Below, piece after piece: positions 1-64,000 of a DNA stretch of 64,000 nt. Each line of letters begins with the position of its first letter. Within the stretch, counting starts at the first letter, position 1. Source of the stretch: Robertmurraya sp. FSL R5-0851 (GTDB lineage Bacteria > Bacillota > Bacilli > Bacillales > Cytobacillaceae); NCBI RefSeq assembly GCF_038002965.1, contig NZ_JBBOOE010000002.1, positions 62,001-126,000 on the forward strand, written 5' to 3'. A program made the position numbers and the translations under genes. The notes beneath the pieces were generated by a model. That model saw only the letters and a list, made by a program, of their open reading frames with translations, did no database searches and was not told the origin of the DNA.

Positions 1-47
1 AAGTTAACAATTACCGTGAGAAGTGTCACCTAGAACCTATCTGTTAG
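1..47 (+). CDS. C-terminal end of a group II intron reverse transcriptase (partial)
   Basis: The frame starting at base 3 encodes about 14 residues and stops with TAG at 45-47. They resemble the C-terminus of the intron reverse transcriptase that ends at 17291 (both have a Leu-Asn, Arg and Cys-x-Leu-Glu pattern). It is followed, as in that intron, by domain V. The rest of the gene lies outside the window. The assignment rests on position and weak local similarity. Confidence 0.5.
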   Translation, partial: VNNYREKCHLEPIC

Positions 48-183
48 GATAACTGAGGTAGATGGAACGCCGTATGATGGGAAACTATCACGTACGGTGT
101 GGGACGGGGGAAAAGGTCAGGCTGTAATGTCTGTTTACGGAGGAAGTTTAATCACAACTATCCGAAGACTTACCTATCGTCAT
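1..183 (+). mobile_element. 3' end of a group II intron (domains V and VI)
   Basis: Bases 65-110 form a domain V-like hairpin (GCCGTATGATGG, GAAA-type loop, then CACGTACGGTG). Bases 115-183 form a domain VI-like region ending in CTTACCTATCGTCAT. The same blocks occur at 17295-17416 in the intron that splits the helicase gene, at roughly 80 percent identity by eye. The intron should end at the AT of 182-183, because both introns are then followed by TTA and the second reading frame is restored exactly there. Two related introns have therefore entered two genes of this replicon. Confidence 0.8.
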
Positions 184-716
184 TTATTGGTAACAAGAAG
201 TCTGGAAAACACAAAGAGTTTAACCAAAAGCTTTTTGATTTTCTTACTCACATGGAATCCGATGATTTTGTACTCGAGAAAGTTACTCCGATCGATCGTT
301 TTGTTACAGCGGGCAAGAAATGGAATGTACCTGCAGGTGTTGAGGAATTAAAAACCTTCTATACCAAACTAGCGAATAAATCTGATTACGTAGACAGCAT
401 TCGTCAGAGCAAGGGATTCCAAGCATTTATGAACCGTTCTAAGCCAAGGCAATTAGAAATCGGAGGAAATCCTATTTTACCTTTGAATTCTGGTCAACTA
501 GCACTCTTATTAGCTAGTGGAGCGGTAAACGGAGAAATAGGAGAGGGAGACAATTACCACTTGGTTCAAGGACTTGAAATCGTGAAGAAGATTCCTTCAA
601 CCGAACGAAAGCTAAATGAAAGTGGTAGTGTATCCGTAATTACTAAGATCAAAACTCGCCGGGAAGTGTCCGTTAAGGTAATTACCCCGAGCGGTGTAAT
701 TATGAAGCTGGTCTAG
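184..716 (+). CDS. 3' exon of an intron-interrupted plasmid gene, unknown function
   Basis: An open frame continues from the intron boundary to the TAG at 716, giving about 177 residues. No start codon with a ribosome binding site exists near the intron end, so this is the downstream exon of a larger gene whose first part lies before the window. The sequence is mixed charged and hydrophilic with no signal peptide, membrane segment or recognisable catalytic motif. A TAGGAGGAG motif at its stop serves the next gene 13 bases on. Function is not recognised. The protein should be made only if the intron splices. Confidence 0.6.
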
Positions 717-729
717 GAGGAGAAAAGAT

Positions 730-1074
730 ATGAAGAAGTTAACAGATTCAAATCTTACAGTATCTCTTATGAAAGAAGAAGAATGGTACTTCTTCGAGGT
801 ACTTGGTTTCTCAAATGAAATTACTGGTATCAAATTAGAAGCTGGTAAATTCTATATCCAATTTATCGGTGGAGACTTTGAGGAACCGCAAGAGTTTTGG
901 ATAGAGTATAACCAAACAGCATTTAATGAGATGTGGCAATATGAGTTTAGAAATGATTTTACCTACTCTATATCACCCGATGAATTAACACTTGGCATGC
1001 TTAATGATTTATTCATGAGTGCTTACTGCATGATTAAGGATCAGTCCTATACTTGCAAGCACATGGGGGAATAA
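730..1074 (+). CDS. hypothetical protein, 114 aa
   Basis: ATG preceded by a strong AGGAGGAG site overlapping the end of the upstream gene. The protein is acidic and rich in Trp, Phe and Tyr, with no membrane segment, signal or motif I can name. It lies in a tight run of co-directional genes (13 bases after one gene, 1 base before the next), so it is probably translated as part of one operon with them. Function unknown. Confidence 0.7.
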   Translation: MKKLTDSNLTVSLMKEEEWYFFEVLGFSNEITGIKLEAGKFYIQFIGGDFEEPQEFWIEYNQTAFNEMWQYEFRNDFTYSISPDELTLGMLNDLFMSAYCMIKDQSYTCKHMGE

Positions 1075-1075
1075 T

Positions 1076-1381
1076 GTGATCCAATATATCAGGGTATGTT
1101 CATTTGGAAATTATGAATTTGGGTATTATCAATTTCCCACTGGAGGATGTAAGGACGAATACCAAGTGGTAGCTCGTCTTTGGCTAAGAGAATTCAACTT
1201 CTTAGACGAACGCATCTTATCCTATGAGGATTCGACTCGAGAAGCAATTGAAAGTCTTTCATTTTATGTGGAAGAGGGGTATACATTCCATAACTGTTAC
1301 GGAAAGTATTCATTTTCAGGTGGGTACCAGCTCGTACAATCAGATTCAGGTATTATGCCTGTTTTGCTGAGTATGGTTTAA
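1076..1381 (+). CDS. hypothetical protein, 101 aa
   Basis: Starts with GTG directly after the TAA of the preceding gene, inside GGGGAATAATGTG, which also supplies a purine-rich ribosome binding site. This tight spacing suggests translational coupling. The product is aromatic-rich (many Tyr and Phe), soluble, without recognisable domains. It is the last gene before a terminator at 1413-1454, so it closes the first operon of the window. Confidence 0.65.
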   Translation: MIQYIRVCSFGNYEFGYYQFPTGGCKDEYQVVARLWLREFNFLDERILSYEDSTREAIESLSFYVEEGYTFHNCYGKYSFSGGYQLVQSDSGIMPVLLSMV

Positions 1382-1412
1382 ACAAAAAGACTGTAAAGGT
1401 CTTGTGGCATAT

Positions 1413-1454
1413 AAAAGAGGTTTTGAAGAAATTTTCTTCATGCCTCTTTTTTTT
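1413..1454 (+). terminator. Rho-independent terminator
   Basis: AAAGAGG plus TTTTGAAGAA pair with TTCTTCA plus GCCTCTTT, followed by a run of eight T. It ends the operon of 184-1381. Confidence 0.8.
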
Positions 1455-1482
1455 ACTTTAAAACATTATTGGAGGTTCAATC

Positions 1483-3336
1483 ATGGAAAATCAAATGTCT
1501 TTATTTAGCGTTGAAGAGAGTAATTTAGCGGTATTAGATATACGTTCGGAGCAACAAATCAATAAGAAGGTTTCGTACGATGTGGGCGAGAAGATCGGGT
1601 TGGCACGTAAAGACTTAGCGGCACTTAGAAAGGGATTTGAGGATAATCAAACTTTTTCTGCTTTAGAAGAGATTGAAAATATTAGCTCTGTCCTTGCTGC
1701 TCAAATTATAACAAAATCTGAACTATTTAAAAGCTTTTCTTTGGAAAAAGAGAACGAGAATTGTACAAAGCCTTCTGTTGCTCGTGCCAAACAATTGATC
1801 ATCCAACGAGTAGATGCTACTCCAAGTGGTGATTCAAAAGAAAGCCGTGAGCAATATATGAAGGCTGCGCAATTTGTGCTTCACCGTTTTGACATGATTA
1901 GAGAAATGGAAGACTTATATTCATTTATTTCTGACGTTTCTACTATCATTCGTTACGAAGGCAGAGACTGCTCATTTTATGTGAAGAGAATTGATGAACT
2001 GCTAGCCATGCAAAAGGATCTAGAAAAAGGGTCAAAGGATTATGAAAAAATTAGTAACCAGTTAGCGAACTGTAAGACCATTATGAGAGGTATCGAAAGG
2101 GCAAACCGTTTAGGTTTAAGCAGCTTAGGAAAGAAGTTTTGTAACCTTTTCAAAAGCCAAACAAGCTACGGGAGTACTATTAGGAATGCTCTTAAGGTTG
2201 ATTCCTGGGAGGATTTATTAGGAAAAAAAGAAAAAAAATCTACAGGGAAGAGAAAGCCTGTATGGGAGCGGACATTACCTGAGCGACCAGATCGTATTGG
2301 TGGTGCTCAAAGTCCTGTAGAAAAACCCGAAGATTTAGTACAGTTCTTTGGCTTTCGTGGAGTTGAGTTCGGCCATTACGTCGATGATTCTAAAGCAACT
2401 GAACATCTTCTTCGTTCATCAGAAGCGATGATGGATCTTGCTGAATTACTCGAGGTAGGTTATTCGTTTGTATCTCTCGATGGAACGCTTGCCATGGCCT
2501 TCGGAGCTAGAGGAAGAGGCGGTTCTGCCCTTGCGCACTATGAACCGTTTTCTAACGTCATAAACATGACCAAACAACGTGGTTGTCTTGGAATCTTTGC
2601 CCATGAATTTTGGCACTCATATGACAGTTACCTCTACCGCCTAAGCCATAACGGAAAGTACGGAAAGTTAGACTATGCTTCAAACCCAGATACTTTAGGT
2701 TCACACATTGATTCTTTGGTATCCATTCTGTTCTCTGAACTAATTGAAGTGATTAAGAAAGGGAAAAGTGTAGCTTACTTTGAGAATACGAATGACGATA
2801 AAACCTTTTGGAGAGGTACAGAATTTAAGTCTTGCTATCGTCGTCACAACGGAGATTTATTGGCTGCTATGACTGAAAAGGTTGAATCGGCTAAAGCTCA
2901 GCTAGAGTCAGATATTCAATTCTATTCACGTGTTAGCATCCATGCAGACCAAAGAATCGAAAAAGCGAAAAAAGCTTTCGAGAGAAATATAAAAAAGTTT
3001 GCTCAAGCCTTAGCTTGGTTTCATGAGCAGCAAACAGGTGAGCGAGTGGATAGAATTCCATACCCAACGGATAAGTCTAACTACTATCAAGCTTCCATCT
3101 CATTAGACAAGGGGAAGGTAGATAAGTATTGGAGTTCCAATGTGGAGCTTACCGCTAGAGCCTTTGAATCCTATATCCAAGATAAGCTTGTAGCAAGCGG
3201 AAGAAGAAGCGATTACCTCGTAGCAGGGACTCGTACAGATAGCATAGCTTTTCCTATGGGAGAAGAGAGAACAGCCATTAATGAAAAATTCGAATTAATT
3301 TTCAAGTATCTACGTGATATTGAAATTTTAAAATAG
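1483..3336 (+). CDS. LPD1-type polyvalent zinc metallopeptidase, 617 aa
   Basis: A GGAGG site 6 bases upstream supports this ATG. The central part (about residues 285-390), with a FFGFRGVEFG block and a GARGRGGSALAHYE block, matches my memory of the LPD1 domain of large polyvalent proteins of phages and conjugative elements. It contains a zinc-peptidase HEFWH motif at residues 374-378. The N-terminal half is helical and charged; the C-terminal third is another helical region. Such proteins are thought to enter the recipient with the DNA and counter host responses; that role here is inference. The extreme N-terminus carries QMSLF (residues 4-8), which resembles the sliding-clamp binding consensus. 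Confidence 0.75.
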   Translation: MENQMSLFSVEESNLAVLDIRSEQQINKKVSYDVGEKIGLARKDLAALRKGFEDNQTFSALEEIENISSVLAAQIITKSELFKSFSLEKENENCTKPSVARAKQLIIQRVDATPSGDSKESREQYMKAAQFVLHRFDMIREMEDLYSFISDVSTIIRYEGRDCSFYVKRIDELLAMQKDLEKGSKDYEKISNQLANCKTIMRGIERANRLGLSSLGKKFCNLFKSQTSYGSTIRNALKVDSWEDLLGKKEKKSTGKRKPVWERTLPERPDRIGGAQSPVEKPEDLVQFFGFRGVEFGHYVDDSKATEHLLRSSEAMMDLAELLEVGYSFVSLDGTLAMAFGARGRGGSALAHYEPFSNVINMTKQRGCLGIFAHEFWHSYDSYLYRLSHNGKYGKLDYASNPDTLGSHIDSLVSILFSELIEVIKKGKSVAYFENTNDDKTFWRGTEFKSCYRRHNGDLLAAMTEKVESAKAQLESDIQFYSRVSIHADQRIEKAKKAFERNIKKFAQALAWFHEQQTGERVDRIPYPTDKSNYYQASISLDKGKVDKYWSSNVELTARAFESYIQDKLVASGRRSDYLVAGTRTDSIAFPMGEERTAINEKFELIFKYLRDIEILK

Positions 3337-3348
3337 GGGGAAAAGTGT

Positions 3349-3855
3349 ATGACGTATTCATATCTATGTATAGGTTGTAATCAAGGACTCAAATACAACG
3401 GATTTAAGGGCCAACAGGTGGTTCTAAAACATATCCGTCATGGTGAGGTAATAGAGAGTATTCAAGGCGAATATGACGGTTATGGACAGGTCATAAATGA
3501 TAGCTGGGACAGTCTAAAAGAGGTTCAATGTTCTCTATGGTGCTTTGAGGATTCGACCGATTTTAACAAAAAAGTCTATCAAGGTCAGTTAATGAACTGG
3601 ATTGATTTTCGTATCTTAATAGCAAAAGAACGAGGAATCGATATGGTACCTGGAGACAAAGCATGGAAATCGGGAGATGAACTCACTCAGGAAATGATAA
3701 ACGAGTGGAAGAACATACCCAATATTCCTGTTGAACATCCACGTTCGGGGATTGAAGCATGGCATTTATCTTGCCATGAATCTGCTAGCAAAGAAAAGCA
3801 GGATGCTCATATCATATCTAAAAACGACCCATATTTAGGAATGGGGGACTTATAA
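3349..3855 (+). CDS. hypothetical protein, 168 aa
   Basis: ATG with a GGGGGAAA ribosome binding site, 12 bases after the LPD1 gene, and followed without a gap by the next ATG. The N-terminus has a Cys-x-x-Cys-like start (CIGC) and the rest is acidic and Trp-rich. No enzyme motif, signal peptide or membrane segment is visible. By position it is part of the same operon as the metallopeptidase. Function not recognised. Confidence 0.65.
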   Translation: MTYSYLCIGCNQGLKYNGFKGQQVVLKHIRHGEVIESIQGEYDGYGQVINDSWDSLKEVQCSLWCFEDSTDFNKKVYQGQLMNWIDFRILIAKERGIDMVPGDKAWKSGDELTQEMINEWKNIPNIPVEHPRSGIEAWHLSCHESASKEKQDAHIISKNDPYLGMGDL

Positions 3856-4038
3856 ATGACTGCCGTTCTCTATGATGAAGAAAAGATGAAACGCTTTGTT
3901 GATAAAGACCGTTATTTGTCATTTGTATTCAATGACCTTCAAATGAGAAATCATTCCAAGTCAGAGGCCTTGTTATACATCTTCAATAGCAATGTCCTAA
4001 ACGATACAGCCGTGGAAGATGAATATAACCGTTTATAA
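3856..4038 (+). CDS. small hypothetical protein, 60 aa
   Basis: ATG follows the TAA of the preceding gene immediately; GGGGG 9 bases upstream gives a ribosome binding site. The product is a short charged helical protein. Just downstream, GAGGACT and AGTCCTC (about 4047-4073) form a hairpin without a T-run, which may process or attenuate the transcript before the methyltransferase. Function unknown. Confidence 0.55.
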   Translation: MTAVLYDEEKMKRFVDKDRYLSFVFNDLQMRNHSKSEALLYIFNSNVLNDTAVEDEYNRL

Positions 4039-4094
4039 ATCTATTGTGAGGACTTTCCACAAGGGAGTCCTCTTACTATTAGGAGGATATAAAA

Positions 4095-5504
4095 ATGAAC
4101 TTAAAATTAAAAAAGGTATACAGTGTATCAAAAAAAGGGAAGCCCGAGAAACCAAGACTGTTTCTTCAACATTTAATTTGTGAGGCAGCAGGATTCGAAC
4201 CAAAGGGTGAAATCTTCATTCATACATCGGAAGAGAAAGAAGAGATCATTATTCAAAACTATCCGTTTGAAAATGAAGAGAACATTCATACAATGCATGT
4301 ATCCTCAAGAAAGAGTAAACTTAGTCAGCAAGAACGACCTCTTATAGATACGGCAGGTGCAAAATATGCTTTTTTAGACATAAACCAGAAAGTGGAGATG
4401 AATGTTTATAGAAAAGGGAATAAAGGAAGAGTCGTCATTAAACCGCTTGAATATAAGTTGTTTGATAATTCTACGATTCCTACTCCGAAAGACCAACGTA
4501 TACGTTTTTTAAGTGTGTGTGCGGGAGCGGGTGTAGGTACATCAATTCTTCAATCTACAAATTATTTTTCGCCAATACAAGAGATAGAATTGGAAGACGA
4601 TAGTACAGAAGTGCTGCTTCATAATTTTCCTAATACTATGGTATTCAATGGAGATCTGAGAGATTGTATGGATGTAGCGGAGGTTGATATGGCATTCGTT
4701 ACTTTACCTTGTAATGAGCATAGCTCGTTGGGTTTTGGCGATGCAGGGGTAATGAATGATTTAGCATTAGCCACTTCCAAAATTATACAATCATCAAAGG
4801 CAGAGGTCTTGTTTTTTGAGAATGTACCATCTTTCTTCAGGAGTGCAGCTTGGGCTACATTAAAGTGTCTTCTCCAAGAGGATTATCCATTTTGGGCTCA
4901 AAAGGATATTGAATCTTGGGATTTTGGTAACATATCCATGAGAAAAAGAACGTATTCTGTAGCATTTAAAAATGAAGAGAGGTTTATTCATTTTCAATTT
5001 CCTACAGCTCCAAAAGGAAGAAGGAAGAAGTTAAAGGATTACTTAGACCGTTCGGGTGTGGTGCATGAATGGAAGTCAGTAGAAAAATGGATGGAGTCCT
5101 TTAATAGTCGTGGTTCCTCCTGGAAAGATAGAAGTCTAGATTTAACTTTCGTTGACAAGGCCGTTGAACGGATCGCATGTTTGCCTAAACGTTATACCGC
5201 TCAATCAGCCTCTAATAGTCACGTTTTAAGCGATGATAGAAAGTCGTTTAGGTTTTTATCTATAGACGAGATTAAACGCATTCTAGACATTCCAGAATCG
5301 TTTTCATTTACAGACAACATACAAAAGATAAGAAAGTATGAAATGTTGGGACAGTCTGTTTGTGGACGTGTAATTAAAGCCATCGCTAATCGCATAGCAT
5401 ATACATTTATGAAGGTAAAGACCGTTGCTACTGAAAAGGTGAAATCGATTCAAACCAGCTACAGTATTAATAACGGGGGACAACTCGAATTATTACTAAC
5501 TTAA
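4095..5504 (+). CDS. C5 cytosine DNA methyltransferase, 469 aa
   Basis: Transfers a methyl group from S-adenosylmethionine to C5 of cytosine in DNA. After an N-terminal extension of about 135 residues, the catalytic core shows an FLSVCAGAGVGTS-type AdoMet loop (motif I), a Pro-Cys pair at residues 205-206 in LPCNEHS (motif IV, catalytic Cys), and an FENVPS block (motif VI). A C-terminal target-recognition region and a final helix follow. An AGGAGG site precedes the ATG. No restriction endonuclease is adjacent, so it is probably an orphan enzyme that masks plasmid DNA from host restriction (inference). The tail has QLELL, a weak clamp-binding-like motif. Confidence 0.85.
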   Translation: MNLKLKKVYSVSKKGKPEKPRLFLQHLICEAAGFEPKGEIFIHTSEEKEEIIIQNYPFENEENIHTMHVSSRKSKLSQQERPLIDTAGAKYAFLDINQKVEMNVYRKGNKGRVVIKPLEYKLFDNSTIPTPKDQRIRFLSVCAGAGVGTSILQSTNYFSPIQEIELEDDSTEVLLHNFPNTMVFNGDLRDCMDVAEVDMAFVTLPCNEHSSLGFGDAGVMNDLALATSKIIQSSKAEVLFFENVPSFFRSAAWATLKCLLQEDYPFWAQKDIESWDFGNISMRKRTYSVAFKNEERFIHFQFPTAPKGRRKKLKDYLDRSGVVHEWKSVEKWMESFNSRGSSWKDRSLDLTFVDKAVERIACLPKRYTAQSASNSHVLSDDRKSFRFLSIDEIKRILDIPESFSFTDNIQKIRKYEMLGQSVCGRVIKAIANRIAYTFMKVKTVATEKVKSIQTSYSINNGGQLELLLT

Positions 5505-5750
5505 TAAAAAGTAATTTTTAATAATTACTTGGAATTGCATCAAAATTATCTGGAATAGATTTTCACAATTATCCGGAATGATAGTTATATCATGGAAATT
5601 AGAGAAATTGAGTTAAGATTTTTTCCACTTAATTATGAAAAACAACTAATGATTAAAGGGTTAGGAGAACTCTATTCCTGCCAATTATGAAAAATTATTC
5701 TCTAAAATTTGTGTCATATCTAAATTCAATTCCGCTTTATTATGAAAGTT
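5505..5750. other. AT-rich intergenic stretch with short repeats
   Basis: No gene seen. AATTATCTGGAAT and AATTATCCGGAAT occur 31 bases apart (about 5542-5579), and TTATGAAAAA-like words recur three times (about 5634-5750). These could be protein-binding sites or the remains of a mobile-element end; I cannot assign them. Confidence 0.35.
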
Positions 5751-5797
5751 AAAAAGACCAAGGTAATATAGTTCATACTGTATACCATGGTCTTTTT
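5751..5797 (+). terminator. Terminator after the methyltransferase
   Basis: AAAAAGACCA and TGGTCTTTTTT pair around a mostly self-complementary middle; the T-run is on the plus strand, and the A-run on the other side could make it work in both directions. Confidence 0.75.
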
Positions 5798-5826
5798 TAT
5801 TTGTTTATGTTATCTTTTTTTTATCT

Positions 5827-5882
5827 AAATTTGTCATAGATTTTAATATAATTTGTCATTTGAATTTATGTAAATTTGTCAT
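5827..5882. repeat. Three direct repeats of AATTTGTCAT
   Basis: AAATTTGTCAT at 5827, AATTTGTCAT at 5850 and AAATTTGTCAT at 5872, spaced 22 and 23 bases, that is about two helical turns. The third overlaps the stop codon of the Xre gene. Regular helical spacing suggests cooperative protein binding, perhaps by the Xre protein or the replication initiator. No function is proven. Confidence 0.5.
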
Positions 5883-6145
5883 TAATATGTACAAGAATGT
5901 TCAGTGCAATTAGGAAACGAACAACTGATTTCAATAAATTCCCCCTCGTTTGCTAGGAGAGTGCAAGGATAGTTATACAGCTTCAATAACTTCACAACCG
6001 TTTCATTTTTTGGTTTAACTTCACCTCTTTCATAATAACGAATTGAGTGGACTGACATACCAATAGCATCGGCAACTTGTTTTTGGGTAAGATTTTTTGC
6101 TAGTCTTGCTAGTCGTAGGCTATTACCTAGTGTAATGGTAATCAT
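5882..6145 (-). CDS. Xre-family helix-turn-helix regulator, about 87 aa
   Basis: The Met at 6145 is preferred because AAGGAAAT lies just upstream; an earlier in-frame Met exists at 6190 without a good site. The first 60 residues form a Cro/C1-type HTH: LRLARLAKNLTQKQVADAIG followed by a recognition helix and SIRYYERGEVKP. The C-terminal 25 residues are short and contain Cys near the end. Divergent from the rep operon, it is a candidate controller of replication or transfer genes (inference). Confidence 0.8.
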   Translation of the reverse strand: MITITLGNSLRLARLAKNLTQKQVADAIGMSVHSIRYYERGEVKPKNETVVKLLKLYNYPCTLLANEGEFIEISCSFPNCTEHSCTY

Positions 6146-6264
6146 ACTATTATTTCCTTCTTTACTTTTAAATGGGTATATTATGGGCAAATATTCCTAT
6201 ATGATATTTACTATAAATCATGGTTTAATAGATGTATATAATTTATTTGAATATCTCAAAAGGG

Positions 6265-6322
6265 AAAAACCCTAGACAATAGCCGTACACGTATACGGTT
6301 TATTTCGTCTAGGGTTTTTTTT
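6265..6322. terminator. Long hairpin terminator
   Basis: AAAAACCCTAGAC pairs with GTCTAGGGTTTTT and encloses an inner CCGTA/TACGG stem. A-run and T-run flank it, so it may insulate both strands between the Xre gene and the rep leader. Confidence 0.7.
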
Positions 6323-6439
6323 ATTGGATTTCCATAATTTATTCGGCCATTGCTAAAAAAATTATATTAGATTAGTAAATTTATTTTATTAGTCTACCGA
6401 TATTATTGATACTATGGAAATTAAACGACACAATAAGAC

Positions 6440-6540
6440 ACAAAAAAACCCACCCGCTCATTTTCAACCATCTAAAACAGTTTGGCCGCTGACAGATGAT
6501 TGAAAACTCAAAAGAGGTAGGATTTCTTACTAAATATTAT
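6440..6540 (-). ncRNA. Candidate antisense RNA against the rep leader
   Basis: On the minus strand, about 100 bases begin near 6540 below a possible promoter and end in a strong hairpin: TTTTCAATCATCT pairs with AGATGGTTGAAAA, extended by CCTACCTC with GAGCGGGTGGG, followed by seven T. It lies about 100 bases upstream of the rep start and is fully complementary to the rep leader. This is the arrangement of counter-transcribed RNAs that control plasmid copy number. Evidence is structural only. Confidence 0.45.
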
Positions 6541-6546
6541 GTATAT

Positions 6547-6574
6547 ATTTTACCATGAGTACGATATTTTACAA
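6547..6574 (-). promoter_or_regulatory. Candidate promoter for the antisense RNA
   Basis: Reading the minus strand: TTGTAA (6574-6569), 16 bases, TAAAAT (6552-6547). Each box matches the SigA consensus at four of six positions, and the spacing is acceptable. Confidence 0.35.
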
Positions 6575-6638
6575 GTAGGAAACCTTCGACAACACTTGCA
6601 ATTTAAGCAGCTGGTTGGGAGAATCGGAGGAGACATAT

Positions 6639-7718
6639 ATGGAAGATGAAAATCTCAATTTAAAGGGGAAAAAAGACAAACTTGAATACTTTAGATTGAT
6701 TGATAACGGTAATCTATCCCCCAGACTAAAGCTTGTAAAAGAGGAAAAAGAGGAAAACTTAGTAACCCTTACTTATTGGGTTCCTGAGCAAGATAAGGTT
6801 ATTTATAATGAAGATGAAGTTCGAAAGTTCTCACTAGATTCATATGGTGAAAACATCCCTTACATAGATGGGGAATTAACCATCTTTAATAATTATTTAT
6901 TTGATTTTTGGTCCTATTACCTAAATGCAGAAGGACTAGCGCTTTACGGTCATTTAAAGCGGTTTGCATATGGTTCAAAAGATTTCTGTTACCCTAATTT
7001 CGAACTAATTAGCTTAAAAATGGATAAGTCTCGACCTACCATTCATAACTACTTAGATATATTAGAAAGATACGGTTTTTCATATAAATTCGGAGTGTAT
7101 AATCGCTCAAGAGAGGGTGTAGAGGAAGGACCGATCTTTAAAATCAGAAAAAAAGTTCCTTTGCTAACAGAAGCACTTATATATGGTAATCCTGATATTG
7201 AGATACCAGAAGATGCCCCAGCACATATTAAAAAGGCTCTTAAAAAGGAGAAAAAGGGTTTACCCGAACGTCTCCGAAAAGAACATGAAAAATACGTTGA
7301 TTCCATGATTAAGAATAACGAAAAGGTTTCTATTGAAAACAAAATTGATTTTGAAGAAATATATAAGCAATGGCAGAAATACGGGGAACTTATTAAAGCC
7401 TCTAGAAAGGAAACTGCTGCCGCATTAGATCAAAGTACTACGCTTCAAGTATCCATGGATAAATCCGAAACGATGATATTAAAACATATTAATCATTATG
7501 TGTTACAGAAGATCTCTAAGCCTTCTTTTGAGACCTTTTTCAAAGATGTTCAACTTCAAGTAAACAATGGTCAACAATCAATTTATATAATTGCACCAAA
7601 TGAATTTGCTAGAGATTGGTTACAGCAAAAGTATGACTATTTAATTAAAGAAGCATTGTCGGACTATGACATAGACATTGAAACTATTGAATATAAATCA
7701 TTAAGTACCTCTGTATAA
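6639..7718 (+). CDS. Plasmid replication initiator with DnaA domain-I-like C-terminus, 359 aa
   Basis: The ATG at 6639 has a CGGAGGAG site at ideal distance and is preferred to the in-frame TTG at 6615. Residues about 90-150 form a winged-helix region (GHLKRFAYGSKDFCYPNFEL, then SRPTIHNYLDILERYGF), as in plasmid Rep and DnaD-like proteins. Residues about 278-350 closely resemble DnaA domain I (KISKPSFETFF, then APNEFARDWL), which in DnaA contacts helicase-loading partners. A charged linker joins them. AT-rich repeats follow immediately, as expected for an origin next to its initiator. The role as initiator is inferred from domains and context. Confidence 0.75.
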   Translation: MEDENLNLKGKKDKLEYFRLIDNGNLSPRLKLVKEEKEENLVTLTYWVPEQDKVIYNEDEVRKFSLDSYGENIPYIDGELTIFNNYLFDFWSYYLNAEGLALYGHLKRFAYGSKDFCYPNFELISLKMDKSRPTIHNYLDILERYGFSYKFGVYNRSREGVEEGPIFKIRKKVPLLTEALIYGNPDIEIPEDAPAHIKKALKKEKKGLPERLRKEHEKYVDSMIKNNEKVSIENKIDFEEIYKQWQKYGELIKASRKETAAALDQSTTLQVSMDKSETMILKHINHYVLQKISKPSFETFFKDVQLQVNNGQQSIYIIAPNEFARDWLQQKYDYLIKEALSDYDIDIETIEYKSLSTSV

Positions 7719-7734
7719 AAACGGAGGTATTTTT

Positions 7735-7960
7735 TTGTTTTTATGGAAGGAGGTTTAAAGGTCTTTAAAGGAGTTTAAAAGATATTAAAGGTAGTTTATT
7801 AGATTTTTATATTAGGTTAAGATTTTCATAAGGTATAGGTTAAAAAAATTTCTAGGTATACCTTAATAGATTTTTAAGGTATAAAATAAAGCTCTTTATA
7901 AAAGAGTGCCAGGTTAAAAAATTTTAAAGGTAGTTAATAGGTTAAAAGATTTTAAACCTC
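7735..7960. repeat. Iteron-like AT-rich repeats, probable origin region
   Basis: GTTTAAAGG-like words recur between 7750 and 7795. Longer copies of AGGTTAA(A)GATTTT or AGGTTAAAAAATTTTAAAGG lie at 7814-7833, 7848-7862, 7911-7930 and 7939-7958, several with inverted-repeat character. With the rep gene immediately upstream and extreme AT content, this is the best candidate for oriV. From 7961 to 8279 I see no gene, only AT-rich DNA. Confidence 0.5.
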
Positions 7961-8279
7961 TGGTTATGAAATTTTTAATCAGAATAAATACAAAGGGGAA
8001 TAATATCTTAAAAAAAATATATAATAAGCACTACCATCCGCATTTTTCTCTATTAATCTATAGCTTGTCGAATGAGGTCATAACGAGTATAATAAGCCTA
8101 TATTTCTTTTTAATTTTTTTTGTTTGCAATCCAACATAGGATTAGCGGGAATCTACTAAACATAGCAGCCTTTGAGGTTGATGGACTAATAGCTTAAACA
8201 TTTTGTTTTTTGCTATTTATTTCAGAGACTTCAAGGGCTTTTTTGCGTTTATTTAGCCAATTTGATGGTGGTGTTTTCA

Positions 8280-8311
8280 AAGAGAATGGGATTTTTCCTA
8301 TTCTCTTTTTT
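8280..8311 (+). terminator. Terminator before the ArdC-like gene
   Basis: AAGAGAATGGG and CCTATTCTCTTTTTT form a strong hairpin with a T-run, 33 bases before the next ATG. Confidence 0.7.
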
Positions 8312-8343
8312 ATATATAAAATTTCTAAAAGGGGCGCTGTTAC

Positions 8344-9231
8344 ATGAAAAAGAGTACTAGGTGGAAGAAGTATGATGGACCAAGTTTGGAAGAAAGAGTT
8401 GAAGAACTTGTGTCGATCCTAGATGAAGGAGTGAAGAACTTTACGTATTCACCCGAAGATTACAAAGCAATTCTTGAAATGAAGGCACTCATGCCTAATT
8501 ATTCTTTCAGGAACCTTATGGTGGCAAAGGCTCAATACCCCAATGCTAGTTTTATAGCATCTTTTAAGCATTGGAGTGATTTAGGACGAAAAGTTAAAAA
8601 GGGTTCAAAAGCCATTAGAATCTTCAAACCCAACTTCAAGAAGGTTGATAAAAAAGATGAAAATGGTTCGTCCACAGAGGATTATCAGCTAGTCGGTTTC
8701 GGTACCGTTCCTGTTTTTGCCTATGAGCAGACAGAGGGTGACGCACTTCCAATTGACATGGTACGCATTAAGCTTGAGGGTGATTGTCCAGAGGCACGAG
8801 AAATTATCAAGTGCGCTGAAGAAATTGCTTTAATAGATGATTGTCCTGTAACTTATGGTGATGCGGATGGTGCTAATGGTTATTATCGACCATATACCCA
8901 CGAAATCGTTGTTAGCGACACGCTTAGTATTAATCACCGTTGTAAAACACTTGTACATGAACTAGTACACTCAAGAGTCCATAGGTATGACACAAAATCC
9001 TCTTCTAGTGAAAAAGAAGTAGTTGCTGAAGGTTCTGCATTTGTTGTTTGTTCGTTCTTTGGTCTCGATACATCTGACTATTCTTTCCGTTACGTTAAGT
9101 CATGGAAAAAGAACGATGATGACTCCCTTGTTAAATACGGATCCCAGATATCAGATATCTCAGGAAAAATAATTAACGAGTTTAGAGCCTTGATGGAAGG
9201 ACAGGAAGGACAACTTCAACAGTCAGCTTAG
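8344..9231 (+). CDS. ArdC-like protein: ssDNA-binding domain plus zinc metallopeptidase, 295 aa
   Basis: The N-terminal 110 residues match the ArdC N-domain pattern (FRNLMVAKAQYPNASFIASF, then WSDLGRKVKKGSKAIRIFKP). The C-terminal part is a metallopeptidase with HELVH at residues 205-209 in a TLVHELVHSRVH block, followed by a Glu in VVAEGSAFV that may be the third ligand. In conjugative plasmids such proteins bind single-stranded DNA and act against restriction in the recipient (established for ArdC; inferred here). A GGGGCG site precedes the ATG and a terminator lies upstream, so it probably has its own promoter. Confidence 0.8.
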   Translation: MKKSTRWKKYDGPSLEERVEELVSILDEGVKNFTYSPEDYKAILEMKALMPNYSFRNLMVAKAQYPNASFIASFKHWSDLGRKVKKGSKAIRIFKPNFKKVDKKDENGSSTEDYQLVGFGTVPVFAYEQTEGDALPIDMVRIKLEGDCPEAREIIKCAEEIALIDDCPVTYGDADGANGYYRPYTHEIVVSDTLSINHRCKTLVHELVHSRVHRYDTKSSSSEKEVVAEGSAFVVCSFFGLDTSDYSFRYVKSWKKNDDDSLVKYGSQISDISGKIINEFRALMEGQEGQLQQSA

Positions 9232-9259
9232 AACTACACAGAAAGGAAGTGCTTCAAAG

Positions 9260-9472
9260 GTGAGTGAACTACTATCTAGTCACCTTGAAGAATATGCTGG
9301 ACATAAATTTTACGTTGAGCATGTTTCAACAATACCTCTAGGCAATTGGTTTAGAGTTCATATGAGCAACGGTGTTGCCCATAACTTAACTGTTGGCTAT
9401 GCAGAATCCATTGAAAAAGCAAAACAAGAAGTTATTGAAGCGTTTAAAGAGCACTTGGACAAAGTGATATAA
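9260..9472 (+). CDS. small hypothetical protein, 70 aa
   Basis: GTG start with AAAGGAAG 10 bases upstream, 28 bases after the ArdC-like gene and probably co-transcribed. The product is a small acidic protein with His and aromatic residues, no membrane segment and no motif I know. Function not recognised. Confidence 0.6.
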   Translation: MSELLSSHLEEYAGHKFYVEHVSTIPLGNWFRVHMSNGVAHNLTVGYAESIEKAKQEVIEAFKEHLDKVI

Positions 9473-9586
9473 ATCAGATTCATAGAGAAGTGTAAGACTC
9501 ATTTATCATGCATGTTTATATAAAAGCTTGGAGATAAAACAATGTAAATAAAATTCAATAGGGAGGTGTATCCCTTACCTCATAGT

Positions 9587-9624
9587 AGATAAGGGAACGC
9601 CATTCGGCTCCTTTATCTATTTTT
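9587..9624 (+). promoter_or_regulatory. Hairpin in the leader of the helicase gene
   Basis: AGATAAGGG pairs with CCTTTATCT and is followed by ATTTTT, 16 bases before the helicase start. It could be a weak terminator or attenuator between the small gene and the helicase. Confidence 0.4.
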
Positions 9625-9639
9625 GAGAGGGGAGCCAGA

Positions 9640-11323
9640 ATGATTAATTGGAATCAAATTGAGGAAACAAATGAAAACCCAAAAATGTTAGAACTTTACT
9701 TAGACCAAGCTTGGCAGAATGCTTTTTGTTATGCGCTTGCGGTAGAAGAACCCGAGAAAGAATGGCAATCAGCTAAACTTCTGATGACCATTATTGCTGG
9801 GAGTGATTCAACATTACAAGCGATGAAAGCGTCTGTTGATATTGGAAGTTCAGGCATTTCCTTTGGGCATGGAGAAAAGCAACTAACGGATTATAAATTT
9901 GTCTCTCAGTTACGTTTGTATACCGATAAAGGCAAATATGAGAGCTTCAAAATGACGATTAACAGTAATCGGAAAGCCGTTGCTATCGTGCATGATGATC
10001 TGTTAGGGAATGGAGATTACATCCTTTCTTTTGAAAACGATGCTGCAGAAGACTTACGTCAGCTGTTAGGTGGCGGTAAATACGGACTTAATATCTTACC
10101 TGAATGGAAAAATATCATTTTGGATGAGTTTGTTAGACGTGGATGTATTGAAGAGTTGAAGTTTTATTATGACCCTTCCTTATTTCCAAATGGATTTTCC
10201 ATCTACAAACTTAAGTTCAGCGAAGAGAATGGAGAACAAGAAGCAGACGACATTATCTCTGACATGATAAAAAAGGGAATGCTTAAGTTTCCTAAGGCAG
10301 GTACTGGCGCTTCAGTGGAATCCATTGAAGATTTAGGCACGTATATGACGAAATTTATGGACGATATGGTCAAAAAGGTTTCAGATAGGGTAACACCGAT
10401 TCATAACCCAATTGTAGATCCTGTTCATCCACAGATTTCAACATACAAACGTGAACTATTCCCAGTACAAGCTCATGTGAGTACTGCGATTGCAAAAGTG
10501 TTAAAGAAGCAGAAAGTGGCGTTAATCCAAGGGGAGATGAGTACTGGCAAATCAACAATGATGACAGCCATTCCAGATGTGATAGCTGCAATGTCCAACA
10601 AGAAGGGATATTTCGCTTGTCTTATGTGTCCTCCTAGTTTAACCAAAAAGTGGCCAGAGGAAATCATGGAAATTATTCCGTATGCAGATGTTCATGTGAT
10701 AGAAAGAACAGATCAATTGATTGCTTTCCATCGAAACTGGACATACGCAGGTAGACCAAAACCACAAAAACCGACCTTCTTTGTTATTTCGTTTACAACG
10801 ATGCGAGGTGATTGTGCAACGGTTCCAGCGGTGCATTACGAATATAAGAAAACCCATGTTCAAGAGGAAGAAAAAGAACTTCCGTATCGCGATGGTTACT
10901 ATTGTCCTTGTTGTGGCAAAGCCCACCAAGTAGTCGAATCAAAAGAAACCACGATCGACGAAGACGGGAATGAAGTAGAAAACCAAGTGAAACGCACGAT
11001 GCAAGAGCATGAATTCGGAGAGTCAAGAAGACTACAAAACTCTAAAAATCCGGCAAACGCATTTTGTTCTGAATGTGGAGAAAGCTTGTGGACGAAAAAA
11101 GTTCCTACTCGTTATGAATCAATTAACGGTTGGCTAAAGCATGAAAAGAATGTGAGCCATGCCTTGAAAGATAAAAACCATAAACTAGTAGAGCAGATTC
11201 AGTTGTCACAACCGGAAGTTCCGAAGCAACAAGGGAACCCAAGAAGAATTGCGACAGTCGAATATATTCGCCGTAAGATGAGATGGTTCTTTGATATTAC
11301 AGTGGTTGATGAGATCCATCAAC
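9640..11323 (+). CDS. SF2/SNF2-like helicase, 5' exon (residues 1-561)
   Basis: First exon of a gene that joins 17417-19059 to give 1108 residues. Its ATG has a GAGGGGAGCC site. It carries a Walker A motif GEMSTGKS (about residues 298-305), a Cys4 zinc-ribbon-like insertion (CPCCGK near 422 and CSECGE near 476) and the motif II box DEIH at 557-560. The exon ends one base into the codon after DEIHQ, where GTGCGAC starts a group II intron. Translation without splicing ends at 11373. Large helicases of this kind recur on Firmicute conjugative elements and probably act in DNA processing. Confidence 0.8.
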
Positions 11324-12015
11324 GTGCGACACGTTACTCTATAAGTGAGAAATTCATGAAAAGAGTGGCTTAACCAAAGTTAAGTACAACTAATAAATTG
11401 AAATTGGGAATGAAGCCGTCATGCTGCGCTGAAACCAATTACCTAATACTCCTACATGCTTTTAAATCTGGTAGTGATTAAGAGTATGAAGCTAGGTAAA
11501 GTCGGCCGAATTTAACCTAAGTCCATATGGATATGGATAGAGATAGGTCGGGGTGCTACAAAATGGCTATGGTGAGAATGCTTCAACAGAAGCTGACGAA
11601 TCTGCGAATGAAAGGGCCTAGAGGATTAGCTTAGAGGAAACTCTTTGCACCGCAACAGCGGGGTGAATTACCGATTAGTAAAATTGTTGGTTATGAAAAT
11701 CGGGATGACTGGCTAAGAAGTCATAAATTCACAGGTTCAAAGCAGACACCTAAGGTCATATGTATAGCTAGATTTATTGGAACGTGGAAAGCAACAGACT
11801 CCTATTAAACGTCTACCACCGGGGAGGTTGCTATAAGGCTCTGCCGAAATGCATTTACTGTTGTGAGAGTAAGGGCACAGTACCTTTGAAATTATGGAAA
11901 CATAATGGAGGGATAGCCCTAAGTCTTGTGAAACACCAACTATTTGATTAAAAGTTGTAGCTCATATTTCGGGTAAGAAGGTGAGTAGTAATATCAGGAG
12001 TTGATATTCACACCG

Positions 12016-12690
12016 ATGAGCACAAGGGTTACTAGAAATAAAGTTTATTACAATTTCAGTGAAATTCAAAAAGAACTTTATGAACAAAGTAAAAGAGGTA
12101 AAACAAACTTTAAGGATCTAATGGATCTGATTTTATCAGATGAAAATATACTGCTTGCCTACAGAACCATTAAAAGTAATACAGGTTCAAAAACAAAAGG
12201 TACAGATGGATACAACATCATGCACATCGGAAAGTCAGACCAACAAACTTTCATTAAAACAATGAGAGAGATTGTTACTGATTATAAGCCTAAAGCTGTC
12301 CGACGGGTCTGGATACCCAAAGCAAATGGGAAACAAAGACCTCTTGGGATTCCGACAATAAGGGATAGAATTGTTCAGCAGATGTTTCTTCAAGTTCTAG
12401 AACCTATCTGTGAAGCAAAATTCTATAACCATTCATACGGATTTAGACCCTTAAGAACTACCAGACATGCTGTAGCCAGGGTACAGACTCTTATAAATAT
12501 CAATAAACTTCATTACGCAGTAGACATTGATATAAAAGGTTTCTTTGACCACGTGAACCATAATCTGCTTATCAAACAGTTATGGAATATTGGCATCAAA
12601 GACAAAAGAGTTCTTGCTGTTATCGGTAAAATGCTAAAAGCTCCCATTCAGGGCGAAGGTATACCAAAAGAAGGCGTGCCACAAGGTGGA
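12016..12690 (+). pseudogene. Group II intron reverse transcriptase, 5' part, split by RIT copy 1
   Basis: LtrA-type RT: RPLGIPTIRDRIVQQ, then the finger motif SYGFRP, then the first catalytic Asp region AVDIDIKGFFDHV, ending at VPQGG. The frame stops at 12699 inside the inserted element. Bases 12016-12690 are exactly 225 codons, and joining to 16167 restores the frame (375 codons including the stop), giving a 599-residue protein. AGGAG at 11995 is the nearest ribosome binding site; the ATG at 12016 is my choice, but the start is uncertain. Confidence 0.8.
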
Positions 12691-12726
12691 TTATGCTAAG
12701 CTTTGCATAATCCACCTTATGCAAAG
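12685..12726. other. RIT copy 1 left junction (att site)
   Basis: GGTGGA (12685-12690, target) is followed by the near-palindrome TTATGCTAAGCTTTGCATAA (12691-12710), then TCCACC (12711-12716), then the inner arm TTATGCAAAG (12717-12726). Both six-base cores are flanked by TTATGC or GCATAA arms. The same block, with the 20-mer reverse complemented, lies at the left of copy 2. Confidence 0.85.
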
Positions 12727-12806
12727 TAAAATATTATGCAAAGTAAACTTTCTAAACCCATAAATAATAAGGGGTTATATCCCATTTACTTTGCATAATT
12801 TCTGGC

Positions 12807-13832
12807 CTACTTTAATTCGGAAAGCCAAGTAAGCAATGCCTGATCCTTATTCCAGTCGGGAAGAGTGCTATCAATCAAATCAGGGTAAACATTTTCAATT
12901 GCCTTTCTTTTCGTCTCAGTATCTATTCTGGCGTAAATTTCTGTCGTCTTTATATCTACATGTCCAAGAAAATCACGTATGTATATGAGATTTACTCCTG
13001 CTTGTAGTAAATGCATTGCCTTCGAGTGACGAAACATATGGGGTTTCACTTTCGAAGGAACTAGGGTTGATGTTCTCCTAGCTAATTCAACATATTTTGT
13101 TATTATATAGGCAATCCCTTCCTTAGTAAGCTTGTTTTGCTGATTATTTGTAAAGAGAGGATATTCATTTTTCCATGGTTTATCCAGATTATTTTCGATA
13201 ATATAGCGTTCCAATAATGATACGGAATTTTTCAAAAGAGGAACTCGCCTTGTCTTATTTCCTTTTCCTGTTAATACAATCACTGCCGGATTTTCTAAGA
13301 TTACATCCCTTACTTTTATATCAATTAGTTCCTGCACCCTTGCGCCAGTATCATACAGAACACTCATCAATGTAAGGTCACGTCGACCCTTAATGCAGCC
13401 CCTTTCGGGCTGTTCTAGAAGTAGTTTCATAGCCTCTGGTGACAGATGCTCCACCACAGTTTTCTCTGCCTTTTTGGAGGGGATTGCGATTACTTTTTGA
13501 AAATGGAAAAGACCGGAAGGTTCTTCGGCCTGAACATAACGAAAAAAGGAATGAATCGCTGAAAGCCTCTGATTTCTAGTAGAGATGCTACATTTTCTAA
13601 CCTTTTCTAGCCAGCCCAGAAAGCCAATAAGCGTTTCACTTGAAAGAATATCTAAAGTAATCCTTTCTGCTCGAATGTTTTTCTTTTCTTGGCAATACTT
13701 TATCAAAAGTTTAAATGTATCACGATATGATTGAATGGTATTCCTACTGACATTTTTCTGTGACGGAAGGTACACCGAAAGAAATTCCGTAAGGTGCTTC
13801 GCAAAATCAGTTGGTTTCATCGTTATCACCAT
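12807..13832 (-). CDS. ritC: RIT tyrosine recombinase C, 341 aa (copy 1)
   Basis: Third gene of the trio. It has a SAM-like core-binding domain (about residues 8-120) and a catalytic domain with Arg in GARVQELIDI, the HMFRH box and LGHVDIKTTEIYARID with the nucleophilic Tyr, so all main catalytic residues are present. Its start overlaps the end of ritB by 26 bases, showing translational coupling. Two Met codons (residues 1 and 5) are possible starts. The three proteins probably act together in excision and integration of the element. Confidence 0.88.
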   Translation of the reverse strand: MVITMKPTDFAKHLTEFLSVYLPSQKNVSRNTIQSYRDTFKLLIKYCQEKKNIRAERITLDILSSETLIGFLGWLEKVRKCSISTRNQRLSAIHSFFRYVQAEEPSGLFHFQKVIAIPSKKAEKTVVEHLSPEAMKLLLEQPERGCIKGRRDLTLMSVLYDTGARVQELIDIKVRDVILENPAVIVLTGKGNKTRRVPLLKNSVSLLERYIIENNLDKPWKNEYPLFTNNQQNKLTKEGIAYIITKYVELARRTSTLVPSKVKPHMFRHSKAMHLLQAGVNLIYIRDFLGHVDIKTTEIYARIDTETKRKAIENVYPDLIDSTLPDWNKDQALLTWLSELK

Positions 13833-14793
13833 CTAATTGAGGAATCATTCCCGGATACCGCGTTTCAAGCCTTAATGTAATAGATGGAAACACATCCGCA
13901 GTCAAGCGCAGATAATAAGCAGTTTCTTTAAAGGAATCGTGACCCAAATACGTTTTAAGTACTGGAAGATATACCGTTAAATCCTTTTCTTCATCAACCC
14001 ATTTTTTCAGACAATGAACTGAATAAGAGTGGCGAAAGTCGTGGATACGAGGACCATTTCCTCTTCCACCATGTGAAATTCCAGCACTCCATAAAAACCT
14101 ACGGAAATTTTTATAGACATTTCCGGTCGTCATCGGTCTGTTATCAAGCGCAGGAAAGTAATAATCTTCGGCACTTGGATAAGGATGTACCATTTTCGAA
14201 TAAATCCGACAACGTTCCGTAAGGGACACCGACATTGGTACCAACCTGCTGTTATCTTTTTTAGATTGATTTATAGTCAGAATACCATTTTCAAGGTCAA
14301 CGTCAGCTACTTTGAGAAGCCTTGCCTCGGATACCCTTAAACCGCACATATAAATCATACGAAAGAACACGGGCATAATCAGATGTCTGTGTGGACATTC
14401 GGAACAGTACTTGCATTTTTCCGTTTCAGCAAAAAACCTTTCTAGTTCATCAAAAGAATAAATATACGGTACATATTGTTCCTCCGTAGGAAAGTATCCC
14501 TTGGGGATGATATATGCTTTAACTCCAATGGAATCCAGATATTTCCCAAACTGGCGGATGACTGATGCGCGTGAACATAAATTTGCTTGTGCCTCGTAAG
14601 TTTTTTTACTACACCAGTCTAATACGATTTCTTTAGTAAGTTCAGTGGCTTGGGGATACTTTTCCATTGTAAAACTGTCAAATCGATTTAAATCACGTGA
14701 ATCCCTATCATATTTATATCCAATAGCCTTTTTCAGTCCCACATGAGCTTGGATATGACTTTTAAAAGGGCCTTTATATATGATTTCACTCAT
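13807..14793 (-). CDS. ritB: RIT tyrosine recombinase B, 328 aa (copy 1)
   Basis: Second gene of the trio. The catalytic domain shows Arg in CGLRVSEARLL, the DFRHSYSVH box and LGHDSFKETAYYLRL with the Tyr. A CKYCSECPH cluster near residue 125 could bind zinc. The ATG at 14793 sits 8 bases after a GGAGGG and overlaps the ritA stop; a GTG one codon earlier is an alternative. Its role relative to A and C is not known from sequence. Confidence 0.88.
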   Translation of the reverse strand: MSEIIYKGPFKSHIQAHVGLKKAIGYKYDRDSRDLNRFDSFTMEKYPQATELTKEIVLDWCSKKTYEAQANLCSRASVIRQFGKYLDSIGVKAYIIPKGYFPTEEQYVPYIYSFDELERFFAETEKCKYCSECPHRHLIMPVFFRMIYMCGLRVSEARLLKVADVDLENGILTINQSKKDNSRLVPMSVSLTERCRIYSKMVHPYPSAEDYYFPALDNRPMTTGNVYKNFRRFLWSAGISHGGRGNGPRIHDFRHSYSVHCLKKWVDEEKDLTVYLPVLKTYLGHDSFKETAYYLRLTADVFPSITLRLETRYPGMIPQLDGDNDETN

Positions 14794-16021
14794 CACTCAA
14801 TCCCTCCTTAAAATCAAGGGAACATTCTTTCAACCTTTTGATGTCAACCTTTAAGTAAACTGCTGTTGAGTTTGTATCTACATGACCAAGGATATCTGAA
14901 ATGGTGGAAAGTGGTGTATCTTTTTCGAGAAGTATACTGGCCATGGTATGCCTAAGGGAATGCATTCCTCTTCTTTTTTTTAATGTAGGAATGTGTGCTA
15001 ATTCCATGTACCTTTTAATTAACTGATTTAAATGATCTCCTTCAGAAAAGGGCCCAAATGGTGCCATGTGCTTTACAAATACATAGGGGCTGTTTATTTT
15101 AGGACGACCGTACTTAAGATACTCAATAACTGCCCATCCCACCTCCGGTGTTAATGGAAGAGTTAAAGGCTGCCTAGTTTTTGATTGAGTAAATACAAGC
15201 CTTTTCTCAGCCCAGAGAAAGTGCTCCATTTTCAAATTTTTAATATCTGTACACCTTAAGCCGAGGCAACATGCTATTAATATAATTGCATAATCTCTTT
15301 TGCCCTTTGGACTCCCTCTATCAATGGCAGAGATTAACCTTTTCAATTCATCTTCTGTCCATACAGATGGAATACGGGTCTGTTTTCTTGCCTGAATCAT
15401 AGGCGTTTTTGAAGCAAAATCAATCTTTATTTCTTCTGTAACTAGGAGAAAGCGGAAAAAGGCACGCAAGGAACAGATATTTTGTTCTACTGTTTTGTAT
15501 GTATATCCCGCCAAGGTTTTAATGTAATCGTTAATCAATGTAAGATTGATTTCTTTACAATCTTTAACTTTCTGCGAAGAAAGATAATCCATGAATCTAG
15601 CAGATTGTTTTACATAATGGTCTATTGTGGCTTTGGAATAATCTTTATTTACACAGTATTGCTTAAAACGGTTACTAATTTCGATAAAGTAAAAATCCGT
15701 AAGGATTTCCTTATGCTTATAGTAGCGACGTAAAATAGTTGAGTGTAGTTGAAAATCACCAATCATTCGAATAATTCGAAGTTCTTGAGTCTCTGACTGT
15801 GTAAGAGATTTATCAAAATCTTTTTCGAGGATATGAAAGTATTTTTCAACAAACTTAATTCCCAACCCTTCCGAATAGTATGTTTCACCTTGTTCATGTG
15901 CAAATTGGAGCAGTTTCTGCCATCTACTTCGGTAAAACCTCATAGATCCCTCGGTATAGCCAAGCCGAATCATTTCTTGTTCTAGGTCCTGAATTAATGC
16001 ATCCAACGGTTTCTTTTGCAT
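14786..16021 (-). CDS. ritA: RIT tyrosine recombinase A, 411 aa (copy 1)
   Basis: First gene of the trio. The Met at 16021 has a GGGAGG site at good distance and is preferred to the open-frame start 14 codons earlier. It has an N-terminal helical domain, a core-binding domain (about residues 110-210) and a catalytic domain with Arg in LGLRCTDIKN, the SLRHTMAS box and LGHVDTNSTAVYLKVD with the Tyr. Transcription probably starts in the roughly 140-base end region that also holds recombinase-binding repeats. Confidence 0.88.
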   Translation of the reverse strand: MQKKPLDALIQDLEQEMIRLGYTEGSMRFYRSRWQKLLQFAHEQGETYYSEGLGIKFVEKYFHILEKDFDKSLTQSETQELRIIRMIGDFQLHSTILRRYYKHKEILTDFYFIEISNRFKQYCVNKDYSKATIDHYVKQSARFMDYLSSQKVKDCKEINLTLINDYIKTLAGYTYKTVEQNICSLRAFFRFLLVTEEIKIDFASKTPMIQARKQTRIPSVWTEDELKRLISAIDRGSPKGKRDYAIILIACCLGLRCTDIKNLKMEHFLWAEKRLVFTQSKTRQPLTLPLTPEVGWAVIEYLKYGRPKINSPYVFVKHMAPFGPFSEGDHLNQLIKRYMELAHIPTLKKRRGMHSLRHTMASILLEKDTPLSTISDILGHVDTNSTAVYLKVDIKRLKECSLDFKEGLSDE

Positions 16022-16150
16022 ATGTATTTCCTCCCAAAATGATAATTTGAGCATCAAGCTCATAATTCATTTTCGGTTATTATGCAAAGTAAATAGACTA
16101 GAATCGTTGAATTAATAACTTTTTTATTGGTTACTTTGCATAATCACTTT

Positions 16151-16166
16151 CTTTGCATAAGGTGGA
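16151..16166. other. RIT copy 1 right junction
   Basis: The terminal arm CTTTGCATAA (16151-16160) is followed by GGTGGA (16161-16166), after which the RT coding sequence resumes with ATT. Inward, CTTTGCATAA at about 16133-16143 and TTATGCAAAG at about 16080-16089 repeat the arm. Confidence 0.85.
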
Positions 16167-17291
16167 ATTCTCTCACCTCTTTTATCGAACGTTGTATTAA
16201 ATGACCTAGATAAATGGGTGGCCGACCAATGGGATACTTTCAACACTGAGCACAAATATGCTGGTAATGATGTAAAAATCCGTGAACTAAGAAGAAAGAC
16301 CAAGCTCAAAGAAGGTTACATCGTACGATACGCTGATGATTTTAAAGTTATGACTCGAGACCATAAGACAGCATGGAAATGGTTTCATGCCATTAAAGGC
16401 TATCTTAAGGATCGACTCAAACTTGATATTTCACCAGAAAAATCTAAAGTGATAAATCTTCGTAAACAGAGCTCTGAATTTCTTGGTTTCAAAATAAAGG
16501 CTGTACCAAAAGGAAAGAAATATGTTGCAAACAGTAATGTGTCTGATAAGAAAAAGATTCAAATCAAAGAAACCCTTAAAGAACGAATAAAAAGGATACA
16601 AAAACAACCTACTCCCGAAAATGTGAGGATATACAATGCAACTGTATTAGGCGTACATCAATTCTTTAAGTATGCCACACACGTTGTTCACGATTTCAAG
16701 GATATAGAATATCGGCTCTTAAGAACTCTTAAATCTCGGTTATCGAAAGTAGCTAAATATGGATTTCCAAACAACTTAAAAAGTAAGTCAACTTACCTTA
16801 GGTTTTACAGTGGAAAGAGAAAGACACACAAGATAGGGGACAATGATTATCTTTTCCCTATCGGCGAAATTAGGACAACATCTAATTTCAACTTTACTCA
16901 ATCCCTTAATCCATATGATATGTCAGACCATTTTTCTTGGGATATAGAAATCATTAAACTAATGAAATCTCAAATCCCAAGTCGCTCGGTAGAATACATG
17001 GATAACAGACTATCAGTCTATTCCATGCAAAAAGGATTGTGTGCAATTACTAAAAAGCCCTTAAAAGCTGAAGACGTACATTGTCACCACAAACTACCAA
17101 TCTACTTGGGGGGAACGAATGAATTCAATAACCTTGTTGTAATACACAAGGATGTTCACAGACTCATCCACGCTACTAATACCGATACCATACAAAAATA
17201 TTTGAGAGTCCTAATGCTTAACTTCACTGAATTAAAGAAGTTAAACCAACTAAGAAGCCTTTGTAAACTTGAAAAAGTAGTTGCTGTGTAG
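16167..17291 (+). pseudogene. Group II intron reverse transcriptase, 3' part with HNH endonuclease domain
   Basis: Continues the RT from ILSPLLSNV through the catalytic YADDF box (near 16330), the thumb or maturase region (about 16500-16900), and a C-terminal HNH nuclease domain with CAITKKPL, HCHHKLPIYLGG and a final His-Arg-Leu-Ile-His. No start codon follows the element directly; the Met at 16218 is only where an open frame could begin. Full activity therefore needs exact excision of the RIT element. Confidence 0.8.
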
Positions 17292-17416
17292 CAAGATGGA
17301 ACGCCGTATGAGTTGAAAGGCTCACGTACGGTGTGGAGCGGGGGAAAAGGTCAGTCTGAAATGACTGTTTGCGGAGGAAGTTATAAATAACTATCCAAAG
17401 ACTTACCTATCGCTAT

Positions 17417-19059
17417 TTAAAGCTGGTCTGAGTGCCCAGGGAAATTCATTGGGCAGTATCGCTGCTGTTTCTAAGAAAGTAATTGGCGGAACAGGGACGC
17501 TCTTCGGTGGTAAAGCAGAAGATGTCTATTACACTCTTTGGAGATTATTCCCTCACCTTATGGTTGAGAATGGATTCGCGTACACTGAGGTAAGAAAATG
17601 GAATGAAAATTTTGGGAATATCGAGACGACTATTTATGGTTCTGATGATACTGGTGAATACAGCAACAAGCAGTCTAGAGGTGGTGTGACAAGAAAAACA
17701 GAGAAAGTTATGCCAGGGATTTCCCCTTATGTTTTCTCTAAGTTTCTTGTACAAAACTCTGTACTTGTAAGACTAGTAGATGTATGGCCAGATCCGGTGG
17801 AACTCGTGAATGTCCCTACTATTCTTGTAGATTTGGAAGAAGAATTAAAACCTCACTACAGAAACATGGTCAATACATTCGAGCATGCCATTAATAGTCG
17901 AGATGATGGTTATAAGCTATACATGCCTCTTACTCAAAACGGCATTGCCTATCCTGATAATCCTTTTTCTTTCCCAGCTTTCTCGATTAAAACTGAATCT
18001 GGTCACAGAGATTTAATTTGGGAACCAGAGAAGTTTCCTGCAGAACACCTCTTAAATAAAGAGAAAAAGCTTCAGGAAATCATCAAAGGAGAACTGGATG
18101 AAGGAAGAAAGAGCATTGTTTATGTAAGGGATACTGGTTCGAGTGTAGAAGGTAGAGATGTGCGTCCACGATTAAAAATAGTTCTAGAGCAACTTGGTGC
18201 GAAGGTTTGTATCCTAGATACATCTACGGTTAAAACCAATAAGCGCAGTGAATGGTTGAAACAGAAAATTGAGAAAGAAGGATACGATGTTTGTATCGTT
18301 TCACAGGCACTTGTCGAGGTTGGTCTAGACTTGCTTTGTACTCCTACACTCATTTTCTATCAATTCAGCTGGTCTCTCTTTACGATCAACCAAGCAAGTA
18401 GAAGAGCATGGCGTATCGGTCAAACCGAAGAATGCAGACTCTACTATTTGGCTTATAAAGATACGTATCAAGAAACCATGGCTATGCTTATTGCTCAAAA
18501 GAATAAGGCAGCGGGTGCAATTAACGGAGAGGCTTCTTCAGATGGTCTTAACGCAATGTTAGGTTCAGATGATGCAGATCTTCAAACAATGTTAATTGAA
18601 TCTATAAAAAAAGGGAAAGTCCTTAAGGGAAGTACAGAAGAATGGACAGCGGAAGCTTCCGATCGAGCAAGAGAAATTCTAGCAGGAATCGGCAAGAAGA
18701 AGCAGAAAGTGCTAACACCTAAAGAACAATATGTTGCTTGGGTGAATCAACACATTGAAACGGATTCTTCTAAAAACGTACTTATTCGCAAATCATCAAC
18801 CATTATAAGTCATATTGAACAAGGGAAGATTAATGGGTTTAGCTTCGTAAACGGAGTGTTAGAAGTAGATCTCATTGAAGCCTTTGGATTTGATTGTATT
18901 CAAGACGGTGAAATGGTTGCTTATTTAACAGATTATGAGAGAAAGGTAGTAGCTACTGAAGAACAAATTTCATTGTTTGAAGTTAAGGCAGAAGACAAAA
19001 TAAAAACTAAAAAACGCAAAGCTCCAGTTACAGGACAATTAGCGTTTGAACTATTTTAG
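17417..19059 (+). CDS. SF2/SNF2-like helicase, 3' exon (residues 562-1108)
   Basis: Starts at the intron 3' boundary and reads LKAGLSAQG, then the motif III region GGTGTLFGG. The second RecA-like domain contains IVSQALVEVGLDLL and RRAWRIGQ (motif VI, near residue 890). Near the C-terminus is QISLF (about residue 1078) and at the very end GQLAFELF, both resembling the sliding-clamp binding consensus. A GTG-like start inside this exon would make only a truncated motor, so function depends on splicing. The next gene follows after 13 bases. Confidence 0.8.
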
Positions 19060-19072
19060 GGGGACCAATTCA

Positions 19073-19936
19073 ATGACAATCACATTAACAATAGATTGTC
19101 TAGTATATGTATACTGGCTGATCGAAAACTATGTATTTGTAAGAATTCAAGAGTTAAAGGTGCAACAGTACTACGATTATCATGAACGTTTAGCAGAAAT
19201 GTTTAGAGATTGTAGTCAGCCCAAAGAGGCCTTTGAAAATCAATCTTACCAGGTAGAATCATCAATTGTTTCACAACCTGTATTAGCACCTGTTGTTTCT
19301 ATGAAACCAGTCGCTATGCAATCTGAACTTGATGAAAAAGCAGAAGGGCTATTTGCTGAACTTCAACTAGAATTAGGTATGGATTCAGATACTGCTGTAG
19401 AAGTCGAGTATGAACCAATTGCAACCTACGTGACGGATGAAGAGCAAGCAGAATTTGATTACGGATACGAAATGGTAAGCCTTGCTGATTACGATGAATC
19501 AGGGCAAGAGTTTATCGAGGAAGGGACTTATGTCACAGCATATGAAGATGACTTAGTAGACAATCAAGAAGATTGTATTCATATGGAAGACCTAATGAGA
19601 GAAGAAGTTGTTACCTCACCAAGCGGGTATGAAGCATTTGCATCTGCCAAGATTATCGACAACATGTATGGCCCTCAACAATGGGTAGTCTCGGTCATTG
19701 GTATGGAAGAGCAATATATCCATGTTTCAGATGGGAAGAGAATTTGGATTAACGTTGGTGAAAGAGCTTCTAAGATTCACAAGAATGACGTTCTAATTTT
19801 AGATATTGTTCGACATGGCAAAGAGATCACTGTACAGAACTTAGTTCGGGTAGAAACATCCGCTACAGATGAGTACATGATTCCTGATGAAGAACGCTTC
19901 CTTAGAGAAGAAGAGGACGTTCGAATTGCTATTTAA
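19073..19936 (+). CDS. hypothetical protein, 287 aa
   Basis: The ATG at 19073 with AGGGGGAC upstream is preferred to a TTG inside the helicase gene. Residues about 4-20 are hydrophobic and may form an N-terminal membrane anchor. The middle (residues 80-180) is very acidic and low in complexity. The C-terminal 90 residues look like a small beta-rich domain. It is co-transcribed with the helicase by spacing. Function not recognised. Confidence 0.65.
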   Translation: MTITLTIDCLVYVYWLIENYVFVRIQELKVQQYYDYHERLAEMFRDCSQPKEAFENQSYQVESSIVSQPVLAPVVSMKPVAMQSELDEKAEGLFAELQLELGMDSDTAVEVEYEPIATYVTDEEQAEFDYGYEMVSLADYDESGQEFIEEGTYVTAYEDDLVDNQEDCIHMEDLMREEVVTSPSGYEAFASAKIIDNMYGPQQWVVSVIGMEEQYIHVSDGKRIWINVGERASKIHKNDVLILDIVRHGKEITVQNLVRVETSATDEYMIPDEERFLREEEDVRIAI

Positions 19937-19970
19937 GAATAATTCCCAATTGTGCGACTTTTTGTCGCCT

Positions 19971-20012
19971 TTTGGTGTAAGGACGGGAACAATTTCCCTT
20001 ACTTACACCAAA
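19971..20012. repeat. Inverted repeat downstream of the helicase operon
   Basis: TTTGGTGTAAG (19971-19981) and CTTACACCAAA (20002-20012) are perfect 11-base arms with a partly self-complementary GGGAA/TTCCC interior. No T-run follows at once, so it may be a weak terminator or a binding site. A second small repeat, ACCAAATGT/ACATTTGGT, follows. Confidence 0.5.
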
Positions 20013-20053
20013 TGTGGTAAACATTTGGTATTGAAAATCTTAAAAAATACGGT

Positions 20054-20103
20054 CTCGACAAAACTCTGTAAATTTTTATATATTTTCGACACAAAACGAC
20101 AAA
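20054..20103 (-). promoter_or_regulatory. Candidate Spo0A-box cluster before the 20.3-kb operon
   Basis: On the minus strand TTTTGTCGAG (20063-20054), TGTCGAA (20091-20085) and TTTTTGTCGT (about 20104-20096) lie within 50 bases. The middle one is an exact 0A-box core (TGTCGAA) and the other two are near matches. The cluster lies about 200 bases before the first gene of the putative transfer block. The rest of 20104-20306 is AT-rich with no gene. Confidence 0.4.
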
Positions 20104-20306
20104 AAGCAGTAGTAAAATAGGTTTATAATGATTTCACTTGCGTAGGATAATAGTCGCATATTACTTGTAAGTTTTGGAGATTGATAATTGTGCAATACGT
20201 AAAAAAGACAATTACAAACGAAAATAGATACAGAGTTATAGAGAGATAGTCTTTTTTCATGCAATACTACAAAAATTATTAGCAAGGAAGAAAGGGGTCA
20301 CCTATA

Positions 20307-20981
20307 ATGGCCGCACCAATACTAACCGAAACTCACATTGAAGAAGTGAGCCAAACTATTAGAAGTAAACAACTGGGTATTAACAAAATCGAAATTGGAT
20401 ACAAGAAAGGGACTGTTTACATAGAGACTGCAGGAATTGAAGGTATACCACAAGCAGACACATACTATGAGAATATTGAAGACCACCTAGTATTCTCTGA
20501 TCTATCTTGGCTTGGTCCAATCTGTCATCAACTTAATGTGAATCTTGATGCGACTATTGCTGTAGATCCAGAGGGTGAATTTGAACACAACTCTATAAAA
20601 ATTGGAATGTTAACTACATTCCCTGGTGAAATGAATTCACCGCAAATTCTTAGAAAACTAACACCATTATTAACAAGACTAGTTCCTTTCCGCAATTACT
20701 TGACTCGTGTGGAATTTGTATGGCATGGAGGATCCTTAAGTAGTATCCGATTCTCTATGGATTTAGATGGGAAAAAGGTAAACACCATTTTAAGTAATGC
20801 ATCTGTACCGAACAATCAAATTCTTCGACAATGGGCTTCGACTATTGACCATACAATTGATTCTAACAAGGGGCGTTATAAACACAGAATCACATTACCT
20901 ATTGTAAATGGGAGAATGAATACAGCAACATATGAGACTGGGGTTTGCTTTAAATTTGATGCTAAAGGTAAAAAACTATGA
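20307..20981 (+). CDS. hypothetical protein, 224 aa
   Basis: ATG preceded by GAAAGGGG. A soluble protein of mixed alpha and beta character without a signal, membrane segment or known motif. Its end overlaps the start of the next membrane protein by four bases, so the two are translationally coupled and probably act together. By context it may belong to a transfer or surface module; not recognised. Confidence 0.65.
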   Translation: MAAPILTETHIEEVSQTIRSKQLGINKIEIGYKKGTVYIETAGIEGIPQADTYYENIEDHLVFSDLSWLGPICHQLNVNLDATIAVDPEGEFEHNSIKIGMLTTFPGEMNSPQILRKLTPLLTRLVPFRNYLTRVEFVWHGGSLSSIRFSMDLDGKKVNTILSNASVPNNQILRQWASTIDHTIDSNKGRYKHRITLPIVNGRMNTATYETGVCFKFDAKGKKL

Positions 20982-21541
20982 GTCGTTTTTTTCAAACGGG
21001 CTTCACTTCAGTCATAATCCTTTTACTTTTACCATTGTCCGTTAAAGCCAGTCCATTACAGATAGGGAAAAATAATGGTCCAACCCTCAATGAACAGTTA
21101 GGGGTTTGGAACGACGGGGTAAATAATCTTGCTCCTACTATCTCTAACTTATTCTCAGCTATATTTACTCTTATGTTCCTTTTTGGAGCGGTTCGCTTAG
21201 GCTATAGTATCGTTACTAAGACAGGACAAGTCATGAAAGGATCTACCGGTTTATTAATCTGGGTACCTATTACTTTTTTCTCCATACGTGTTTTAATGCT
21301 CTTATTGTTTACAACAAACGGAAAGGGTGTTACATTATTAGCAAGTGATTTTATCAGATTAATAACCGCTACTAGTTACTCCACGGTAGACTGGATGATT
21401 TCTATCGGACTTATATTCTACTTGTTCTTCCACTTGATTAAACATCCTGAGTTCGGGAGATGGAGTAAGCGGATGTGGGGCATAGCTGCCGTACTTACAT
21501 TACTAACCATTCTAGCTCCAATAGTGTTAGGAGCTGTTTAA
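20978..21541 (+). CDS. multi-pass membrane protein, 187 aa
   Basis: Starts in the ATGA overlap with the preceding gene. Residues 8-25 form a signal-like hydrophobic segment ending in VKAS, so cleavage is possible. Four further membrane segments follow (about residues 57-76, 90-110, 136-152 and 167-185). Topology and size fit the small membrane subunits of Gram-positive type IV secretion systems, but no diagnostic motif is seen and no VirB4 or coupling protein lies in the window. Function is inferred from context only. Confidence 0.6.
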   Translation: MSRFFQTGFTSVIILLLLPLSVKASPLQIGKNNGPTLNEQLGVWNDGVNNLAPTISNLFSAIFTLMFLFGAVRLGYSIVTKTGQVMKGSTGLLIWVPITFFSIRVLMLLLFTTNGKGVTLLASDFIRLITATSYSTVDWMISIGLIFYLFFHLIKHPEFGRWSKRMWGIAAVLTLLTILAPIVLGAV

Positions 21542-21565
21542 TCTAGTTTGAAAAGGGTGAATGTT

Positions 21566-22201
21566 ATGTTAAAACTTGTGATAGATAATAAAAAAGAGGA
21601 GTGTCCAACTCACGATTTAATTACTTGCCGTAATACTTGTGAATACTATGATGAGAAAACAGAAAAATGTTCAATTCACCTTGAAGTTGATGTCGATAGT
21701 GCTTACGATGCAGCGAGATGTGGCTTCTTCTTACACAAGAGCATGACCTTACCTGAATCAAATAGTAAAATAATGAACACTAGGTTTACTTTAATTGAGG
21801 AAGAGGCAGACTACCTGTTAGATGATCCTGAGATCTTTCGTGAATTTGTAGGGAAGAAAGTATATAAAGAAATGTATACATATCCGTTGGAACCAGACTT
21901 TTCTGCATTCCGAGATGATGCATATTGGTATATATCACCTTGTGGAACATACGGGTGCTGGATTGTAAACCTCTACCAAAAACCGATGGTGACTCCGAAA
22001 GATAGGGAAAGTGCCAAAATAGGTTGGACAAAGAAGGTATATAAATCTCCCATCCCTCTTCACAATCATAAATCGTCTGTACCACTTGCTTCTAAAGTGG
22101 TGTGGATCGTTGATGAAGATGGTTATGGACAATATGGCTTACTTGCTAATGGCCAGATTACGTCCCTTTCTTCACCAAAACCAAGAAATTGGGCAAAGTA
22201 A
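21566..22201 (+). CDS. hypothetical Cys-rich N-terminal protein, 211 aa
   Basis: The ATG at 21566 with AAGGGTG 7 bases upstream is preferred to the TTG at 21548. The first 50 residues hold five Cys and several His, suggesting a metal-binding module. The remainder is aromatic-rich with YWYISPCGTYGCW near residue 120. It lies 24 bases after the membrane protein and is followed by a terminator, so it closes that operon. Function not recognised. Confidence 0.6.
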   Translation: MLKLVIDNKKEECPTHDLITCRNTCEYYDEKTEKCSIHLEVDVDSAYDAARCGFFLHKSMTLPESNSKIMNTRFTLIEEEADYLLDDPEIFREFVGKKVYKEMYTYPLEPDFSAFRDDAYWYISPCGTYGCWIVNLYQKPMVTPKDRESAKIGWTKKVYKSPIPLHNHKSSVPLASKVVWIVDEDGYGQYGLLANGQITSLSSPKPRNWAK

Positions 22202-22256
22202 TATTGAAATTACCGATACTTACAAGCTATAATAATAGTAATTGAAAACAAAGGGA

Positions 22257-22312
22257 AAAACCCTGTTGTGAAGGCATACCATCCGTATGTTCTTTTACAG
22301 CAGGGTTTTTTT
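22257..22312 (+). terminator. Terminator
   Basis: AAACCCTGTTGTGAAGGCATAC pairs imperfectly with GTATGTTCTTTTACAGCAGG and ends in GTTTTTTT. Its outer stem resembles the terminator at 6265-6322. Confidence 0.75.
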
Positions 22313-22333
22313 ATTTAATAGGTGGTGGCAACT

Positions 22334-22744
22334 ATGGAAGAAATCATGATAATTAATGAACGAACTCCTTTCCAGGAAGGGTTGTCTAAGCTTCTGGAAA
22401 TTAAGTTTGGTAACATGTTCGGTATAACAAAAACGGAAACTAAGGCTCTAGAGAACTATCATACTGAGAACATTCCAAAACTAATCATTGTGGATGACGT
22501 ATCTACTGATACCTTAGAAGAATTTTTAAATGAAATGAGGGAGAAAGGCTCCAAGATCGTTTTACTTAGTTTGGAAGCAGATGATATTGATAACGTAGAC
22601 TTAGATATCTTTAATGGCTTTTTATTAAAAAACATGCCCACTTCAGATATGCTTCATGTATTAAAAGAAATACTCGATTATAACGATATCTACGTACATC
22701 CAGACGTTGGTCAGGTCTTATTAAAAAAATTAACATCAAAATAA
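22334..22744 (+). CDS. Stand-alone response-regulator-like receiver, 136 aa
   Basis: The ATG at 22334 with TAGGTGG upstream is preferred. The fold pattern resembles a CheY-like receiver: a beta strand (MIINERTPFQEGL), IIVDDVS with Asp at the phosphorylation-site region, VLLSLEA with Ser in place of the conserved switch Thr/Ser, and FLLKNM with the conserved Lys. No DNA-binding domain follows. Acidic residues at the first strand are missing, so phosphorylation is doubtful. It may be a degenerate regulator or decoy. Confidence 0.6.
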   Translation: MEEIMIINERTPFQEGLSKLLEIKFGNMFGITKTETKALENYHTENIPKLIIVDDVSTDTLEEFLNEMREKGSKIVLLSLEADDIDNVDLDIFNGFLLKNMPTSDMLHVLKEILDYNDIYVHPDVGQVLLKKLTSK

Positions 22745-22825
22745 GTCATATAAACCACTTGATTTTGAATTTATATATGATATATTTATTTTAAATTATC
22801 ATTCAAAAATCGGAGGTTATTCAAT

Positions 22826-23140
22826 ATGAAAAAAACAGTAGCTGTATTTGGAGGAAGCCAGGAGACAACTTATAAGCAAATTGGGAAGAAGCATGGAGTA
22901 GAAGTATTATTTCATTGTGGGAAGTCCCGGAACGGCGGTAACAAAAAAGAGTTTAGAAATCTGGTAAAAAAAGCTGATTGTGTCGTTATTCTCCTTGGAG
23001 CTTTGGGACATGTGAGCATGGACATCGTGAAAGAAGTATGTAAGGAACTAGGTGTTCAAATGATCACTCATGATGGAAGAGGAGCAAGCGGTGCTATCCA
23101 AAAGTGTGTCAGCTTTTTAAACACTTCAGTAGCAGCATAA
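22826..23140 (+). CDS. DUF2325 family protein, 104 aa
   Basis: ATG with a CGGAGG site. The sequence follows the DUF2325 pattern throughout: AVFGGSQ at the start, FHCGKSRNGG, a DCVVILLGALGH segment, and a conserved SGAIQKC end. The family is common in Firmicutes, often beside mobile-element genes, and has no firmly established reaction. It lies 12 bases before the next gene and is probably co-transcribed with it. Confidence 0.8.
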   Translation: MKKTVAVFGGSQETTYKQIGKKHGVEVLFHCGKSRNGGNKKEFRNLVKKADCVVILLGALGHVSMDIVKEVCKELGVQMITHDGRGASGAIQKCVSFLNTSVAA

Positions 23141-23151
23141 GGAGGAGCAAA

Positions 23152-23376
23152 ATGTTTAAACGAAATAAAGAGATGACATTCAAAGTTGTCAATACACATA
23201 AAAAACTAGTTGAGCTAACTAGAGCTGAGCAGCTTTTAATTGAAACTATTCGTGATATAAAGGACCTGGATGAATTTGTTAAGCAAGTTAAGAAAATGGA
23301 TTCAGGACATCTTAAAAGCAGACTACTTAATGTTGCAACGGACAAGATAGCTGAACCTAAGTTATATCAGTCCTAA
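23152..23376 (+). CDS. small charged helical protein, 74 aa
   Basis: The ATG at 23152 follows an AAGGAGGAG site, the clearest start in this open frame (which extends further upstream). The product is basic and highly helical, with no membrane segment or domain that I can name. Immediately downstream is a structured leader-like region (23389-23487). Function unknown. Confidence 0.6.
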   Translation: MFKRNKEMTFKVVNTHKKLVELTRAEQLLIETIRDIKDLDEFVKQVKKMDSGHLKSRLLNVATDKIAEPKLYQS

Positions 23377-23388
23377 AAGGATTTATCA

Positions 23389-23487
23389 GTAACCTTCTAG
23401 GGAGATAGTACATCTCCATCCCCCCTTATAATTGTTTTTCTGTACAGGCGGAGAAAAGGAATATTCCTTATCTGCCTAGAGGGTTAT
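23389..23487 (+). ncRNA. Candidate structured RNA or leader element
   Basis: AACCTTCTAGG (23391-23401) pairs over 11 bases with CCTAGAGGGTT (23475-23485), one pair being G-U. Inside are a hairpin GGAGAT/ATCTCC with an AGTAC loop (23401-23417) and an alternative stem GGCGGA/TCTGCC enclosing GGAATATTCC (23447-23476). A second GTAC (23442-23445) could pair with the AGTAC loop as a pseudoknot. The outer and GGCGGA stems share two bases, so they may be alternatives. It lies 35 bases before the next start codon. No known riboswitch class is recognised. Confidence 0.4.
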
Positions 23488-23521
23488 TGGTTTCATTACT
23501 AATAGAAAGGTAGATCAAGAT

Positions 23522-23731
23522 ATGATAGTTAGATGTATCAATGATTGTGGAAGCGAAAACTTCACTACAGACAAACAATATATCGGAACCATTACACCTG
23601 AAGGGTTACAAGTCGTCGATGATAAAGGTGAACAGCATATTATCGCTAAACATCATCCAGCTGGTTATGAACATGACGAGTGGTTTTGTTCTCGATTTTA
23701 CTTCTTAGATAAAGAGCTCCATGTCATGTGA
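23522..23731 (+). CDS. small hypothetical protein, 69 aa
   Basis: ATG with GAAAGGTAG upstream and a structured leader before it. The product is short, with two Cys, several His and aromatic residues, and a likely small beta-barrel pattern (VRCINDCGS, then YIGTITPEGLQVVDDKG). Similar small proteins occur on Bacillus plasmids and phages, but no function is known to me. It lies 21 bases before topB. Confidence 0.6.
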   Translation: MIVRCINDCGSENFTTDKQYIGTITPEGLQVVDDKGEQHIIAKHHPAGYEHDEWFCSRFYFLDKELHVM

Positions 23732-23752
23732 GCAAAGGGAGGGTAGCGGGAA

Positions 23753-25903
23753 ATGGGAAGAATGCTATTATGTGCCGAGAAACCTGCACAGGCAAGAAAA
23801 CTTTGTGAACCATTTAAACATACCGATAAAGGAAATCATATAGTCATTGCACCTTGTGAGATTTTCCCTGAAGGCGCGGTGGCTATTTGGGCTGTTGGAC
23901 ATATCCTCGAACTTTTTGCACCAAGTGATTACTCCGAAGAATATAAAACATGGACTCTAGAGAGCCTTCCTATCATTCCTTCCGAATATAAATTAAAGCC
24001 AACACCAGATAAAAGGAAAATACTTAATAACTATAAGAAATGGCTAAGAGATCCTTCCGTATCAACCATTGTCCACTGTGGGGACCCAGCGGGTGAAGGT
24101 CAGCTTCTTATTAACGAAATCTTAACCTATTTCAGCAATAAAAAGCCTGTAAAGCGGTTTTGGGCTTCAAGCTTAACTAAAGATGCCGTCATCCGGGCTT
24201 TTAAAACGATGAAAGATAACACTGAATATGAATCTTTAAATAGGGCGGCAATCGCTAGGCAACGTGCTGATTGGGTTGTTGGTATATCAACCTCCCGTGC
24301 TCTAACTTGTTTATTAAACCAAAAGGGGATAAATAAGACGTTTTCCGCAGGTCGAGTGCAAAGCGCGCTTGCTGGTATCATCTATCAACGTGAGCAGGAG
24401 ATCGAGAACTTTGTTAGTAAGCCATACTTTGACCTTTTTGCACAGTTTCAATTTGGTGAAGCCGTTCTAATGGGTAAATGGATTAGCAAAGATTCAGAGC
24501 ATATTTTTGATATGGATGAGGAACTGATCAAAGCATTTGCTGATTTTTGTCAGACGCAACCAGCAAAGGTGCATTCGGTTACTCAAGAGGAAAAAAGGGT
24601 TAAGCCTCCTCAATTATATAACCTATCTGCCTTGCAAATTCATGCTAATAAGTTGTTTGGTATGTCACCTGCAGCAGTTTTGGGGTTTTGCCAATCGCTA
24701 TACGACAAATCGTTATTAACCTATCCACGATCAGATTCAAGGTACTTAACCGAAGGGGAATCCGCTTGGATGCCAACCATACTTAATAATCTGTCAAAGT
24801 ATGAGTGCTACCAAGAGTTAGTTAATGGAGCTACCCTAGATATATCTCAGAATAAGCGATTTACGGACAGTTCTAAAGTGAGTGACCATTATGCCATGAT
24901 TCCTACTGAAGAAGCAGTTAATCCGCTTGAATTGCCGAAGGGAGAACAACAAATTTATGATTTGGTTGCGAAATCTGTAATTGCTGCCCATTACCCCGAT
25001 TTCGTCTATGATTCAACTGAAATTCTAACCACCATACAAGACCAGTTTGCTTTCAAGAGCAAAGGGAATCAAACCAAACACGAGGGATGGAAGACGGTTT
25101 ATAAGGGCATAGCCAGTGAAGAGAAGGCAGAGGCAGAGGTAAACTTACCTACTGTTAAAGAAGGCCAAATTGGAAAAGTTTTATCTACTGAAATAAAGGG
25201 AGGCTCAACCGCCCCACCTTCTCGTTTTACTCAAGGGGACCTAATAGGAATAATGGTGAATGCATCTCATTACTGTAAGGACAAAGGAGATTTTAGAAAA
25301 GGGGAATTATCACTCGGAACAGAGGCCACAAGAGCAAGCATTGTAAACACGTTAACTGCTCGTTATGTAAAGATTGTTAAGAACCAAGTGTTTATGCTGC
25401 CTGAGGGGAAAATACTCATTGAAGCATTAGGATTAAATAGTTACGTTACTTCTGTCTTAACTACTGGACACATGGAGCGTTATCTAAAAGAGATTGAAAA
25501 GGGAAAAGGTAATTTAAACTCTTTTGTGAAACGTACCGAAGATATCACAAGAGAAATCGTTGAACAACTAGTTAGTAATGCTGAAAAATGGGATTTTAGC
25601 GCATTTATAAAAGAAATACAAAAAGCAGAAGAAGTAGGTACCTGTAAACTATGTGGAGGGGTAGTCATCGAAAGAGATACCTTCTATGGCTGTAGCAATT
25701 ACAGTAAGAACAACTGTACCTTTAGGATACCAAAAACAATGTCCGAGAAGACCATAAGTAAAGAAAATGCTAAAAAGCTCCTAACAACTGGACAAACAGC
25801 TCTCATTAAAAACTTCGTAAGTAAGAAAAAAGAAAAAACGTTTGATGCATTTCTTGCGTGGGACGAAAACCAAAAGAAACTTACTTATCGTTTTCCTAAT
25901 TAA
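23753..25903 (+). CDS. topB: DNA topoisomerase III (type IA), 716 aa
   Basis: Relaxes and decatenates DNA through a transient 5'-phosphotyrosyl break. The N-terminal TOPRIM domain shows CAEKPAQARKL and HCGDPAGEGQLL; the catalytic Tyr lies at about residue 324 in LLTYPRSDSRYL; SAGRVQSALAG and GTEATRASIV are type IA blocks. The C-terminus holds one Cys4 zinc finger starting at residue 631 (CKLCGG, then YGCSNYSKNNC). Length fits the family. A GGGAGG site precedes the ATG. Plasmid-borne topB genes are common in conjugative regions of Gram-positive plasmids, where they probably help transfer or segregation. Confidence 0.92.
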   Translation: MGRMLLCAEKPAQARKLCEPFKHTDKGNHIVIAPCEIFPEGAVAIWAVGHILELFAPSDYSEEYKTWTLESLPIIPSEYKLKPTPDKRKILNNYKKWLRDPSVSTIVHCGDPAGEGQLLINEILTYFSNKKPVKRFWASSLTKDAVIRAFKTMKDNTEYESLNRAAIARQRADWVVGISTSRALTCLLNQKGINKTFSAGRVQSALAGIIYQREQEIENFVSKPYFDLFAQFQFGEAVLMGKWISKDSEHIFDMDEELIKAFADFCQTQPAKVHSVTQEEKRVKPPQLYNLSALQIHANKLFGMSPAAVLGFCQSLYDKSLLTYPRSDSRYLTEGESAWMPTILNNLSKYECYQELVNGATLDISQNKRFTDSSKVSDHYAMIPTEEAVNPLELPKGEQQIYDLVAKSVIAAHYPDFVYDSTEILTTIQDQFAFKSKGNQTKHEGWKTVYKGIASEEKAEAEVNLPTVKEGQIGKVLSTEIKGGSTAPPSRFTQGDLIGIMVNASHYCKDKGDFRKGELSLGTEATRASIVNTLTARYVKIVKNQVFMLPEGKILIEALGLNSYVTSVLTTGHMERYLKEIEKGKGNLNSFVKRTEDITREIVEQLVSNAEKWDFSAFIKEIQKAEEVGTCKLCGGVVIERDTFYGCSNYSKNNCTFRIPKTMSEKTISKENAKKLLTTGQTALIKNFVSKKKEKTFDAFLAWDENQKKLTYRFPN

Positions 25904-25935
25904 TAATAATGGTTTTTTAGAATGGAGGTGATTTT

Positions 25936-26781
25936 ATGAATTCGGCTATGTTGCATAATGGGCAAGTAATTACAGCTGCTGAGTACAATCCTGACAAACA
26001 TGGAAAGAGGATATATTGTATTGATAAAGCATGCAAGACTAACATCATCTATGTTCCAGGTACAGAGTCAACCGTACCGTACTTTAAAACCACTGGAAAG
26101 AATAACGAGTCTAAGCATAAGTCAAGCTGTGGTTTTTACAAGATGTTATCCTTTGAGGAAAGCGTAGAAAAAGTAAAAGAGTACCAGTCTGAATTAATGG
26201 GAAAAGGGATCCCCGAAACAATTATCCGGTTAAATATGGCTCAAATTGATCCAGACTATCAAAAGAAGGTAATCGAAAGGGAAGAGTCCGAGAAAAAAAT
26301 AAAAGATCTAAATGAAGTAAAAGTTAAACAAGAGTCCAACACACCTAACAGTATAAGTACGTTAAAAGCGATTGTAAAGCTTCTGACTTCCTATGAGCCT
26401 GATACTCTAGCAAGCATCCTAGTAAGTGTAAAAGGAAGGAAAATACCACTTTCACAGATAGTTGTTAGTGCTGATCGAGCACATGAATTAGCTAGGTCTG
26501 GACAAGCTAATGAGTCACTAAGTTATTTTGTTTATGGAACTATTCGAAAGGTCATTCGTAGAGAGAAAGTAATCTATCTCAACTTTGAGCCCATCAATAA
26601 TGTTGTGTTTAGTTTAGTTATTTTCGACAAGTACTTTAAACACTTCACTTACAAAGATGAACAGCTTATTGGACGTAAAATATTGTCCTATGGATTTAGA
26701 TTAATAAAGAATGAATTTAAGGGTAAGAACACATCAGAGCTTCATATCAAATCAAATAAATATTTGGAGATGCTCCCATAA
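25936..26781 (+). CDS. hypothetical protein with Cys-containing N-terminus, 281 aa
   Basis: ATG with a GGAGGTG site, 32 bases after topB. The first 70 residues carry IYCIDKAC and SSCGFY, spaced like a zinc-binding or CoiA-N-like module. A charged helical stretch follows (about 75-135), then a beta-rich domain (about 145-281) with YFVYGTIRKVIRR. Two very small genes follow in the same direction. Function not recognised. Confidence 0.6.
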   Translation: MNSAMLHNGQVITAAEYNPDKHGKRIYCIDKACKTNIIYVPGTESTVPYFKTTGKNNESKHKSSCGFYKMLSFEESVEKVKEYQSELMGKGIPETIIRLNMAQIDPDYQKKVIEREESEKKIKDLNEVKVKQESNTPNSISTLKAIVKLLTSYEPDTLASILVSVKGRKIPLSQIVVSADRAHELARSGQANESLSYFVYGTIRKVIRREKVIYLNFEPINNVVFSLVIFDKYFKHFTYKDEQLIGRKILSYGFRLIKNEFKGKNTSELHIKSNKYLEMLP

Positions 26782-26804
26782 ACGTAATTTAGAGGTGACA
26801 GAAA

Positions 26805-26909
26805 TTGTTTGGTTTTGTAAATAGTAAGAATGTGACACAAGCAATCGTCACAAAAATGATTAATGCCAAAGAGGAACTGAACAAACATAGCATCAAGAGG
26901 GGGTATTAA
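26805..26909 (+). CDS. very small protein, 34 aa
   Basis: TTG start with AGAGGTG 8 bases upstream. A short amphipathic, basic peptide without homologs known to me. It ends 3 bases before the Spo0E-like gene, and tight packing with good ribosome binding sites supports translation. Confidence 0.45.
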   Translation: MFGFVNSKNVTQAIVTKMINAKEELNKHSIKRGY

Positions 26910-26912
26910 TAG

Positions 26913-27077
26913 ATGTTACAAACACTCAGAAAAGATGAAAAGTTAATGAAATCTATTGAGGAACTTCGTTTAGCTATGATAGAAAGTTCTCGTAAAAAAG
27001 GCATTAAAAACATGGATACGGTGCGTTTAAGTCAGGAATTAGATAAACTCATTCTGACTTACCAGCAACGTCATTAG
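26913..27077 (+). CDS. Spo0E-like aspartyl-phosphate phosphatase, 54 aa
   Basis: ATG with AGAGGGGG upstream. The C-terminal half shows the Spo0E family signature: an ELRLAMIESSRKKG helix, a short loop, then LSQELDKLILTYQ, including the conserved SQELD. Family members are small two-helix proteins that dephosphorylate Spo0A-P in sporulating bacilli. A plasmid copy could delay host sporulation or change Spo0A-dependent timing of transfer genes (inference). Candidate Spo0A boxes lie at 20054-20103. The length fits the family. Confidence 0.75.
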   Translation: MLQTLRKDEKLMKSIEELRLAMIESSRKKGIKNMDTVRLSQELDKLILTYQQRH

Positions 27078-27100
27078 TAACCAGGGAGAGGAGAATAACT

Positions 27101-27646
27101 TTGTTTGATATATTAGGCGGTTTAGCGGTATTTGTATTTATTATAGTAGGAATGGTATCTCCGATCATTGCTTTCTTCTTTAGAAAAAAAGGATTCAAAG
27201 CCATTTGGAAAAAATCAAACTTGCTATTATTAGGGGTATTGATTTTTATCATAACTCCTATTTTAATAGCTAGTTATTATACTGAAGAGAAACCTTTAAT
27301 TGAGAAAATGGATAAAAAGTACGCACTAATAAAGAATGATTTACCGAAAGATGAAACCACTGAAAAAATCCTTGTAGAGTTATACAAAACTGGAGCATCT
27401 ACTAGCGGTAACAGGAATATAAACTATGTGGTCAATAATTACAACGATAAGGATTTTAATGGCAAGATTATAATAAGTGCTTATTATGGAGGAAAAAAAA
27501 TAAGTGAAAAAGAATTTGGGATGTTTTTGCTATCAAAGGAAAAAGGATACGATGACTATATAGATGCTAACAAACTTAACATTAATAGAGACAAGTGGAA
27601 AACGGTAAAGATCAAATACAAAATAAAAGGTGAGTTTTCATCATAA
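27101..27646 (+). CDS. membrane-anchored hypothetical protein, 181 aa
   Basis: TTG start with GGGAGAGGAG upstream. Two membrane segments (about residues 5-27 and 41-60) are followed by a 120-residue hydrophilic domain, rich in Lys and Tyr, that is probably extracellular. No lipobox or enzyme motif. It is the last gene of the topB block before an insertion sequence. Function unknown. Confidence 0.6.
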   Translation: MFDILGGLAVFVFIIVGMVSPIIAFFFRKKGFKAIWKKSNLLLLGVLIFIITPILIASYYTEEKPLIEKMDKKYALIKNDLPKDETTEKILVELYKTGASTSGNRNINYVVNNYNDKDFNGKIIISAYYGGKKISEKEFGMFLLSKEKGYDDYIDANKLNINRDKWKTVKIKYKIKGEFSS

Positions 27647-28041
27647 GGCATAAGGAATTCTTAATCCCTTCCTATGAACAGACGGCCGGCTTTAAATTTT
27701 CTAATTGGTTTTTTATATCACCTACTTTATTATTAAAAGGGTTCTGAAGATAAATTTATAAAAGGACTATTTACTCATGTAACTAGGTAGTGTCAAAACT
27801 TCTATGAAAAAGTAACCTGAGGGTTTGTTTTTCTCTCTTTTTTGTATTGGAAGTACCCGCAATCGCTCTTGACAAACACGCCAATGGTTTGAGATTCCCT
27901 TATCAAGGGCGAAGGGGACAAAAAGAAGGCATGCCAAATAGCCCTTGGTTTTTTCCATTTTAAACCATTGGCAAGTTCGGTTTGTCAAGAGTTCGCTTCG
28001 CCGATTGCTGATTTACTCAAGGGCTCTGCTAAACAAAAAAG

Positions 28042-28344
28042 TTAGGCTGATTGCTCAATGATCCATTCTTGTGCTAAACCAATAAGTTTAGACCATCGTG
28101 CTGGCATATTCGGGAGCTGTGATAACTCCGGATTAAGCACGGGCACCTTACCTTCTAATGCAGAGTGAGGCCTTAAAAAGTTAAAGTAAGCCACAAACAA
28201 TGTGACGAAAGAAACAGAGCCGTGTTCAGATCCGAACCCGTGTGTTGAGCGATAATTACCCTTAAATGTGCGATTGAGTCTTTCAATTACTTGCTTTAGT
28301 GGTCGATACTCCGTTGATACAGGATCTTCATTGGTAAGCCCGAT
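28042..28344 (-). pseudogene. C-terminal part of the IS6-like transposase, copy A
   Basis: Encodes the last roughly 100 residues, matching the end of the intact copy at 33885-35369 (TNEDPVSTEYRPLKQVIERL through a final WIIEQSA). The catalytic Glu region lies here, separated from the two Asp by the IS3-family insert, so this copy cannot make active enzyme. Confidence 0.8.
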
Positions 28345-28578
28345 CGGATTAACCCCCGAATTTTGGACAATAACTCTCTTATTCTTTCATTTCCTCAGTT
28401 TTTTATTTTATAGATTTCTTTCATTATTCTTCAAAAAGGCCATGTTGCTTGACATGGAGCCTCTGCGGGCATGATTCTCCTGCCAAGAAGCCAGCTGTTT
28501 TACAACATTGGCATCGCCGAACGAGGCTATCATGCCCGCCACTCCAAATCAAGCTGATGCTTTGAATGAATACATCCA

Positions 28579-29451
28579 TTACACCCGAACCTCCTTGATC
28601 ACCAATGAATCTTGTTTTTGATAGAATTCCTTTGGTGACAAATCTAGTATACTAGAATGCATACGTCTCTCGTTGTAGAACTCCATAAAATTCATGACTT
28701 CTTGATATGCTTCTGTGTAGGTTTCAAACTGCCATCTGGATAGGCAATCGTCCTCAAAAATGCGATGGAAAGACTCAATATGAGCATTCATATTTGGTGT
28801 TCTTGGTGGAATTCTTTCGTGCTCAATTTTGGAATCTTCACAAAACTTTTCAAAAGTATGGGAAATAAACTGCGGTCCATTGTCTGTTCGGATTACAGGT
28901 TTTTCCAATTCGTCATATTGTTGGCGTTTTAATAATGCCCTTTTCAGTGTCTGTTTGACATCATCTCCAGTGCAGCTTAATCCCATATGATAGGTAATGA
29001 TGCCCCTGTCATAAACATCGATGATGGACATGACAAAGAAAAAGCGATCCTCACCTTCGATAAAGCCATATTTAATGTCAGCTTCCCATAGCTGATTAGA
29101 TCTTGTAATAATGCGATTTCTTGCTAGTTTCCTAGGGTATGAGACTTTCTTTTGGCGCTGTGGGCGTAAGATGCCCAATTCTTTACAAATCCGGTATACT
29201 TTTTTCTTGTTAATTTTAAGTTTGTATTTTCGCCTTAAGACCTTAGTGAGTTTGCGATAACCATAGTTATAGCAATCACCGGCAATCTCTTCTAGTAGAA
29301 ATTCTTTAATCTGTTCGTCTGATATCTTTTGACCGTCCTCTTGGATCGAATAACCTGGTGCTGGACGTCCCTCACTTACTTTTTTCTCCTCAACACGATA
29401 ATTCTTTTGATAATAGTATGTGGATCGAGGAATACCTATGATTTTAAGCAC
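28579..29451 (-). CDS. IS3-family transposase OrfB (DDE domain)
   Basis: The HTH_21-like N-terminus (MLKIIGIPRSTYYYQ) precedes an rve/DDE integrase core: first Asp in WEADIKYG, second in IRTDNGPQF, Glu in AHIESFHRIFEDD. Length 290 residues fits OrfB. Its frame is open further upstream (KPSLAEKHEVANKW), in the -1 frame relative to orfA, so it is normally made as an OrfAB fusion by frameshifting rather than from this Met alone. Confidence 0.88.
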   Translation of the reverse strand: MLKIIGIPRSTYYYQKNYRVEEKKVSEGRPAPGYSIQEDGQKISDEQIKEFLLEEIAGDCYNYGYRKLTKVLRRKYKLKINKKKVYRICKELGILRPQRQKKVSYPRKLARNRIITRSNQLWEADIKYGFIEGEDRFFFVMSIIDVYDRGIITYHMGLSCTGDDVKQTLKRALLKRQQYDELEKPVIRTDNGPQFISHTFEKFCEDSKIEHERIPPRTPNMNAHIESFHRIFEDDCLSRWQFETYTEAYQEVMNFMEFYNERRMHSSILDLSPKEFYQKQDSLVIKEVRV

Positions 29452-29489
29452 CTTTGAAATCGAGTAGCCTTTTTGAATCCATTTGTTAG

Positions 29490-29801
29490 CTACTTCATGC
29501 TTTTCAGCAAGTGAGGGTTTTTCTTTTTTATAAGATCCCTCAGGATCGCTATTTCAAGGTCTTTTTCACCTAATAACATTTTAAGTTTTTCATTTTCTTT
29601 GGATAATTCTTTGGAGTCTATATCTGGCAGCACAGCCACATCTACTTCACCAAATTTACCATCTTTGTATTCACGAACCCAGCGACTAACCATATTGGGA
29701 TTCAGATCATACCGGCGAGCTACAAGGGTATTCTTCCCTGTGTCTTGGGCTTCCTTGATGACTTGTAATTTAAATTCTTTAGAATGTTTTATTCGTTTCA
29801 T
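29490..29801 (-). CDS. IS3-family OrfA (helix-turn-helix), 103 aa
   Basis: HTH_Tnp-type DNA-binding domain (KHSKEFKLQVIKEAQ, then ARRYDLNPNMVSRWVREY) followed by a leucine-zipper-like helix. Near its end (about 29520-29530 on the plus strand, reading minus) the message contains A-AAA-AAG, the typical slippery site of IS3 elements, leading into the orfB frame. Complete in length. Confidence 0.85.
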   Translation of the reverse strand: MKRIKHSKEFKLQVIKEAQDTGKNTLVARRYDLNPNMVSRWVREYKDGKFGEVDVAVLPDIDSKELSKENEKLKMLLGEKDLEIAILRDLIKKKNPHLLKSMK

Positions 29802-29879
29802 GATGTCAGCCTCCTTGGTACATTAAGCAGTATAATAAATATTACTCTTATTGTCCAAGTTCATTTTGGGGCTTATGAG

Positions 29880-31026
29880 CGATAACCTGCTTAATATCGA
29901 ACTGAATATCGTGTTGGGCAAAAAAGTGTTGAGCTAAAAGATAAATCGGATTGCCGTCCACCACAAACGTAAGGTCTTTAGGAATATCCTTCATCTTCAC
30001 TAAGACATCATCAATCGCACGGATCGCCGTAGCTGTATCCCGATTTGGTGATACTGGGTAAGAGAGAATAATCTTTTTCACCGCATCAAAGAAGAAAAAC
30101 AAGTAATGCCAACGGCCGTTCACCCTGATATAGGTTTCGTCCCCGCAGAACTGGTCAGAAAGTTCATACGGGTAGTAATCTACGTAAGGCTTAAGTGTAA
30201 GGGCTACTGCATTCTCGTAATTTAAAATGCTTTGATGCGATATAGATACCCCGTGAACATCTTTCATCAGTGCTGCTGTTTTACGGGCCGAAAGGCCATA
30301 GTTAACATGGTAGGTTAAAATGAGCCCTAATGTATGTGGCGAAACATATAACCTTGATAAATCTACCTTTGGCTTCTGTGGAGTAGACTTAGACAATGGC
30401 TGAAAATCAATTCGAAACTGTCGGTAAATGTATCTAATCTTAAAGGCTTGAGGGTCCTTTTTAAACTGTTTCTTCTCTTTTGAAGACATACCATTCAGTT
30501 TTCTTTGGTAATAGGAACAGTCATTATTCTTGCACTTATACACGTCAAAGTCTTTTCGCGCCTTGACTTTCTCAAGTGTTTTAGAACAATGAGGACACTT
30601 CAAAATAGCCTCTTTCAAATAGCGGCTCTTTTCGTTAAAAACACAAGTACACACCTTACATTGATACTGTCCTTTGCCTCCATTATTGGCATAGAGATAA
30701 TCCGATTGAGCACCGCACTTTGGGCAACTCATTGATGTAGACACCGCTGTCTTTACATTAGAACGCCTTTGAACAGGTTTTAAATGCTTACCGTTCTTCT
30801 CCAGATATTCTGTAAGAAGAATACGATAATCATGTTTCTGGAGCGCTTCGATGATCGGAAGATCATCCACCTGAAGTTTACGGTAAGGTTTATTTACAGG
30901 AGTTTCTTCAGGCTTTTCAAACATGCCCTTCCCAATAAGCAGGGTAAGTAATGTTCGAATTACCTGATCTTGATACTTGATAAATTCCATTAAATAAGTT
31001 AATAATTGAGGGTACAAACTTGTCAC
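29880..31026 (-). pseudogene. N-terminal part of the IS6-like transposase, copy A
   Basis: About 380 residues: helical N-terminus, two zinc-ribbon-like Cys4 clusters (CPKCGAQ with CKVC, and CPHCSK with CKNNDC), then the first DDE Asp in FCGDETYIRV and the second in FVVDGNPIY. The frame is interrupted at DIKQVI by the IS3-family element. Compare the intact copy at 33885-35369. Confidence 0.85.
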
Positions 31027-31190
31027 TTCCTAGCTTTTAGGGATTAAGTGTTCGGTGTCGTAACCTCACTTTTATCCTAAAACTATGGGGGTGGCAAGTT
31101 TTTTGCATTTAAACCCCTTTATATCAAGGATTATTAACTTTTTTAATATAAAAGTTTTGACAATACGTGTAACTAAGGAGAGGGTAAAAT

Positions 31191-31298
31191 ATGACTACAC
31201 CAAACGAAGAGACACCTATTGATTTAAGCATAATCTATGACTTTAAAAGCTTCCCGGACTGCTTGTTATCAAGACCTAAATTAAAAAATGGTAAATAA
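31191..31298 (+). CDS. small ORF, 35 aa
   Basis: ATG preceded by AAGGAGAGGG, a strong site that overlaps the target duplication of IS copy A. The IS therefore separates it from its original upstream sequence. The peptide is hydrophilic, without a recognised motif. It could be the start of a decayed gene. A hairpin with AAGGCCATAACATATT/AATATGTTATGGCCTT follows (31301-31346) and looks like a terminator. Confidence 0.45.
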   Translation: MTTPNEETPIDLSIIYDFKSFPDCLLSRPKLKNGK

Positions 31299-31394
31299 AT
31301 TAAAGGCCATAACATATTTTATATGGCTAATATGTTATGGCCTTTCTTATTAAAACAACGCCCTTGTTAGCTTATGTAAAATTATTCACAAACT

Positions 31395-31652
31395 TTATTT
31401 GTAGGGATGAAAGTCCACTGATTTTGCTTGATACATTTTGTCACGATATTCAAAAGTGATAATAACTTCACCAATAGAGTATGCTGGAGAAACTTGAGCA
31501 GTTAACCTAGCGATAAGATGTTTGTTTTCTACTTCATATTTTATAATTCCTCCAAAATATATATCTTTAAAAACATTCTCAAGCTTGATACCTACTGGAC
31601 TTAAATCTACAACATATTGTTTGTCTCCAATACTTATTTTCGAGTTGACCAC
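31395..31652 (-). CDS. hypothetical protein, 85 aa
   Basis: GTG start without a clear ribosome binding site, so it may be the C-terminal part of a once longer gene. The product is beta-rich (VVDLSPVGIKLENVF, then VIITFEYRDKMYQAKSV), resembling a small barrel. No membrane segment. Function unknown. The neighbouring plus-strand fragment (31644-31769) also suggests decay here. Confidence 0.45.
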   Translation of the reverse strand: MVNSKISIGDKQYVVDLSPVGIKLENVFKDIYFGGIIKYEVENKHLIARLTAQVSPAYSIGEVIITFEYRDKMYQAKSVDFHPYK

Positions 31653-31769
31653 TTATCAAAAGGGCTATCTGACCAGGATGTAATAACAGAATTTCGTCTT
31701 TCAGATCCTTTCTCTATTAGACGTTATAAAGAGAATCTAAATCAAAAGACAAAAACGGAAAAAATATAA
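31644..31769 (+). pseudogene. possible gene remnant, about 41 codons
   Basis: An open frame ending in TAA at 31769 reads like real protein (GLSDQDVITEFRLSDPFS, then IRRYKENLNQK) but has no start codon with a ribosome binding site and overlaps the end of an opposite gene. Probably the tail of a deleted gene. Confidence 0.3.
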
Positions 31770-31914
31770 AAATATATATACATAGGGAGAATACTTTGGC
31801 TGACATGTTTGGATGCTTAGAATTATAATTATTTTTTTGAAACTATATATGTTGTTGGTATTAGTTGGTCCTTAATTCCCAATACTAATAAAAAAGAAAG
31901 GGGAATTTTTAAAA

Positions 31915-32424
31915 ATGAAATTCTTTATTTTACCACCACTAATATCTGTATTACTTTTAAATTATATAGGTTATAGTAATAAGGAAAAAATGAGTACTGC
32001 TATTCATCTTGACCAAACACCTCAAGTCGAAAAATTTAAGGATAAAACAGATTTTAAATTTATAATGCCTACCAAGCTTCCAAAGGATTGGATATTAGAA
32101 ATAAAAGAACCAACAGAAGAGTCAAAGGAGTCAGAGAAAATACAGCTTGTAAGATTAAATTATCTAGACAAGACTGATACATATTTAATGGTATCTATAG
32201 CAGAGACTAAATCAAATGGTAAATTAGACGATTTTGGTGAAAATCTGAAAATAAAAGGTATAAACGCTATATTTCAGAAACTATTACCTACCGAGAAGTA
32301 TAAAGAGGTTACTGGAGGAACGTTAATGTGGATTCAAGGGGATACATTAATTTCTCTATTCAGCTCTAGATTGTCAAAAGCTGAGTTAGTTCAGATTGCT
32401 GAATCTATGATATCTGAACAGTAA
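31915..32424 (+). CDS. DUF4367-like secreted or anchored protein, 169 aa
   Basis: ATG with GAAAGGGG upstream. Residues 3-18 form a hydrophobic signal or anchor. The following domain has the look of DUF4367 proteins of bacilli: IMPTKLPKDW near the start, a central beta-rich part, then GGTLMWIQGDTLISLFSS and a C-terminal LSKAELVQIAESM helix. The family has no defined activity; some members are sporulation or envelope related. It ends just before a bidirectional terminator. Confidence 0.65.
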   Translation: MKFFILPPLISVLLLNYIGYSNKEKMSTAIHLDQTPQVEKFKDKTDFKFIMPTKLPKDWILEIKEPTEESKESEKIQLVRLNYLDKTDTYLMVSIAETKSNGKLDDFGENLKIKGINAIFQKLLPTEKYKEVTGGTLMWIQGDTLISLFSSRLSKAELVQIAESMISEQ

Positions 32425-32440
32425 CAGTAAAAGTAAAATA

Positions 32441-32478
32441 GGGGAAAGTTCAACAATCTTTAATGTAGAACTTTCCCC
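32441..32478. terminator. Convergent terminator
   Basis: GGGGAAAGTT and AACTTTCCCC are perfect 10-base arms between the convergent genes 31915-32424 and 32488-32901. Confidence 0.75.
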
Positions 32479-32487
32479 TAACTAATC

Positions 32488-32901
32488 TTACTTAAATATA
32501 GAGCCGCCGTTACTATAAACTCGATATGTCCCCTCTGTATCATTGTTGGTTAGTGATTTCCAAGTCAGCGTGTAATCACCCGGTGCTACACTATAAAATG
32601 TTATGGTGCCATTGTAATCAAACGGTAAGTAAGTTGCACTAATTTCCCGTCCAGAAGCTGTCCTTAACGTCCAAACTGTATTGGCTTGCTGCCCACTATG
32701 TATACCTTGTTGAAATATTTTTGCAGAGATATTCCCCCCTTGATGATGCCATATCTTTACACCATCATAATCTCCATTATCCTGTGCCCAAATTCGAAAT
32801 TCTCCACTAACAGCAGCTTCTGTTTGAATATTAGGAATTAAAGTGAAAATACACGCTAATAGAAAACTAGTGATTAAAATTCTTTTTGCAAACACCTTCA
32901 T
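32488..32901 (-). CDS. small secreted protein, 137 aa
   Basis: A clear Sec signal peptide (KRILITSFLLACIFTLIPN, cleavage probably after TEAA). The mature part is about 107 residues, Gly-, Trp- and Thr-rich and predicted beta: WAQDNGDYDGVKIWHHQGG, then APGDYTLTWKS. It looks like a small beta-sandwich. A GGAGGTTAA site precedes the ATG. Unknown function; could be a cell-surface or antimicrobial-type protein. Confidence 0.7.
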   Translation of the reverse strand: MKVFAKRILITSFLLACIFTLIPNIQTEAAVSGEFRIWAQDNGDYDGVKIWHHQGGNISAKIFQQGIHSGQQANTVWTLRTASGREISATYLPFDYNGTITFYSVAPGDYTLTWKSLTNNDTEGTYRVYSNGGSIFK

Positions 32902-33628
32902 AATTATTTAACCTCCAACTTATTAATATATCCAAATTATAGAATAATATTACATTTTTTTCTATAAATAAGTCTGAATTATGTGAAAATAAGCATAAAG
33001 TCTAAGTATTGATAGGTATTTAGAGTCACTCCATCCATTCTAATCAGTGCTTTTTAACCAACTACAAAAGTAAAAAGACCACTAGTTCATGCAACTAGTG
33101 GTCATTCTTTGCGTGAAAACCATCCCTTACTTTGGAGAGCGTTAGGATGGTTTCAGCATTACCTATGAGTAACTTATTGTACCATGTATGTTTAAAAATG
33201 GAACTATAGGTGTAATTATTTTGCTTTTGATTGATCTTGTTCCTTAATTTATCAAATAGATTATTTTCACTCAAATTATCATATAGTAATTTATTTACTA
33301 TTTCATGGCTTTAGGTTACAGGTTTCAACCAATTTATTTTTATCAGCTCCAATTTAAAATATCTTTTGAGTTGTTGTTTAAATGTTTGTATCACAAATGT
33401 TATTACAACGATGATACATATATAGTAGAGTTTGCGTTATCAAGACTTAAATTAAAATATCTCAAAGTGTACATATTCTATATACTCCCAAATTTAGTAT
33501 AAGTATAGTTCTTTCTAATCAAAAAACTATAAATTTATTTACAATTTTTGGTTTTTATTTTAAAATTTGGTTGTCTATTTAGAATCTTTTTTTCTATAAC
33601 ACCATAGACTTAACAGGAAGACATATTG
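32902..33628. other. Intergenic region, AT-rich, no convincing gene
   Basis: Holds a terminator-like hairpin at 33075-33110 (AAGACCACTAGTT/AACTAGTGGTC) and an AACCATCC/GGATGGTT inverted repeat at 33119-33156. A 65-codon open frame at 33305-33502 has no ribosome binding site and low coding quality. Confidence 0.5.
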
Positions 33629-35466
33629 GGTAGTGTCAAAAGATTTATGAAAACTACCTAAAGGGTTAGTTTCTCTCCTATTTACTGGATGGAGATGCGC
33701 CGCAATCGCTCTTGACAAACACGCCAATGGTTTGAGGATTGTTTAACAAGGGCGAAGGGAACAAAAGAAGGCATACCAAATAAGCCCTTGGTTGTTTCCA
33801 TTTTAAACCATTGGCAAGTTCGGTTTGTCAAGAGTTCGCTCCGCCGATTGCTGAATTAGCTTAAGGGCTCAGCTAAACAAAAAGTTAGGCTTGTCTTTGC
33901 TCTACTATCCATTGTTGTGCTAATCCAATGAGCTTTGTCCAACGTGCTGGCATTGTTGGAAGCCCCTTGAGTTCTGGATTCACTACGGGCACTTTTCCTT
34001 CTAAGGCGGCATGCGGACGCAAAAAGTTAAAGTAGGCCGTAAATAAGGTGACGTATGAAATGGAACCATGTTCAGAGCCGAATCCATGAGTGGAGCGATA
34101 ATTGCCCTTAAAGGTGCGGTTAAGTCTCTCAATTATTTGTTTCAGTGGTCTATATTCGGTCGAAACAGGGTCCTCATTGGTTAATCCAATGACCTGCTTC
34201 ACATCGAATGAAATCCCATGTTGAGCGAAGAAATGTTGGGCTAAAAGATAGATTGGATTCCCGTCTACCACAAAGGTCAGATTTTCTGGAATCTCTTTCA
34301 TCTTGATTAAGACCTCATCAATTGCTCGAATGGCTGTTGCTGTGTCTCGATTAGGCGACACCGGATACGAAAGAATAATCTTTTTCACGGCGTCAAAAAA
34401 GAAAAATAAATAATGCCATCGACCGTTTACTCTGATATACGTTTCATCACCGCAGAATTGGTCTGAAAGTTCATAGGGATAGTGATCCACATAAGGTTTA
34501 AGTAATAAAGCTACGCTATTTTCGTAGTTCAATACAGTCTGATGTGAAATCATCACTCCGTGTACGTCCTGCATAATCGCAGCTGTTTTACGGGCCGAAA
34601 GGCCATAGTTTACATGATAGGTTAGGATCAATCCTAATGTATGTGGGGATGCATAAATCTTTGATAAGTCCACGGCCGGCAGTTCTGGTGATTCCTTGGA
34701 TAACGGCTGGAAATCGATATAAAACTGACGGAAAATGTATCTCAATTTAAATGCTTGAGGGTCCTTTTTGAACCTTTTCTTTTCTTTTGAAGTCATCCCA
34801 TTGAGCTTCTTTTGATAATAAAAACAGTCATTGTTCTTGCACTTAAACACGTGAAAATCTTTTCTTTCTTTTATTTTCTCGAGAGTCTTGGAACAATGAG
34901 GACACTTCAGGATGGCCTCCTTAGAGTAACGGTTCTTTTCACTGAAAAGTTCTGTACACACCTTGCATTGATACTGACCTTTATCTCCATTGTTGGCATA
35001 AAGATAATCCGATGGAGCACCACACTTTGGACAGTTCATGGCTTTAGGTACGGAAACTTTTGCATTCTTACGCCTTTGAACAGGTTTAAGTGGTTTCCCG
35101 TTCTTCTCTAGATATTCACTAAGAAGAACTCGATAATCAAGCTGTTCCAGAACTTCAATGACCGGAAGGTCGTCCACTTGAAGTTTTCGATATGGTTTAT
35201 TTACGGGCTGTTCAGTAGGCTTATCAAACATACTCTTACCAATCAATAAAGTAAGCAATGTTCGAATGAGTTGTTCTTGATAGTTTATAAAAGTTAATAA
35301 ATAGGTTATAATTTGAGGGTACAAATTGTCACTTCCTTTTCTAGGTTGTTGAGAGTGTCGTAACCTCAATTATCCTTAGAATTCAGGGGGTGGCAATTTT
35401 TTTGCTTATAAAGCCCTCTTAGATAGGATTTAATAACCTATTTACTATAAAAGTTTTGACAATACG
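33629..35466 (-). mobile_element. IS6-like element, copy B, intact, 1838 bp
   Basis: Starts GGTAGTGTCAAAA and ends TTTTGACAATACG, flanked by the 8-bp repeat ACATATTG (33621-33628 and 35467-35474). One intact transposase gene is inside. A GCTCTTGACAAAC-type internal repeat and GAGCGATTGCGG-like words near 33690-33850 also occur in copy A at 27860-28020. Confidence 0.88.
33885..35369 (-). CDS. IS6-like DDE transposase with zinc ribbons, 494 aa
   Basis: Intact counterpart of the split copy A. The N-terminal 80 residues are helical, followed by two Cys4 zinc-ribbon-like clusters (CPKCGAPSDY with CKVC; CPHCSK with CKNNDC) and the DDE core: Asp in FCGDETYIRV, Asp in FVVDGNPIY, Glu near RPLKQIIERLNRTFKGNYR. 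Longer than classical IS6 transposases (about 230 residues) because of the zinc-binding N-terminus, so family placement rests on the core and the 8-bp duplications. The true start may be a Met a few codons in. Confidence 0.85.
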   Translation of the reverse strand: MRLRHSQQPRKGSDNLYPQIITYLLTFINYQEQLIRTLLTLLIGKSMFDKPTEQPVNKPYRKLQVDDLPVIEVLEQLDYRVLLSEYLEKNGKPLKPVQRRKNAKVSVPKAMNCPKCGAPSDYLYANNGDKGQYQCKVCTELFSEKNRYSKEAILKCPHCSKTLEKIKERKDFHVFKCKNNDCFYYQKKLNGMTSKEKKRFKKDPQAFKLRYIFRQFYIDFQPLSKESPELPAVDLSKIYASPHTLGLILTYHVNYGLSARKTAAIMQDVHGVMISHQTVLNYENSVALLLKPYVDHYPYELSDQFCGDETYIRVNGRWHYLFFFFDAVKKIILSYPVSPNRDTATAIRAIDEVLIKMKEIPENLTFVVDGNPIYLLAQHFFAQHGISFDVKQVIGLTNEDPVSTEYRPLKQIIERLNRTFKGNYRSTHGFGSEHGSISYVTLFTAYFNFLRPHAALEGKVPVVNPELKGLPTMPARWTKLIGLAQQWIVEQRQA

Positions 35467-35489
35467 ACATATTGATTGGAGGGGGAATA

Positions 35490-36173
35490 ATGAAATTCAA
35501 GAAATTGGTTGGTATCACCTTTTTATCTTTATCTTTAATGTTCCCGTACTTTTCTTCGGCCTCTGCAGAAACAAGTCAAGTTAATAAAGAGAAATATTAC
35601 TATGAAAACAACAAAACAAAAGTCACTAAAGAAATTGTTCAGACAGAAAACGGCCAAGCGACGTTTACACGTAAAACCGAAGCCAACGGAACTGTGTATG
35701 CTGAGTTAATTGAAAAGGATTTCACGACTATAATTGAATATGATCCTAATACAAAAGAGCTATTTGTGAATGGTGAAAAGCAAGAGTTTGAGATAGCTGA
35801 AGTTAACGAACAGCAGAATACATCAGGAGATTTCTCTATTATGGCCGTTCCGTCAGGCGGAACATATGTTGGTGCCTTTAATTATAGTTTAAATATTGCA
35901 ACTTTAACTGCATCAGCGGCCGCAGCAGCATTATCTACTGTAACTAAAGCTCCTTATAGTGGTTGTTTGGCTGCCGTAAGCGTATTCATAGGTTCTGCAT
36001 CAACACTATATTACACAATTTATCAATATCGATATCCAATGAAATGTTCAGCAACTCCATATTTTAATCAAACTAAAGTATGGACTAATTCTAGCCGTAG
36101 CGTCGTTTCTTCAATAGTTGAAAGCGGGAAGTTCTTCAGCTCTCAACCTATTCCAGCTTCCTGTACTCCATAG
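35490..36173 (+). CDS. secreted protein of unknown function, 227 aa
   Basis: The ATG at 35490 has GGAGGGGG upstream; IS copy B ends only 24 bases before it, so its original promoter may be lost or replaced. A signal peptide (LVGITFLSLSLMFPYF, cleavage after SASA) is followed by a charged domain and then an Ala-rich hydrophobic segment (about residues 135-165) with two small-residue helices. Three Cys lie in the C-terminal part (CLAAVSVF, MKCSATP, ASCTP). A pro-region plus hydrophobic C-terminal domain resembles some bacteriocin or toxin proteins; not proven. Confidence 0.6.
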   Translation: MKFKKLVGITFLSLSLMFPYFSSASAETSQVNKEKYYYENNKTKVTKEIVQTENGQATFTRKTEANGTVYAELIEKDFTTIIEYDPNTKELFVNGEKQEFEIAEVNEQQNTSGDFSIMAVPSGGTYVGAFNYSLNIATLTASAAAAALSTVTKAPYSGCLAAVSVFIGSASTLYYTIYQYRYPMKCSATPYFNQTKVWTNSSRSVVSSIVESGKFFSSQPIPASCTP

Positions 36174-36190
36174 AAAGAAGTGATATTCAA

Positions 36191-36349
36191 ATGAACTACT
36201 TAGGTATATTAATTGGTTTTATTATTGCAGCTTTAATTTTATATTTCTTTGACAGTACAATCGAATTGCCAGCAATTATAGCTATTGCCATTGGGTTGAT
36301 CGTAGGTGAGGTCATTAGAAGAATAAGAGTCAAAAATAAAGATACTTGA
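36191..36349 (+). CDS. small two-segment membrane protein, 52 aa
   Basis: ATG 17 bases after the secreted protein gene, with GAAAGAAGTG upstream. Two membrane helices (about residues 4-20 and 26-42) and a basic tail (RRIRVKNK). Size, topology and position fit an immunity or accessory protein for the secreted product before it; this is inference from context. Confidence 0.5.
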   Translation: MNYLGILIGFIIAALILYFFDSTIELPAIIAIAIGLIVGEVIRRIRVKNKDT

Positions 36350-36489
36350 ATATATATCTGAGTATTTTGAAGGTTGTTAATGAAATGAAATATATAGACT
36401 CATTGAACCGATCAATTGCAAAGTCAAATATCGTAATCTTACTAAAAAAGGATTGCTTAGAATAGCATCATTCGCAGAGTCGTCTAATA

Positions 36490-36530
36490 AAAAAGCCTTG
36501 TTACATTAATAAATGTATCAAGGCTTTGTT
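36490..36530. terminator. Terminator between the secreted-protein operon and tnpC
   Basis: AAAAAGCCTTG with TTACATT pairs with ATGTATCAAGGCTTT; A- and T-rich flanks on both sides allow use by both convergent operons. Confidence 0.75.
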
Positions 36531-36565
36531 TTACTATCTTTCCCCTATAGTTAATTAGCAATCTG

Positions 36566-36946
36566 TTAGATATGCTTATATACATCTGAATATGCTATCT
36601 TTAATTGACTTCGTAGCTGCTTATTTTCACCTTCAAGTTTCTTAATACGACGTTGTAACGATTCAATAATTGCAGTTTTGCTATTCTCATTTATGTCATC
36701 TTTCTTTTTTAAGGTCGCACTAGTTCTTCCTTGTTGTTTTCTCAATAAATCGATTCTCACTCGTAATTCTTTGTGGTTATATAGTGTTGCCTTGGATATT
36801 CCAGCTTCTATAGCTACACTATTAAAGTTAATAATCTCTTTTTTCCTAACCAGACTTTTGATAGCATCATCAACTCTTTGATAGGTTAGAGCCTTTCTTG
36901 CTTCATGTATTTGCTTTAATTGTTCCTGCCTATTATACTTTGACAT
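36566..36946 (-). CDS. tnpC: Tn554-type TnpC, 126 aa
   Basis: Third gene of a Tn554-like transposition module. It starts 5 bases after tnpB. An N-terminal helix-turn-helix-like part (IEAGISKATLYNHKEL) is followed by a coiled coil (LQRRIKKLEGENKQLRSQLK), as in Tn554 TnpC, an accessory factor affecting transposition frequency and orientation. Length is typical. Confidence 0.85.
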   Translation of the reverse strand: MSKYNRQEQLKQIHEARKALTYQRVDDAIKSLVRKKEIINFNSVAIEAGISKATLYNHKELRVRIDLLRKQQGRTSATLKKKDDINENSKTAIIESLQRRIKKLEGENKQLRSQLKIAYSDVYKHI

Positions 36947-36951
36947 TTACA

Positions 36952-39039
36952 TCACCTTTTTTTCATAATCCGATCTATTCGACCAAATATAACATTGCCG
37001 CCTTCTAAAGTGTTTAATATATCTAAATATCTGTCCAAGTTCTTTTTGTTTTTCTCAGCAATATCATTTCTTCCTCTTGTTTCTAGTAATTCGATAGTTT
37101 TTGAAGTTGTTTTTACTAAGAGGTTGTATTTTTCTATATCTAAGTCCGAAAAGCCAATTGCTAAATCTTTACATGGACTTCCACCATTACATGTTAAACA
37201 TGGAGGTTCTTGTGAGTAGGGGCAATTACCATTGATCCTGGCATGACAAGTTCCATAAGGGTTATCAATTGCACTTAATTTATGATCTTGCCATAGTAAC
37301 TCAAGTATATCTTCTGGTACGTCCTCGTTAGGTCTTATTTCCCGCATTTCACCATTTAAATCAAAATGAAAGATACCCTGTTTAATAGCATTTTCAAAAG
37401 CAGTTCTCTTTGTTTCGTCTAATAAACGTGCATACCTTAGAGTCATTTCTGGTGACGCATGGGCTAGTAGCTCTTGTACAGTTAAAATGTCTGTACCGTT
37501 GTTTAATAATTTCATTGCATACGTATGTCGAAATTGGTGTGCTCCAAAGTGGTAGAGATTTCCGTTCTCATCAACTATATTTTTTTCTCTGGCTAATTTA
37601 TTTAGTTTTGATCGAACCCATTCTTGTGTGTATGGTAACCCTTTCCTAGTACCTTTATATCTTATAAATATAAATTTTTCGGGATTATTATCCTCTGTAC
37701 TATTTTGTTCAGCAATTCTTATAAGTGATGTAATTATATTTGCTAATTCCTCATCAATTGGTATTCTATGGCCTTGAACAATTGTTTTTTCAATATCAGT
37801 AACAATATAAAACTTTCCATTTAACTTTACTAAACAGTCTTGTTTAAGTAGTAATAAATCTGAAATTCGTAATCCTGTTTTAAATGCAATCCAAACAATA
37901 GGTTGCACATCTTTATGTAAATCATTGAGTTGAAGAAAGAGTTGTTCAATTACAAAGTCTGGTATATGGTCTATTTGGTCATATGGTTTCTTTTTTTGTT
38001 TAGGTTTATCAGAAGGAAATATAAGGACCTTTACTGAACGCCTTGGGGAAATTCGTGATTCTGTCTCTTCTAAATACATTAAGAACTGTTTAAGCGCAAT
38101 GATACCTTGAATAATATAACGCTCCTGATTTGATATTTTACTATTTTGTTTAGAGTATTTTGTCAACTGTTCAATAAATTCTAAGATATGTTTTCTGCTT
38201 AGTAACGATAAATCTCTCCAATTAGGTTCTTTAATATCAACAAAATTAAAAAATGAACGTAAATGTTGCAAATAACCAATCGCTGTTTCTGCTACAAGAT
38301 ATTTTGATATTAATTTCTTTTTAAAATAGTTTTTTAACTCTTTACGAAAGATACTATTTTTAATATCTGAAAAGACTAAGTAGGGGATAGTTTTTGATTT
38401 ATTATATTTAACACCGTAAAGATTATGCAGTTCTTTAACATTCCATCTATCCTTATCCCATTCCTCTCTTGTATCACTATATTTTTTATATTCATTAAAT
38501 AATCTTACAAGAAAATTAGAAAGGGTACTCCTTAGGGTAAAAGTCTTGTCTTGGTCCCTAATGTGGCTAGTTCTTTCTTTTGCATAACCTTTTTGACTAA
38601 TCCAGAAATTCCATTCTCTGTCTGCTTCCTCTATGTCGAGATCGTCTAATGATTGTAAGGCAGGATACTGTTGATTAATAAAAGATTGCAATCTTCTAAA
38701 ATTAGTTGAATTAGCATGGAACGTCGAGGATAAACTCCATTCTTCATTAAATACCTTTTTGTGAAAAATATATTTAAATTGTAGATTTAGTAGATTATTT
38801 TTAATACAAAAACAGATTTGAGCATTATGAGAGTATCGTTCTCGAAAGTTCTTATATTGTTGGCTGAACTGTTCTATCTCCTTGAATTTGTCTACATTCC
38901 AAGTATCATTATCTAAAAAATATGAATCTGTTTTAGTTTCATATGACAAACTACCATCATCATTAAATTTCTTTACTACATACATAGAAAGCTCTTGTGT
39001 AACAGTGCTATCAAATCTTCTTTTCTTTAAATCAATCAT
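36952..39039 (-). CDS. tnpB: Tn554-type tyrosine recombinase TnpB, 695 aa
   Basis: Second gene of the module; its ATG directly follows the tnpA stop. A long N-terminal region (about 380 residues) precedes the catalytic domain with Arg in TGLRISDLLLL, the HQFRHTYAMK box and LLAHASPEMTLRYAR with the Tyr. A Cys cluster near residue 610 (CHARINGNCPYSQEPPCLTC) could bind zinc. Length matches the large TnpB of Tn554. Confidence 0.88.
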   Translation of the reverse strand: MIDLKKRRFDSTVTQELSMYVVKKFNDDGSLSYETKTDSYFLDNDTWNVDKFKEIEQFSQQYKNFRERYSHNAQICFCIKNNLLNLQFKYIFHKKVFNEEWSLSSTFHANSTNFRRLQSFINQQYPALQSLDDLDIEEADREWNFWISQKGYAKERTSHIRDQDKTFTLRSTLSNFLVRLFNEYKKYSDTREEWDKDRWNVKELHNLYGVKYNKSKTIPYLVFSDIKNSIFRKELKNYFKKKLISKYLVAETAIGYLQHLRSFFNFVDIKEPNWRDLSLLSRKHILEFIEQLTKYSKQNSKISNQERYIIQGIIALKQFLMYLEETESRISPRRSVKVLIFPSDKPKQKKKPYDQIDHIPDFVIEQLFLQLNDLHKDVQPIVWIAFKTGLRISDLLLLKQDCLVKLNGKFYIVTDIEKTIVQGHRIPIDEELANIITSLIRIAEQNSTEDNNPEKFIFIRYKGTRKGLPYTQEWVRSKLNKLAREKNIVDENGNLYHFGAHQFRHTYAMKLLNNGTDILTVQELLAHASPEMTLRYARLLDETKRTAFENAIKQGIFHFDLNGEMREIRPNEDVPEDILELLWQDHKLSAIDNPYGTCHARINGNCPYSQEPPCLTCNGGSPCKDLAIGFSDLDIEKYNLLVKTTSKTIELLETRGRNDIAEKNKKNLDRYLDILNTLEGGNVIFGRIDRIMKKR

Positions 39040-40176
39040 TTATAAGTCGTTCCTTTCTAAAGCATTAGCTAGTTGGAAAGCATGTTGTGATTTTTCCCAT
39101 TCCTCTCGTATTTCTTCATCCGAAGGATGAACATACATATTCATAGTTGTTTGTATATTACTATGCCCAAGGCGTTCTTGGACCTGTTTAATATTCTTGG
39201 ATTGTCTATAAAATATAGTCCCATGAGTATGTCTAAAGAGATGTGGATTAACTTTTATATCCGTTTTTGTTCTTAATCTTTTAAATAGAGACGCTACATC
39301 TTGATAGTTCATCGGTTCACCGACATTGGTTCCTTTAAGCTTAATAAAGAGAAAGTTAGATTTTATTTCATGTTCATCAATTACTTCATATAAATAATCA
39401 TCATATATATCTATCAATGATTGGGATATGTGTATTTCTCGTTCACCAGTTTTCAGGGATGCCCCATTTATTAGTTCTCCACGATCAACTAATTTAATAC
39501 GGTGCCCGTCTTTGTGACTAAGTACAAAGTCTTCAATAAATAGTGATAAAGCTTCACCAATCCTCAGCCCCGTCTCAAATAATAATTGAAGTAAAAATTT
39601 ATCACGAATATTAGTTGTTGCATTGAGTAACTTTTGAATTTCCTCCTTGGTAAGAATACTCCTCTTTTTCTTTGGTTCTTTTAATTTCAATATATTTCGT
39701 CCATGAGGTGTTCCTTTAGTAATATGGTATAGAAAATCTTTGTACTGGGAGCCATGTTTAACAAATCCTTTTTTATTCAACTTTTCTACTAAATCTATAG
39801 ATATTTCTTCATTTCTATAAAGAAAATCATAATATGCTGTAATTACAGTAATTATTAGATTGATAGTTCTTTCAGATTTCACTTTATTTTTCCCTTTAAT
39901 TGGGGTAACTTTGCCTATAGATTTTGGAATTCTTAACCACCCGATAAATTCCACTAAATACTCTAGTTTAATTTTCCTATAATCTAAATCTTTTTCCTGT
40001 AGAAATTGAAAGTAATGCTTTAAAGCATAACAATAGGTCTTTTGAGTATTGCTGCTTTTTCCTTTTTGCTCTAAGAATTTTAAATACCTAATTACTGTGA
40101 TGATGGGAACACCATTGTCGTCTAATAACATATATCTTTTATTTTTATTTTCAAAAATAACTTCTTGTACCCTCAT
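39040..40176 (-). CDS. tnpA: Tn554-type tyrosine recombinase TnpA, 378 aa
   Basis: First gene of the module. SAM-like core-binding domain at about residues 20-125, then the catalytic domain with Arg in TGLRIGEALSL, the HLFRHTHGT box and LGHSNIQTTMNMYVHP with the Tyr. The three genes are packed head to tail as in Tn554. The element end nearest tnpA should lie at about 40200-40340; the other end beyond the cargo was not located. Confidence 0.88.
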   Translation of the reverse strand: MRVQEVIFENKNKRYMLLDDNGVPIITVIRYLKFLEQKGKSSNTQKTYCYALKHYFQFLQEKDLDYRKIKLEYLVEFIGWLRIPKSIGKVTPIKGKNKVKSERTINLIITVITAYYDFLYRNEEISIDLVEKLNKKGFVKHGSQYKDFLYHITKGTPHGRNILKLKEPKKKRSILTKEEIQKLLNATTNIRDKFLLQLLFETGLRIGEALSLFIEDFVLSHKDGHRIKLVDRGELINGASLKTGEREIHISQSLIDIYDDYLYEVIDEHEIKSNFLFIKLKGTNVGEPMNYQDVASLFKRLRTKTDIKVNPHLFRHTHGTIFYRQSKNIKQVQERLGHSNIQTTMNMYVHPSDEEIREEWEKSQHAFQLANALERNDL

Positions 40177-40339
40177 AGATTTACCTTCCTAGAATTCGTT
40201 TTGTGATTATTAATACCATAACAATTTGAACATATTATACAAAATGAATTTAATATATATAATAATTTTAATGTGTAATAAAAAAGAGGAACTATATATC
40301 ATTTTATACATAGTATCCTCTATAAATTATAGTATAGTT

Positions 40340-40453
40340 AACAAGCAGAGTGGACGCTGCGATAACTGTGGGAGAGCACATTTTAATAGTTCAGTAGGAA
40401 ACGGAAAATTTATTCGAGAATGTAGTAATTGTGGAATGAAGAAATCTATTTAA
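40340..40453 (+). pseudogene. C-terminal fragment of a zinc-ribbon protein
   Basis: 37 codons with two CxxC pairs (RCDNCGRAHF and RECSNCGMKKS), a compact zinc ribbon. The in-frame sequence upstream is AT-rich and hydrophobic, unlike the rest, and abuts the tnpA end of the Tn554-like module. The likely explanation is that transposon insertion replaced the front of this gene. Confidence 0.5.
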
Positions 40454-40499
40454 TAGGTAGCAAAAAAAATTCTGTACACTACTCAAAGGCGGTATATAT

Positions 40500-41309
40500 A
40501 TGAATAAGTTACTACTTACATTCGGAGCTTCACTCTTATTACTAACTGGATGTGGCGAGAGTTCTGATAAAATAGAAGAAACAAATGTTGATAAAGAAAC
40601 ACAAGAGCAATCCTCTACTGGAGATGTAAGTAATAAAGAAACTGTATTTGCATCATCCTATTTAAAAAAGATAAATGAACTTATTGATACTCATGGTATC
40701 TTAACAGAAGACGATAAGCTAGGTGGAAATGAAGGATTAGCCTATGTGGACCTCTTAGATTTTAATAACGATGGTACCGAGGAACTATATGTCGTATATG
40801 AGATATCTGGTGTTACCGAAAATGGATTCCCATTATACAAAGAAGGGATATGGACGGAGCAATCCGAAGAACCTCATAGCTTAATGACTAAGGATCATGG
40901 GGATTTTGGAGTCTTAAGTGAAGGTTCAATGTATGTGAATATTACACCTGATGGACAAGCATTCCTAAATGAGTCAGGGCAGCTGACAGAGGGAAGTAAT
41001 ACTACCACGTTTGATATATTTTATGGCCATGATGGTTTTACTATTGAGGAACTAGCTAAAGCAGAAAAACAAGAGTCATATTCGGGTAATTCCGGTGAAC
41101 TAGGATATCTATACACTATAACCGAAGGGGAAGTAAGTAAAACTGTATCCGAAGAAGAGTATATTGAATTCCTTAATAAGTATGGTAAAGCAAACAGCAA
41201 AAAGATTATCAATAGTGATCAGGGATATAAATCTTTGGCGATTGACCTTACGAATAATGAACAAAAGATAAATGATTTTATTAAAAAGCTTGAAGAGAGT
41301 ATTCAATAG
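40500..41309 (+). CDS. lipoprotein, 269 aa
   Basis: A lipobox LLTGC with Cys at residue 18 after a short hydrophobic signal indicates lipidation and anchoring to the outer face of the membrane. An acidic linker follows, then a domain with a VDLLDFNNDGTEELYVVYE stretch, which resembles a calcium-binding or FG-GAP/VCBS-like DxNxDG motif. Ribosome binding site GGCGG is modest. Function unknown. Confidence 0.7.
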   Translation: MNKLLLTFGASLLLLTGCGESSDKIEETNVDKETQEQSSTGDVSNKETVFASSYLKKINELIDTHGILTEDDKLGGNEGLAYVDLLDFNNDGTEELYVVYEISGVTENGFPLYKEGIWTEQSEEPHSLMTKDHGDFGVLSEGSMYVNITPDGQAFLNESGQLTEGSNTTTFDIFYGHDGFTIEELAKAEKQESYSGNSGELGYLYTITEGEVSKTVSEEEYIEFLNKYGKANSKKIINSDQGYKSLAIDLTNNEQKINDFIKKLEESIQ

Positions 41310-41348
41310 TAACCTTTCTATCCGAACAAAATAAGGAGTAACATCAAC

Positions 41349-41648
41349 ATGCAGTTAATTTTAGCTATAATTTTATTTATTGGAGTATTTTTCTTACTCT
41401 CTAGAAAGACTAAACACTCATTCAATAATATGTCTCAAACTGCCAGGGTCGGTATATTTTCATTTATTATAGGAATTATCTTTAAATTTCTTTCAACTAT
41501 AGTTGCTGTTAACAGCAGCATTATGAATTCATATGATGATTCACCAGGATTTTTTTATCATATCCTTTCATTCGTAAGTGGTACTGCCTTTATGGTTGCT
41601 GTAGGTTGTTTCATTCTAGGATTATACCGTTTCTTTTTTAATAGATAA
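41349..41648 (+). CDS. small membrane protein, 99 aa
   Basis: ATG with ATAAGGAG upstream, 39 bases after the lipoprotein. Three membrane segments (about residues 1-16, 34-53 and 70-92). No motif recognised. Probably one operon with the lipoprotein. Confidence 0.6.
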   Translation: MQLILAIILFIGVFFLLSRKTKHSFNNMSQTARVGIFSFIIGIIFKFLSTIVAVNSSIMNSYDDSPGFFYHILSFVSGTAFMVAVGCFILGLYRFFFNR

Positions 41649-41731
41649 TTGGTTATGTTCAGTTGTTTATTTGGAAAATATTATATGTAATGCTATAATA
41701 AAAACCCCTGTAAGGTATATTTTATACCGCT

Positions 41732-41757
41732 TGGCCTCTCCTGGAGAGGCTTTTTTT
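41732..41757 (+). terminator. Terminator
   Basis: GGCCTCTCC and GGAGAGGC with seven T follow the small membrane protein. A second small hairpin, GGTATATTTTATACC, lies just before it. Confidence 0.8.
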
Positions 41758-41840
41758 ATAATAAAGTACATTCATTAGTGGAGATAAGTAAAATAAGCGG
41801 TCGTAGAAAATAAGCATACTACTTATAAGGAGAGGTACAT

Positions 41841-42035
41841 ATGAATACAAATACAAAAGCGGGAGACAAAATTACATTTTCAAGAAATGGAATGATATTC
41901 GAAGGAACGATTGTAGTTGTAAATGAAAACACAGTAATAGTGGAAATAACAGAGGATGATCAAAAGCTACTTTTATTACCTAATAATAGAACCGTTGTTA
42001 GCCATTCAAATTATAAAAACTTATCTTCAAAATAA
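41841..42035 (+). CDS. DUF2187 family protein, 64 aa
   Basis: ATG with AAGGAGAGG upstream. A short KOW-like, beta-rich protein typical of the DUF2187 (YkvS-type) family of bacilli: GDKITFSRNGMIFEGTIV, VNENTVIVEI, then NNRTVVSHSNYK. The length fits the family. Activity is unknown. Confidence 0.7.
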   Translation: MNTNTKAGDKITFSRNGMIFEGTIVVVNENTVIVEITEDDQKLLLLPNNRTVVSHSNYKNLSSK

Positions 42036-42118
42036 TTAGGGAGGGGATATCCTCCTTTTTTACATCTCTATTCCACTAACTTATCTCCATCTTTGACAAC
42101 CAGCTTGTTTATGAATTA

Positions 42119-42150
42119 TAAAAAGCACCCATTAAAAAACTGGGTGCTTC
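42119..42150 (-). terminator. Terminator, minus strand
   Basis: Reading minus: AAGCACCCAG, TTTTTTAA loop, TGGGTGCTTTTT. It lies 6 bases after the stop of the 18-residue ORF and is also T-run-capable on that strand only. Confidence 0.75.
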
Positions 42151-42156
42151 CACTAA

Positions 42157-42213
42157 TTAATTTAATCCTCCACCACCAGGATCTTTTCTTCTTCCACCAC
42201 TCGGGTCATTCAT
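42157..42213 (-). CDS. Gly-rich micropeptide, 18 aa
   Basis: An 18-codon ORF with an excellent AAGGAGGTAATTAACT leader, an ATG and a terminator immediately after its TAA. The peptide has the pattern NDPSGGRRKDPGGGG. It lies 64 bases downstream of the GGDEF gene on the same strand, so it may be expressed with it or alone. No homolog is known to me; only the expression signals support it. Confidence 0.4.
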   Translation of the reverse strand: MNDPSGGRRKDPGGGGLN

Positions 42214-42277
42214 AGTTAATTACCTCCTTATGTAAGATAGTATATATTATTCTGTACAGGTGTTCTTTAGTTTAATA

Positions 42278-43873
42278 TTAGATTTCCGCACCTAATTCAA
42301 TGTATTTGCTCAACTGCTCTCTAACATATTTTTGAGTATTATTCCTGCCATTCCTTTTTGCCATATATAAAGCTTGATCAGATTTGTTTACTAAATCACC
42401 TAACATCTCTTCAATATTTTCATCCCCGTAAATTTGTTTACTTGAAACTCCAAGGCTCAATGTAACCTGTATTTGAACATTATTTACTAGAATAGAACTC
42501 TTTAACACTCTTAAACGCAAATTGTTGGATAAAGCATATGCGTCGTCTAGAGATGTATTAGGTAGCATAATGACAAACTCTTCTCCACCGTACCTTCCAA
42601 TAAAATCCGTTCCACTTAGACTATTCTTAGATATATTCACCACATGGGAGAGGACTAAATCTCCTGCTTGATGACCATATGTATCATTCACTTTTTTAAA
42701 ATGGTCAATATCAAACATAATGAAGGCCACTTGTTCACCCACGACCATAGATCTAAGTTGTTCTTCACTTTTTTTTATGAAAAATGAGCGGTTAAATACC
42801 TGAGTAAGTCCATCAATTGAAGCAAATTCTTTAAGTTTTTCCTGTAATTCTATCTTTTCTGTAATATTAACGAATGAAATAATCTTAGCGCCTCTACTCG
42901 TATTTTTCTGAACTTCTATGTGAGAAAATTGTACCTGAAAGTGAATCCTTTCTCCATCTTTCAAAATTTCATAGTCACAATCTTCTCCTTGTCCTATGAT
43001 TTCATCAAGTTGTTCGTTTCCCGTAATTACGGATTTTAACGGCATTCCAATGATGGAGGAGGTAAGGGCGGGCATGATTACCATCATGGCATGGTTATAA
43101 TCAAGAATCACATCATCCTTGTTTAAAACAAGGACTCCTTCCTTCATCCTCTCAAAGACCGTATCCCTATAGACAGGTGTTACATTAAACATTTTATAGG
43201 AGATCAGAGCAAGAGTATGAAAGAGAAAAGACAAACTCATAGACACAGGCCCCAGATCTATCCCATATGGACTTAGGTCATTTAAATAAAAATAATTAGC
43301 AACAATAGGGAAGATTAATCCTGCTATCATCGTTAAGATCTGCATTCGAAAAATAAATAACCCTTTTTTTAGATGAACAAGTAAAGTAATAATGCTAATG
43401 ACTAAGCAAAGAAATAAATATAATGCATGAAAATAAAAAAACACCCCATATTCAAATTTCACTATTGGAAATGGTGTATGAGTTCTCAAAGTAACCGATG
43501 TGTAATAGAGGTGGTGCATCTCATTGGTTGCATGCATAAAAATAGTGATACAAGGAACTGTAAACAAAACATAATAAACCCAAATAGGTATTTTTCTTCC
43601 TATGTATTCACAACACATCAAAAGAATAAAAGCTGGAATAAAAGGCATTACAAGGTACTCTAAACTAAGCCATAATTTTATTTCCTTGAGTGTTGTACTT
43701 GTTAACTCAAAGATGTAGAAAAAGGAAAAGAGTGATGATAATATCGTTACCACCAAGAATGGCTTTGCACCCGGGTTAGTTCGGAGTTTAAGGTAAGTGA
43801 AAAAGGATAAAAACACACTCAACACAGCAGCTAAAACAATGATTAAAACATACAATATTAATTCACTATTCAT
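42278..43873 (-). CDS. 7TM-PAS-GGDEF diguanylate cyclase, 531 aa
   Basis: Seven N-terminal membrane segments (about residues 5-210, a histidine-kinase-like 7TM sensor), a PAS-type domain (about 225-335) and a C-terminal GGDEF domain with GRYGGEEF at about 425-432 and the GGDEF-family DHFKKVNDTYGHQAGD block. It should make cyclic di-GMP from two GTP at the membrane in response to an unknown signal. The GGEEF active-site variant is catalytically competent in the family. No EAL domain is present. Confidence 0.88.
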   Translation of the reverse strand: MNSELILYVLIIVLAAVLSVFLSFFTYLKLRTNPGAKPFLVVTILSSLFSFFYIFELTSTTLKEIKLWLSLEYLVMPFIPAFILLMCCEYIGRKIPIWVYYVLFTVPCITIFMHATNEMHHLYYTSVTLRTHTPFPIVKFEYGVFFYFHALYLFLCLVISIITLLVHLKKGLFIFRMQILTMIAGLIFPIVANYFYLNDLSPYGIDLGPVSMSLSFLFHTLALISYKMFNVTPVYRDTVFERMKEGVLVLNKDDVILDYNHAMMVIMPALTSSIIGMPLKSVITGNEQLDEIIGQGEDCDYEILKDGERIHFQVQFSHIEVQKNTSRGAKIISFVNITEKIELQEKLKEFASIDGLTQVFNRSFFIKKSEEQLRSMVVGEQVAFIMFDIDHFKKVNDTYGHQAGDLVLSHVVNISKNSLSGTDFIGRYGGEEFVIMLPNTSLDDAYALSNNLRLRVLKSSILVNNVQIQVTLSLGVSSKQIYGDENIEEMLGDLVNKSDQALYMAKRNGRNNTQKYVREQLSKYIELGAEI

Positions 43874-44114
43874 TTTTGCACTCCACTTATACCAGTTTAT
43901 AAATTAAAGATTAATAATATCATACTCCCATTTAACAGTTAATTATTTCAAGATACAAGGAGGATTATGCTGTAAATAAAAACAAAATCTTAATACTGAA
44001 ATATATTCGATTTTAGAATATACTATATCAATAGGTTAACAACGTTAATCTACCTTAACATTTCGAGATTTTTTTAAGAATGAACATATAAAACTATTAT
44101 AAGAGAGTCCTAAA

Positions 44115-45074
44115 ATGAAAAAGAAAATGAACTATTTAATCTTATTATTAACAACCATCTTTATAGTTGGTTGTACCAACGTAGAAGATGCATCCAATAC
44201 TGTTATAGAAACAGATAAACAAGAAGTAACCACAGTTGAAACAGATAAAAATAATGAAAAAGAAGAAACTGTCACTACGGTTGATGAACCAGTAGTAGAG
44301 GAAACACAAACCCAATCAAATAATGAACTGTTCTCAGGATACAAACTTATTGAAGTTGATGGTGGTGATTTGTCTGGATATCGTGAACCTAACGTGGTTG
44401 TTGACATTGGTTATGGTGACCGAAAGTATTGGGCCTTCACTAATGAGTACGGACAGCTAATTCGTGTTGAGGCAAAAAATATAACACTCCAAAATCCGAA
44501 TACTGAACATGTTTCATCGTCTGGGAGATACTATTCTGATGAAGCAAAGGTTCCCGGTACAGAGAGTGAAGAATTAGATGAAGGACATGTAATTGCTGAC
44601 TCACTTGGGGGAGTATCTAACGCATACAACATTACACCTCAAGACAGCATTCTCAATAGGCACGGCAATCAAGCATATATGGAAAAAGTGATTCGAGATG
44701 CAGGAGGTTCTACAGATTTCGTAGCAGTGATTAAATATCCAAATACTCACACGCAAATTCCAAATCATTATAAATTCACATACAAAATACAGGGCAGAAC
44801 CATTACAGACGAATTTGACAATGTAAACCCAGACGATGTGAACAAAAATTTAGGGGTAACAACAGGTACGAGTACGCCACCGAAAACAGACAATGTACCA
44901 GCAAATGAAACGGTAAGTAGTAATGAGGATGTTAGTAAAGTGGATACCAATCATAATGGAATTGTTACGATTGCAGAAGCCAAAGCAGCTGGCTATGAAA
45001 TGCCAATTTCTTCTGATTCATGGCTTTATAAATATATGGATGATCGAGATGGAGATGGACTAGTAGGAGAGTAA
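44115..45074 (+). CDS. Secreted lipoprotein DNA/RNA nuclease with Excalibur-like tail, 319 aa
   Basis: Lipobox IVGC with Cys at residue 20. After a Thr/Glu-rich linker, residues about 75-235 resemble the non-specific endonuclease (NucA/NS_2) fold, with DEGHVIADSLGG (His158 probably catalytic) and NITPQDSILNRHG. The C-terminus (about 276-319) is an Excalibur-like calcium-binding tail with DTNHNGIVTIAEAKAAG and DDRDGDGL. It should degrade nucleic acid outside the cell or act in DNA uptake; substrate is inferred. No ribosome binding site is obvious beyond AGAGAG. Confidence 0.75.
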   Translation: MKKKMNYLILLLTTIFIVGCTNVEDASNTVIETDKQEVTTVETDKNNEKEETVTTVDEPVVEETQTQSNNELFSGYKLIEVDGGDLSGYREPNVVVDIGYGDRKYWAFTNEYGQLIRVEAKNITLQNPNTEHVSSSGRYYSDEAKVPGTESEELDEGHVIADSLGGVSNAYNITPQDSILNRHGNQAYMEKVIRDAGGSTDFVAVIKYPNTHTQIPNHYKFTYKIQGRTITDEFDNVNPDDVNKNLGVTTGTSTPPKTDNVPANETVSSNEDVSKVDTNHNGIVTIAEAKAAGYEMPISSDSWLYKYMDDRDGDGLVGE

Positions 45075-45097
45075 ACAAATCGAATATTTTTACTTTA

Positions 45098-45138
45098 ATG
45101 TTAAGGGAGTTCCTTCAATAATGGAGGGACCTCTTTTT
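45098..45138 (+). terminator. Terminator of the nuclease gene
   Basis: GGGAGTTCCTTC and GAGGGACCTC pair (with some G-T pairs), followed by TTTTT. A group II intron starts 23 bases after it. Confidence 0.65.
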
Positions 45139-45672
45139 ATATTCCAAAAACGCGGCAGTTGTGCGGCCGAGCCTAGGTCGTATCATATAGCGGGTGGGAT
45201 TCCCGCCGAGTAAGAACTAGCCATTCGCTCGTAGCGAGTCTTGGAGGGCTAAAGGTAACTTTAGTCTTTAAGCGTAGACAGTTAGGAAGTGGGCCGAAAG
45301 CCAAATGGTTGAAGGGATTGAGCTCCATAAACTTTAGTAGACTGAGAGGGCTGATACCTTAACTGCGGTAGAAAGCAACATTTTATTCTTCATCAAAGGC
45401 AAGAAGAATAAAACCTCTCTGGAGTCAGAGACCTTGGCACGCTTCACATTGATATGATACGGCAACTCGGGAGACCCTACCGGTCTTTTCTATTTTTTTT
45501 TAGAAGAGTATGGTGTACAAGCGATAACAAGCAAGGAAACCAAATGCCGTGTAGGGAGTCGGATAGCAGCGTAGTACCAATGAAGTTGGGTAATGCCGAT
45601 GGAGGGAAGGCTAGCTACCAGTTATCACCCTCACTAGGGACACATTAACTACACACAGAGGTAGGAATAATA

Positions 45673-46311
45673 ATGGAAACAAAACTACTAAGGATAGCAG
45701 AATTAGCAAAGTCTCAGCCTAATATGAAATTTACATCACTTGCTCATTTATTAAATGAGCAATCACTAACACAGTGTCATCATGGATTGCCAAATAGAAA
45801 GGCAACGGGTGTTAACGGAACGACTAAAGAACAATACAGTGAAAACCTAGAAGAAAACATAATTGATTTGGTAAGTAGGCTTAAAAGCAAGAGCTATCGC
45901 CCTGTTCCAGTAAGACGAATGTATATCCCAAAGCTCAATTCAAATAAGAAAAGACCGTTGGGCATACCTGAACATGAAGATAAAATTGTACAAAAGGGAA
46001 TTACCAAAATACTAAATTCTATCTATGAAAATGACTTCCTAGATTGTTCATTTGGGTTTCGTCCTAATAGAAACTGCCATGATGCGCTGAAGATACTGAA
46101 TCTTTACATTGAAAAGAGAGCAGTAAGTTATGTAGTAGATGTAGATATTAAAGGTTTCTTTGACAACGTTGATCACAGATGGATGATGGAGTTTCTAAAA
46201 CTTCGAATCGCTGACCCTAACCTACTGAGAATAATCAACAGGTTTCTTAAAGGTGGATACATGGAGGAAGGTAAGAAGTATAAGACAGACAATGGTACAC
46301 CGCAAGGAGGA
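45673..46311 (+). pseudogene. Group II intron reverse transcriptase, 5' part, split by RIT copy 2
   Basis: ATG with GAGGTAGGAA upstream. RT motifs: PVRRMYIPKLN, KRPLGIPEHEDKIVQKG, FGFRPNRNCHDAL and the first catalytic Asp in VVDVDIKGFFDNVDH, ending at TPQGG. 213 codons up to 46311 join exactly to 230 codons (with stop) from 49788, restoring 442 residues. The insertion point is the same codon as in the other intron's RT. Confidence 0.82.
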
Positions 46312-46347
46312 TTATGCAAAGCTTAGCATAATCCACCTTATGCAAAG
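46306..46347. other. RIT copy 2 left junction (att site)
   Basis: GGAGGA (46306-46311, target version with A at position 3), then TTATGCAAAGCTTAGCATAA (46312-46331), TCCACC (46332-46337) and TTATGCAAAG (46338-46347). The 20-mer is the reverse complement of that in copy 1. The target keeps GGAGGA here whereas the right side has GGTGGA, showing which bases came with the element. Confidence 0.85.
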
Positions 46348-46476
46348 AAAGTGATTATGCAAAGTAACCAATAAAAAAGTTATTAATTCAACGATTCTAG
46401 TCTATTTACTTTGCATAATAACCGAAAATGAATTATGAGCTTGATGCTCAAATTATCATTTTGGGAGGAAATACAT

Positions 46477-47712
46477 ATGCAAAAGAAACCGTTGGATGCA
46501 TTAATTCAGGACCTAGAACAAGAAATGATTCGGCTTGGCTATACCGAGGGATCTATGAGGTTTTACCGAAGTAGATGGCAGAAACTGCTCCAATTTGCAC
46601 ATGAACAAGGTGAAACATACTATTCGGAAGGGTTGGGAATTAAGTTTGTTGAAAAATACTTTCATATCCTCGAAAAAGATTTTGATAAATCTCTTACACA
46701 GTCAGAGACTCAAGAACTTCGAATTATTCGAATGATTGGTGATTTTCAACTACACTCAACTATTTTACGTCGCTACTATAAGCATAAGGAAATCCTTACG
46801 GATTTTTACTTTATCGAAATTAGTAACCGTTTTAAGCAATACTGTGTAAATAAAGATTATTCCAAAGCCACAATAGACCATTATGTAAAACAATCTGCTA
46901 GATTCATGGATTATCTTTCTTCGCAGAAAGTTAAAGATTGTAAAGAAATCAATCTTACATTGATTAACGATTACATTAAAACCTTGGCGGGATATACATA
47001 CAAAACAGTAGAACAAAATATCTGTTCCTTGCGTGCCTTTTTCCGCTTTCTCCTAGTTACAGAAGAAATAAAGATTGATTTTGCTTCAAAAACGCCTATG
47101 ATTCAGGCAAGAAAACAGACCCGTATTCCATCTGTATGGACAGAAGATGAATTGAAAAGGTTAATCTCTGCCATTGATAGAGGGAGTCCAAAGGGCAAAA
47201 GAGATTATGCAATTATATTAATAGCATGTTGCCTCGGCTTAAGGTGTACAGATATTAAAAATTTGAAAATGGAGCACTTTCTCTGGGCTGAGAAAAGGCT
47301 TGTATTTACTCAATCAAAAACTAGGCAGCCTTTAACTCTTCCATTAACACCGGAGGTGGGATGGGCAGTTATTGAGTATCTTAAGTACGGTCGTCCTAAA
47401 ATAAACAGCCCCTATGTATTTGTAAAGCACATGGCACCATTTGGGCCCTTTTCTGAAGGAGATCATTTAAATCAGTTAATTAAAAGGTACATGGAATTAG
47501 CACACATTCCTACATTAAAAAAAAGAAGAGGAATGCATTCCCTTAGGCATACCATGGCCAGTATACTTCTCGAAAAAGATACACCACTTTCCACCATTTC
47601 AGATATCCTTGGTCATGTAGATACAAACTCAACAGCAGTTTACTTAAAGGTTGACATCAAAAGGTTGAAAGAATGTTCCCTTGATTTTAAGGAGGGATTG
47701 AGTGATGAGTGA
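46477..47712 (+). CDS. ritA: RIT tyrosine recombinase A, 411 aa (copy 2)
   Basis: Identical in protein sequence to the copy at 14786-16021, with catalytic Arg (LGLRCTDIKN), SLRHTMAS box and Tyr (NSTAVYLKVD). The GGGAGG site supports this Met. The preceding 130 bases hold three arm repeats and probably the promoter. Overlaps ritB by 8 bases. Confidence 0.88.
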   Translation: MQKKPLDALIQDLEQEMIRLGYTEGSMRFYRSRWQKLLQFAHEQGETYYSEGLGIKFVEKYFHILEKDFDKSLTQSETQELRIIRMIGDFQLHSTILRRYYKHKEILTDFYFIEISNRFKQYCVNKDYSKATIDHYVKQSARFMDYLSSQKVKDCKEINLTLINDYIKTLAGYTYKTVEQNICSLRAFFRFLLVTEEIKIDFASKTPMIQARKQTRIPSVWTEDELKRLISAIDRGSPKGKRDYAIILIACCLGLRCTDIKNLKMEHFLWAEKRLVFTQSKTRQPLTLPLTPEVGWAVIEYLKYGRPKINSPYVFVKHMAPFGPFSEGDHLNQLIKRYMELAHIPTLKKRRGMHSLRHTMASILLEKDTPLSTISDILGHVDTNSTAVYLKVDIKRLKECSLDFKEGLSDE

Positions 47713-48691
47713 AATCATATATAAAGGCCCTTTTAAAAGTCATATCCAAGCTCATGTGGGACTGAAAAAGGCTATTGGATATAAATATGATAGGGATTCA
47801 CGTGATTTAAATCGATTTGACAGTTTTACAATGGAAAAGTATCCCCAAGCCACTGAACTTACTAAAGAAATCGTATTAGACTGGTGTAGTAAAAAAACTT
47901 ACGAGGCACAAGCAAATTTATGTTCACGCGCATCAGTCATCCGCCAGTTTGGGAAATATCTGGATTCCATTGGAGTTAAAGCATATATCATCCCCAAGGG
48001 ATACTTTCCTACGGAGGAACAATATGTACCGTATATTTATTCTTTTGATGAACTAGAAAGGTTTTTTGCTGAAACGGAAAAATGCAAGTACTGTTCCGAA
48101 TGTCCACACAGACATCTGATTATGCCCGTGTTCTTTCGTATGATTTATATGTGCGGTTTAAGGGTATCCGAGGCAAGGCTTCTCAAAGTAGCTGACGTTG
48201 ACCTTGAAAATGGTATTCTGACTATAAATCAATCTAAAAAAGATAACAGCAGGTTGGTACCAATGTCGGTGTCCCTTACGGAACGTTGTCGGATTTATTC
48301 GAAAATGGTACATCCTTATCCAAGTGCCGAAGATTATTACTTTCCTGCGCTTGATAACAGACCGATGACGACCGGAAATGTCTATAAAAATTTCCGTAGG
48401 TTTTTATGGAGTGCTGGAATTTCACATGGTGGAAGAGGAAATGGTCCTCGTATCCACGACTTTCGCCACTCTTATTCAGTTCATTGTCTGAAAAAATGGG
48501 TTGATGAAGAAAAGGATTTAACGGTATATCTTCCAGTACTTAAAACGTATTTGGGTCACGATTCCTTTAAAGAAACTGCTTATTATCTGCGCTTGACTGC
48601 GGATGTGTTTCCATCTATTACATTAAGGCTTGAAACGCGGTATCCGGGAATGATTCCTCAATTAGATGGTGATAACGATGAAACCAACTGA
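47705..48691 (+). CDS. ritB: RIT tyrosine recombinase B, 328 aa (copy 2)
   Basis: Identical to the copy at 13807-14793: CGLRVSEARLL, DFRHSYSVH and LGHDSFKETAYYL, plus the Cys cluster CKYCSECPH. Coupled to ritA through an overlapping start preceded by AAGGAGGG. Confidence 0.88.
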   Translation: MSEIIYKGPFKSHIQAHVGLKKAIGYKYDRDSRDLNRFDSFTMEKYPQATELTKEIVLDWCSKKTYEAQANLCSRASVIRQFGKYLDSIGVKAYIIPKGYFPTEEQYVPYIYSFDELERFFAETEKCKYCSECPHRHLIMPVFFRMIYMCGLRVSEARLLKVADVDLENGILTINQSKKDNSRLVPMSVSLTERCRIYSKMVHPYPSAEDYYFPALDNRPMTTGNVYKNFRRFLWSAGISHGGRGNGPRIHDFRHSYSVHCLKKWVDEEKDLTVYLPVLKTYLGHDSFKETAYYLRLTADVFPSITLRLETRYPGMIPQLDGDNDETN

Positions 48692-49691
48692 TTTTGCGAA
48701 GCACCTTACGGAATTTCTTTCGGTGTACCTTCCGTCACAGAAAAATGTCAGTAGGAATACCATTCAATCATATCGTGATACATTTAAACTTTTGATAAAG
48801 TATTGCCAAGAAAAGAAAAACATTCGAGCAGAAAGGATTACTTTAGATATTCTTTCAAGTGAAACGCTTATTGGCTTTCTGGGCTGGCTAGAAAAGGTTA
48901 GAAAATGTAGCATCTCTACTAGAAATCAGAGGCTTTCAGCGATTCATTCCTTTTTTCGTTATGTTCAGGCCGAAGAACCTTCCGGTCTTTTCCATTTTCA
49001 AAAAGTAATCGCAATCCCCTCCAAAAAGGCAGAGAAAACTGTGGTGGAGCATCTGTCACCAGAGGCTATGAAACTACTTCTAGAACAGCCCGAAAGGGGC
49101 TGCATTAAGGGTCGACGTGACCTTACATTGATGAGTGTTCTGTATGATACTGGCGCAAGGGTGCAGGAACTAATTGATATAAAAGTAAGGGATGTAATCT
49201 TAGAAAATCCGGCAGTGATTGTATTAACAGGAAAAGGAAATAAGACAAGGCGAGTTCCTCTTTTGAAAAATTCCGTATCATTATTGGAACGCTATATTAT
49301 CGAAAATAATCTGGATAAACCATGGAAAAATGAATATCCTCTCTTTACAAATAATCAGCAAAACAAGCTTACTAAGGAAGGGATTGCCTATATAATAACA
49401 AAATATGTTGAATTAGCTAGGAGAACATCAACCCTAGTTCCTTCGAAAGTGAAACCCCATATGTTTCGTCACTCGAAGGCAATGCATTTACTACAAGCAG
49501 GAGTAAATCTCATATACATACGTGATTTTCTTGGACATGTAGATATAAAGACGACAGAAATTTACGCCAGAATAGATACTGAGACGAAAAGAAAGGCAAT
49601 TGAAAATGTTTACCCTGATTTGATTGATAGCACTCTTCCCGACTGGAATAAGGATCAGGCATTGCTTACTTGGCTTTCCGAATTAAAGTAG
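48666..49691 (+). CDS. ritC: RIT tyrosine recombinase C, 341 aa (copy 2)
   Basis: Identical to the copy at 12807-13832, with GARVQELIDI, HMFRHSKAMH and LGHVDIKTTEIYARID. Starts 26 bases before the end of ritB. Downstream are only the arm repeats and the right junction, so the element carries no cargo gene. Confidence 0.88.
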   Translation: MVITMKPTDFAKHLTEFLSVYLPSQKNVSRNTIQSYRDTFKLLIKYCQEKKNIRAERITLDILSSETLIGFLGWLEKVRKCSISTRNQRLSAIHSFFRYVQAEEPSGLFHFQKVIAIPSKKAEKTVVEHLSPEAMKLLLEQPERGCIKGRRDLTLMSVLYDTGARVQELIDIKVRDVILENPAVIVLTGKGNKTRRVPLLKNSVSLLERYIIENNLDKPWKNEYPLFTNNQQNKLTKEGIAYIITKYVELARRTSTLVPSKVKPHMFRHSKAMHLLQAGVNLIYIRDFLGHVDIKTTEIYARIDTETKRKAIENVYPDLIDSTLPDWNKDQALLTWLSELK

Positions 49692-49771
49692 GCCAGAAAT
49701 TATGCAAAGTAAATGGGATATAACCCCTTATTATTTATGGGTTTAGAAAGTTTACTTTGCATAATATTTTA

Positions 49772-49787
49772 CTTTGCATAAGGTGGA
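49772..49787. other. RIT copy 2 right junction
   Basis: CTTTGCATAA (49772-49781) then GGTGGA (49782-49787); the RT then resumes with GTA ATA TCT. The T of GGTGGA differs from the host's GGAGGA on the left side. Confidence 0.85.
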
Positions 49788-50477
49788 GTAATATCTCCGA
49801 TATTAGCCAATGTATATCTCCATTATGTTCTCGACTTATGGTTTGAAAAAGTGGTTAGGAAACAATGTAAAGGGCAGGCATATATAGTAAGATACGCAGA
49901 TGATTTTGTATGTTGTTTTCAACATAAGAGCGAAGCCCAGCAATTCTTCCATTCATTAAAGCTTAGATTAAAGAAATTTAATTTGGAAATAGCCGAGGAT
50001 AAAACGAAAATTATTTCCTTTGGTCGGTTTGCAGTACATAACGCAAAGCGAGATAGAAATAGCAAACCAGACACATTTGATTTCTTAGGATTTACCCACT
50101 ATTGCGGAAAAAGTAAAGAAGGAAAATTTCGTGTGAAACGAAAATCCAGTAGGAAGAAAGTTCAAGGCAAACTAAAAGAAACTAAAGAATGGTTGAAGAT
50201 TAATAGAAATAAATCTATTCATATGATTATGGATAGACTTAAACGCTCGCTCACTGGTTATTACAACTATTATTGCATGACAGATAACATCCAAACTGTT
50301 AACAATTTCAAAGAGAGACTTGAAAACTTACTATTTAAATGGCTAAACAGAAGGAGCCAAAGAAAGTCCTTTACATGGAACAAATTTAATCTCTTCCTCA
50401 GTAGATATCCACTTCCTTTACCAAGAGTTAAGGTAAATATCTATGAACTTAGAGAAGAGATTAGCTATATTCTGTAA
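49788..50477 (+). pseudogene. Group II intron reverse transcriptase, 3' part (RT-maturase)
   Basis: Continues VISPILANVYLHYVLDLWFEK, the catalytic YADDFV box (near 49895), FLGFTHYCGKS and a maturase region ending in SRYPLPLPRVK, a typical intron RT C-terminus. No endonuclease domain. It has no start of its own directly at the junction, so it needs precise loss of the RIT element to be made as full-length RT. Confidence 0.8.
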
Positions 50478-50854
50478 TGATAACTAGGAGGAGCCGTGTG
50501 CGTAAATAGCGCAAGCACGGTTCTGTGAGGGGGAGGAGAACAACTTACCGTAAGGTAGGAAGGCTCCTTTCTACTCGACTAGTTCATTAGGAGAGTGAAA
50601 AAATAATCAGGATGAAAACAACTAAGCTAGTAGGTTTGAATTAATAAAAATCAATAAAAACTAAATTTCTTAAAATTAGTATTTATAATAAAGAGTTGAT
50701 TATTTATCAACAAATGAGAGAATTTTTTGATAAAAATTACTGCTACAAAGGTTGGATATATATGTTAAAATAAATGTGCGATTAGTATAAAGGATGCAGG
50801 ATACTATACCTATATATAGGAGATTAAGTATGGTTGAAAGGAGTATTAAAAGAT

Positions 50855-50947
50855 TTGTTTAAGACAATCCTTGTAATTATTTTAGTTTTAGTAATTTTAT
50901 TTTTCGGTTTTGTTATAGTTTCTTTTTGTATAGACCCCCTCTGTTAG
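50855..50947 (+). pseudogene. small single-span membrane protein, 3' end replaced by an IS
   Basis: TTG start with AAAGGAG upstream; one strong hydrophobic segment (TILVIILVLVILFFGFVIVS). The frame enters the IS3-family left end near 50931 and stops at 50945-50947. The original protein probably continued beyond the IS. The preceding stretch 50580-50854 is AT-rich with no other gene. Confidence 0.4.
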
Positions 50948-51006
50948 GATAGATGTCGTAGGGAACTTTAGTGTATAGTTTAAATCATACACGGAGGTTG
51001 ATCGAC

Positions 51007-51519
51007 ATGAAAAGTAATAATGGTAAACGTTATACAAAGGAAGAGAAAGCATCAATTATTAAGAGAATGATGCCCCCCACTAATGAATCGGTTGGCCAAT
51101 TAAGTGAAGAGTTGGGCATTACTGAACCCACGCTTTACAAGTGGAGAAAAGAGGCTAGATCATCTGGAAACCCCACACCCGGAGATGGACAAAGTTCTGA
51201 ACACTGGAGCAGTGAAGATAAGTTTCTCATAGTTATGGAAACATACTCAATGAATGGTGCGGAGCTAGCGGAGTATTGTCGAAAAAAGGGACTTTATAAA
51301 GAACAGATTGACGCATGGCGAGATTCATGCCTTAATGCAAATGGGCGAGAATCTAGTCAAACAAAGCAGTTAAATCAAGAATTAAAAGAGGAGAAAAAGC
51401 GAGGAAAGGCATTAGAGAAAGATTTGCGTAAAAAAGAAAAAGCATTGGCAGAAGCTGCAGCCTTATTACTATTAAGAAAAAAGGCCCAAGCGATCTGGGG
51501 GGACCAAGAGGACGAATGA
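51007..51519 (+). CDS. IS3-family OrfA, 170 aa
   Basis: The ATG at 51007 follows CGGAGGTTGATC and is preferred to an earlier frame start. An N-terminal helix-turn-helix (GQLSEELGITEPTLYKWRKE), a second HTH-like segment (GAELAEYCRKKGLYKEQIDAWR) and a coiled coil (LKEEKKRGKALEKDLRKKEK). It overlaps orfB by four bases (ATGA), so orfB is probably translated by coupling rather than frameshifting. Confidence 0.85.
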   Translation: MKSNNGKRYTKEEKASIIKRMMPPTNESVGQLSEELGITEPTLYKWRKEARSSGNPTPGDGQSSEHWSSEDKFLIVMETYSMNGAELAEYCRKKGLYKEQIDAWRDSCLNANGRESSQTKQLNQELKEEKKRGKALEKDLRKKEKALAEAAALLLLRKKAQAIWGDQEDE

Positions 51520-52568
51520 TCAGCCCGTCAGATCGCGCACTAGCAGTAGAACTCATCCAAGAAGCAAACCAAAATGGTGCGCGATTAGCCCCGGCGTGTA
51601 AAGAATTGAACATTAGCGTTCGCACCTATGAACGCTGGATTTCAGAAGGTGGAATCAAGGAGGATCAACGCCCTATTGCGTTACGTCCAGAGCCAAAAAA
51701 TAAATTAACGATAGAGGAAAAACAAGAGATACTGGAGGTTGTTAAAAAAGAGGAATTTGTAGACCTACCGCCTACTCAAATCGTGCCAAAATTAGCAGAT
51801 CAATGCATTTATATCGCCTCCGAATCTAGCTTTTATAGAGTTCTTCGTGAGCATAAAATGCAAAATCATCGGGGAAGAAGCAAAAAGCCCGAGGGTAGAT
51901 TACCAGAAAGTCATTTAGCAGTAGCCCCAAACCAGGTATGGACATGGGATATAACGTGGTTAAAAGGGCCGGTGAAAGGCTTGTTTTATCGACTCTACTT
52001 AATTATCGATATTTTTAGTAGAAAAATCGTAGGTTGGGAGATTTGGGAGTCAGAGGAGGCAAAACACGCTGAAGATTTAATGAAGAAGACGATTATTAGT
52101 GAAAAAATCCAAGGTAAACCACTCGTTTTACATTCCGATAATGGCAGTCCCATGAAAGCCGCAACATTTCAGGTATTACTTGAAAAATTAGGGATCCAAA
52201 GCTCTTATTCAAGACCAAGAGTAAGTAATGACAATCCCTATTCTGAAGCAATGTTTCGGACTCTGAAATATCGACCTGAATTCCCGTACAGAGGCTTTGA
52301 AACACTTGAGGCTGCACGTGAATGGGCATTAAGATTTGTGAATTGGTATAACTGTATACATTTACACAGTGGTATAAATTTTGTGACGCCAGAACAATGC
52401 CATACAGGTGCGCATATTGGGATACTGAAAAAGCGCAAAGAAGTTTATGAACTAGCGAAACAAAAGCATCCAGAACGTTGGACGCGCTCAACTAGAGACT
52501 GGAGTGCACATGATTCAGTGGCTTTAAACCCAATAAAGGACAAGATAGAAAAGGATGGAACAAAATAG
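51516..52568 (+). CDS. IS3-family OrfB DDE transposase, 350 aa
   Basis: Starts in the ATGA overlap. HTH-like N-terminus (RLAPACKELNISVRTYERW), HTH_21-type region, then the rve core with Asp in TWDITWLKG, Asp in HSDNGSPMK and Glu in YSEAMFRTLKYRPEFP. Length and residues are complete. The family is common in Firmicutes. Confidence 0.88.
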   Translation: MISPSDRALAVELIQEANQNGARLAPACKELNISVRTYERWISEGGIKEDQRPIALRPEPKNKLTIEEKQEILEVVKKEEFVDLPPTQIVPKLADQCIYIASESSFYRVLREHKMQNHRGRSKKPEGRLPESHLAVAPNQVWTWDITWLKGPVKGLFYRLYLIIDIFSRKIVGWEIWESEEAKHAEDLMKKTIISEKIQGKPLVLHSDNGSPMKAATFQVLLEKLGIQSSYSRPRVSNDNPYSEAMFRTLKYRPEFPYRGFETLEAAREWALRFVNWYNCIHLHSGINFVTPEQCHTGAHIGILKKRKEVYELAKQKHPERWTRSTRDWSAHDSVALNPIKDKIEKDGTK

Positions 52569-52602
52569 CCCCACTGCGACTGAGCTTGAACTACCCATTC
52601 CC

Positions 52603-52644
52603 TTCTCATCAAAGAACAGAATGAATTCTGTTCTTTGATGAGAA
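52603..52644. repeat. Perfect 20-base palindrome with a 2-base centre
   Basis: TTCTCATCAAAGAACAGAAT (52603-52622), GA, then ATTCTGTTCTTTGATGAGAA (52625-52644). It lies between the orfB stop and the right end of the IS. There is no T-run, so it is not a standard terminator; it could extrude as a cruciform or form a very stable RNA hairpin. Confidence 0.8.
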
Positions 52645-52716
52645 GACCACCAAGCAAAGCGCGGTAGTTACCCTTACGTTCTTACACTAGTAAACAAGTT
52701 AAATGCGACAACTATC

Positions 52717-53646
52717 TTGACAAACACCGTAGATGAAAATAAAAAAGTTAAGATTCGCAAAAATAATTTAGACAAATATTATTCATCTAAAGGAAATAGT
52801 GAAAATAAAAGACAAAACGCACTTAAAATACTTGAAAGATTTGATCAGATTTATGATGCTTATTTACTGGGTTTCAATTCATTTTTTAAAGATTATCCAA
52901 CAAGCTACTCCATTATAAAACAGGGGGAGGAAGCATATGAAGACCAAAAACGTTACAAAAGTATGGATATTGATGAAAAAGCCCTTGGAATTATTTATAA
53001 TTTGATTGGTGTAATTTATACAATTAAATATCAAATTCAGTATTTCGATTCCAATATCAAATCGGCTCAATATACATTAGAAATTTTAGAAAATGATACA
53101 GAAATAAAAGAGTTTTTTCCATACTTATACCATATAAGAAGAAATAATTTAGAAAAGTTGATTTGGCACTCACAAAAAATAATCGGTCACTTAAATGATC
53201 AGTTGATTAAATATCAATCAGCTATTGATGAACTTTCTAAGATAAAAAAGAAATCCCTACTAAGTAAAGCTGCTGTCTTTGCTTGGAATATGGTTTCAGC
53301 ACCAGTTAGACATATTGTAAACTTAGTGGAAGGAATCGTTTATGATGATGATGCTAAAGTTAATAAAAGCGTTATGATGCTTATTTTCGGAACAGTAGGC
53401 ATTGGGTTATTAAGTGACGCAATAGATGCATTAGATGTCCTAGACTCACTTGATTATAATTCCCTTGAACTAGTTGAGGGCCCTAATAATCATTTTGTTG
53501 AACCTCATTCTCGTATGTTATCAGACGGAAATACAATTTGGGTTGACGGAGATGGTGATACATCAATAGATAGGACAGTAGAAGAGGGTGGAGGATATTT
53601 ACGTTCCAATCCTGATGGAAATCCATATAATAATTTAAAAAGCTAA
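52717..53646 (+). CDS. hypothetical protein, probably 5'-truncated by the IS, up to 309 aa
   Basis: The open frame begins with TTG inside the IS right end, without a ribosome binding site, so the native N-terminus is probably lost. The protein is highly helical and Lys/Tyr-rich, with a hydrophobic segment (about residues 220-240, MMLIFGTVGIGLLSDAIDAL) and an acidic, Gly-rich C-terminus (NTIWVDGDGDTSIDRT, then SNPDGNPYNN). It resembles polymorphic-toxin-like or surface proteins in style only; no activity assigned. Confidence 0.5.
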   Translation: MTNTVDENKKVKIRKNNLDKYYSSKGNSENKRQNALKILERFDQIYDAYLLGFNSFFKDYPTSYSIIKQGEEAYEDQKRYKSMDIDEKALGIIYNLIGVIYTIKYQIQYFDSNIKSAQYTLEILENDTEIKEFFPYLYHIRRNNLEKLIWHSQKIIGHLNDQLIKYQSAIDELSKIKKKSLLSKAAVFAWNMVSAPVRHIVNLVEGIVYDDDAKVNKSVMMLIFGTVGIGLLSDAIDALDVLDSLDYNSLELVEGPNNHFVEPHSRMLSDGNTIWVDGDGDTSIDRTVEEGGGYLRSNPDGNPYNNLKS

Positions 53647-53835
53647 ATGGTTAATAATTGAGAAGAAAACTAAATTGTTTTTGACACTCTTAAATTACCG
53701 AAAGTTGACGGTATTGCCTGTCCGGAAGTGGTCGAGTATAATGTCCATGAATATATTCCGGAGAAAGGAAAAGACGACTCCCATAATGTATAACTGCGCC
53801 AACAGTTATACGGGAGACGTCCCACCAAAAAGTAT

Positions 53836-54394
53836 ATGGTTATTGTATCAGATTATAAGCTGATTGAAAACAATCTAACTGGAGTTTTTCGTTAGAGGTG
53901 CGGGGAGGATTCCTTCTCCATGTTGTGGGAAAGACATGTTGGTAATAGGATCTAAGAATCGTAAATCTATTGATCATTCAGGGCAGAGTAAGACCTATAA
54001 CATCCGAAGACTAAGGTGCACTTGTTGCTGTACGATACATCATGAACTGCCGGATATATTAATCCCTTATAAGCGCTATGAAGCTGAATGTATTGAAAGC
54101 GTTCTCTCGAATCCATCCGACCATACTGTTCCAGCCGATGATTCTACTCTTTCGAGATGGCATGGCTGGATTCATGAATTTGTGGATTATTGGTTGGGGT
54201 GTTTAACATCCATCATGATCAGAACCAATCAAGGAAACATCCCTCTGGATTTCTCGTCCGAAAGTTCAGGGACTGCACTTCAAAGGATAGGGCGCTTGGC
54301 AGGAGATGCCAATGGATGGCTGACAAGAATTGTCCGGCCCATTGTAAATATTAATTTTTGGATACATACCCGTTCTGCATTCATTGTCCAATAA
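53836..54394 (+). pseudogene. DUF6431 protein, frameshifted near residue 18
   Basis: An ATG at 53836 opens a frame MVIVSDYKLIENNLTGVF that stops after one more codon at a T5 run (53885-53889). The next frame continues as VRGAGRIPSPCCGKDML and runs to 54394 with typical DUF6431 features: CC zinc-binding pair, RRLRC and HHELPDILIPYKRY. One extra base in the T-run explains the break, unless ribosomes slip there. These proteins usually lie just before DDE transposase and ATPase genes of this type and may help in target or end recognition. Confidence 0.65.
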
Positions 54395-54438
54395 CCCCTG
54401 ATTTACACTCATGATAGACACAGAGAGGAGAGTGTATC

Positions 54439-55794
54439 ATGAGGAATCATAAGAAATCAGAAGAATTGGCAGTGCAGCGTTTTCAGCTGATATCCCCTTT
54501 ATTGGCAGAAGGACTTGATGCTGGAAAATTAAAAGAGTTAAAAGAACAGATTGCGAAAGCCAATGGCCTTTCAGAAAGAACTATTAGGCGATATTTAGCT
54601 CAATTTCGTGAGGATGGATTTGGGGGATTGAAGCCACAAGGAAGAAAAGGTTCTCAAAAGTCAGAAGCTATCCCTCCTCATATATTGGAACAGGCTATTC
54701 TTCTTCGAAAAGAAGTGCCAAGCCGTAGTGTGGCACAGATTATCCAGATTCTTGAATGGGAAGAATTAGCTGAACCAGGACAAATTAAAAGATCCACACT
54801 GCAGGAAAAGCTGACTGAAAAAGGATATAGTTCGCGACATATGCGCCTATATTCTCAAACTGGAGTTGCCGCCCGACGATTTCAGAAACGGCATCGGAAC
54901 CAACTTTGGCAATCAGATATCAAATATGGCCCATATTTACCTATTGGTCCAAATGGAATCAAGAAACAAGTATATCTTGTCGCTTTTATCGACGATGCCA
55001 CAAGGTTAGTGGTTCATGCAGCCTTTTATCCTACTCTAGATTCAAGAATCATTGAAGATGCATTCCGACAAGCAATCCAAAAATATGGTGTTCCGGAAGC
55101 AGTGTATTTTGATAATGGAAAGCAATATAGAACCAAGTGGATGTCACGCACATGTTCCAAAATTGGCACTCGTCTTACTTACACAAGGCCTTATTCTGCC
55201 GAATCAAAAGGAAAAATTGAAAGATTTAATAGAGTTATAGATTCATTTATTAGTGAAGCTGTCATCGAAAAGCCCAATACTCTAGATCGACTGAATGAAC
55301 TTTTTCAGGTGTGGTTGACAGAGTGTTATCAGAATAAGCCTCACTCTGCACTTGGGGAGAAAATTAGTCCGGAAACAGCTTTTCGTTCGGACAGGAAAGC
55401 AATTCGCTTTATCGATCCTGATACTTTAAGCAATGCCTTTCTTCATTGCGAAACAAGAAAAGTTGATAAGTCAGGATGCATCAGTTTCATGGATCACAAA
55501 TATGAGGTGGGTTTAACATTTATTGGACGACAGGTTGATGTTGTCTATGATCCTGCGAATATCGAGGAACTTACCATTGAGTTCGAGGGTTATACTCCTT
55601 GGAAAGCTAGAAAGCTTGTCATTGGGGAAAGAGCTGGAAAACGGCCTGAATTACCTGAGCACCTGAAGGTGCAGAGTGTTGACTCTTCAAGACTATTAAA
55701 GGCAGCTGAACGAAAGAATCAGGAACGTCAAATCGAACAAAAACCTGCCGTAACCTTCCGTGCTGTCTGGAAGGAGGATGATTCTCGTGTTTGA
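54439..55794 (+). CDS. DDE transposase (Mu/IS481-like, TniA type), 451 aa
   Basis: ATG with AGAGGAGAG upstream. Two N-terminal helix-turn-helix units (about residues 20-60, GLSERTIRRYLAQFREDG, and 80-140), the rve core with Asp in WQSDIKYGPY, Asp in YFDNGKQYR and Glu in SKGKIERFNRV, then a C-terminal Mu-C-like beta domain (about 310-400). Length is normal. Its end overlaps the ATPase gene, so both subunits are probably made in balance. Confidence 0.88.
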   Translation: MRNHKKSEELAVQRFQLISPLLAEGLDAGKLKELKEQIAKANGLSERTIRRYLAQFREDGFGGLKPQGRKGSQKSEAIPPHILEQAILLRKEVPSRSVAQIIQILEWEELAEPGQIKRSTLQEKLTEKGYSSRHMRLYSQTGVAARRFQKRHRNQLWQSDIKYGPYLPIGPNGIKKQVYLVAFIDDATRLVVHAAFYPTLDSRIIEDAFRQAIQKYGVPEAVYFDNGKQYRTKWMSRTCSKIGTRLTYTRPYSAESKGKIERFNRVIDSFISEAVIEKPNTLDRLNELFQVWLTECYQNKPHSALGEKISPETAFRSDRKAIRFIDPDTLSNAFLHCETRKVDKSGCISFMDHKYEVGLTFIGRQVDVVYDPANIEELTIEFEGYTPWKARKLVIGERAGKRPELPEHLKVQSVDSSRLLKAAERKNQERQIEQKPAVTFRAVWKEDDSRV

Positions 55795-56587
55795 AACCTT
55801 TTATGAAATGGACAATACACCTTTTACCAGAGATCTACCAACAGACCAACTTTATGATTCTTCCATGATGCAAGAAATCCTTGGAAGGCTAAAATATGCA
55901 GCCGATAGACAGCTTTTTGCGGTCCTAAGTGGAGATAGTGGTACAGGAAAGACTACGACAATCCGTAAGTTTGTGAATAGATTAGATAAAGGAAAATTTC
56001 ATGTCCTTTATCTATCAGATTCAAAATTAACCCCGCGCCATTTTTATAAAGGGCTATTGGAACAACTAGGCTCTGAAGCGAAGTTTTATCGAGGAGATGC
56101 GAAACGGCAGCTTCACCGAGAGATAGAATTGATGAAAGGTATACGAGGACTCCAGCCAGTTGTAGTAGTGGATGAAGCTCACCTTCTGGACCGGGAAATG
56201 CTTGAAGAAGTTCGTTTTCTATTAAACTTCAAAATGGATTCGCAAAGTCCGATGGCGCTTATTCTCGTCGGTCAAAGCGAGCTATGGGATCGACTTCGAC
56301 TGCAATCATATGCAGCCATACGCCAAAGAATCGATATCCAATTCCAGCTAGGCCATCTCGATCGTGCTCAAGTTGAAGAATATGTATCTAGGCATCTTCG
56401 TTATGCCGGAGTTGATCAACCTATCTTTTCTGATGGGGCGCTTGATGAAATTCATCAGTTCTCTGGTGGTGCCGCAAGGCTCATTAATAAACTTTGTACA
56501 CATAGTCTTTTATATGGCTCACAAAATGGTCGAAGAATCATTGATGATCATATGATTAAGCAAGTTATCCAGGGGGAACTTTCATGA
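55787..56587 (+). CDS. AAA+ ATPase, ExeA/TniB-like transposition protein, 266 aa
   Basis: The GTG at 55787 follows AAGGAGGATGATTCTC and gives the usual start FETFYEMDNTPF; it overlaps the transposase stop. Walker A GDSGTGKTTT (about residues 47-56), Walker B VVVVDEAHLL (about 125-134), sensor-type LILVGQSEL, then a C-terminal helical lid. It should bind ATP and select target DNA or activate the transposase, as TniB and MuB do. Confidence 0.85.
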   Translation: MFETFYEMDNTPFTRDLPTDQLYDSSMMQEILGRLKYAADRQLFAVLSGDSGTGKTTTIRKFVNRLDKGKFHVLYLSDSKLTPRHFYKGLLEQLGSEAKFYRGDAKRQLHREIELMKGIRGLQPVVVVDEAHLLDREMLEEVRFLLNFKMDSQSPMALILVGQSELWDRLRLQSYAAIRQRIDIQFQLGHLDRAQVEEYVSRHLRYAGVDQPIFSDGALDEIHQFSGGAARLINKLCTHSLLYGSQNGRRIIDDHMIKQVIQGELS

Positions 56588-56820
56588 AAAGCCGCTGGAA
56601 AGAAATGAACTACAACGCTGAGTTGGATTGTTGGGTTGTGTTTTGGGGAGATAATACAGGTTATAAAATGCGTTGCGGTGAATGGTTTGATCTCCATCTA
56701 GGAAATGGAAAGATTCTATCTTGCCGTTTGGAACTGGGTAGAGACTGGTACATCATTACTGGCAGAAATGAGATTAGGTTCTACCTTAAGAATAATGAAA
56801 CGTATCACGTTGATTTGTAA
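56584..56820 (+). CDS. small conserved-position protein of the transposon, 78 aa
   Basis: Starts in an ATGA overlap with the ATPase gene and ends just before a terminator. The protein is Trp- and Tyr-rich, beta-like (YKMRCGEWFDLHLGNGKIL, then GRDWYIITGRNEIRFYL). No TnsD or TniQ motif is present. It may be an accessory factor; function not recognised. Confidence 0.65.
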   Translation: MKSRWKEMNYNAELDCWVVFWGDNTGYKMRCGEWFDLHLGNGKILSCRLELGRDWYIITGRNEIRFYLKNNETYHVDL

Positions 56821-56826
56821 GATTCT

Positions 56827-56853
56827 AGGGGAAGCATAAAGGTGCTTCCCCTT
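56827..56853 (+). terminator. Terminator of the transposon operon
   Basis: AGGGGAAGC and GCTTCCCCTT pair around ATAAAGGT, followed by a T-rich stretch. Confidence 0.7.
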
Positions 56854-56911
56854 CATTTTGGACAGTGAATCCGTCAGTGTTGGGACAATTAGTAACGTCA
56901 ATTTCGGGACA

Positions 56912-57381
56912 TAATAAAACGCCATTAACACTAAATAACAACTTTAACTACATTGGAATTTTAACTTAAATCAAACTGTTATTATCATTAAAACACTTTG
57001 AAAGAGTTTTACATAAAAATGTGAACCTTTATTCAACAAAATGTCGCCATTCTTGAAGGAGGAAGGCGTTTTTTTGTGTTGTCCATATAACGAGATTTGG
57101 AAATTGTTAGTTAGTAATGATGTCAAAACAGGGGGAGAGCGATAGAAAAGGAGCATTCCTTAAATAGGATTCGTTGACCAAGGGCGCCAAGATAGGCTAA
57201 TGTCCGTAGTGAGTAGAGTAGGGAAATAGGATACTAGTATTGGCGGTAGGATCTATGAATGAATGGAAAATTATGTTCCTTAAAGCCTAAAAGCCCAGTG
57301 TAAACACCTGGACTTTTTTAGACTTTAATTTATATATTAATCATGTACATGGAATTCCATTCCGAAGAAGGGATAAGAATA
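56912..57381. other. Intergenic region without a convincing gene
   Basis: Contains a GCC...GGC hairpin with seven T (about 57044-57076) and a terminator at 57290-57317 (AGCCCAGTGT/ACACCTGGACT, then T6). Open frames here are short and lack ribosome binding sites. Confidence 0.5.
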
Positions 57382-58428
57382 CTAACTATAGTTAAGAGCA
57401 AAATCGTGTATTAATCCCTTATAGACGAAAGGAATGGTTACTGTATTGGTAGGAAGTAGCTCCTTTTTCCAATACTCCTCACCAGTCGCTGGATTAAGAG
57501 CAAACAAGCAGTTACCATCCTTTAGATATGTTACCCCTGCTTCAAAAGTAGTTATAGAATGACCAGGATTGAAACCAATCTTTTTTTGCCACCTTATTTC
57601 ATTTGAAAAACTTATACAGGTTAAAGATTCATCTGATAACAAATAGAATGTTCCGTTATGTATATCTATAATATCGTTATTATTCACCTTTAAGACTGAT
57701 GGTAATTCTTTTAACGACTTTAAACTTATTCCCTTAATAAACTCTCTATAAAAATAATTCAAATCATCCAAAGTGCCACATTCGTAAAATAAATGACTTT
57801 TAGAGATATAAAACTTTCCAATGAGGGTATTCTCCTCGAATTTTTTATTTACCTTACCGGTGTTTATGTCCAAGATATATATATGTTTAATACTTCCAGG
57901 ACTCTCACCAGAATTTATACGTTGAGATACAACAAATATAACCATATCTTTATGTATAGATAAAAAGATAGGTTGTTTACCTTCAGTTGGTAGAGTCCAC
58001 TTTTTATTCCCTGTTTTTTTGTCTATTCCGATTAGATCTCCGCAAAATTCTATAACTACTATTTCATTCCCTGCTACGGCTGGTAGGTTTACATGATCAG
58101 ATAATTTTATATTCCAAATTATCTCTCCGTTCGCTCTGTTTAGATTGTACAAGACTGAGGATCTACTAGTCTCGCTATGATGACTTCTACCAATATTATT
58201 AATACAATAGATATTATCGTCATAATCTGATATGTGATTTATATTATAACCTTGGTTAGGGTATTTGAACTCCCACAATTCTCTACCTGTTGAAGGATCT
58301 AATCCAAATAAATTACCACCTATCTGAGCTAAAACCAAGTTGTTTTTTAGGGACATCTTCGGATACCCAGGTAACTGATTTTTTCTCCATACAACATCAA
58401 ATCCTCCAATAAAACTTACTTCTGACAT
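57382..58428 (-). CDS. PQQ-like beta-propeller repeat protein, 348 aa
   Basis: Contains repeated outer-loop motifs of PQQ_2/propeller proteins: LFGLDPSTGRELWEF, YNLNRANGEIIWNIK, LIGIDKKTGNKKWT, ILDINTGKV and LFALNPATGEEYWKK, that is at least five blades. There is no signal peptide, unlike the exported PQQ enzymes, so it is probably a cytoplasmic scaffold or sensor. Its AT-rich base composition resembles neighbouring genes. The exact role is unknown. Confidence 0.8.
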   Translation of the reverse strand: MSEVSFIGGFDVVWRKNQLPGYPKMSLKNNLVLAQIGGNLFGLDPSTGRELWEFKYPNQGYNINHISDYDDNIYCINNIGRSHHSETSRSSVLYNLNRANGEIIWNIKLSDHVNLPAVAGNEIVVIEFCGDLIGIDKKTGNKKWTLPTEGKQPIFLSIHKDMVIFVVSQRINSGESPGSIKHIYILDINTGKVNKKFEENTLIGKFYISKSHLFYECGTLDDLNYFYREFIKGISLKSLKELPSVLKVNNNDIIDIHNGTFYLLSDESLTCISFSNEIRWQKKIGFNPGHSITTFEAGVTYLKDGNCLFALNPATGEEYWKKELLPTNTVTIPFVYKGLIHDFALNYS

Positions 58429-58584
58429 ACCTATTCCACCAATCTTAAATGTTAGTTGTTATTTTTTTAGTTAAGCAATTCTACTTGATAGCCATATTTA
58501 ATTATAGAAATATAAATACTTCAAGAGAAGGTTGACGCAACTATCGGTGTCTCTATTATTCTTAACATTTGTCTCAACAAGTAC

Positions 58585-59751
58585 TTATATATTGTTTATT
58601 ATATCGGAATTCTTCCATGCGTGAGCTGCATGATTCTTCCGTAGTGTTTTCCTCTTTAAATAGATCATGGTTGTTTTCACATCTGAATGCCCTAGTCCTG
58701 ACTGAATTTGACTTAAATTAACCCCATTTTCTTCCGATTGTATGGCCCAGAAATGTCGAAATGCATGTGGAGTAATAGGCGATGAGCGGTATTTAACGAA
58801 GTCATAGTCCAAAGACTGTATTTTCCGCGTGATGTAGTTTGATAAATATTTATAATCGTAAGCCTTTCCGCTTGCAGTTGTTAATAAAGGGGACTGATCA
58901 CTAGGGTCCAGCTTAAATGATAACCTTCTTCTTAAGCGAAACTGCTCAATAGTTTTCAGTACATTGGAATGAATTAATACCTCTCTCCGCTTATCACCTT
59001 TACCTTTTACCAGTAACCAATAGTCCCCATCAACAAAAGATAAGTCACAAACACGAGCCGTACAAAGCTCCTGTATTCTCAATCCAGTAGTAGCAAGCAC
59101 TGATATAACTCCGTACACGATTGGATGGTTTTTAAATCCCTCTAATATCTTTGTTACTTCGTAAGAGGAAAGGTCTTTGTATGGTCGATCCTCACTCCTA
59201 ACGTTGCTACTCAGCATCTTTTTATGTATCGGCTGCTCAATGTATTTACTTTCAAATAAAAAGTTGAGGAATCCTCGAATAATCATTATCTTTCTACTAA
59301 GCGTTGAAACGGAATAAGGTTTCTTCCCTTTACCTAGTGGAGCACCTTTCAACCATTCCTGATATTTGCGTAGGTGTCTTGCGGTTAATCTTTTAAACAG
59401 CTGGTATTGCTCCAAACCTTGTAAGGTCAATTCAATCAACTCAGCCTGTTCAATCAATTGCTTATAAAAGAGAAGAACATCCCGCAAATATTCCTTCTTA
59501 GTGTTTTCTCCTCGATTCTTCTTATCATTCATATCTCTCTTTTTATGAACGAAGAGGTAAATCATTTCCATATCGTTAAATAAGGAGTAATCTTCATCTC
59601 CTTCCTCATCTATCATATCGATTAATTGATTATGTAATGAATCATTTAACAACTGATTAGTTAAAGAAGCGATACTATCAGACTGATTAACATATTGCCT
59701 AATTTCATTGATTGAATCAATTTTATATTGAATTACTTCGTAATTAACCAT
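58585..59751 (-). CDS. Tyrosine recombinase (XerC/XerD-like), 388 aa
   Basis: The Met at 59751 is chosen; AGGGGGG lies upstream, and a TTG three codons earlier is possible. Core-binding domain about residues 75-185 (LRKYQEWLKGAPLGKGK, then STLSRKIMIIRGFLNFLF). Catalytic Arg in TGLRIQELCTA, HAFRHFWAIQ box and LGHSDVKTTMIYLKR with the Tyr. It could resolve plasmid multimers or be a stand-alone integrase; the AT-rich region upstream is a possible binding site. Confidence 0.85.
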   Translation of the reverse strand: MVNYEVIQYKIDSINEIRQYVNQSDSIASLTNQLLNDSLHNQLIDMIDEEGDEDYSLFNDMEMIYLFVHKKRDMNDKKNRGENTKKEYLRDVLLFYKQLIEQAELIELTLQGLEQYQLFKRLTARHLRKYQEWLKGAPLGKGKKPYSVSTLSRKIMIIRGFLNFLFESKYIEQPIHKKMLSSNVRSEDRPYKDLSSYEVTKILEGFKNHPIVYGVISVLATTGLRIQELCTARVCDLSFVDGDYWLLVKGKGDKRREVLIHSNVLKTIEQFRLRRRLSFKLDPSDQSPLLTTASGKAYDYKYLSNYITRKIQSLDYDFVKYRSSPITPHAFRHFWAIQSEENGVNLSQIQSGLGHSDVKTTMIYLKRKTLRKNHAAHAWKNSDIINNI

Positions 59752-60096
59752 CTTAAACAACCCCCCCTACATTAAATAGTTTTTATCCTATGTAATTCTC
59801 CAATATCTAATTTAACTTAAATTCAAAACCTAAGAATGCAAAAATATTAGATATGTAATAAAAAATAACCATTTACTTAACTATAACCCTACACGAAAAA
59901 GAGGTTATTTGTCTACTATATACAACAATATAAAAATATTAATTTAATTATTAATTTAACTCAATATTAATAATTAACTAGACATTGATAATTGAATTTG
60001 TTATATTGGTTTCAGAAGGGGAATTTAGTCAATTTTGGTAAGTTCTTGATTGCTAGATTCTCTTAAACAAGAAAACTTTAAAAAGGGCTGATTTAC
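59752..60096. other. Very AT-rich gap between divergent genes
   Basis: No gene. AATATTAATTTAATTATTAATTTAACTC and related words near 59930-59990 form overlapping inverted repeats (ATTAAT arms). It holds the divergent promoters and could also be a recombinase or partition site. Confidence 0.4.
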
Positions 60097-60687
60097 ATGA
60101 AAAAAACATTAACTTTTAACCTTGCTCCAATTTCGGTAGAAATTGATGCTCCAGAGGGTATGAGTGAAAAAGAGTTACGTGAATTAGGGGAAAAGGAAAT
60201 GATTAAGCAATTTGCAAAGAAGTACAAGATTAACTCTTGGTCTCTTTCGGAAGGGTCTATTCTTGCAAGTGAAGATATTCACATAGGCAGACCAGTAAAA
60301 TTAAAAAGTAATGGAAAATTGGGTATCATCTACGACCTCAAACCTACAACCAAGTTCCCTATACGAGTATTAACCGAAGGAAATATAGATATGCAGTGTA
60401 CACAAGCGGGTGTAGAGAAGGTTAGTAAGAGAACGAACATTGATAAATTAATAACCGGTAGGCAGGAGTTCGAAAAGAATCTAGGGTGGTTGAGTCCAAG
60501 GAGCGGTTATTTTGTGAATGGAAAAGAAATTATTCCTGTAATCATTGTTCCAAAGGGGAAAAGCGCTAAAGCATACATAGTTGGTCACGAAGCTAATGGA
60601 GGTCACTATACTTTATCCTCTATGCAATTGAATAGGGTTTTTGATACCAAGACAGAAGCAGAAGAATACGTAGCAAAATTGAAGTAA
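60097..60687 (+). CDS. hypothetical protein, 196 aa
   Basis: ATG with AAAAAGGGC upstream. The first 60 residues contain FNLAPISVEIDAPEGMSEKE and an EKEMIKQFAKKY helix; the middle (about 65-115) looks like a small beta barrel (IHIGRPVKLKSNGKLGIIYDL); the C-terminus is mixed alpha/beta. No recognised family. A large inverted repeat lies just after its end. Confidence 0.6.
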   Translation: MKKTLTFNLAPISVEIDAPEGMSEKELRELGEKEMIKQFAKKYKINSWSLSEGSILASEDIHIGRPVKLKSNGKLGIIYDLKPTTKFPIRVLTEGNIDMQCTQAGVEKVSKRTNIDKLITGRQEFEKNLGWLSPRSGYFVNGKEIIPVIIVPKGKSAKAYIVGHEANGGHYTLSSMQLNRVFDTKTEAEEYVAKLK

Positions 60688-60714
60688 TTATCTAGAGTAA
60701 GCACCACAGCAATG

Positions 60715-60788
60715 AGTTACCAACATTAATGTAATTCGTTACTATAGACATTAATGTTGGTAACTGAACACTAAAGATAGTTACCAAC
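60715..60788. repeat. 18-base perfect inverted repeat plus a third half-site
   Basis: AGTTACCAACATTAATGT (60715-60732) and ACATTAATGTTGGTAACT (60748-60765), separated by 15 bases, then AGTTACCAAC again at 60779-60788. No T-run follows. It lies in the promoter region of the next gene, so an operator or recombinase site is more likely than a terminator. Confidence 0.6.
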
Positions 60789-60886
60789 TTTATTATTGTG
60801 TTGTTTTACTATATATCAGTGTGAGACCTTTTATCATCATGGCACTTAACATAATGGTCTTTTTAGAGGCACAGAAAGGACTTATT

Positions 60887-61177
60887 ATGAGAGGGAATTT
60901 TAGAACTTCAGAAAAGATCGTAAGAGACGGTAGCATTCAGTTAAAAGTTTTGACGTATTTTCTTACGGAACTCGATTGCGGAATAAGAATAGAGGTAAGG
61001 ACGCTAACAACAAAATTTAGCACATCCGTAGAGGTTGAGTTATTACATGGTGATGACCAGCTGATACTAAAAAAATCATATTTAAAAGAAATTCTATCTA
61101 ATCCGAAACGGCCTAAGATTGCTGATAAGATAGAGGAATATATACAGTACGCTTATAATGAAAAGTTAATTCGATAG
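60887..61177 (+). CDS. small hypothetical protein, 96 aa
   Basis: The ATG at 60887 has AGAAAGGA 9 bases upstream and is preferred to the GTG at 60821. A mixed alpha/beta protein with no membrane segment or motif that I recognise (IRIEVRTLTTKFSTSVEVEL in the middle, basic C-terminal helix). It may be regulated by the repeat at 60715-60788. Confidence 0.55.
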   Translation: MRGNFRTSEKIVRDGSIQLKVLTYFLTELDCGIRIEVRTLTTKFSTSVEVELLHGDDQLILKKSYLKEILSNPKRPKIADKIEEYIQYAYNEKLIR

Positions 61178-61197
61178 TTTACTATATATTATAGAAG

Positions 61198-61227
61198 AAA
61201 AAGGGTAAAAAATTTTTACCCTTTTTT
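61198..61227. terminator. Terminator
   Basis: AAAGGGTAAAAA and TTTTTACCCTTTTTT pair almost without a loop; A- and T-runs make it symmetrical. Confidence 0.75.
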
Positions 61228-61309
61228 AAATCCATACAAAATCTTTTGATATAATTTAAGGTAAATTGTTTAGTTAATTATTTATTGTATGGAAAGTAAG
61301 GTGTTATAT

Positions 61310-62263
61310 ATGGACCTAGAAAGAGAGATTGTAACGACTGAAGAAGCTGCAAAAATGCTTGATGTGAAAAAAACGACCATTCTTAAATATGTAAAAGATG
61401 GGGAACTAACTCCAGTATATAAAAATCACTATATTGATAAGACCAAACTCTTTTATAAGGATGATATCGAGAAATTACAGAAGGCACTAGCAAAACCGGG
61501 ACTGACCACAAGCGAAGCAGGTAAAATGCTAGGGGTTCATAGTGGAACCATTCTGCAATATATTCAACAAGGTCAACTAAAAGCAGAGCGAAAAGAATAT
61601 AGAGGGAAAATCTTTAATTTCATTTCTTTCGAGGAGTTAGAGCGGTTTAAATCCGTATATGAAGAAATGAAAAAGAGTGAAGGTAAAGAATTCTATGATA
61701 AGAAAACAAAATTTGCTTGGTTCCAAGAGTTTCAAGATCAGAATGGTACTACAAAAAACTTCTTATTATTAGATGAGCATGGCCAGCCTTATTTAGCAAC
61801 AGAAAACGGTCAACAAATTGCCTATAAAGACATAAAAAAGAGTGGTTACGAACCGTTCAGAATCATTCCGAACCCTGGTTACATTAACAAAAAAGGGTTT
61901 GCCAAGTTTGAATTTACCGTAACAGAAACATTTTGCACTATTATGAATTACTTTTACCAGTACCTCGGTACAAAGAACCTAAAGGTATTCCTAGTTGATA
62001 ATCAAAAAGTAACTATTGAAGTTAAGCCAATCCTTATTAAAGAAGAATTAACTGCAGAAGAGTTTCAATTGTTAGAGGAATCAGTTGTAGAGGGTAGTGT
62101 TACTAAACGTTTGGACGGATTCTATATCGATAGTGATTTAGAGATCATTCAAATTGCAGCTCCTTCCCACTTAAAAGAAAAAGTTAGGGAAGATGCGGAA
62201 CGTGAAGGGGTAACGATGGAAGAGTTTGTCTTAAAGATCCTAAAAGAAAAGTACGATAAATGA
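61310..62263 (+). CDS. DNA-binding protein with two excisionase/MerR-like HTH domains, 317 aa
   Basis: The ATG at 61310 has AAGGTG 8 bases upstream and is preferred to 61289. Two tandem winged-HTH units of the excisionase type: VTTEEAAKMLDVKKTTILKYV (about residues 7-60) and LTTSEAGKMLGVHSGTILQYI (about 67-120). A middle domain of about 150 residues is unknown, and the C-terminus (LKEKVREDAEREGVTMEEFVLK) resembles a ribbon-helix-helix. Probably a plasmid regulator or partition-type binding protein; it is coupled to the next gene. Confidence 0.7.
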   Translation: MDLEREIVTTEEAAKMLDVKKTTILKYVKDGELTPVYKNHYIDKTKLFYKDDIEKLQKALAKPGLTTSEAGKMLGVHSGTILQYIQQGQLKAERKEYRGKIFNFISFEELERFKSVYEEMKKSEGKEFYDKKTKFAWFQEFQDQNGTTKNFLLLDEHGQPYLATENGQQIAYKDIKKSGYEPFRIIPNPGYINKKGFAKFEFTVTETFCTIMNYFYQYLGTKNLKVFLVDNQKVTIEVKPILIKEELTAEEFQLLEESVVEGSVTKRLDGFYIDSDLEIIQIAAPSHLKEKVREDAEREGVTMEEFVLKILKEKYDK

Positions 62264-62272
62264 GGGATGGCT

Positions 62273-62563
62273 ATGAACCAACTAGATTTATTCGAGATTG
62301 AAGAAAAGGAAGAGTCCTCCCTAGTGGAAGAAGTAATTTTTCAAGATGGAGACAGGGTTAAAGTGAAAAAATTGACAGACGATGAAGCCAAAGAACTTGA
62401 ACCCGAGGACTATTACTATATAAAGGATTACGAAAATAAAAAGGGTGTCATAAGTACATCATCAAAAAACCCGAAGAATGGAACCATTTCTTACAAAGTG
62501 GACTTTGACAGAGATAAATTCGGATTTTTTTATGGAAAGGACCTTATAAGTCTAGATATCTAG
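62273..62563 (+). CDS. small acidic protein with clamp-binding-like motif, 96 aa
   Basis: The Met at 62273 has GAGGG 8 bases upstream; a Met two codons earlier overlaps that site. The N-terminus reads MNQLDLFEIEEKEE: QLDLF is a close match to the bacterial sliding-clamp binding consensus (QL[SD]LF). The rest is a charged beta-rich domain (DGDRVKVKKL, YYYIKDYENKKGVIS). It could bind DnaN; this is inference from a five-residue motif. Confidence 0.6.
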   Translation: MNQLDLFEIEEKEESSLVEEVIFQDGDRVKVKKLTDDEAKELEPEDYYYIKDYENKKGVISTSSKNPKNGTISYKVDFDRDKFGFFYGKDLISLDI

Positions 62564-62586
62564 ATGGGAAATCGTAGGTGATTTAA

Positions 62587-62757
62587 CTGGAAACGATACT
62601 ATTTTTTATTAGAGTAATGTTGATCATCGGTGGAGCTTTTGCTCTTATCACTTTTACAAGGGATGCTGCCTTATATCGGGAACGCAAGGAAATTACAGCT
62701 CTTTTTGGATTACTTGCTATTGGTATCTCCTTTTACATTAGCCATTTAGGATTTTAG
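62587..62757 (+). CDS. small membrane protein, about 46-56 aa
   Basis: Frame open from CTG at 62587 (AGGTG upstream) or ATG at 62617, to TAG at 62757. Two hydrophobic segments separated by a charged loop (TRDAALYRERKE). No known family. Confidence 0.45.
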   Translation: METILFFIRVMLIIGGAFALITFTRDAALYRERKEITALFGLLAIGISFYISHLGF

Positions 62758-62816
62758 GAGTGAATTAGTTTCACTCCTAATCGAGTTGTATTTCGGATAG
62801 TAGGGGCTTTTATTTA

Positions 62817-62924
62817 ATGATGAAAAAACTGTTTAAGAGTGAATACTCTTTAGGGGGTGTTTTAGGAATTTTGATAGGTGTCGCTATATTTATCTTTAGA
62901 GATTTAATAAAGTTGTTTAATTAA
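62817..62924 (+). CDS. small membrane peptide, 35 aa
   Basis: ATG with TAGGGGC upstream. One membrane helix (LGGVLGILIGVAIFIF) and a short basic N-terminus. Part of a run of four tiny membrane-protein genes. Unknown function. Confidence 0.45.
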   Translation: MMKKLFKSEYSLGGVLGILIGVAIFIFRDLIKLFN

Positions 62925-62946
62925 GATGTAAAAAATGGAGGCCCAT

Positions 62947-63015
62947 ATGTCATCTTATCTTAGTTGGTGTATTTTGATCATTGCTATTTCTTTATTAAAG
63001 AGAAAAAAGAAATGA
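62947..63015 (+). CDS. tiny membrane peptide, 22 aa
   Basis: ATG with a strong ATGGAGG site. A hydrophobic segment (LSWCILIIAISLL) followed by a basic tail. Weak beyond its expression signals. Confidence 0.35.
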   Translation: MSSYLSWCILIIAISLLKRKKK

Positions 63016-63142
63016 AAAAATAGTAATAAAGTGATGATACCAAAAATAATTATGTTACCTCTATATATAACATAGTAATTTAACTATTAAATATAGATTA
63101 AAATTCCCGTACATATATGGTAGACTATGTAATAACATTACC

Positions 63143-63230
63143 TACCTCACAAAGGTAGGTCACATACCTGAATGGGAGCAACCCAATTTTAGTCATTAAT
63201 AATGGCTGATTTTGAGTTGTTCCCATTTTT
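63143..63230 (+). ncRNA. Two hairpins, the second terminator-like (attenuator candidate)
   Basis: CCTACCT/AGGTAGG (about 63141-63159) is followed by AATGGGAGCAAC (63171) pairing with GTTGTTCCCATT (63216-63227), which encloses AGTCATTAATAATGGCT and runs into TTTTT. A transcript entering here would meet a terminator before the genes at 63259. Confidence 0.45.
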
Positions 63231-63258
63231 ATTTTTACAATAAAAAGGAGAGAGTTAA

Positions 63259-63351
63259 TTGCAAACAAAAACCATTAGAACTAACCCCTTAGTAGCCATA
63301 TATTTTATGGTGGTTGCTACATATTTTTGGCTTCAAATGTTTCCCCTATGA
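63259..63351 (+). CDS. tiny membrane protein, 30 aa
   Basis: TTG with AAAGGAGAGAG upstream. One hydrophobic helix (LVAIYFMVVATYFWL). Its TGA overlaps the next ATG (ATGA at 63348), a sign of translational coupling. Confidence 0.45.
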   Translation: MQTKTIRTNPLVAIYFMVVATYFWLQMFPL

Positions 63352-63624
63352 TCGAGGAATGAAGACTCCATCATCTTTCAATCTTCTGTATTTGTTTTAT
63401 CCAATGGGGAGGAAGTAAAGATTGACCATAACTTTGTGTCTGGAAAAAACAGAGGTGAAATGCTATTAAAGCATATTCTCACTAAGAATCCATCTATTGC
63501 CCTTGATGAAAGAATGGCTCAAGAGTTAGAAGGTAAGAAAAACACTTATATGTTAGCTAATAGAATCGGATTATTTATCGTTGCGCATATCTTTCTGTTT
63601 TTTGCCTTATCAGTCATTAAATAA
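63348..63624 (+). pseudogene. membrane protein with an apparent start-proximal frameshift
   Basis: The ATG at 63348 is coupled to the previous stop but its frame ends after MIEE. The next frame reads NEDSIIFQSSVFVLSNGEEVKI and runs to 63624, ending in a membrane segment (GLFIVAHIFLFFALSVI). Loss of one G in GAGGAAT would join the two frames. A GTG at 63436 could only start a shorter form. The gene is either mutated or uses an unusual start. Confidence 0.5.
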
Positions 63625-63650
63625 TAATTAGCATGGTGAGGAGAACTGCT

Positions 63651-64000
63651 ATGAAAAGAATGATTTGTTTACTATTTGTTCTACTTTTAACCGCTTGTTC
63701 TACTGTTACTACACAGGAAGTCCCAAAATATGAATTAGGAAAAAGTGAAAGTATACCACTTACAGAAGAAGACTATTTCCAAGAACTACAATCAGCGAAT
63801 GGAGGCACTTCGCCCAATGAATCTCAGTCAAACCATACTACCGATGAGCAAACGATAAGCAGTACACAGCAACCTTCGCAAACCCAAGAGGTAAGTTTAG
63901 AAGGGGCTAGAAAAGTAACTGTAACAAAAGTGATTGATGGTGACACAATTAAGTACCTTGACCCATCTCTTGGCGGTGAAGAGGTGACTGGACGTTTATT
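63651..64000 (+). CDS. Lipoprotein with thermonuclease-like (SNase) domain, partial
   Basis: ATG with GAGGAG upstream. Lipobox LLTAC with Cys at residue 16, a Ser/Thr/Gln-rich linker (residues 20-85) and then VTVTKVIDGDTIKY, the first conserved strand and calcium-binding Asp region of staphylococcal-type nucleases (YncB-like). The window ends at about residue 116, before the catalytic Arg/Glu residues can be seen. With the nuclease at 44115-45074 this is the second surface-anchored nuclease of the replicon. Confidence 0.75.
   Translation, partial: MKRMICLLFVLLLTACSTVTTQEVPKYELGKSESIPLTEEDYFQELQSANGGTSPNESQSNHTTDEQTISSTQQPSQTQEVSLEGARKVTVTKVIDGDTIKYLDPSLGGEEVTGRL

Follow-up and report, generated by a model that had tools for sequence, protein, structure and literature searches.

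RIT elements at the PQGG codons of group II intron reverse transcriptases in Robertmurraya sp. FSL R5-0851, and related trios at other conserved motifs of mobile DNA

Analysis of a 64-kb stretch of the genome of Robertmurraya sp. FSL R5-0851 (the window) revealed two RIT copies in opposite orientation (Table 1). The blocks at 12711–16166 and 46332–49787 were 100% identical over 3456 bp, and once the ends had been resolved each element measured 3476 bp (copy A, 12691–16166; copy B, 46312–49787), which agreed with the two 3476-bp copies with identical recombinases described in the first-pass annotation. The start of copy A had been placed there at 12685; its end was retained, but the element begins at 12691, the earlier start including the left 6-mer of the host. 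Each copy carries three adjacent and overlapping tyrosine recombinase genes (ritA-ritB-ritC, all PF00589), encoding proteins of 425, 329, and 341 aa; with the called starts, neighbouring genes overlap by 11 and 26 bp. The catalytic residue set R..HxxR..Y was recognized by eye in all three recombinases (e.g., HSLRH, LGH, and Y in RitA). The ends consist of inverted arms (TTATGCAAAG and CTTTGCATAA) and a 20-bp imperfect palindrome, and the total of approximately 3.5 kb is as in RIT elements. The palindrome is made of the two end arms placed head to head, that of copy A being the reverse complement of that of copy B; together with an inverted 6-mer it forms a 26-bp unit absent from the earlier description. 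Kinship with the named RIT of C. necator pHG1 was found by tblastn with RitA (34.0% over 94%, E = 2e-64).

Table 1. Features of the two RIT loci, in window positions.
Feature	Position	Strand	Remarks
Group II intron A, RNA domains 1–4, part	11385..11562	+	Rfam RF02004, 111.9 bits
Host RT, N-terminal piece, end ...GVPQGG	11992..12690	+	RVT_1; contiguous with C piece on intact RT L095
6-bp overlap O1 GGTGGA, copy A	12685..12690	+	Gly-Gly codons
20-bp imperfect palindrome, copy A	12691..12710	.	
Inverted internal 6-mer O2 TCCACC, copy A	12711..12716	-	
End arm TTATGCAAAG, ritC side of copy A	12717..12726	.	
ritC, copy A	12807..13832	-	PF00589
ritB, copy A	13807..14796	-	PF00589
ritA, copy A	14786..16063	-	PF00589
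End arm CTTTGCATAA, ritA side of copy A	16151..16160	.	
6-bp overlap O3 GGTGGA, copy A	16161..16166	+	Assigned as host-side 6-mer by the 6-mer rule
Host RT, C-terminal piece, begins ILSPLLSN	16167..17288	+	RVT_1
Group II intron A, domains 5–6	17299..17416	+	Rfam RF00029
Group II intron B, RNA domains 1–4, part	45197..45434	+	Rfam RF02005, 154.3 bits
Host RT, N-terminal piece, end ...GTPQGG	45649..46311	+	RVT_1
6-bp overlap O1 GGAGGA, copy B	46306..46311	+	Brought by element; empty homologues GGTGGA or GGTGGT
20-bp imperfect palindrome, copy B	46312..46331	.	
Inverted internal 6-mer O2 TCCACC, copy B	46332..46337	-	
End arm TTATGCAAAG, ritA side of copy B	46338..46347	.	
ritA, copy B	46435..47712	+	Identical to copy A
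ritB, copy B	47702..48691	+	Identical to copy A
ritC, copy B	48666..49691	+	Identical to copy A
End arm CTTTGCATAA, ritC side of copy B	49772..49781	.	
6-bp overlap O3 GGTGGA, copy B	49782..49787	+	Host's own 6-mer
Host RT, C-terminal piece with GIIM maturase domain	49788..50474	+	RVT_1, PF08388
Group II intron B, domains 5–6	50489..50579	+	Rfam RF00029

Both copies interrupt reverse transcriptase (RT) genes of group II introns: RVT_1 halves flank each of them, with D1–D4 intron RNA upstream and D5–D6 downstream. Aligned to an uninterrupted RT from elsewhere in this genome, the RT pieces around copy A stop at residue 225 and resume at residue 226, PQGG being residues 222–225. For copy B, six uninterrupted plasmid introns (6 of 10 matching records were examined) served as natural empty sites, their flanks being 81–92% identical and separated by exactly 6 bp (GGTGGA in five, GGTGGT in one). 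The claims of the first-pass annotation that both insertions hit precisely the Gly-Gly codons of the PQGG motif (GGNGGA), that the flanks rejoin to an intact RT, and that the hosts are dissimilar introns were all confirmed, the RT pieces being only 35% (N) and 28% (C) identical between the two loci. In the whole genome, all six copies occupy the PQGG Gly-Gly codons, which excludes chance, and 6 of the 12 RT loci are broken. The six hosts belong to four RT groups, with identities as low as 35% (N) and 27% (C). The element core without 6-mers and palindrome (3444 bp) showed 0 differences among the six copies, which differ only in their 6-mers and in palindrome direction.

A 14-base target pattern matched the genome at 19 places, as many as a reversed control pattern did; 11 matches lay in RTs (6 used) and 8 elsewhere (0 used; hypergeometric P = 0.017). 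Specificity from this pattern alone was rejected, as the 8 non-RT matches were untouched. Recognition of the target through likeness to the element's own arms was likewise rejected: host arms matched element arms at 3.41 and 2.69 of 10 positions against background means of 2.58 and 2.66, i.e., without resemblance.

The same site was found throughout the clade of RITs to which the window copies belong. All 22 members delimited at an att score of ≥44 lie at the PQGG codons of an RT, with one LQGG and one PQGS as variant host motifs through O1, and RVT_1 was detected in 40 of their 44 host pieces. These members were found in Bacillota, on Rhodococcus plasmids, and in two proteobacterial MAGs, and the element is oriented with the RT in 13 cases and against it in 9. 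Among 12 further members that could not be delimited at that score, 10 were flanked by an RT on one side or both; of the remaining two, L079 was masked by Ns and L074 was a truncated copy adjacent to a different RIT. Group II RNA was present at both window copies and, among 20 other RT loci, at 19. The proposed specificity for PQGG codons therefore holds for this clade; the annotation had named a majority of related copies outside RT genes as the outcome that would refute it, and in the RT clade this is not the case. As a description of RITs at large the RT target was too narrow, since other clades aim at other mobile-gene motifs.

Two such families occur in the same genome, a second inside three IstB genes at Walker A and a third inside the E-motif of a transposase. 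In a wider survey, 75 RITs in 67 host clusters were delimited without regard to the host gene (att score ≥44, a limit chosen after a first look at the results), and for 71 of them the site was either a conserved motif in a gene of a mobile element or domain V of an intron. The other four were in amidoligase (two), DNA methylase (one), and unknown (one) sequences. The Walker A label is weaker for L083, which has an IstB C-half on either side, and for L184b, an element piece of approximately 0.8 kb; the host of L139 was read by hand, the longest-open-frame rule having given the wrong strand. In the RitA tree (51 distinct proteins), 13 targets required 13 label changes (minimum 12), compared to a mean of 32.8 with shuffled labels, none of 200 shuffles being as low; support for the RT clade was 100/99. 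At the level of sequence, nearly one target per RitA clade is thereby shown.

The 75 elements derive from 147 RitA anchors. Of the 72 anchors without delimitation at this score, 27 had no collected host gene on either side, several being at contig ends; 17 lower-scoring pairs included 11 with such a motif or gene, 1 masked, and 5 unclear. The third family of this genome (L028) fell below the limit because an insertion splits its genes. L069, L073, and L075 were dropped as the same contigs as L050, L049, and L054; outside the survey stood the short loci L094–L117 (L112–L116 duplicating loci already in the set and L117 being a second RIT of its genome) and G1471:C76, one matching place outside the sample. 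In some genome searches, scoring covered the 4 or 5 top candidates of each genome, and copy counts there are lower bounds. The targeting rule was measured mostly in Bacillota; Pseudomonadota samples contained a RIT in 1 of 299 and 4 of 349 genomes, each count including the centre genome. Among the plasmid records from the tblastn search with RitA, 9 of 18 were examined, leaving out Agrobacterium vitis and Allorhizobium (7), Cupriavidus sp. P-10, Mesorhizobium sp. AR07, and the second H16 record. On viral contigs, RitA of family 1 found no relative and RitA of family 2 found one locus (L118, outside the delimited set).

The precision of the site, the clade-wide target, and the exact 6 bp in natural empty sites can be read from the sequences themselves. 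The reading that the RIT trio recognizes DNA encoding PQGG-x-x-SP of group II intron RTs and inserts there with a 6-bp crossover at GGNGGN is, together with the movement proposed below, very probable. The element would leave its donor as a circle in which two inverted crossover sites (arm-6-arm) surround the 20-bp palindrome, and which would carry the internal 6-mer O2 plus one 6-mer picked up from the host side of the donor (O3). Integration could proceed via either crossover site, and this choice would set the orientation; the palindrome would always end on the same side of the target, and the new host's own 6-mer would be left at the far end as O3. Under this rule, 17 of 24 copies in seven multi-copy families had a donor (one mutual pair included), a count reached in 0 of 20,000 full shuffles, 3 of 20,000 shuffles of O3, and 45 of 20,000 of orientation. 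All 11 informative links had the predicted orientation and none the reverse. A circle that keeps the donor's O1 explained 11 of the 24 copies, with none in G262, G1485, and G142, vs. 17 under the O3 rule, and was rejected. That the two orientations arose when the element alone inverted in place was rejected as well, because the palindrome turned with the element in 8 of 9 families with both orientations and an asymmetric palindrome. The exception was G1601, where two copies differ in the normalised palindrome and the elements differ by 34 bases.

The repeated position could also reflect common descent of a composite, in which a single ancestral RT insertion was spread by the introns through retrohoming or plasmid recombination. 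Some hosts are indeed close: the introns of copy B and L024 are 95/92% identical as DNA, the RTs of L022 and L023 92/86% as proteins, and four G293 copies sit in identical hosts. The divergence of the six genomic hosts vs. the identical element cores nevertheless refutes this for most copies, and the presence of both orientations and of 67 host clusters also speaks against it; we regard it as very improbable. Hardly credible at all is near-random insertion followed by selection that retained only insertions in dispensable mobile genes. The hosts are mostly dispensable genes, and unused pattern sites may lie in needed ones, but selection could not set one codon pair within a gene, nor a separate 6-bp target for nearly each RitA clade, and the codon-level precision refutes it.

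Less easily dismissed, though still unlikely, is that the target choice is right and movement is conservative cut-and-paste, the visible donors having been restored from sister chromosomes or plasmid copies, since the same junctions could arise from a double-stranded circle and ordinary excision. Against this, whole chains such as L021 -> L024 -> copy B -> copy A persist in one genome, and related SEs (strand-biased circularizing integrative elements) leave no empty site in the portion of the literature consulted (PMC10214605). Donors and their descendants are found together in the same genome, so movement is probably copy-out, or else the donor was restored from a sister copy. It is less likely still that RITs serve chiefly as a weapon or immunity against competing mobile elements, with the site picked to kill the enzyme; the three IstB genes and six RT loci broken in this genome would fit, but the conservation of a site also makes it, quite simply, a durable place to land. 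Other RIT clades would act as the RT-directed one does, at other near-invariant mobile-element sequences, and such targets may often be multi-copy, dispensable to the cell, and hard to mutate without losing mobility. RITs as a whole are likely hyperparasites of mobile DNA, with one near-invariant target per trio lineage, tolerance of silent wobble, a copy-out circle with two inverted 6-bp crossover sites, and 6-mers that form a heritable log of hosts. Targets named under this heading are RT PQGG, IstB Walker A or B, the catalytic codons of DDE transposases, Y1 transposase, and intron ribozyme domain V.

Inteins and homing endonucleases likewise occupy those active-site codons that are most conserved, P-loops for example, but they are removed by splicing and leave the host protein unharmed, whereas RITs break the host gene and use recombinases. 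The Tn554 family has a fixed target in radC. Like RITs it has three transposition genes with tyrosine recombinases (PMC10214605, in the part used here), TnpA/B/C, unlike RitA/B/C. SEs and GInts share with RITs several tyrosine recombinases and a 6-bp spacer, and SEs keep the target's 6-mer at one end and the carried 6-mer at the other, as proposed above for RITs; the excerpts of that paper describe four genes including Tfp/Srap and say nothing of a 20-bp palindrome accompanied by a second crossover site (PMC10214605). The window RIT is filled by three long genes only, so the four-gene set including Tfp and Srap/GinD is not present, while a 6-bp spacer is, and the host's 6-mer always stands at one given end; this points to similar working rather than membership.

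RITs of Cupriavidus metallidurans and others were described with ritA-B-C, a size of approximately 3.5 kb, an end inverted repeat, and a palindrome, and single cases lie inside a Tn6049-like transposase gene, IS66 tnpA, and radC (PMC3414803; PMC2864759). Gene trio, size, and ends are those of the window copies, and the sections of these papers drawn on here state neither a target rule nor a core site, an overlap, or a mechanism. The consulted part of a further paper lists target specificity and movement of RITs as not tested and their transposition as not demonstrated (PMC10214605). Searches of open-licence PMC papers listed no description of this targeting, although an earlier statement in Ricker 2013, the main RIT paper, or in Nielsen 2017 is possible; RIT elements are known, and in the papers covered by these searches their targeting of mobile-gene motifs is apparently undescribed. 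The present reading would give a target rule and a mechanism proposal to a widespread family without laboratory-shown mobility. It would also imply an arms race that the prey can hardly escape, because the sequence in which the element lands codes for the prey's own active site. Jump-by-jump genealogies could be drawn from the 6-mers of a single genome sequence, and trios reading different conserved coding sequences would be material for the study of asymmetric target choice by tyrosine recombinases. RIT insertions would, finally, explain some "broken" transposases and RTs.

The 555-kb contig that holds the window belongs to a genome of 5.3 Mb, and the two RIT elements in the window (copies A and B) lie in opposite orientations. 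In each of them ritA, ritB and ritC encode proteins of 425, 329 and 341 aa, all with a tyrosine recombinase domain, and each splits the RT gene of a group II intron whose RNA domains are found on either side. The first-pass annotation had placed these two copies at the PQGG Gly-Gly codons of dissimilar intron RTs, and scoring of every candidate extended this to all six copies of the family (family 1) in the genome. Their 3444-bp cores showed no differences, and the six host RTs, which represent four RT groups with identities as low as 35% for the N piece and 27% for the C piece, were all broken after ...PQGG and restarted at (I/V)(L/I)SP. An RVT_1 search returned 12 RT loci, six whole and six broken, with every break at profile position 121–125; an unused PQGG site was visible in five of the six whole RTs. 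The pattern CCNCARGGNGGNNT occurred at 19 places in this genome, as often as a reversed control pattern: 11 in RTs, six of them used, and eight outside RTs, none used (P 0.017).

Read along the RT, the 5' end consisted of host ...CCNCAA, O1 (GGNGGN), an imperfect palindrome of 20 bp in which two arms meet head to head, the inverted 6-mer O2 and the arm TTATGCAAAG. After an element body of approximately 3.4 kb came the arm CTTTGCATAA, O3 (GGNGGN) and the host again. Host arms around the target did not resemble the element arms. The six copies differed only in O1, O2, O3 and palindrome direction, which changed in step with element orientation. The upstream flank of copy B was matched by 10 plasmid records, and in all six that were examined (Peribacillus frigoritolerans, P. 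asahii, P. simplex, Mesobacillus foraminis, Niallia sp. and one labelled Arthrobacter citreus) the flanks of the empty site were spaced by exactly 6 bp, which read GGTGGA five times and GGTGGT once; the RT is unannotated in the Mesobacillus and Niallia introns. Both copy B and its sister L024 have GGTGGA, the 6-mer of most empty sites, as their O3, and their O1 6-mers differ; the host 6-mer was therefore kept at the far end and O1 was carried in.

Relatives were collected by RitA searches, with centre genomes counted, in the family (13/193 genomes, E 1e-40), order (17/397, E 1e-30), class (13/398, E 1e-60), phylum (family 2 RitA, 40/348, E 1e-30) and Pseudomonadota (1/299 and 4/349). Further matches came from nine genome contigs and 18 plasmid records, nine of which were retrieved. 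Window copies and retrieved loci, less three duplicates, gave 147 RitA anchors, with 129 trios complete. Scanning solely for the end structure and ignoring the host gene yielded 92 end pairs, 75 of them scoring ≥44, a cut-off chosen following a first look at the results; of the 17 below it, 11 had a motif or gene of a mobile element (RT, IstB, IS21-type, IS3, IS66), one was masked and five were unclear.

Target labels of the 75 sites (67 host clusters) were assigned by the analyst from motif and family: RT PQGG (22, including LQGG in L119 and PQGS, through O1, in L071), IstB Walker A (16) and Walker B (6), the IS21-type transposase E-motif K-G-x-V/I-E (16), IstA DNL-K (3), IS66 (3), IS3 (2), Y1 transposase (1), domain V of group II introns (2), the HxHxD motif of an amidoligase (2; L138, L139), a DNA cytosine methylase (1; L182) and one target without identification (L144). 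The last four sites thus fall outside the enzymes of mobile elements that RITs usually occupy. RVT_1 matched 40/44 RT host pieces, the IstB profile 38/40 pieces (20 of 22 sites; L083 and L184b left out) and NCBIfam IS21 26/32 transposase pieces (16 of 19 sites; L061–L063, with hosts identical to L060, left out), on which any one Pfam family matched at most 10 (Mu-transpos_C_2 10, rve 7). The IS3, IS66, Y1, amidoligase and methylase labels rest on Pfam matches to ten pieces (L139 and L178 left out). L067 (E 0.0064) and L068 (E 0.034) each had a domain V match next to the element end, under the Rfam gathering score in both cases, and in L068 D1–D4 lay on the same strand (E 1e-9); the target therefore need not be protein-coding. 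We take residues in the target motifs to have catalytic roles in these families; the IS3 D-W-Y and IS66 C-A-H motifs may be conserved without being catalytic. In L032 (RT), L037 and L083 (IstB), and likewise L044, the same half of two host genes flanked both sides, pointing to genome rearrangement by recombination between RIT copies. Two RITs with incompletely delimited ends, L030 (C. necator pHG1) and L031, adjoin R-Y-Y-R-P coding sequence, which, read by eye, looks like the part of another tyrosine recombinase that ends with the catalytic tyrosine.

The genome's other RITs had targets of their own. Each of three family 2 copies (L025, L026, L027) lay at the Walker A Gly-Lys codons of an istB, and each broken gene filled the Pfam profile in two halves; no whole istB over the full profile was found in this genome. 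Four more partial matches to the IstB model, three above the cut-off, lay in longer frames and were taken for putative other ATPases. The single family 3 copy (L028) interrupts a transposase at A-K-G-K-I-E-R.

On a RitA tree of 51 distinct proteins, the 13 target labels needed 13 changes (minimum possible 12), against a mean of 32.8 after shuffling (0/200 as low as 13). The RT and Walker A clades each formed one side of a branch (support 100/99), and Walker B, IS3 and the IS21 E-motif each required two changes, in the case of the E-motif through L159, which has a long branch; several distant rows were long-branched and uncertainly placed. There is nearly one target per RitA clade. The first-pass observation was right, and the specificity for RT PQGG proposed from it was right but too modest, since other RIT clades have other targets. 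In the passages covered, RITs are already described (PMC3414803, PMC10214605, PMC8138268, PMC2864759), single insertions are noted in a transposase, IS66 tnpA and radC (PMC3414803, PMC2864759), and target specificity and movement are given as untested (PMC10214605).

The analysis establishes precise insertion, a 6-bp exchange region, an orientation rule and targeting by clade. Movement would be copy-out with a circular intermediate, and exchange would be strand-fixed, as in SEs. The overlap mismatch reached 3 of 6 bases (L078, GGGGGA vs. GGGTCC), which may have been tolerated at insertion or may reflect later alteration of the site. The circle would keep O2, take the donor's O3 and integrate via either site, so that (O1,O2) of the child would equal (O3,O2) of the donor in the same orientation or (O2,O3) in reverse. 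Seven of 11 multi-copy families had variable 6-mers (24 copies), and 17/24 copies had a fitting donor in the same genome, one mutual pair (G1512) included; two copies in G066 had none. Full shuffles averaged 7.4 (17 reached in 0/20,000), O3-only shuffles 11.1 (3/20,000) and orientation shuffles 13.1 (45/20,000). Where O1 and O2 differed, all 11 links had the predicted orientation and none the reverse. The 6-mers of RITs are read as a travel log of their jumps: in this genome L021 would have been the donor of L024, from which copy B and also L023 would derive, with copy A and L022 stemming in turn from copy B; copy A is another possible donor of L022.

Coordinates of the window elements and of further features
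Locus	Position	Feature
Window	12691–16166	RIT copy A
Window	46312–49787	RIT copy B
Window	65–183	Domain 5–6 of a third group II intron; intact RT starts directly upstream of the window (C2:60539)
L028	3190–9038	RIT-3; an insertion carrying IS66-like genes separates ritB from ritA
L067	8436–8469	Distant RIT clade at 3' end of domain V, group II ribozyme core
L068	8393–8430	As L067
Window	36952–40176 (−)	Two tyrosine recombinases, 695 and 378 aa, resembling a Tn554-like element
Window	29882–31167 and 34189–35466	Repeat, 77.6% identical, with IS240-like DDE transposase genes
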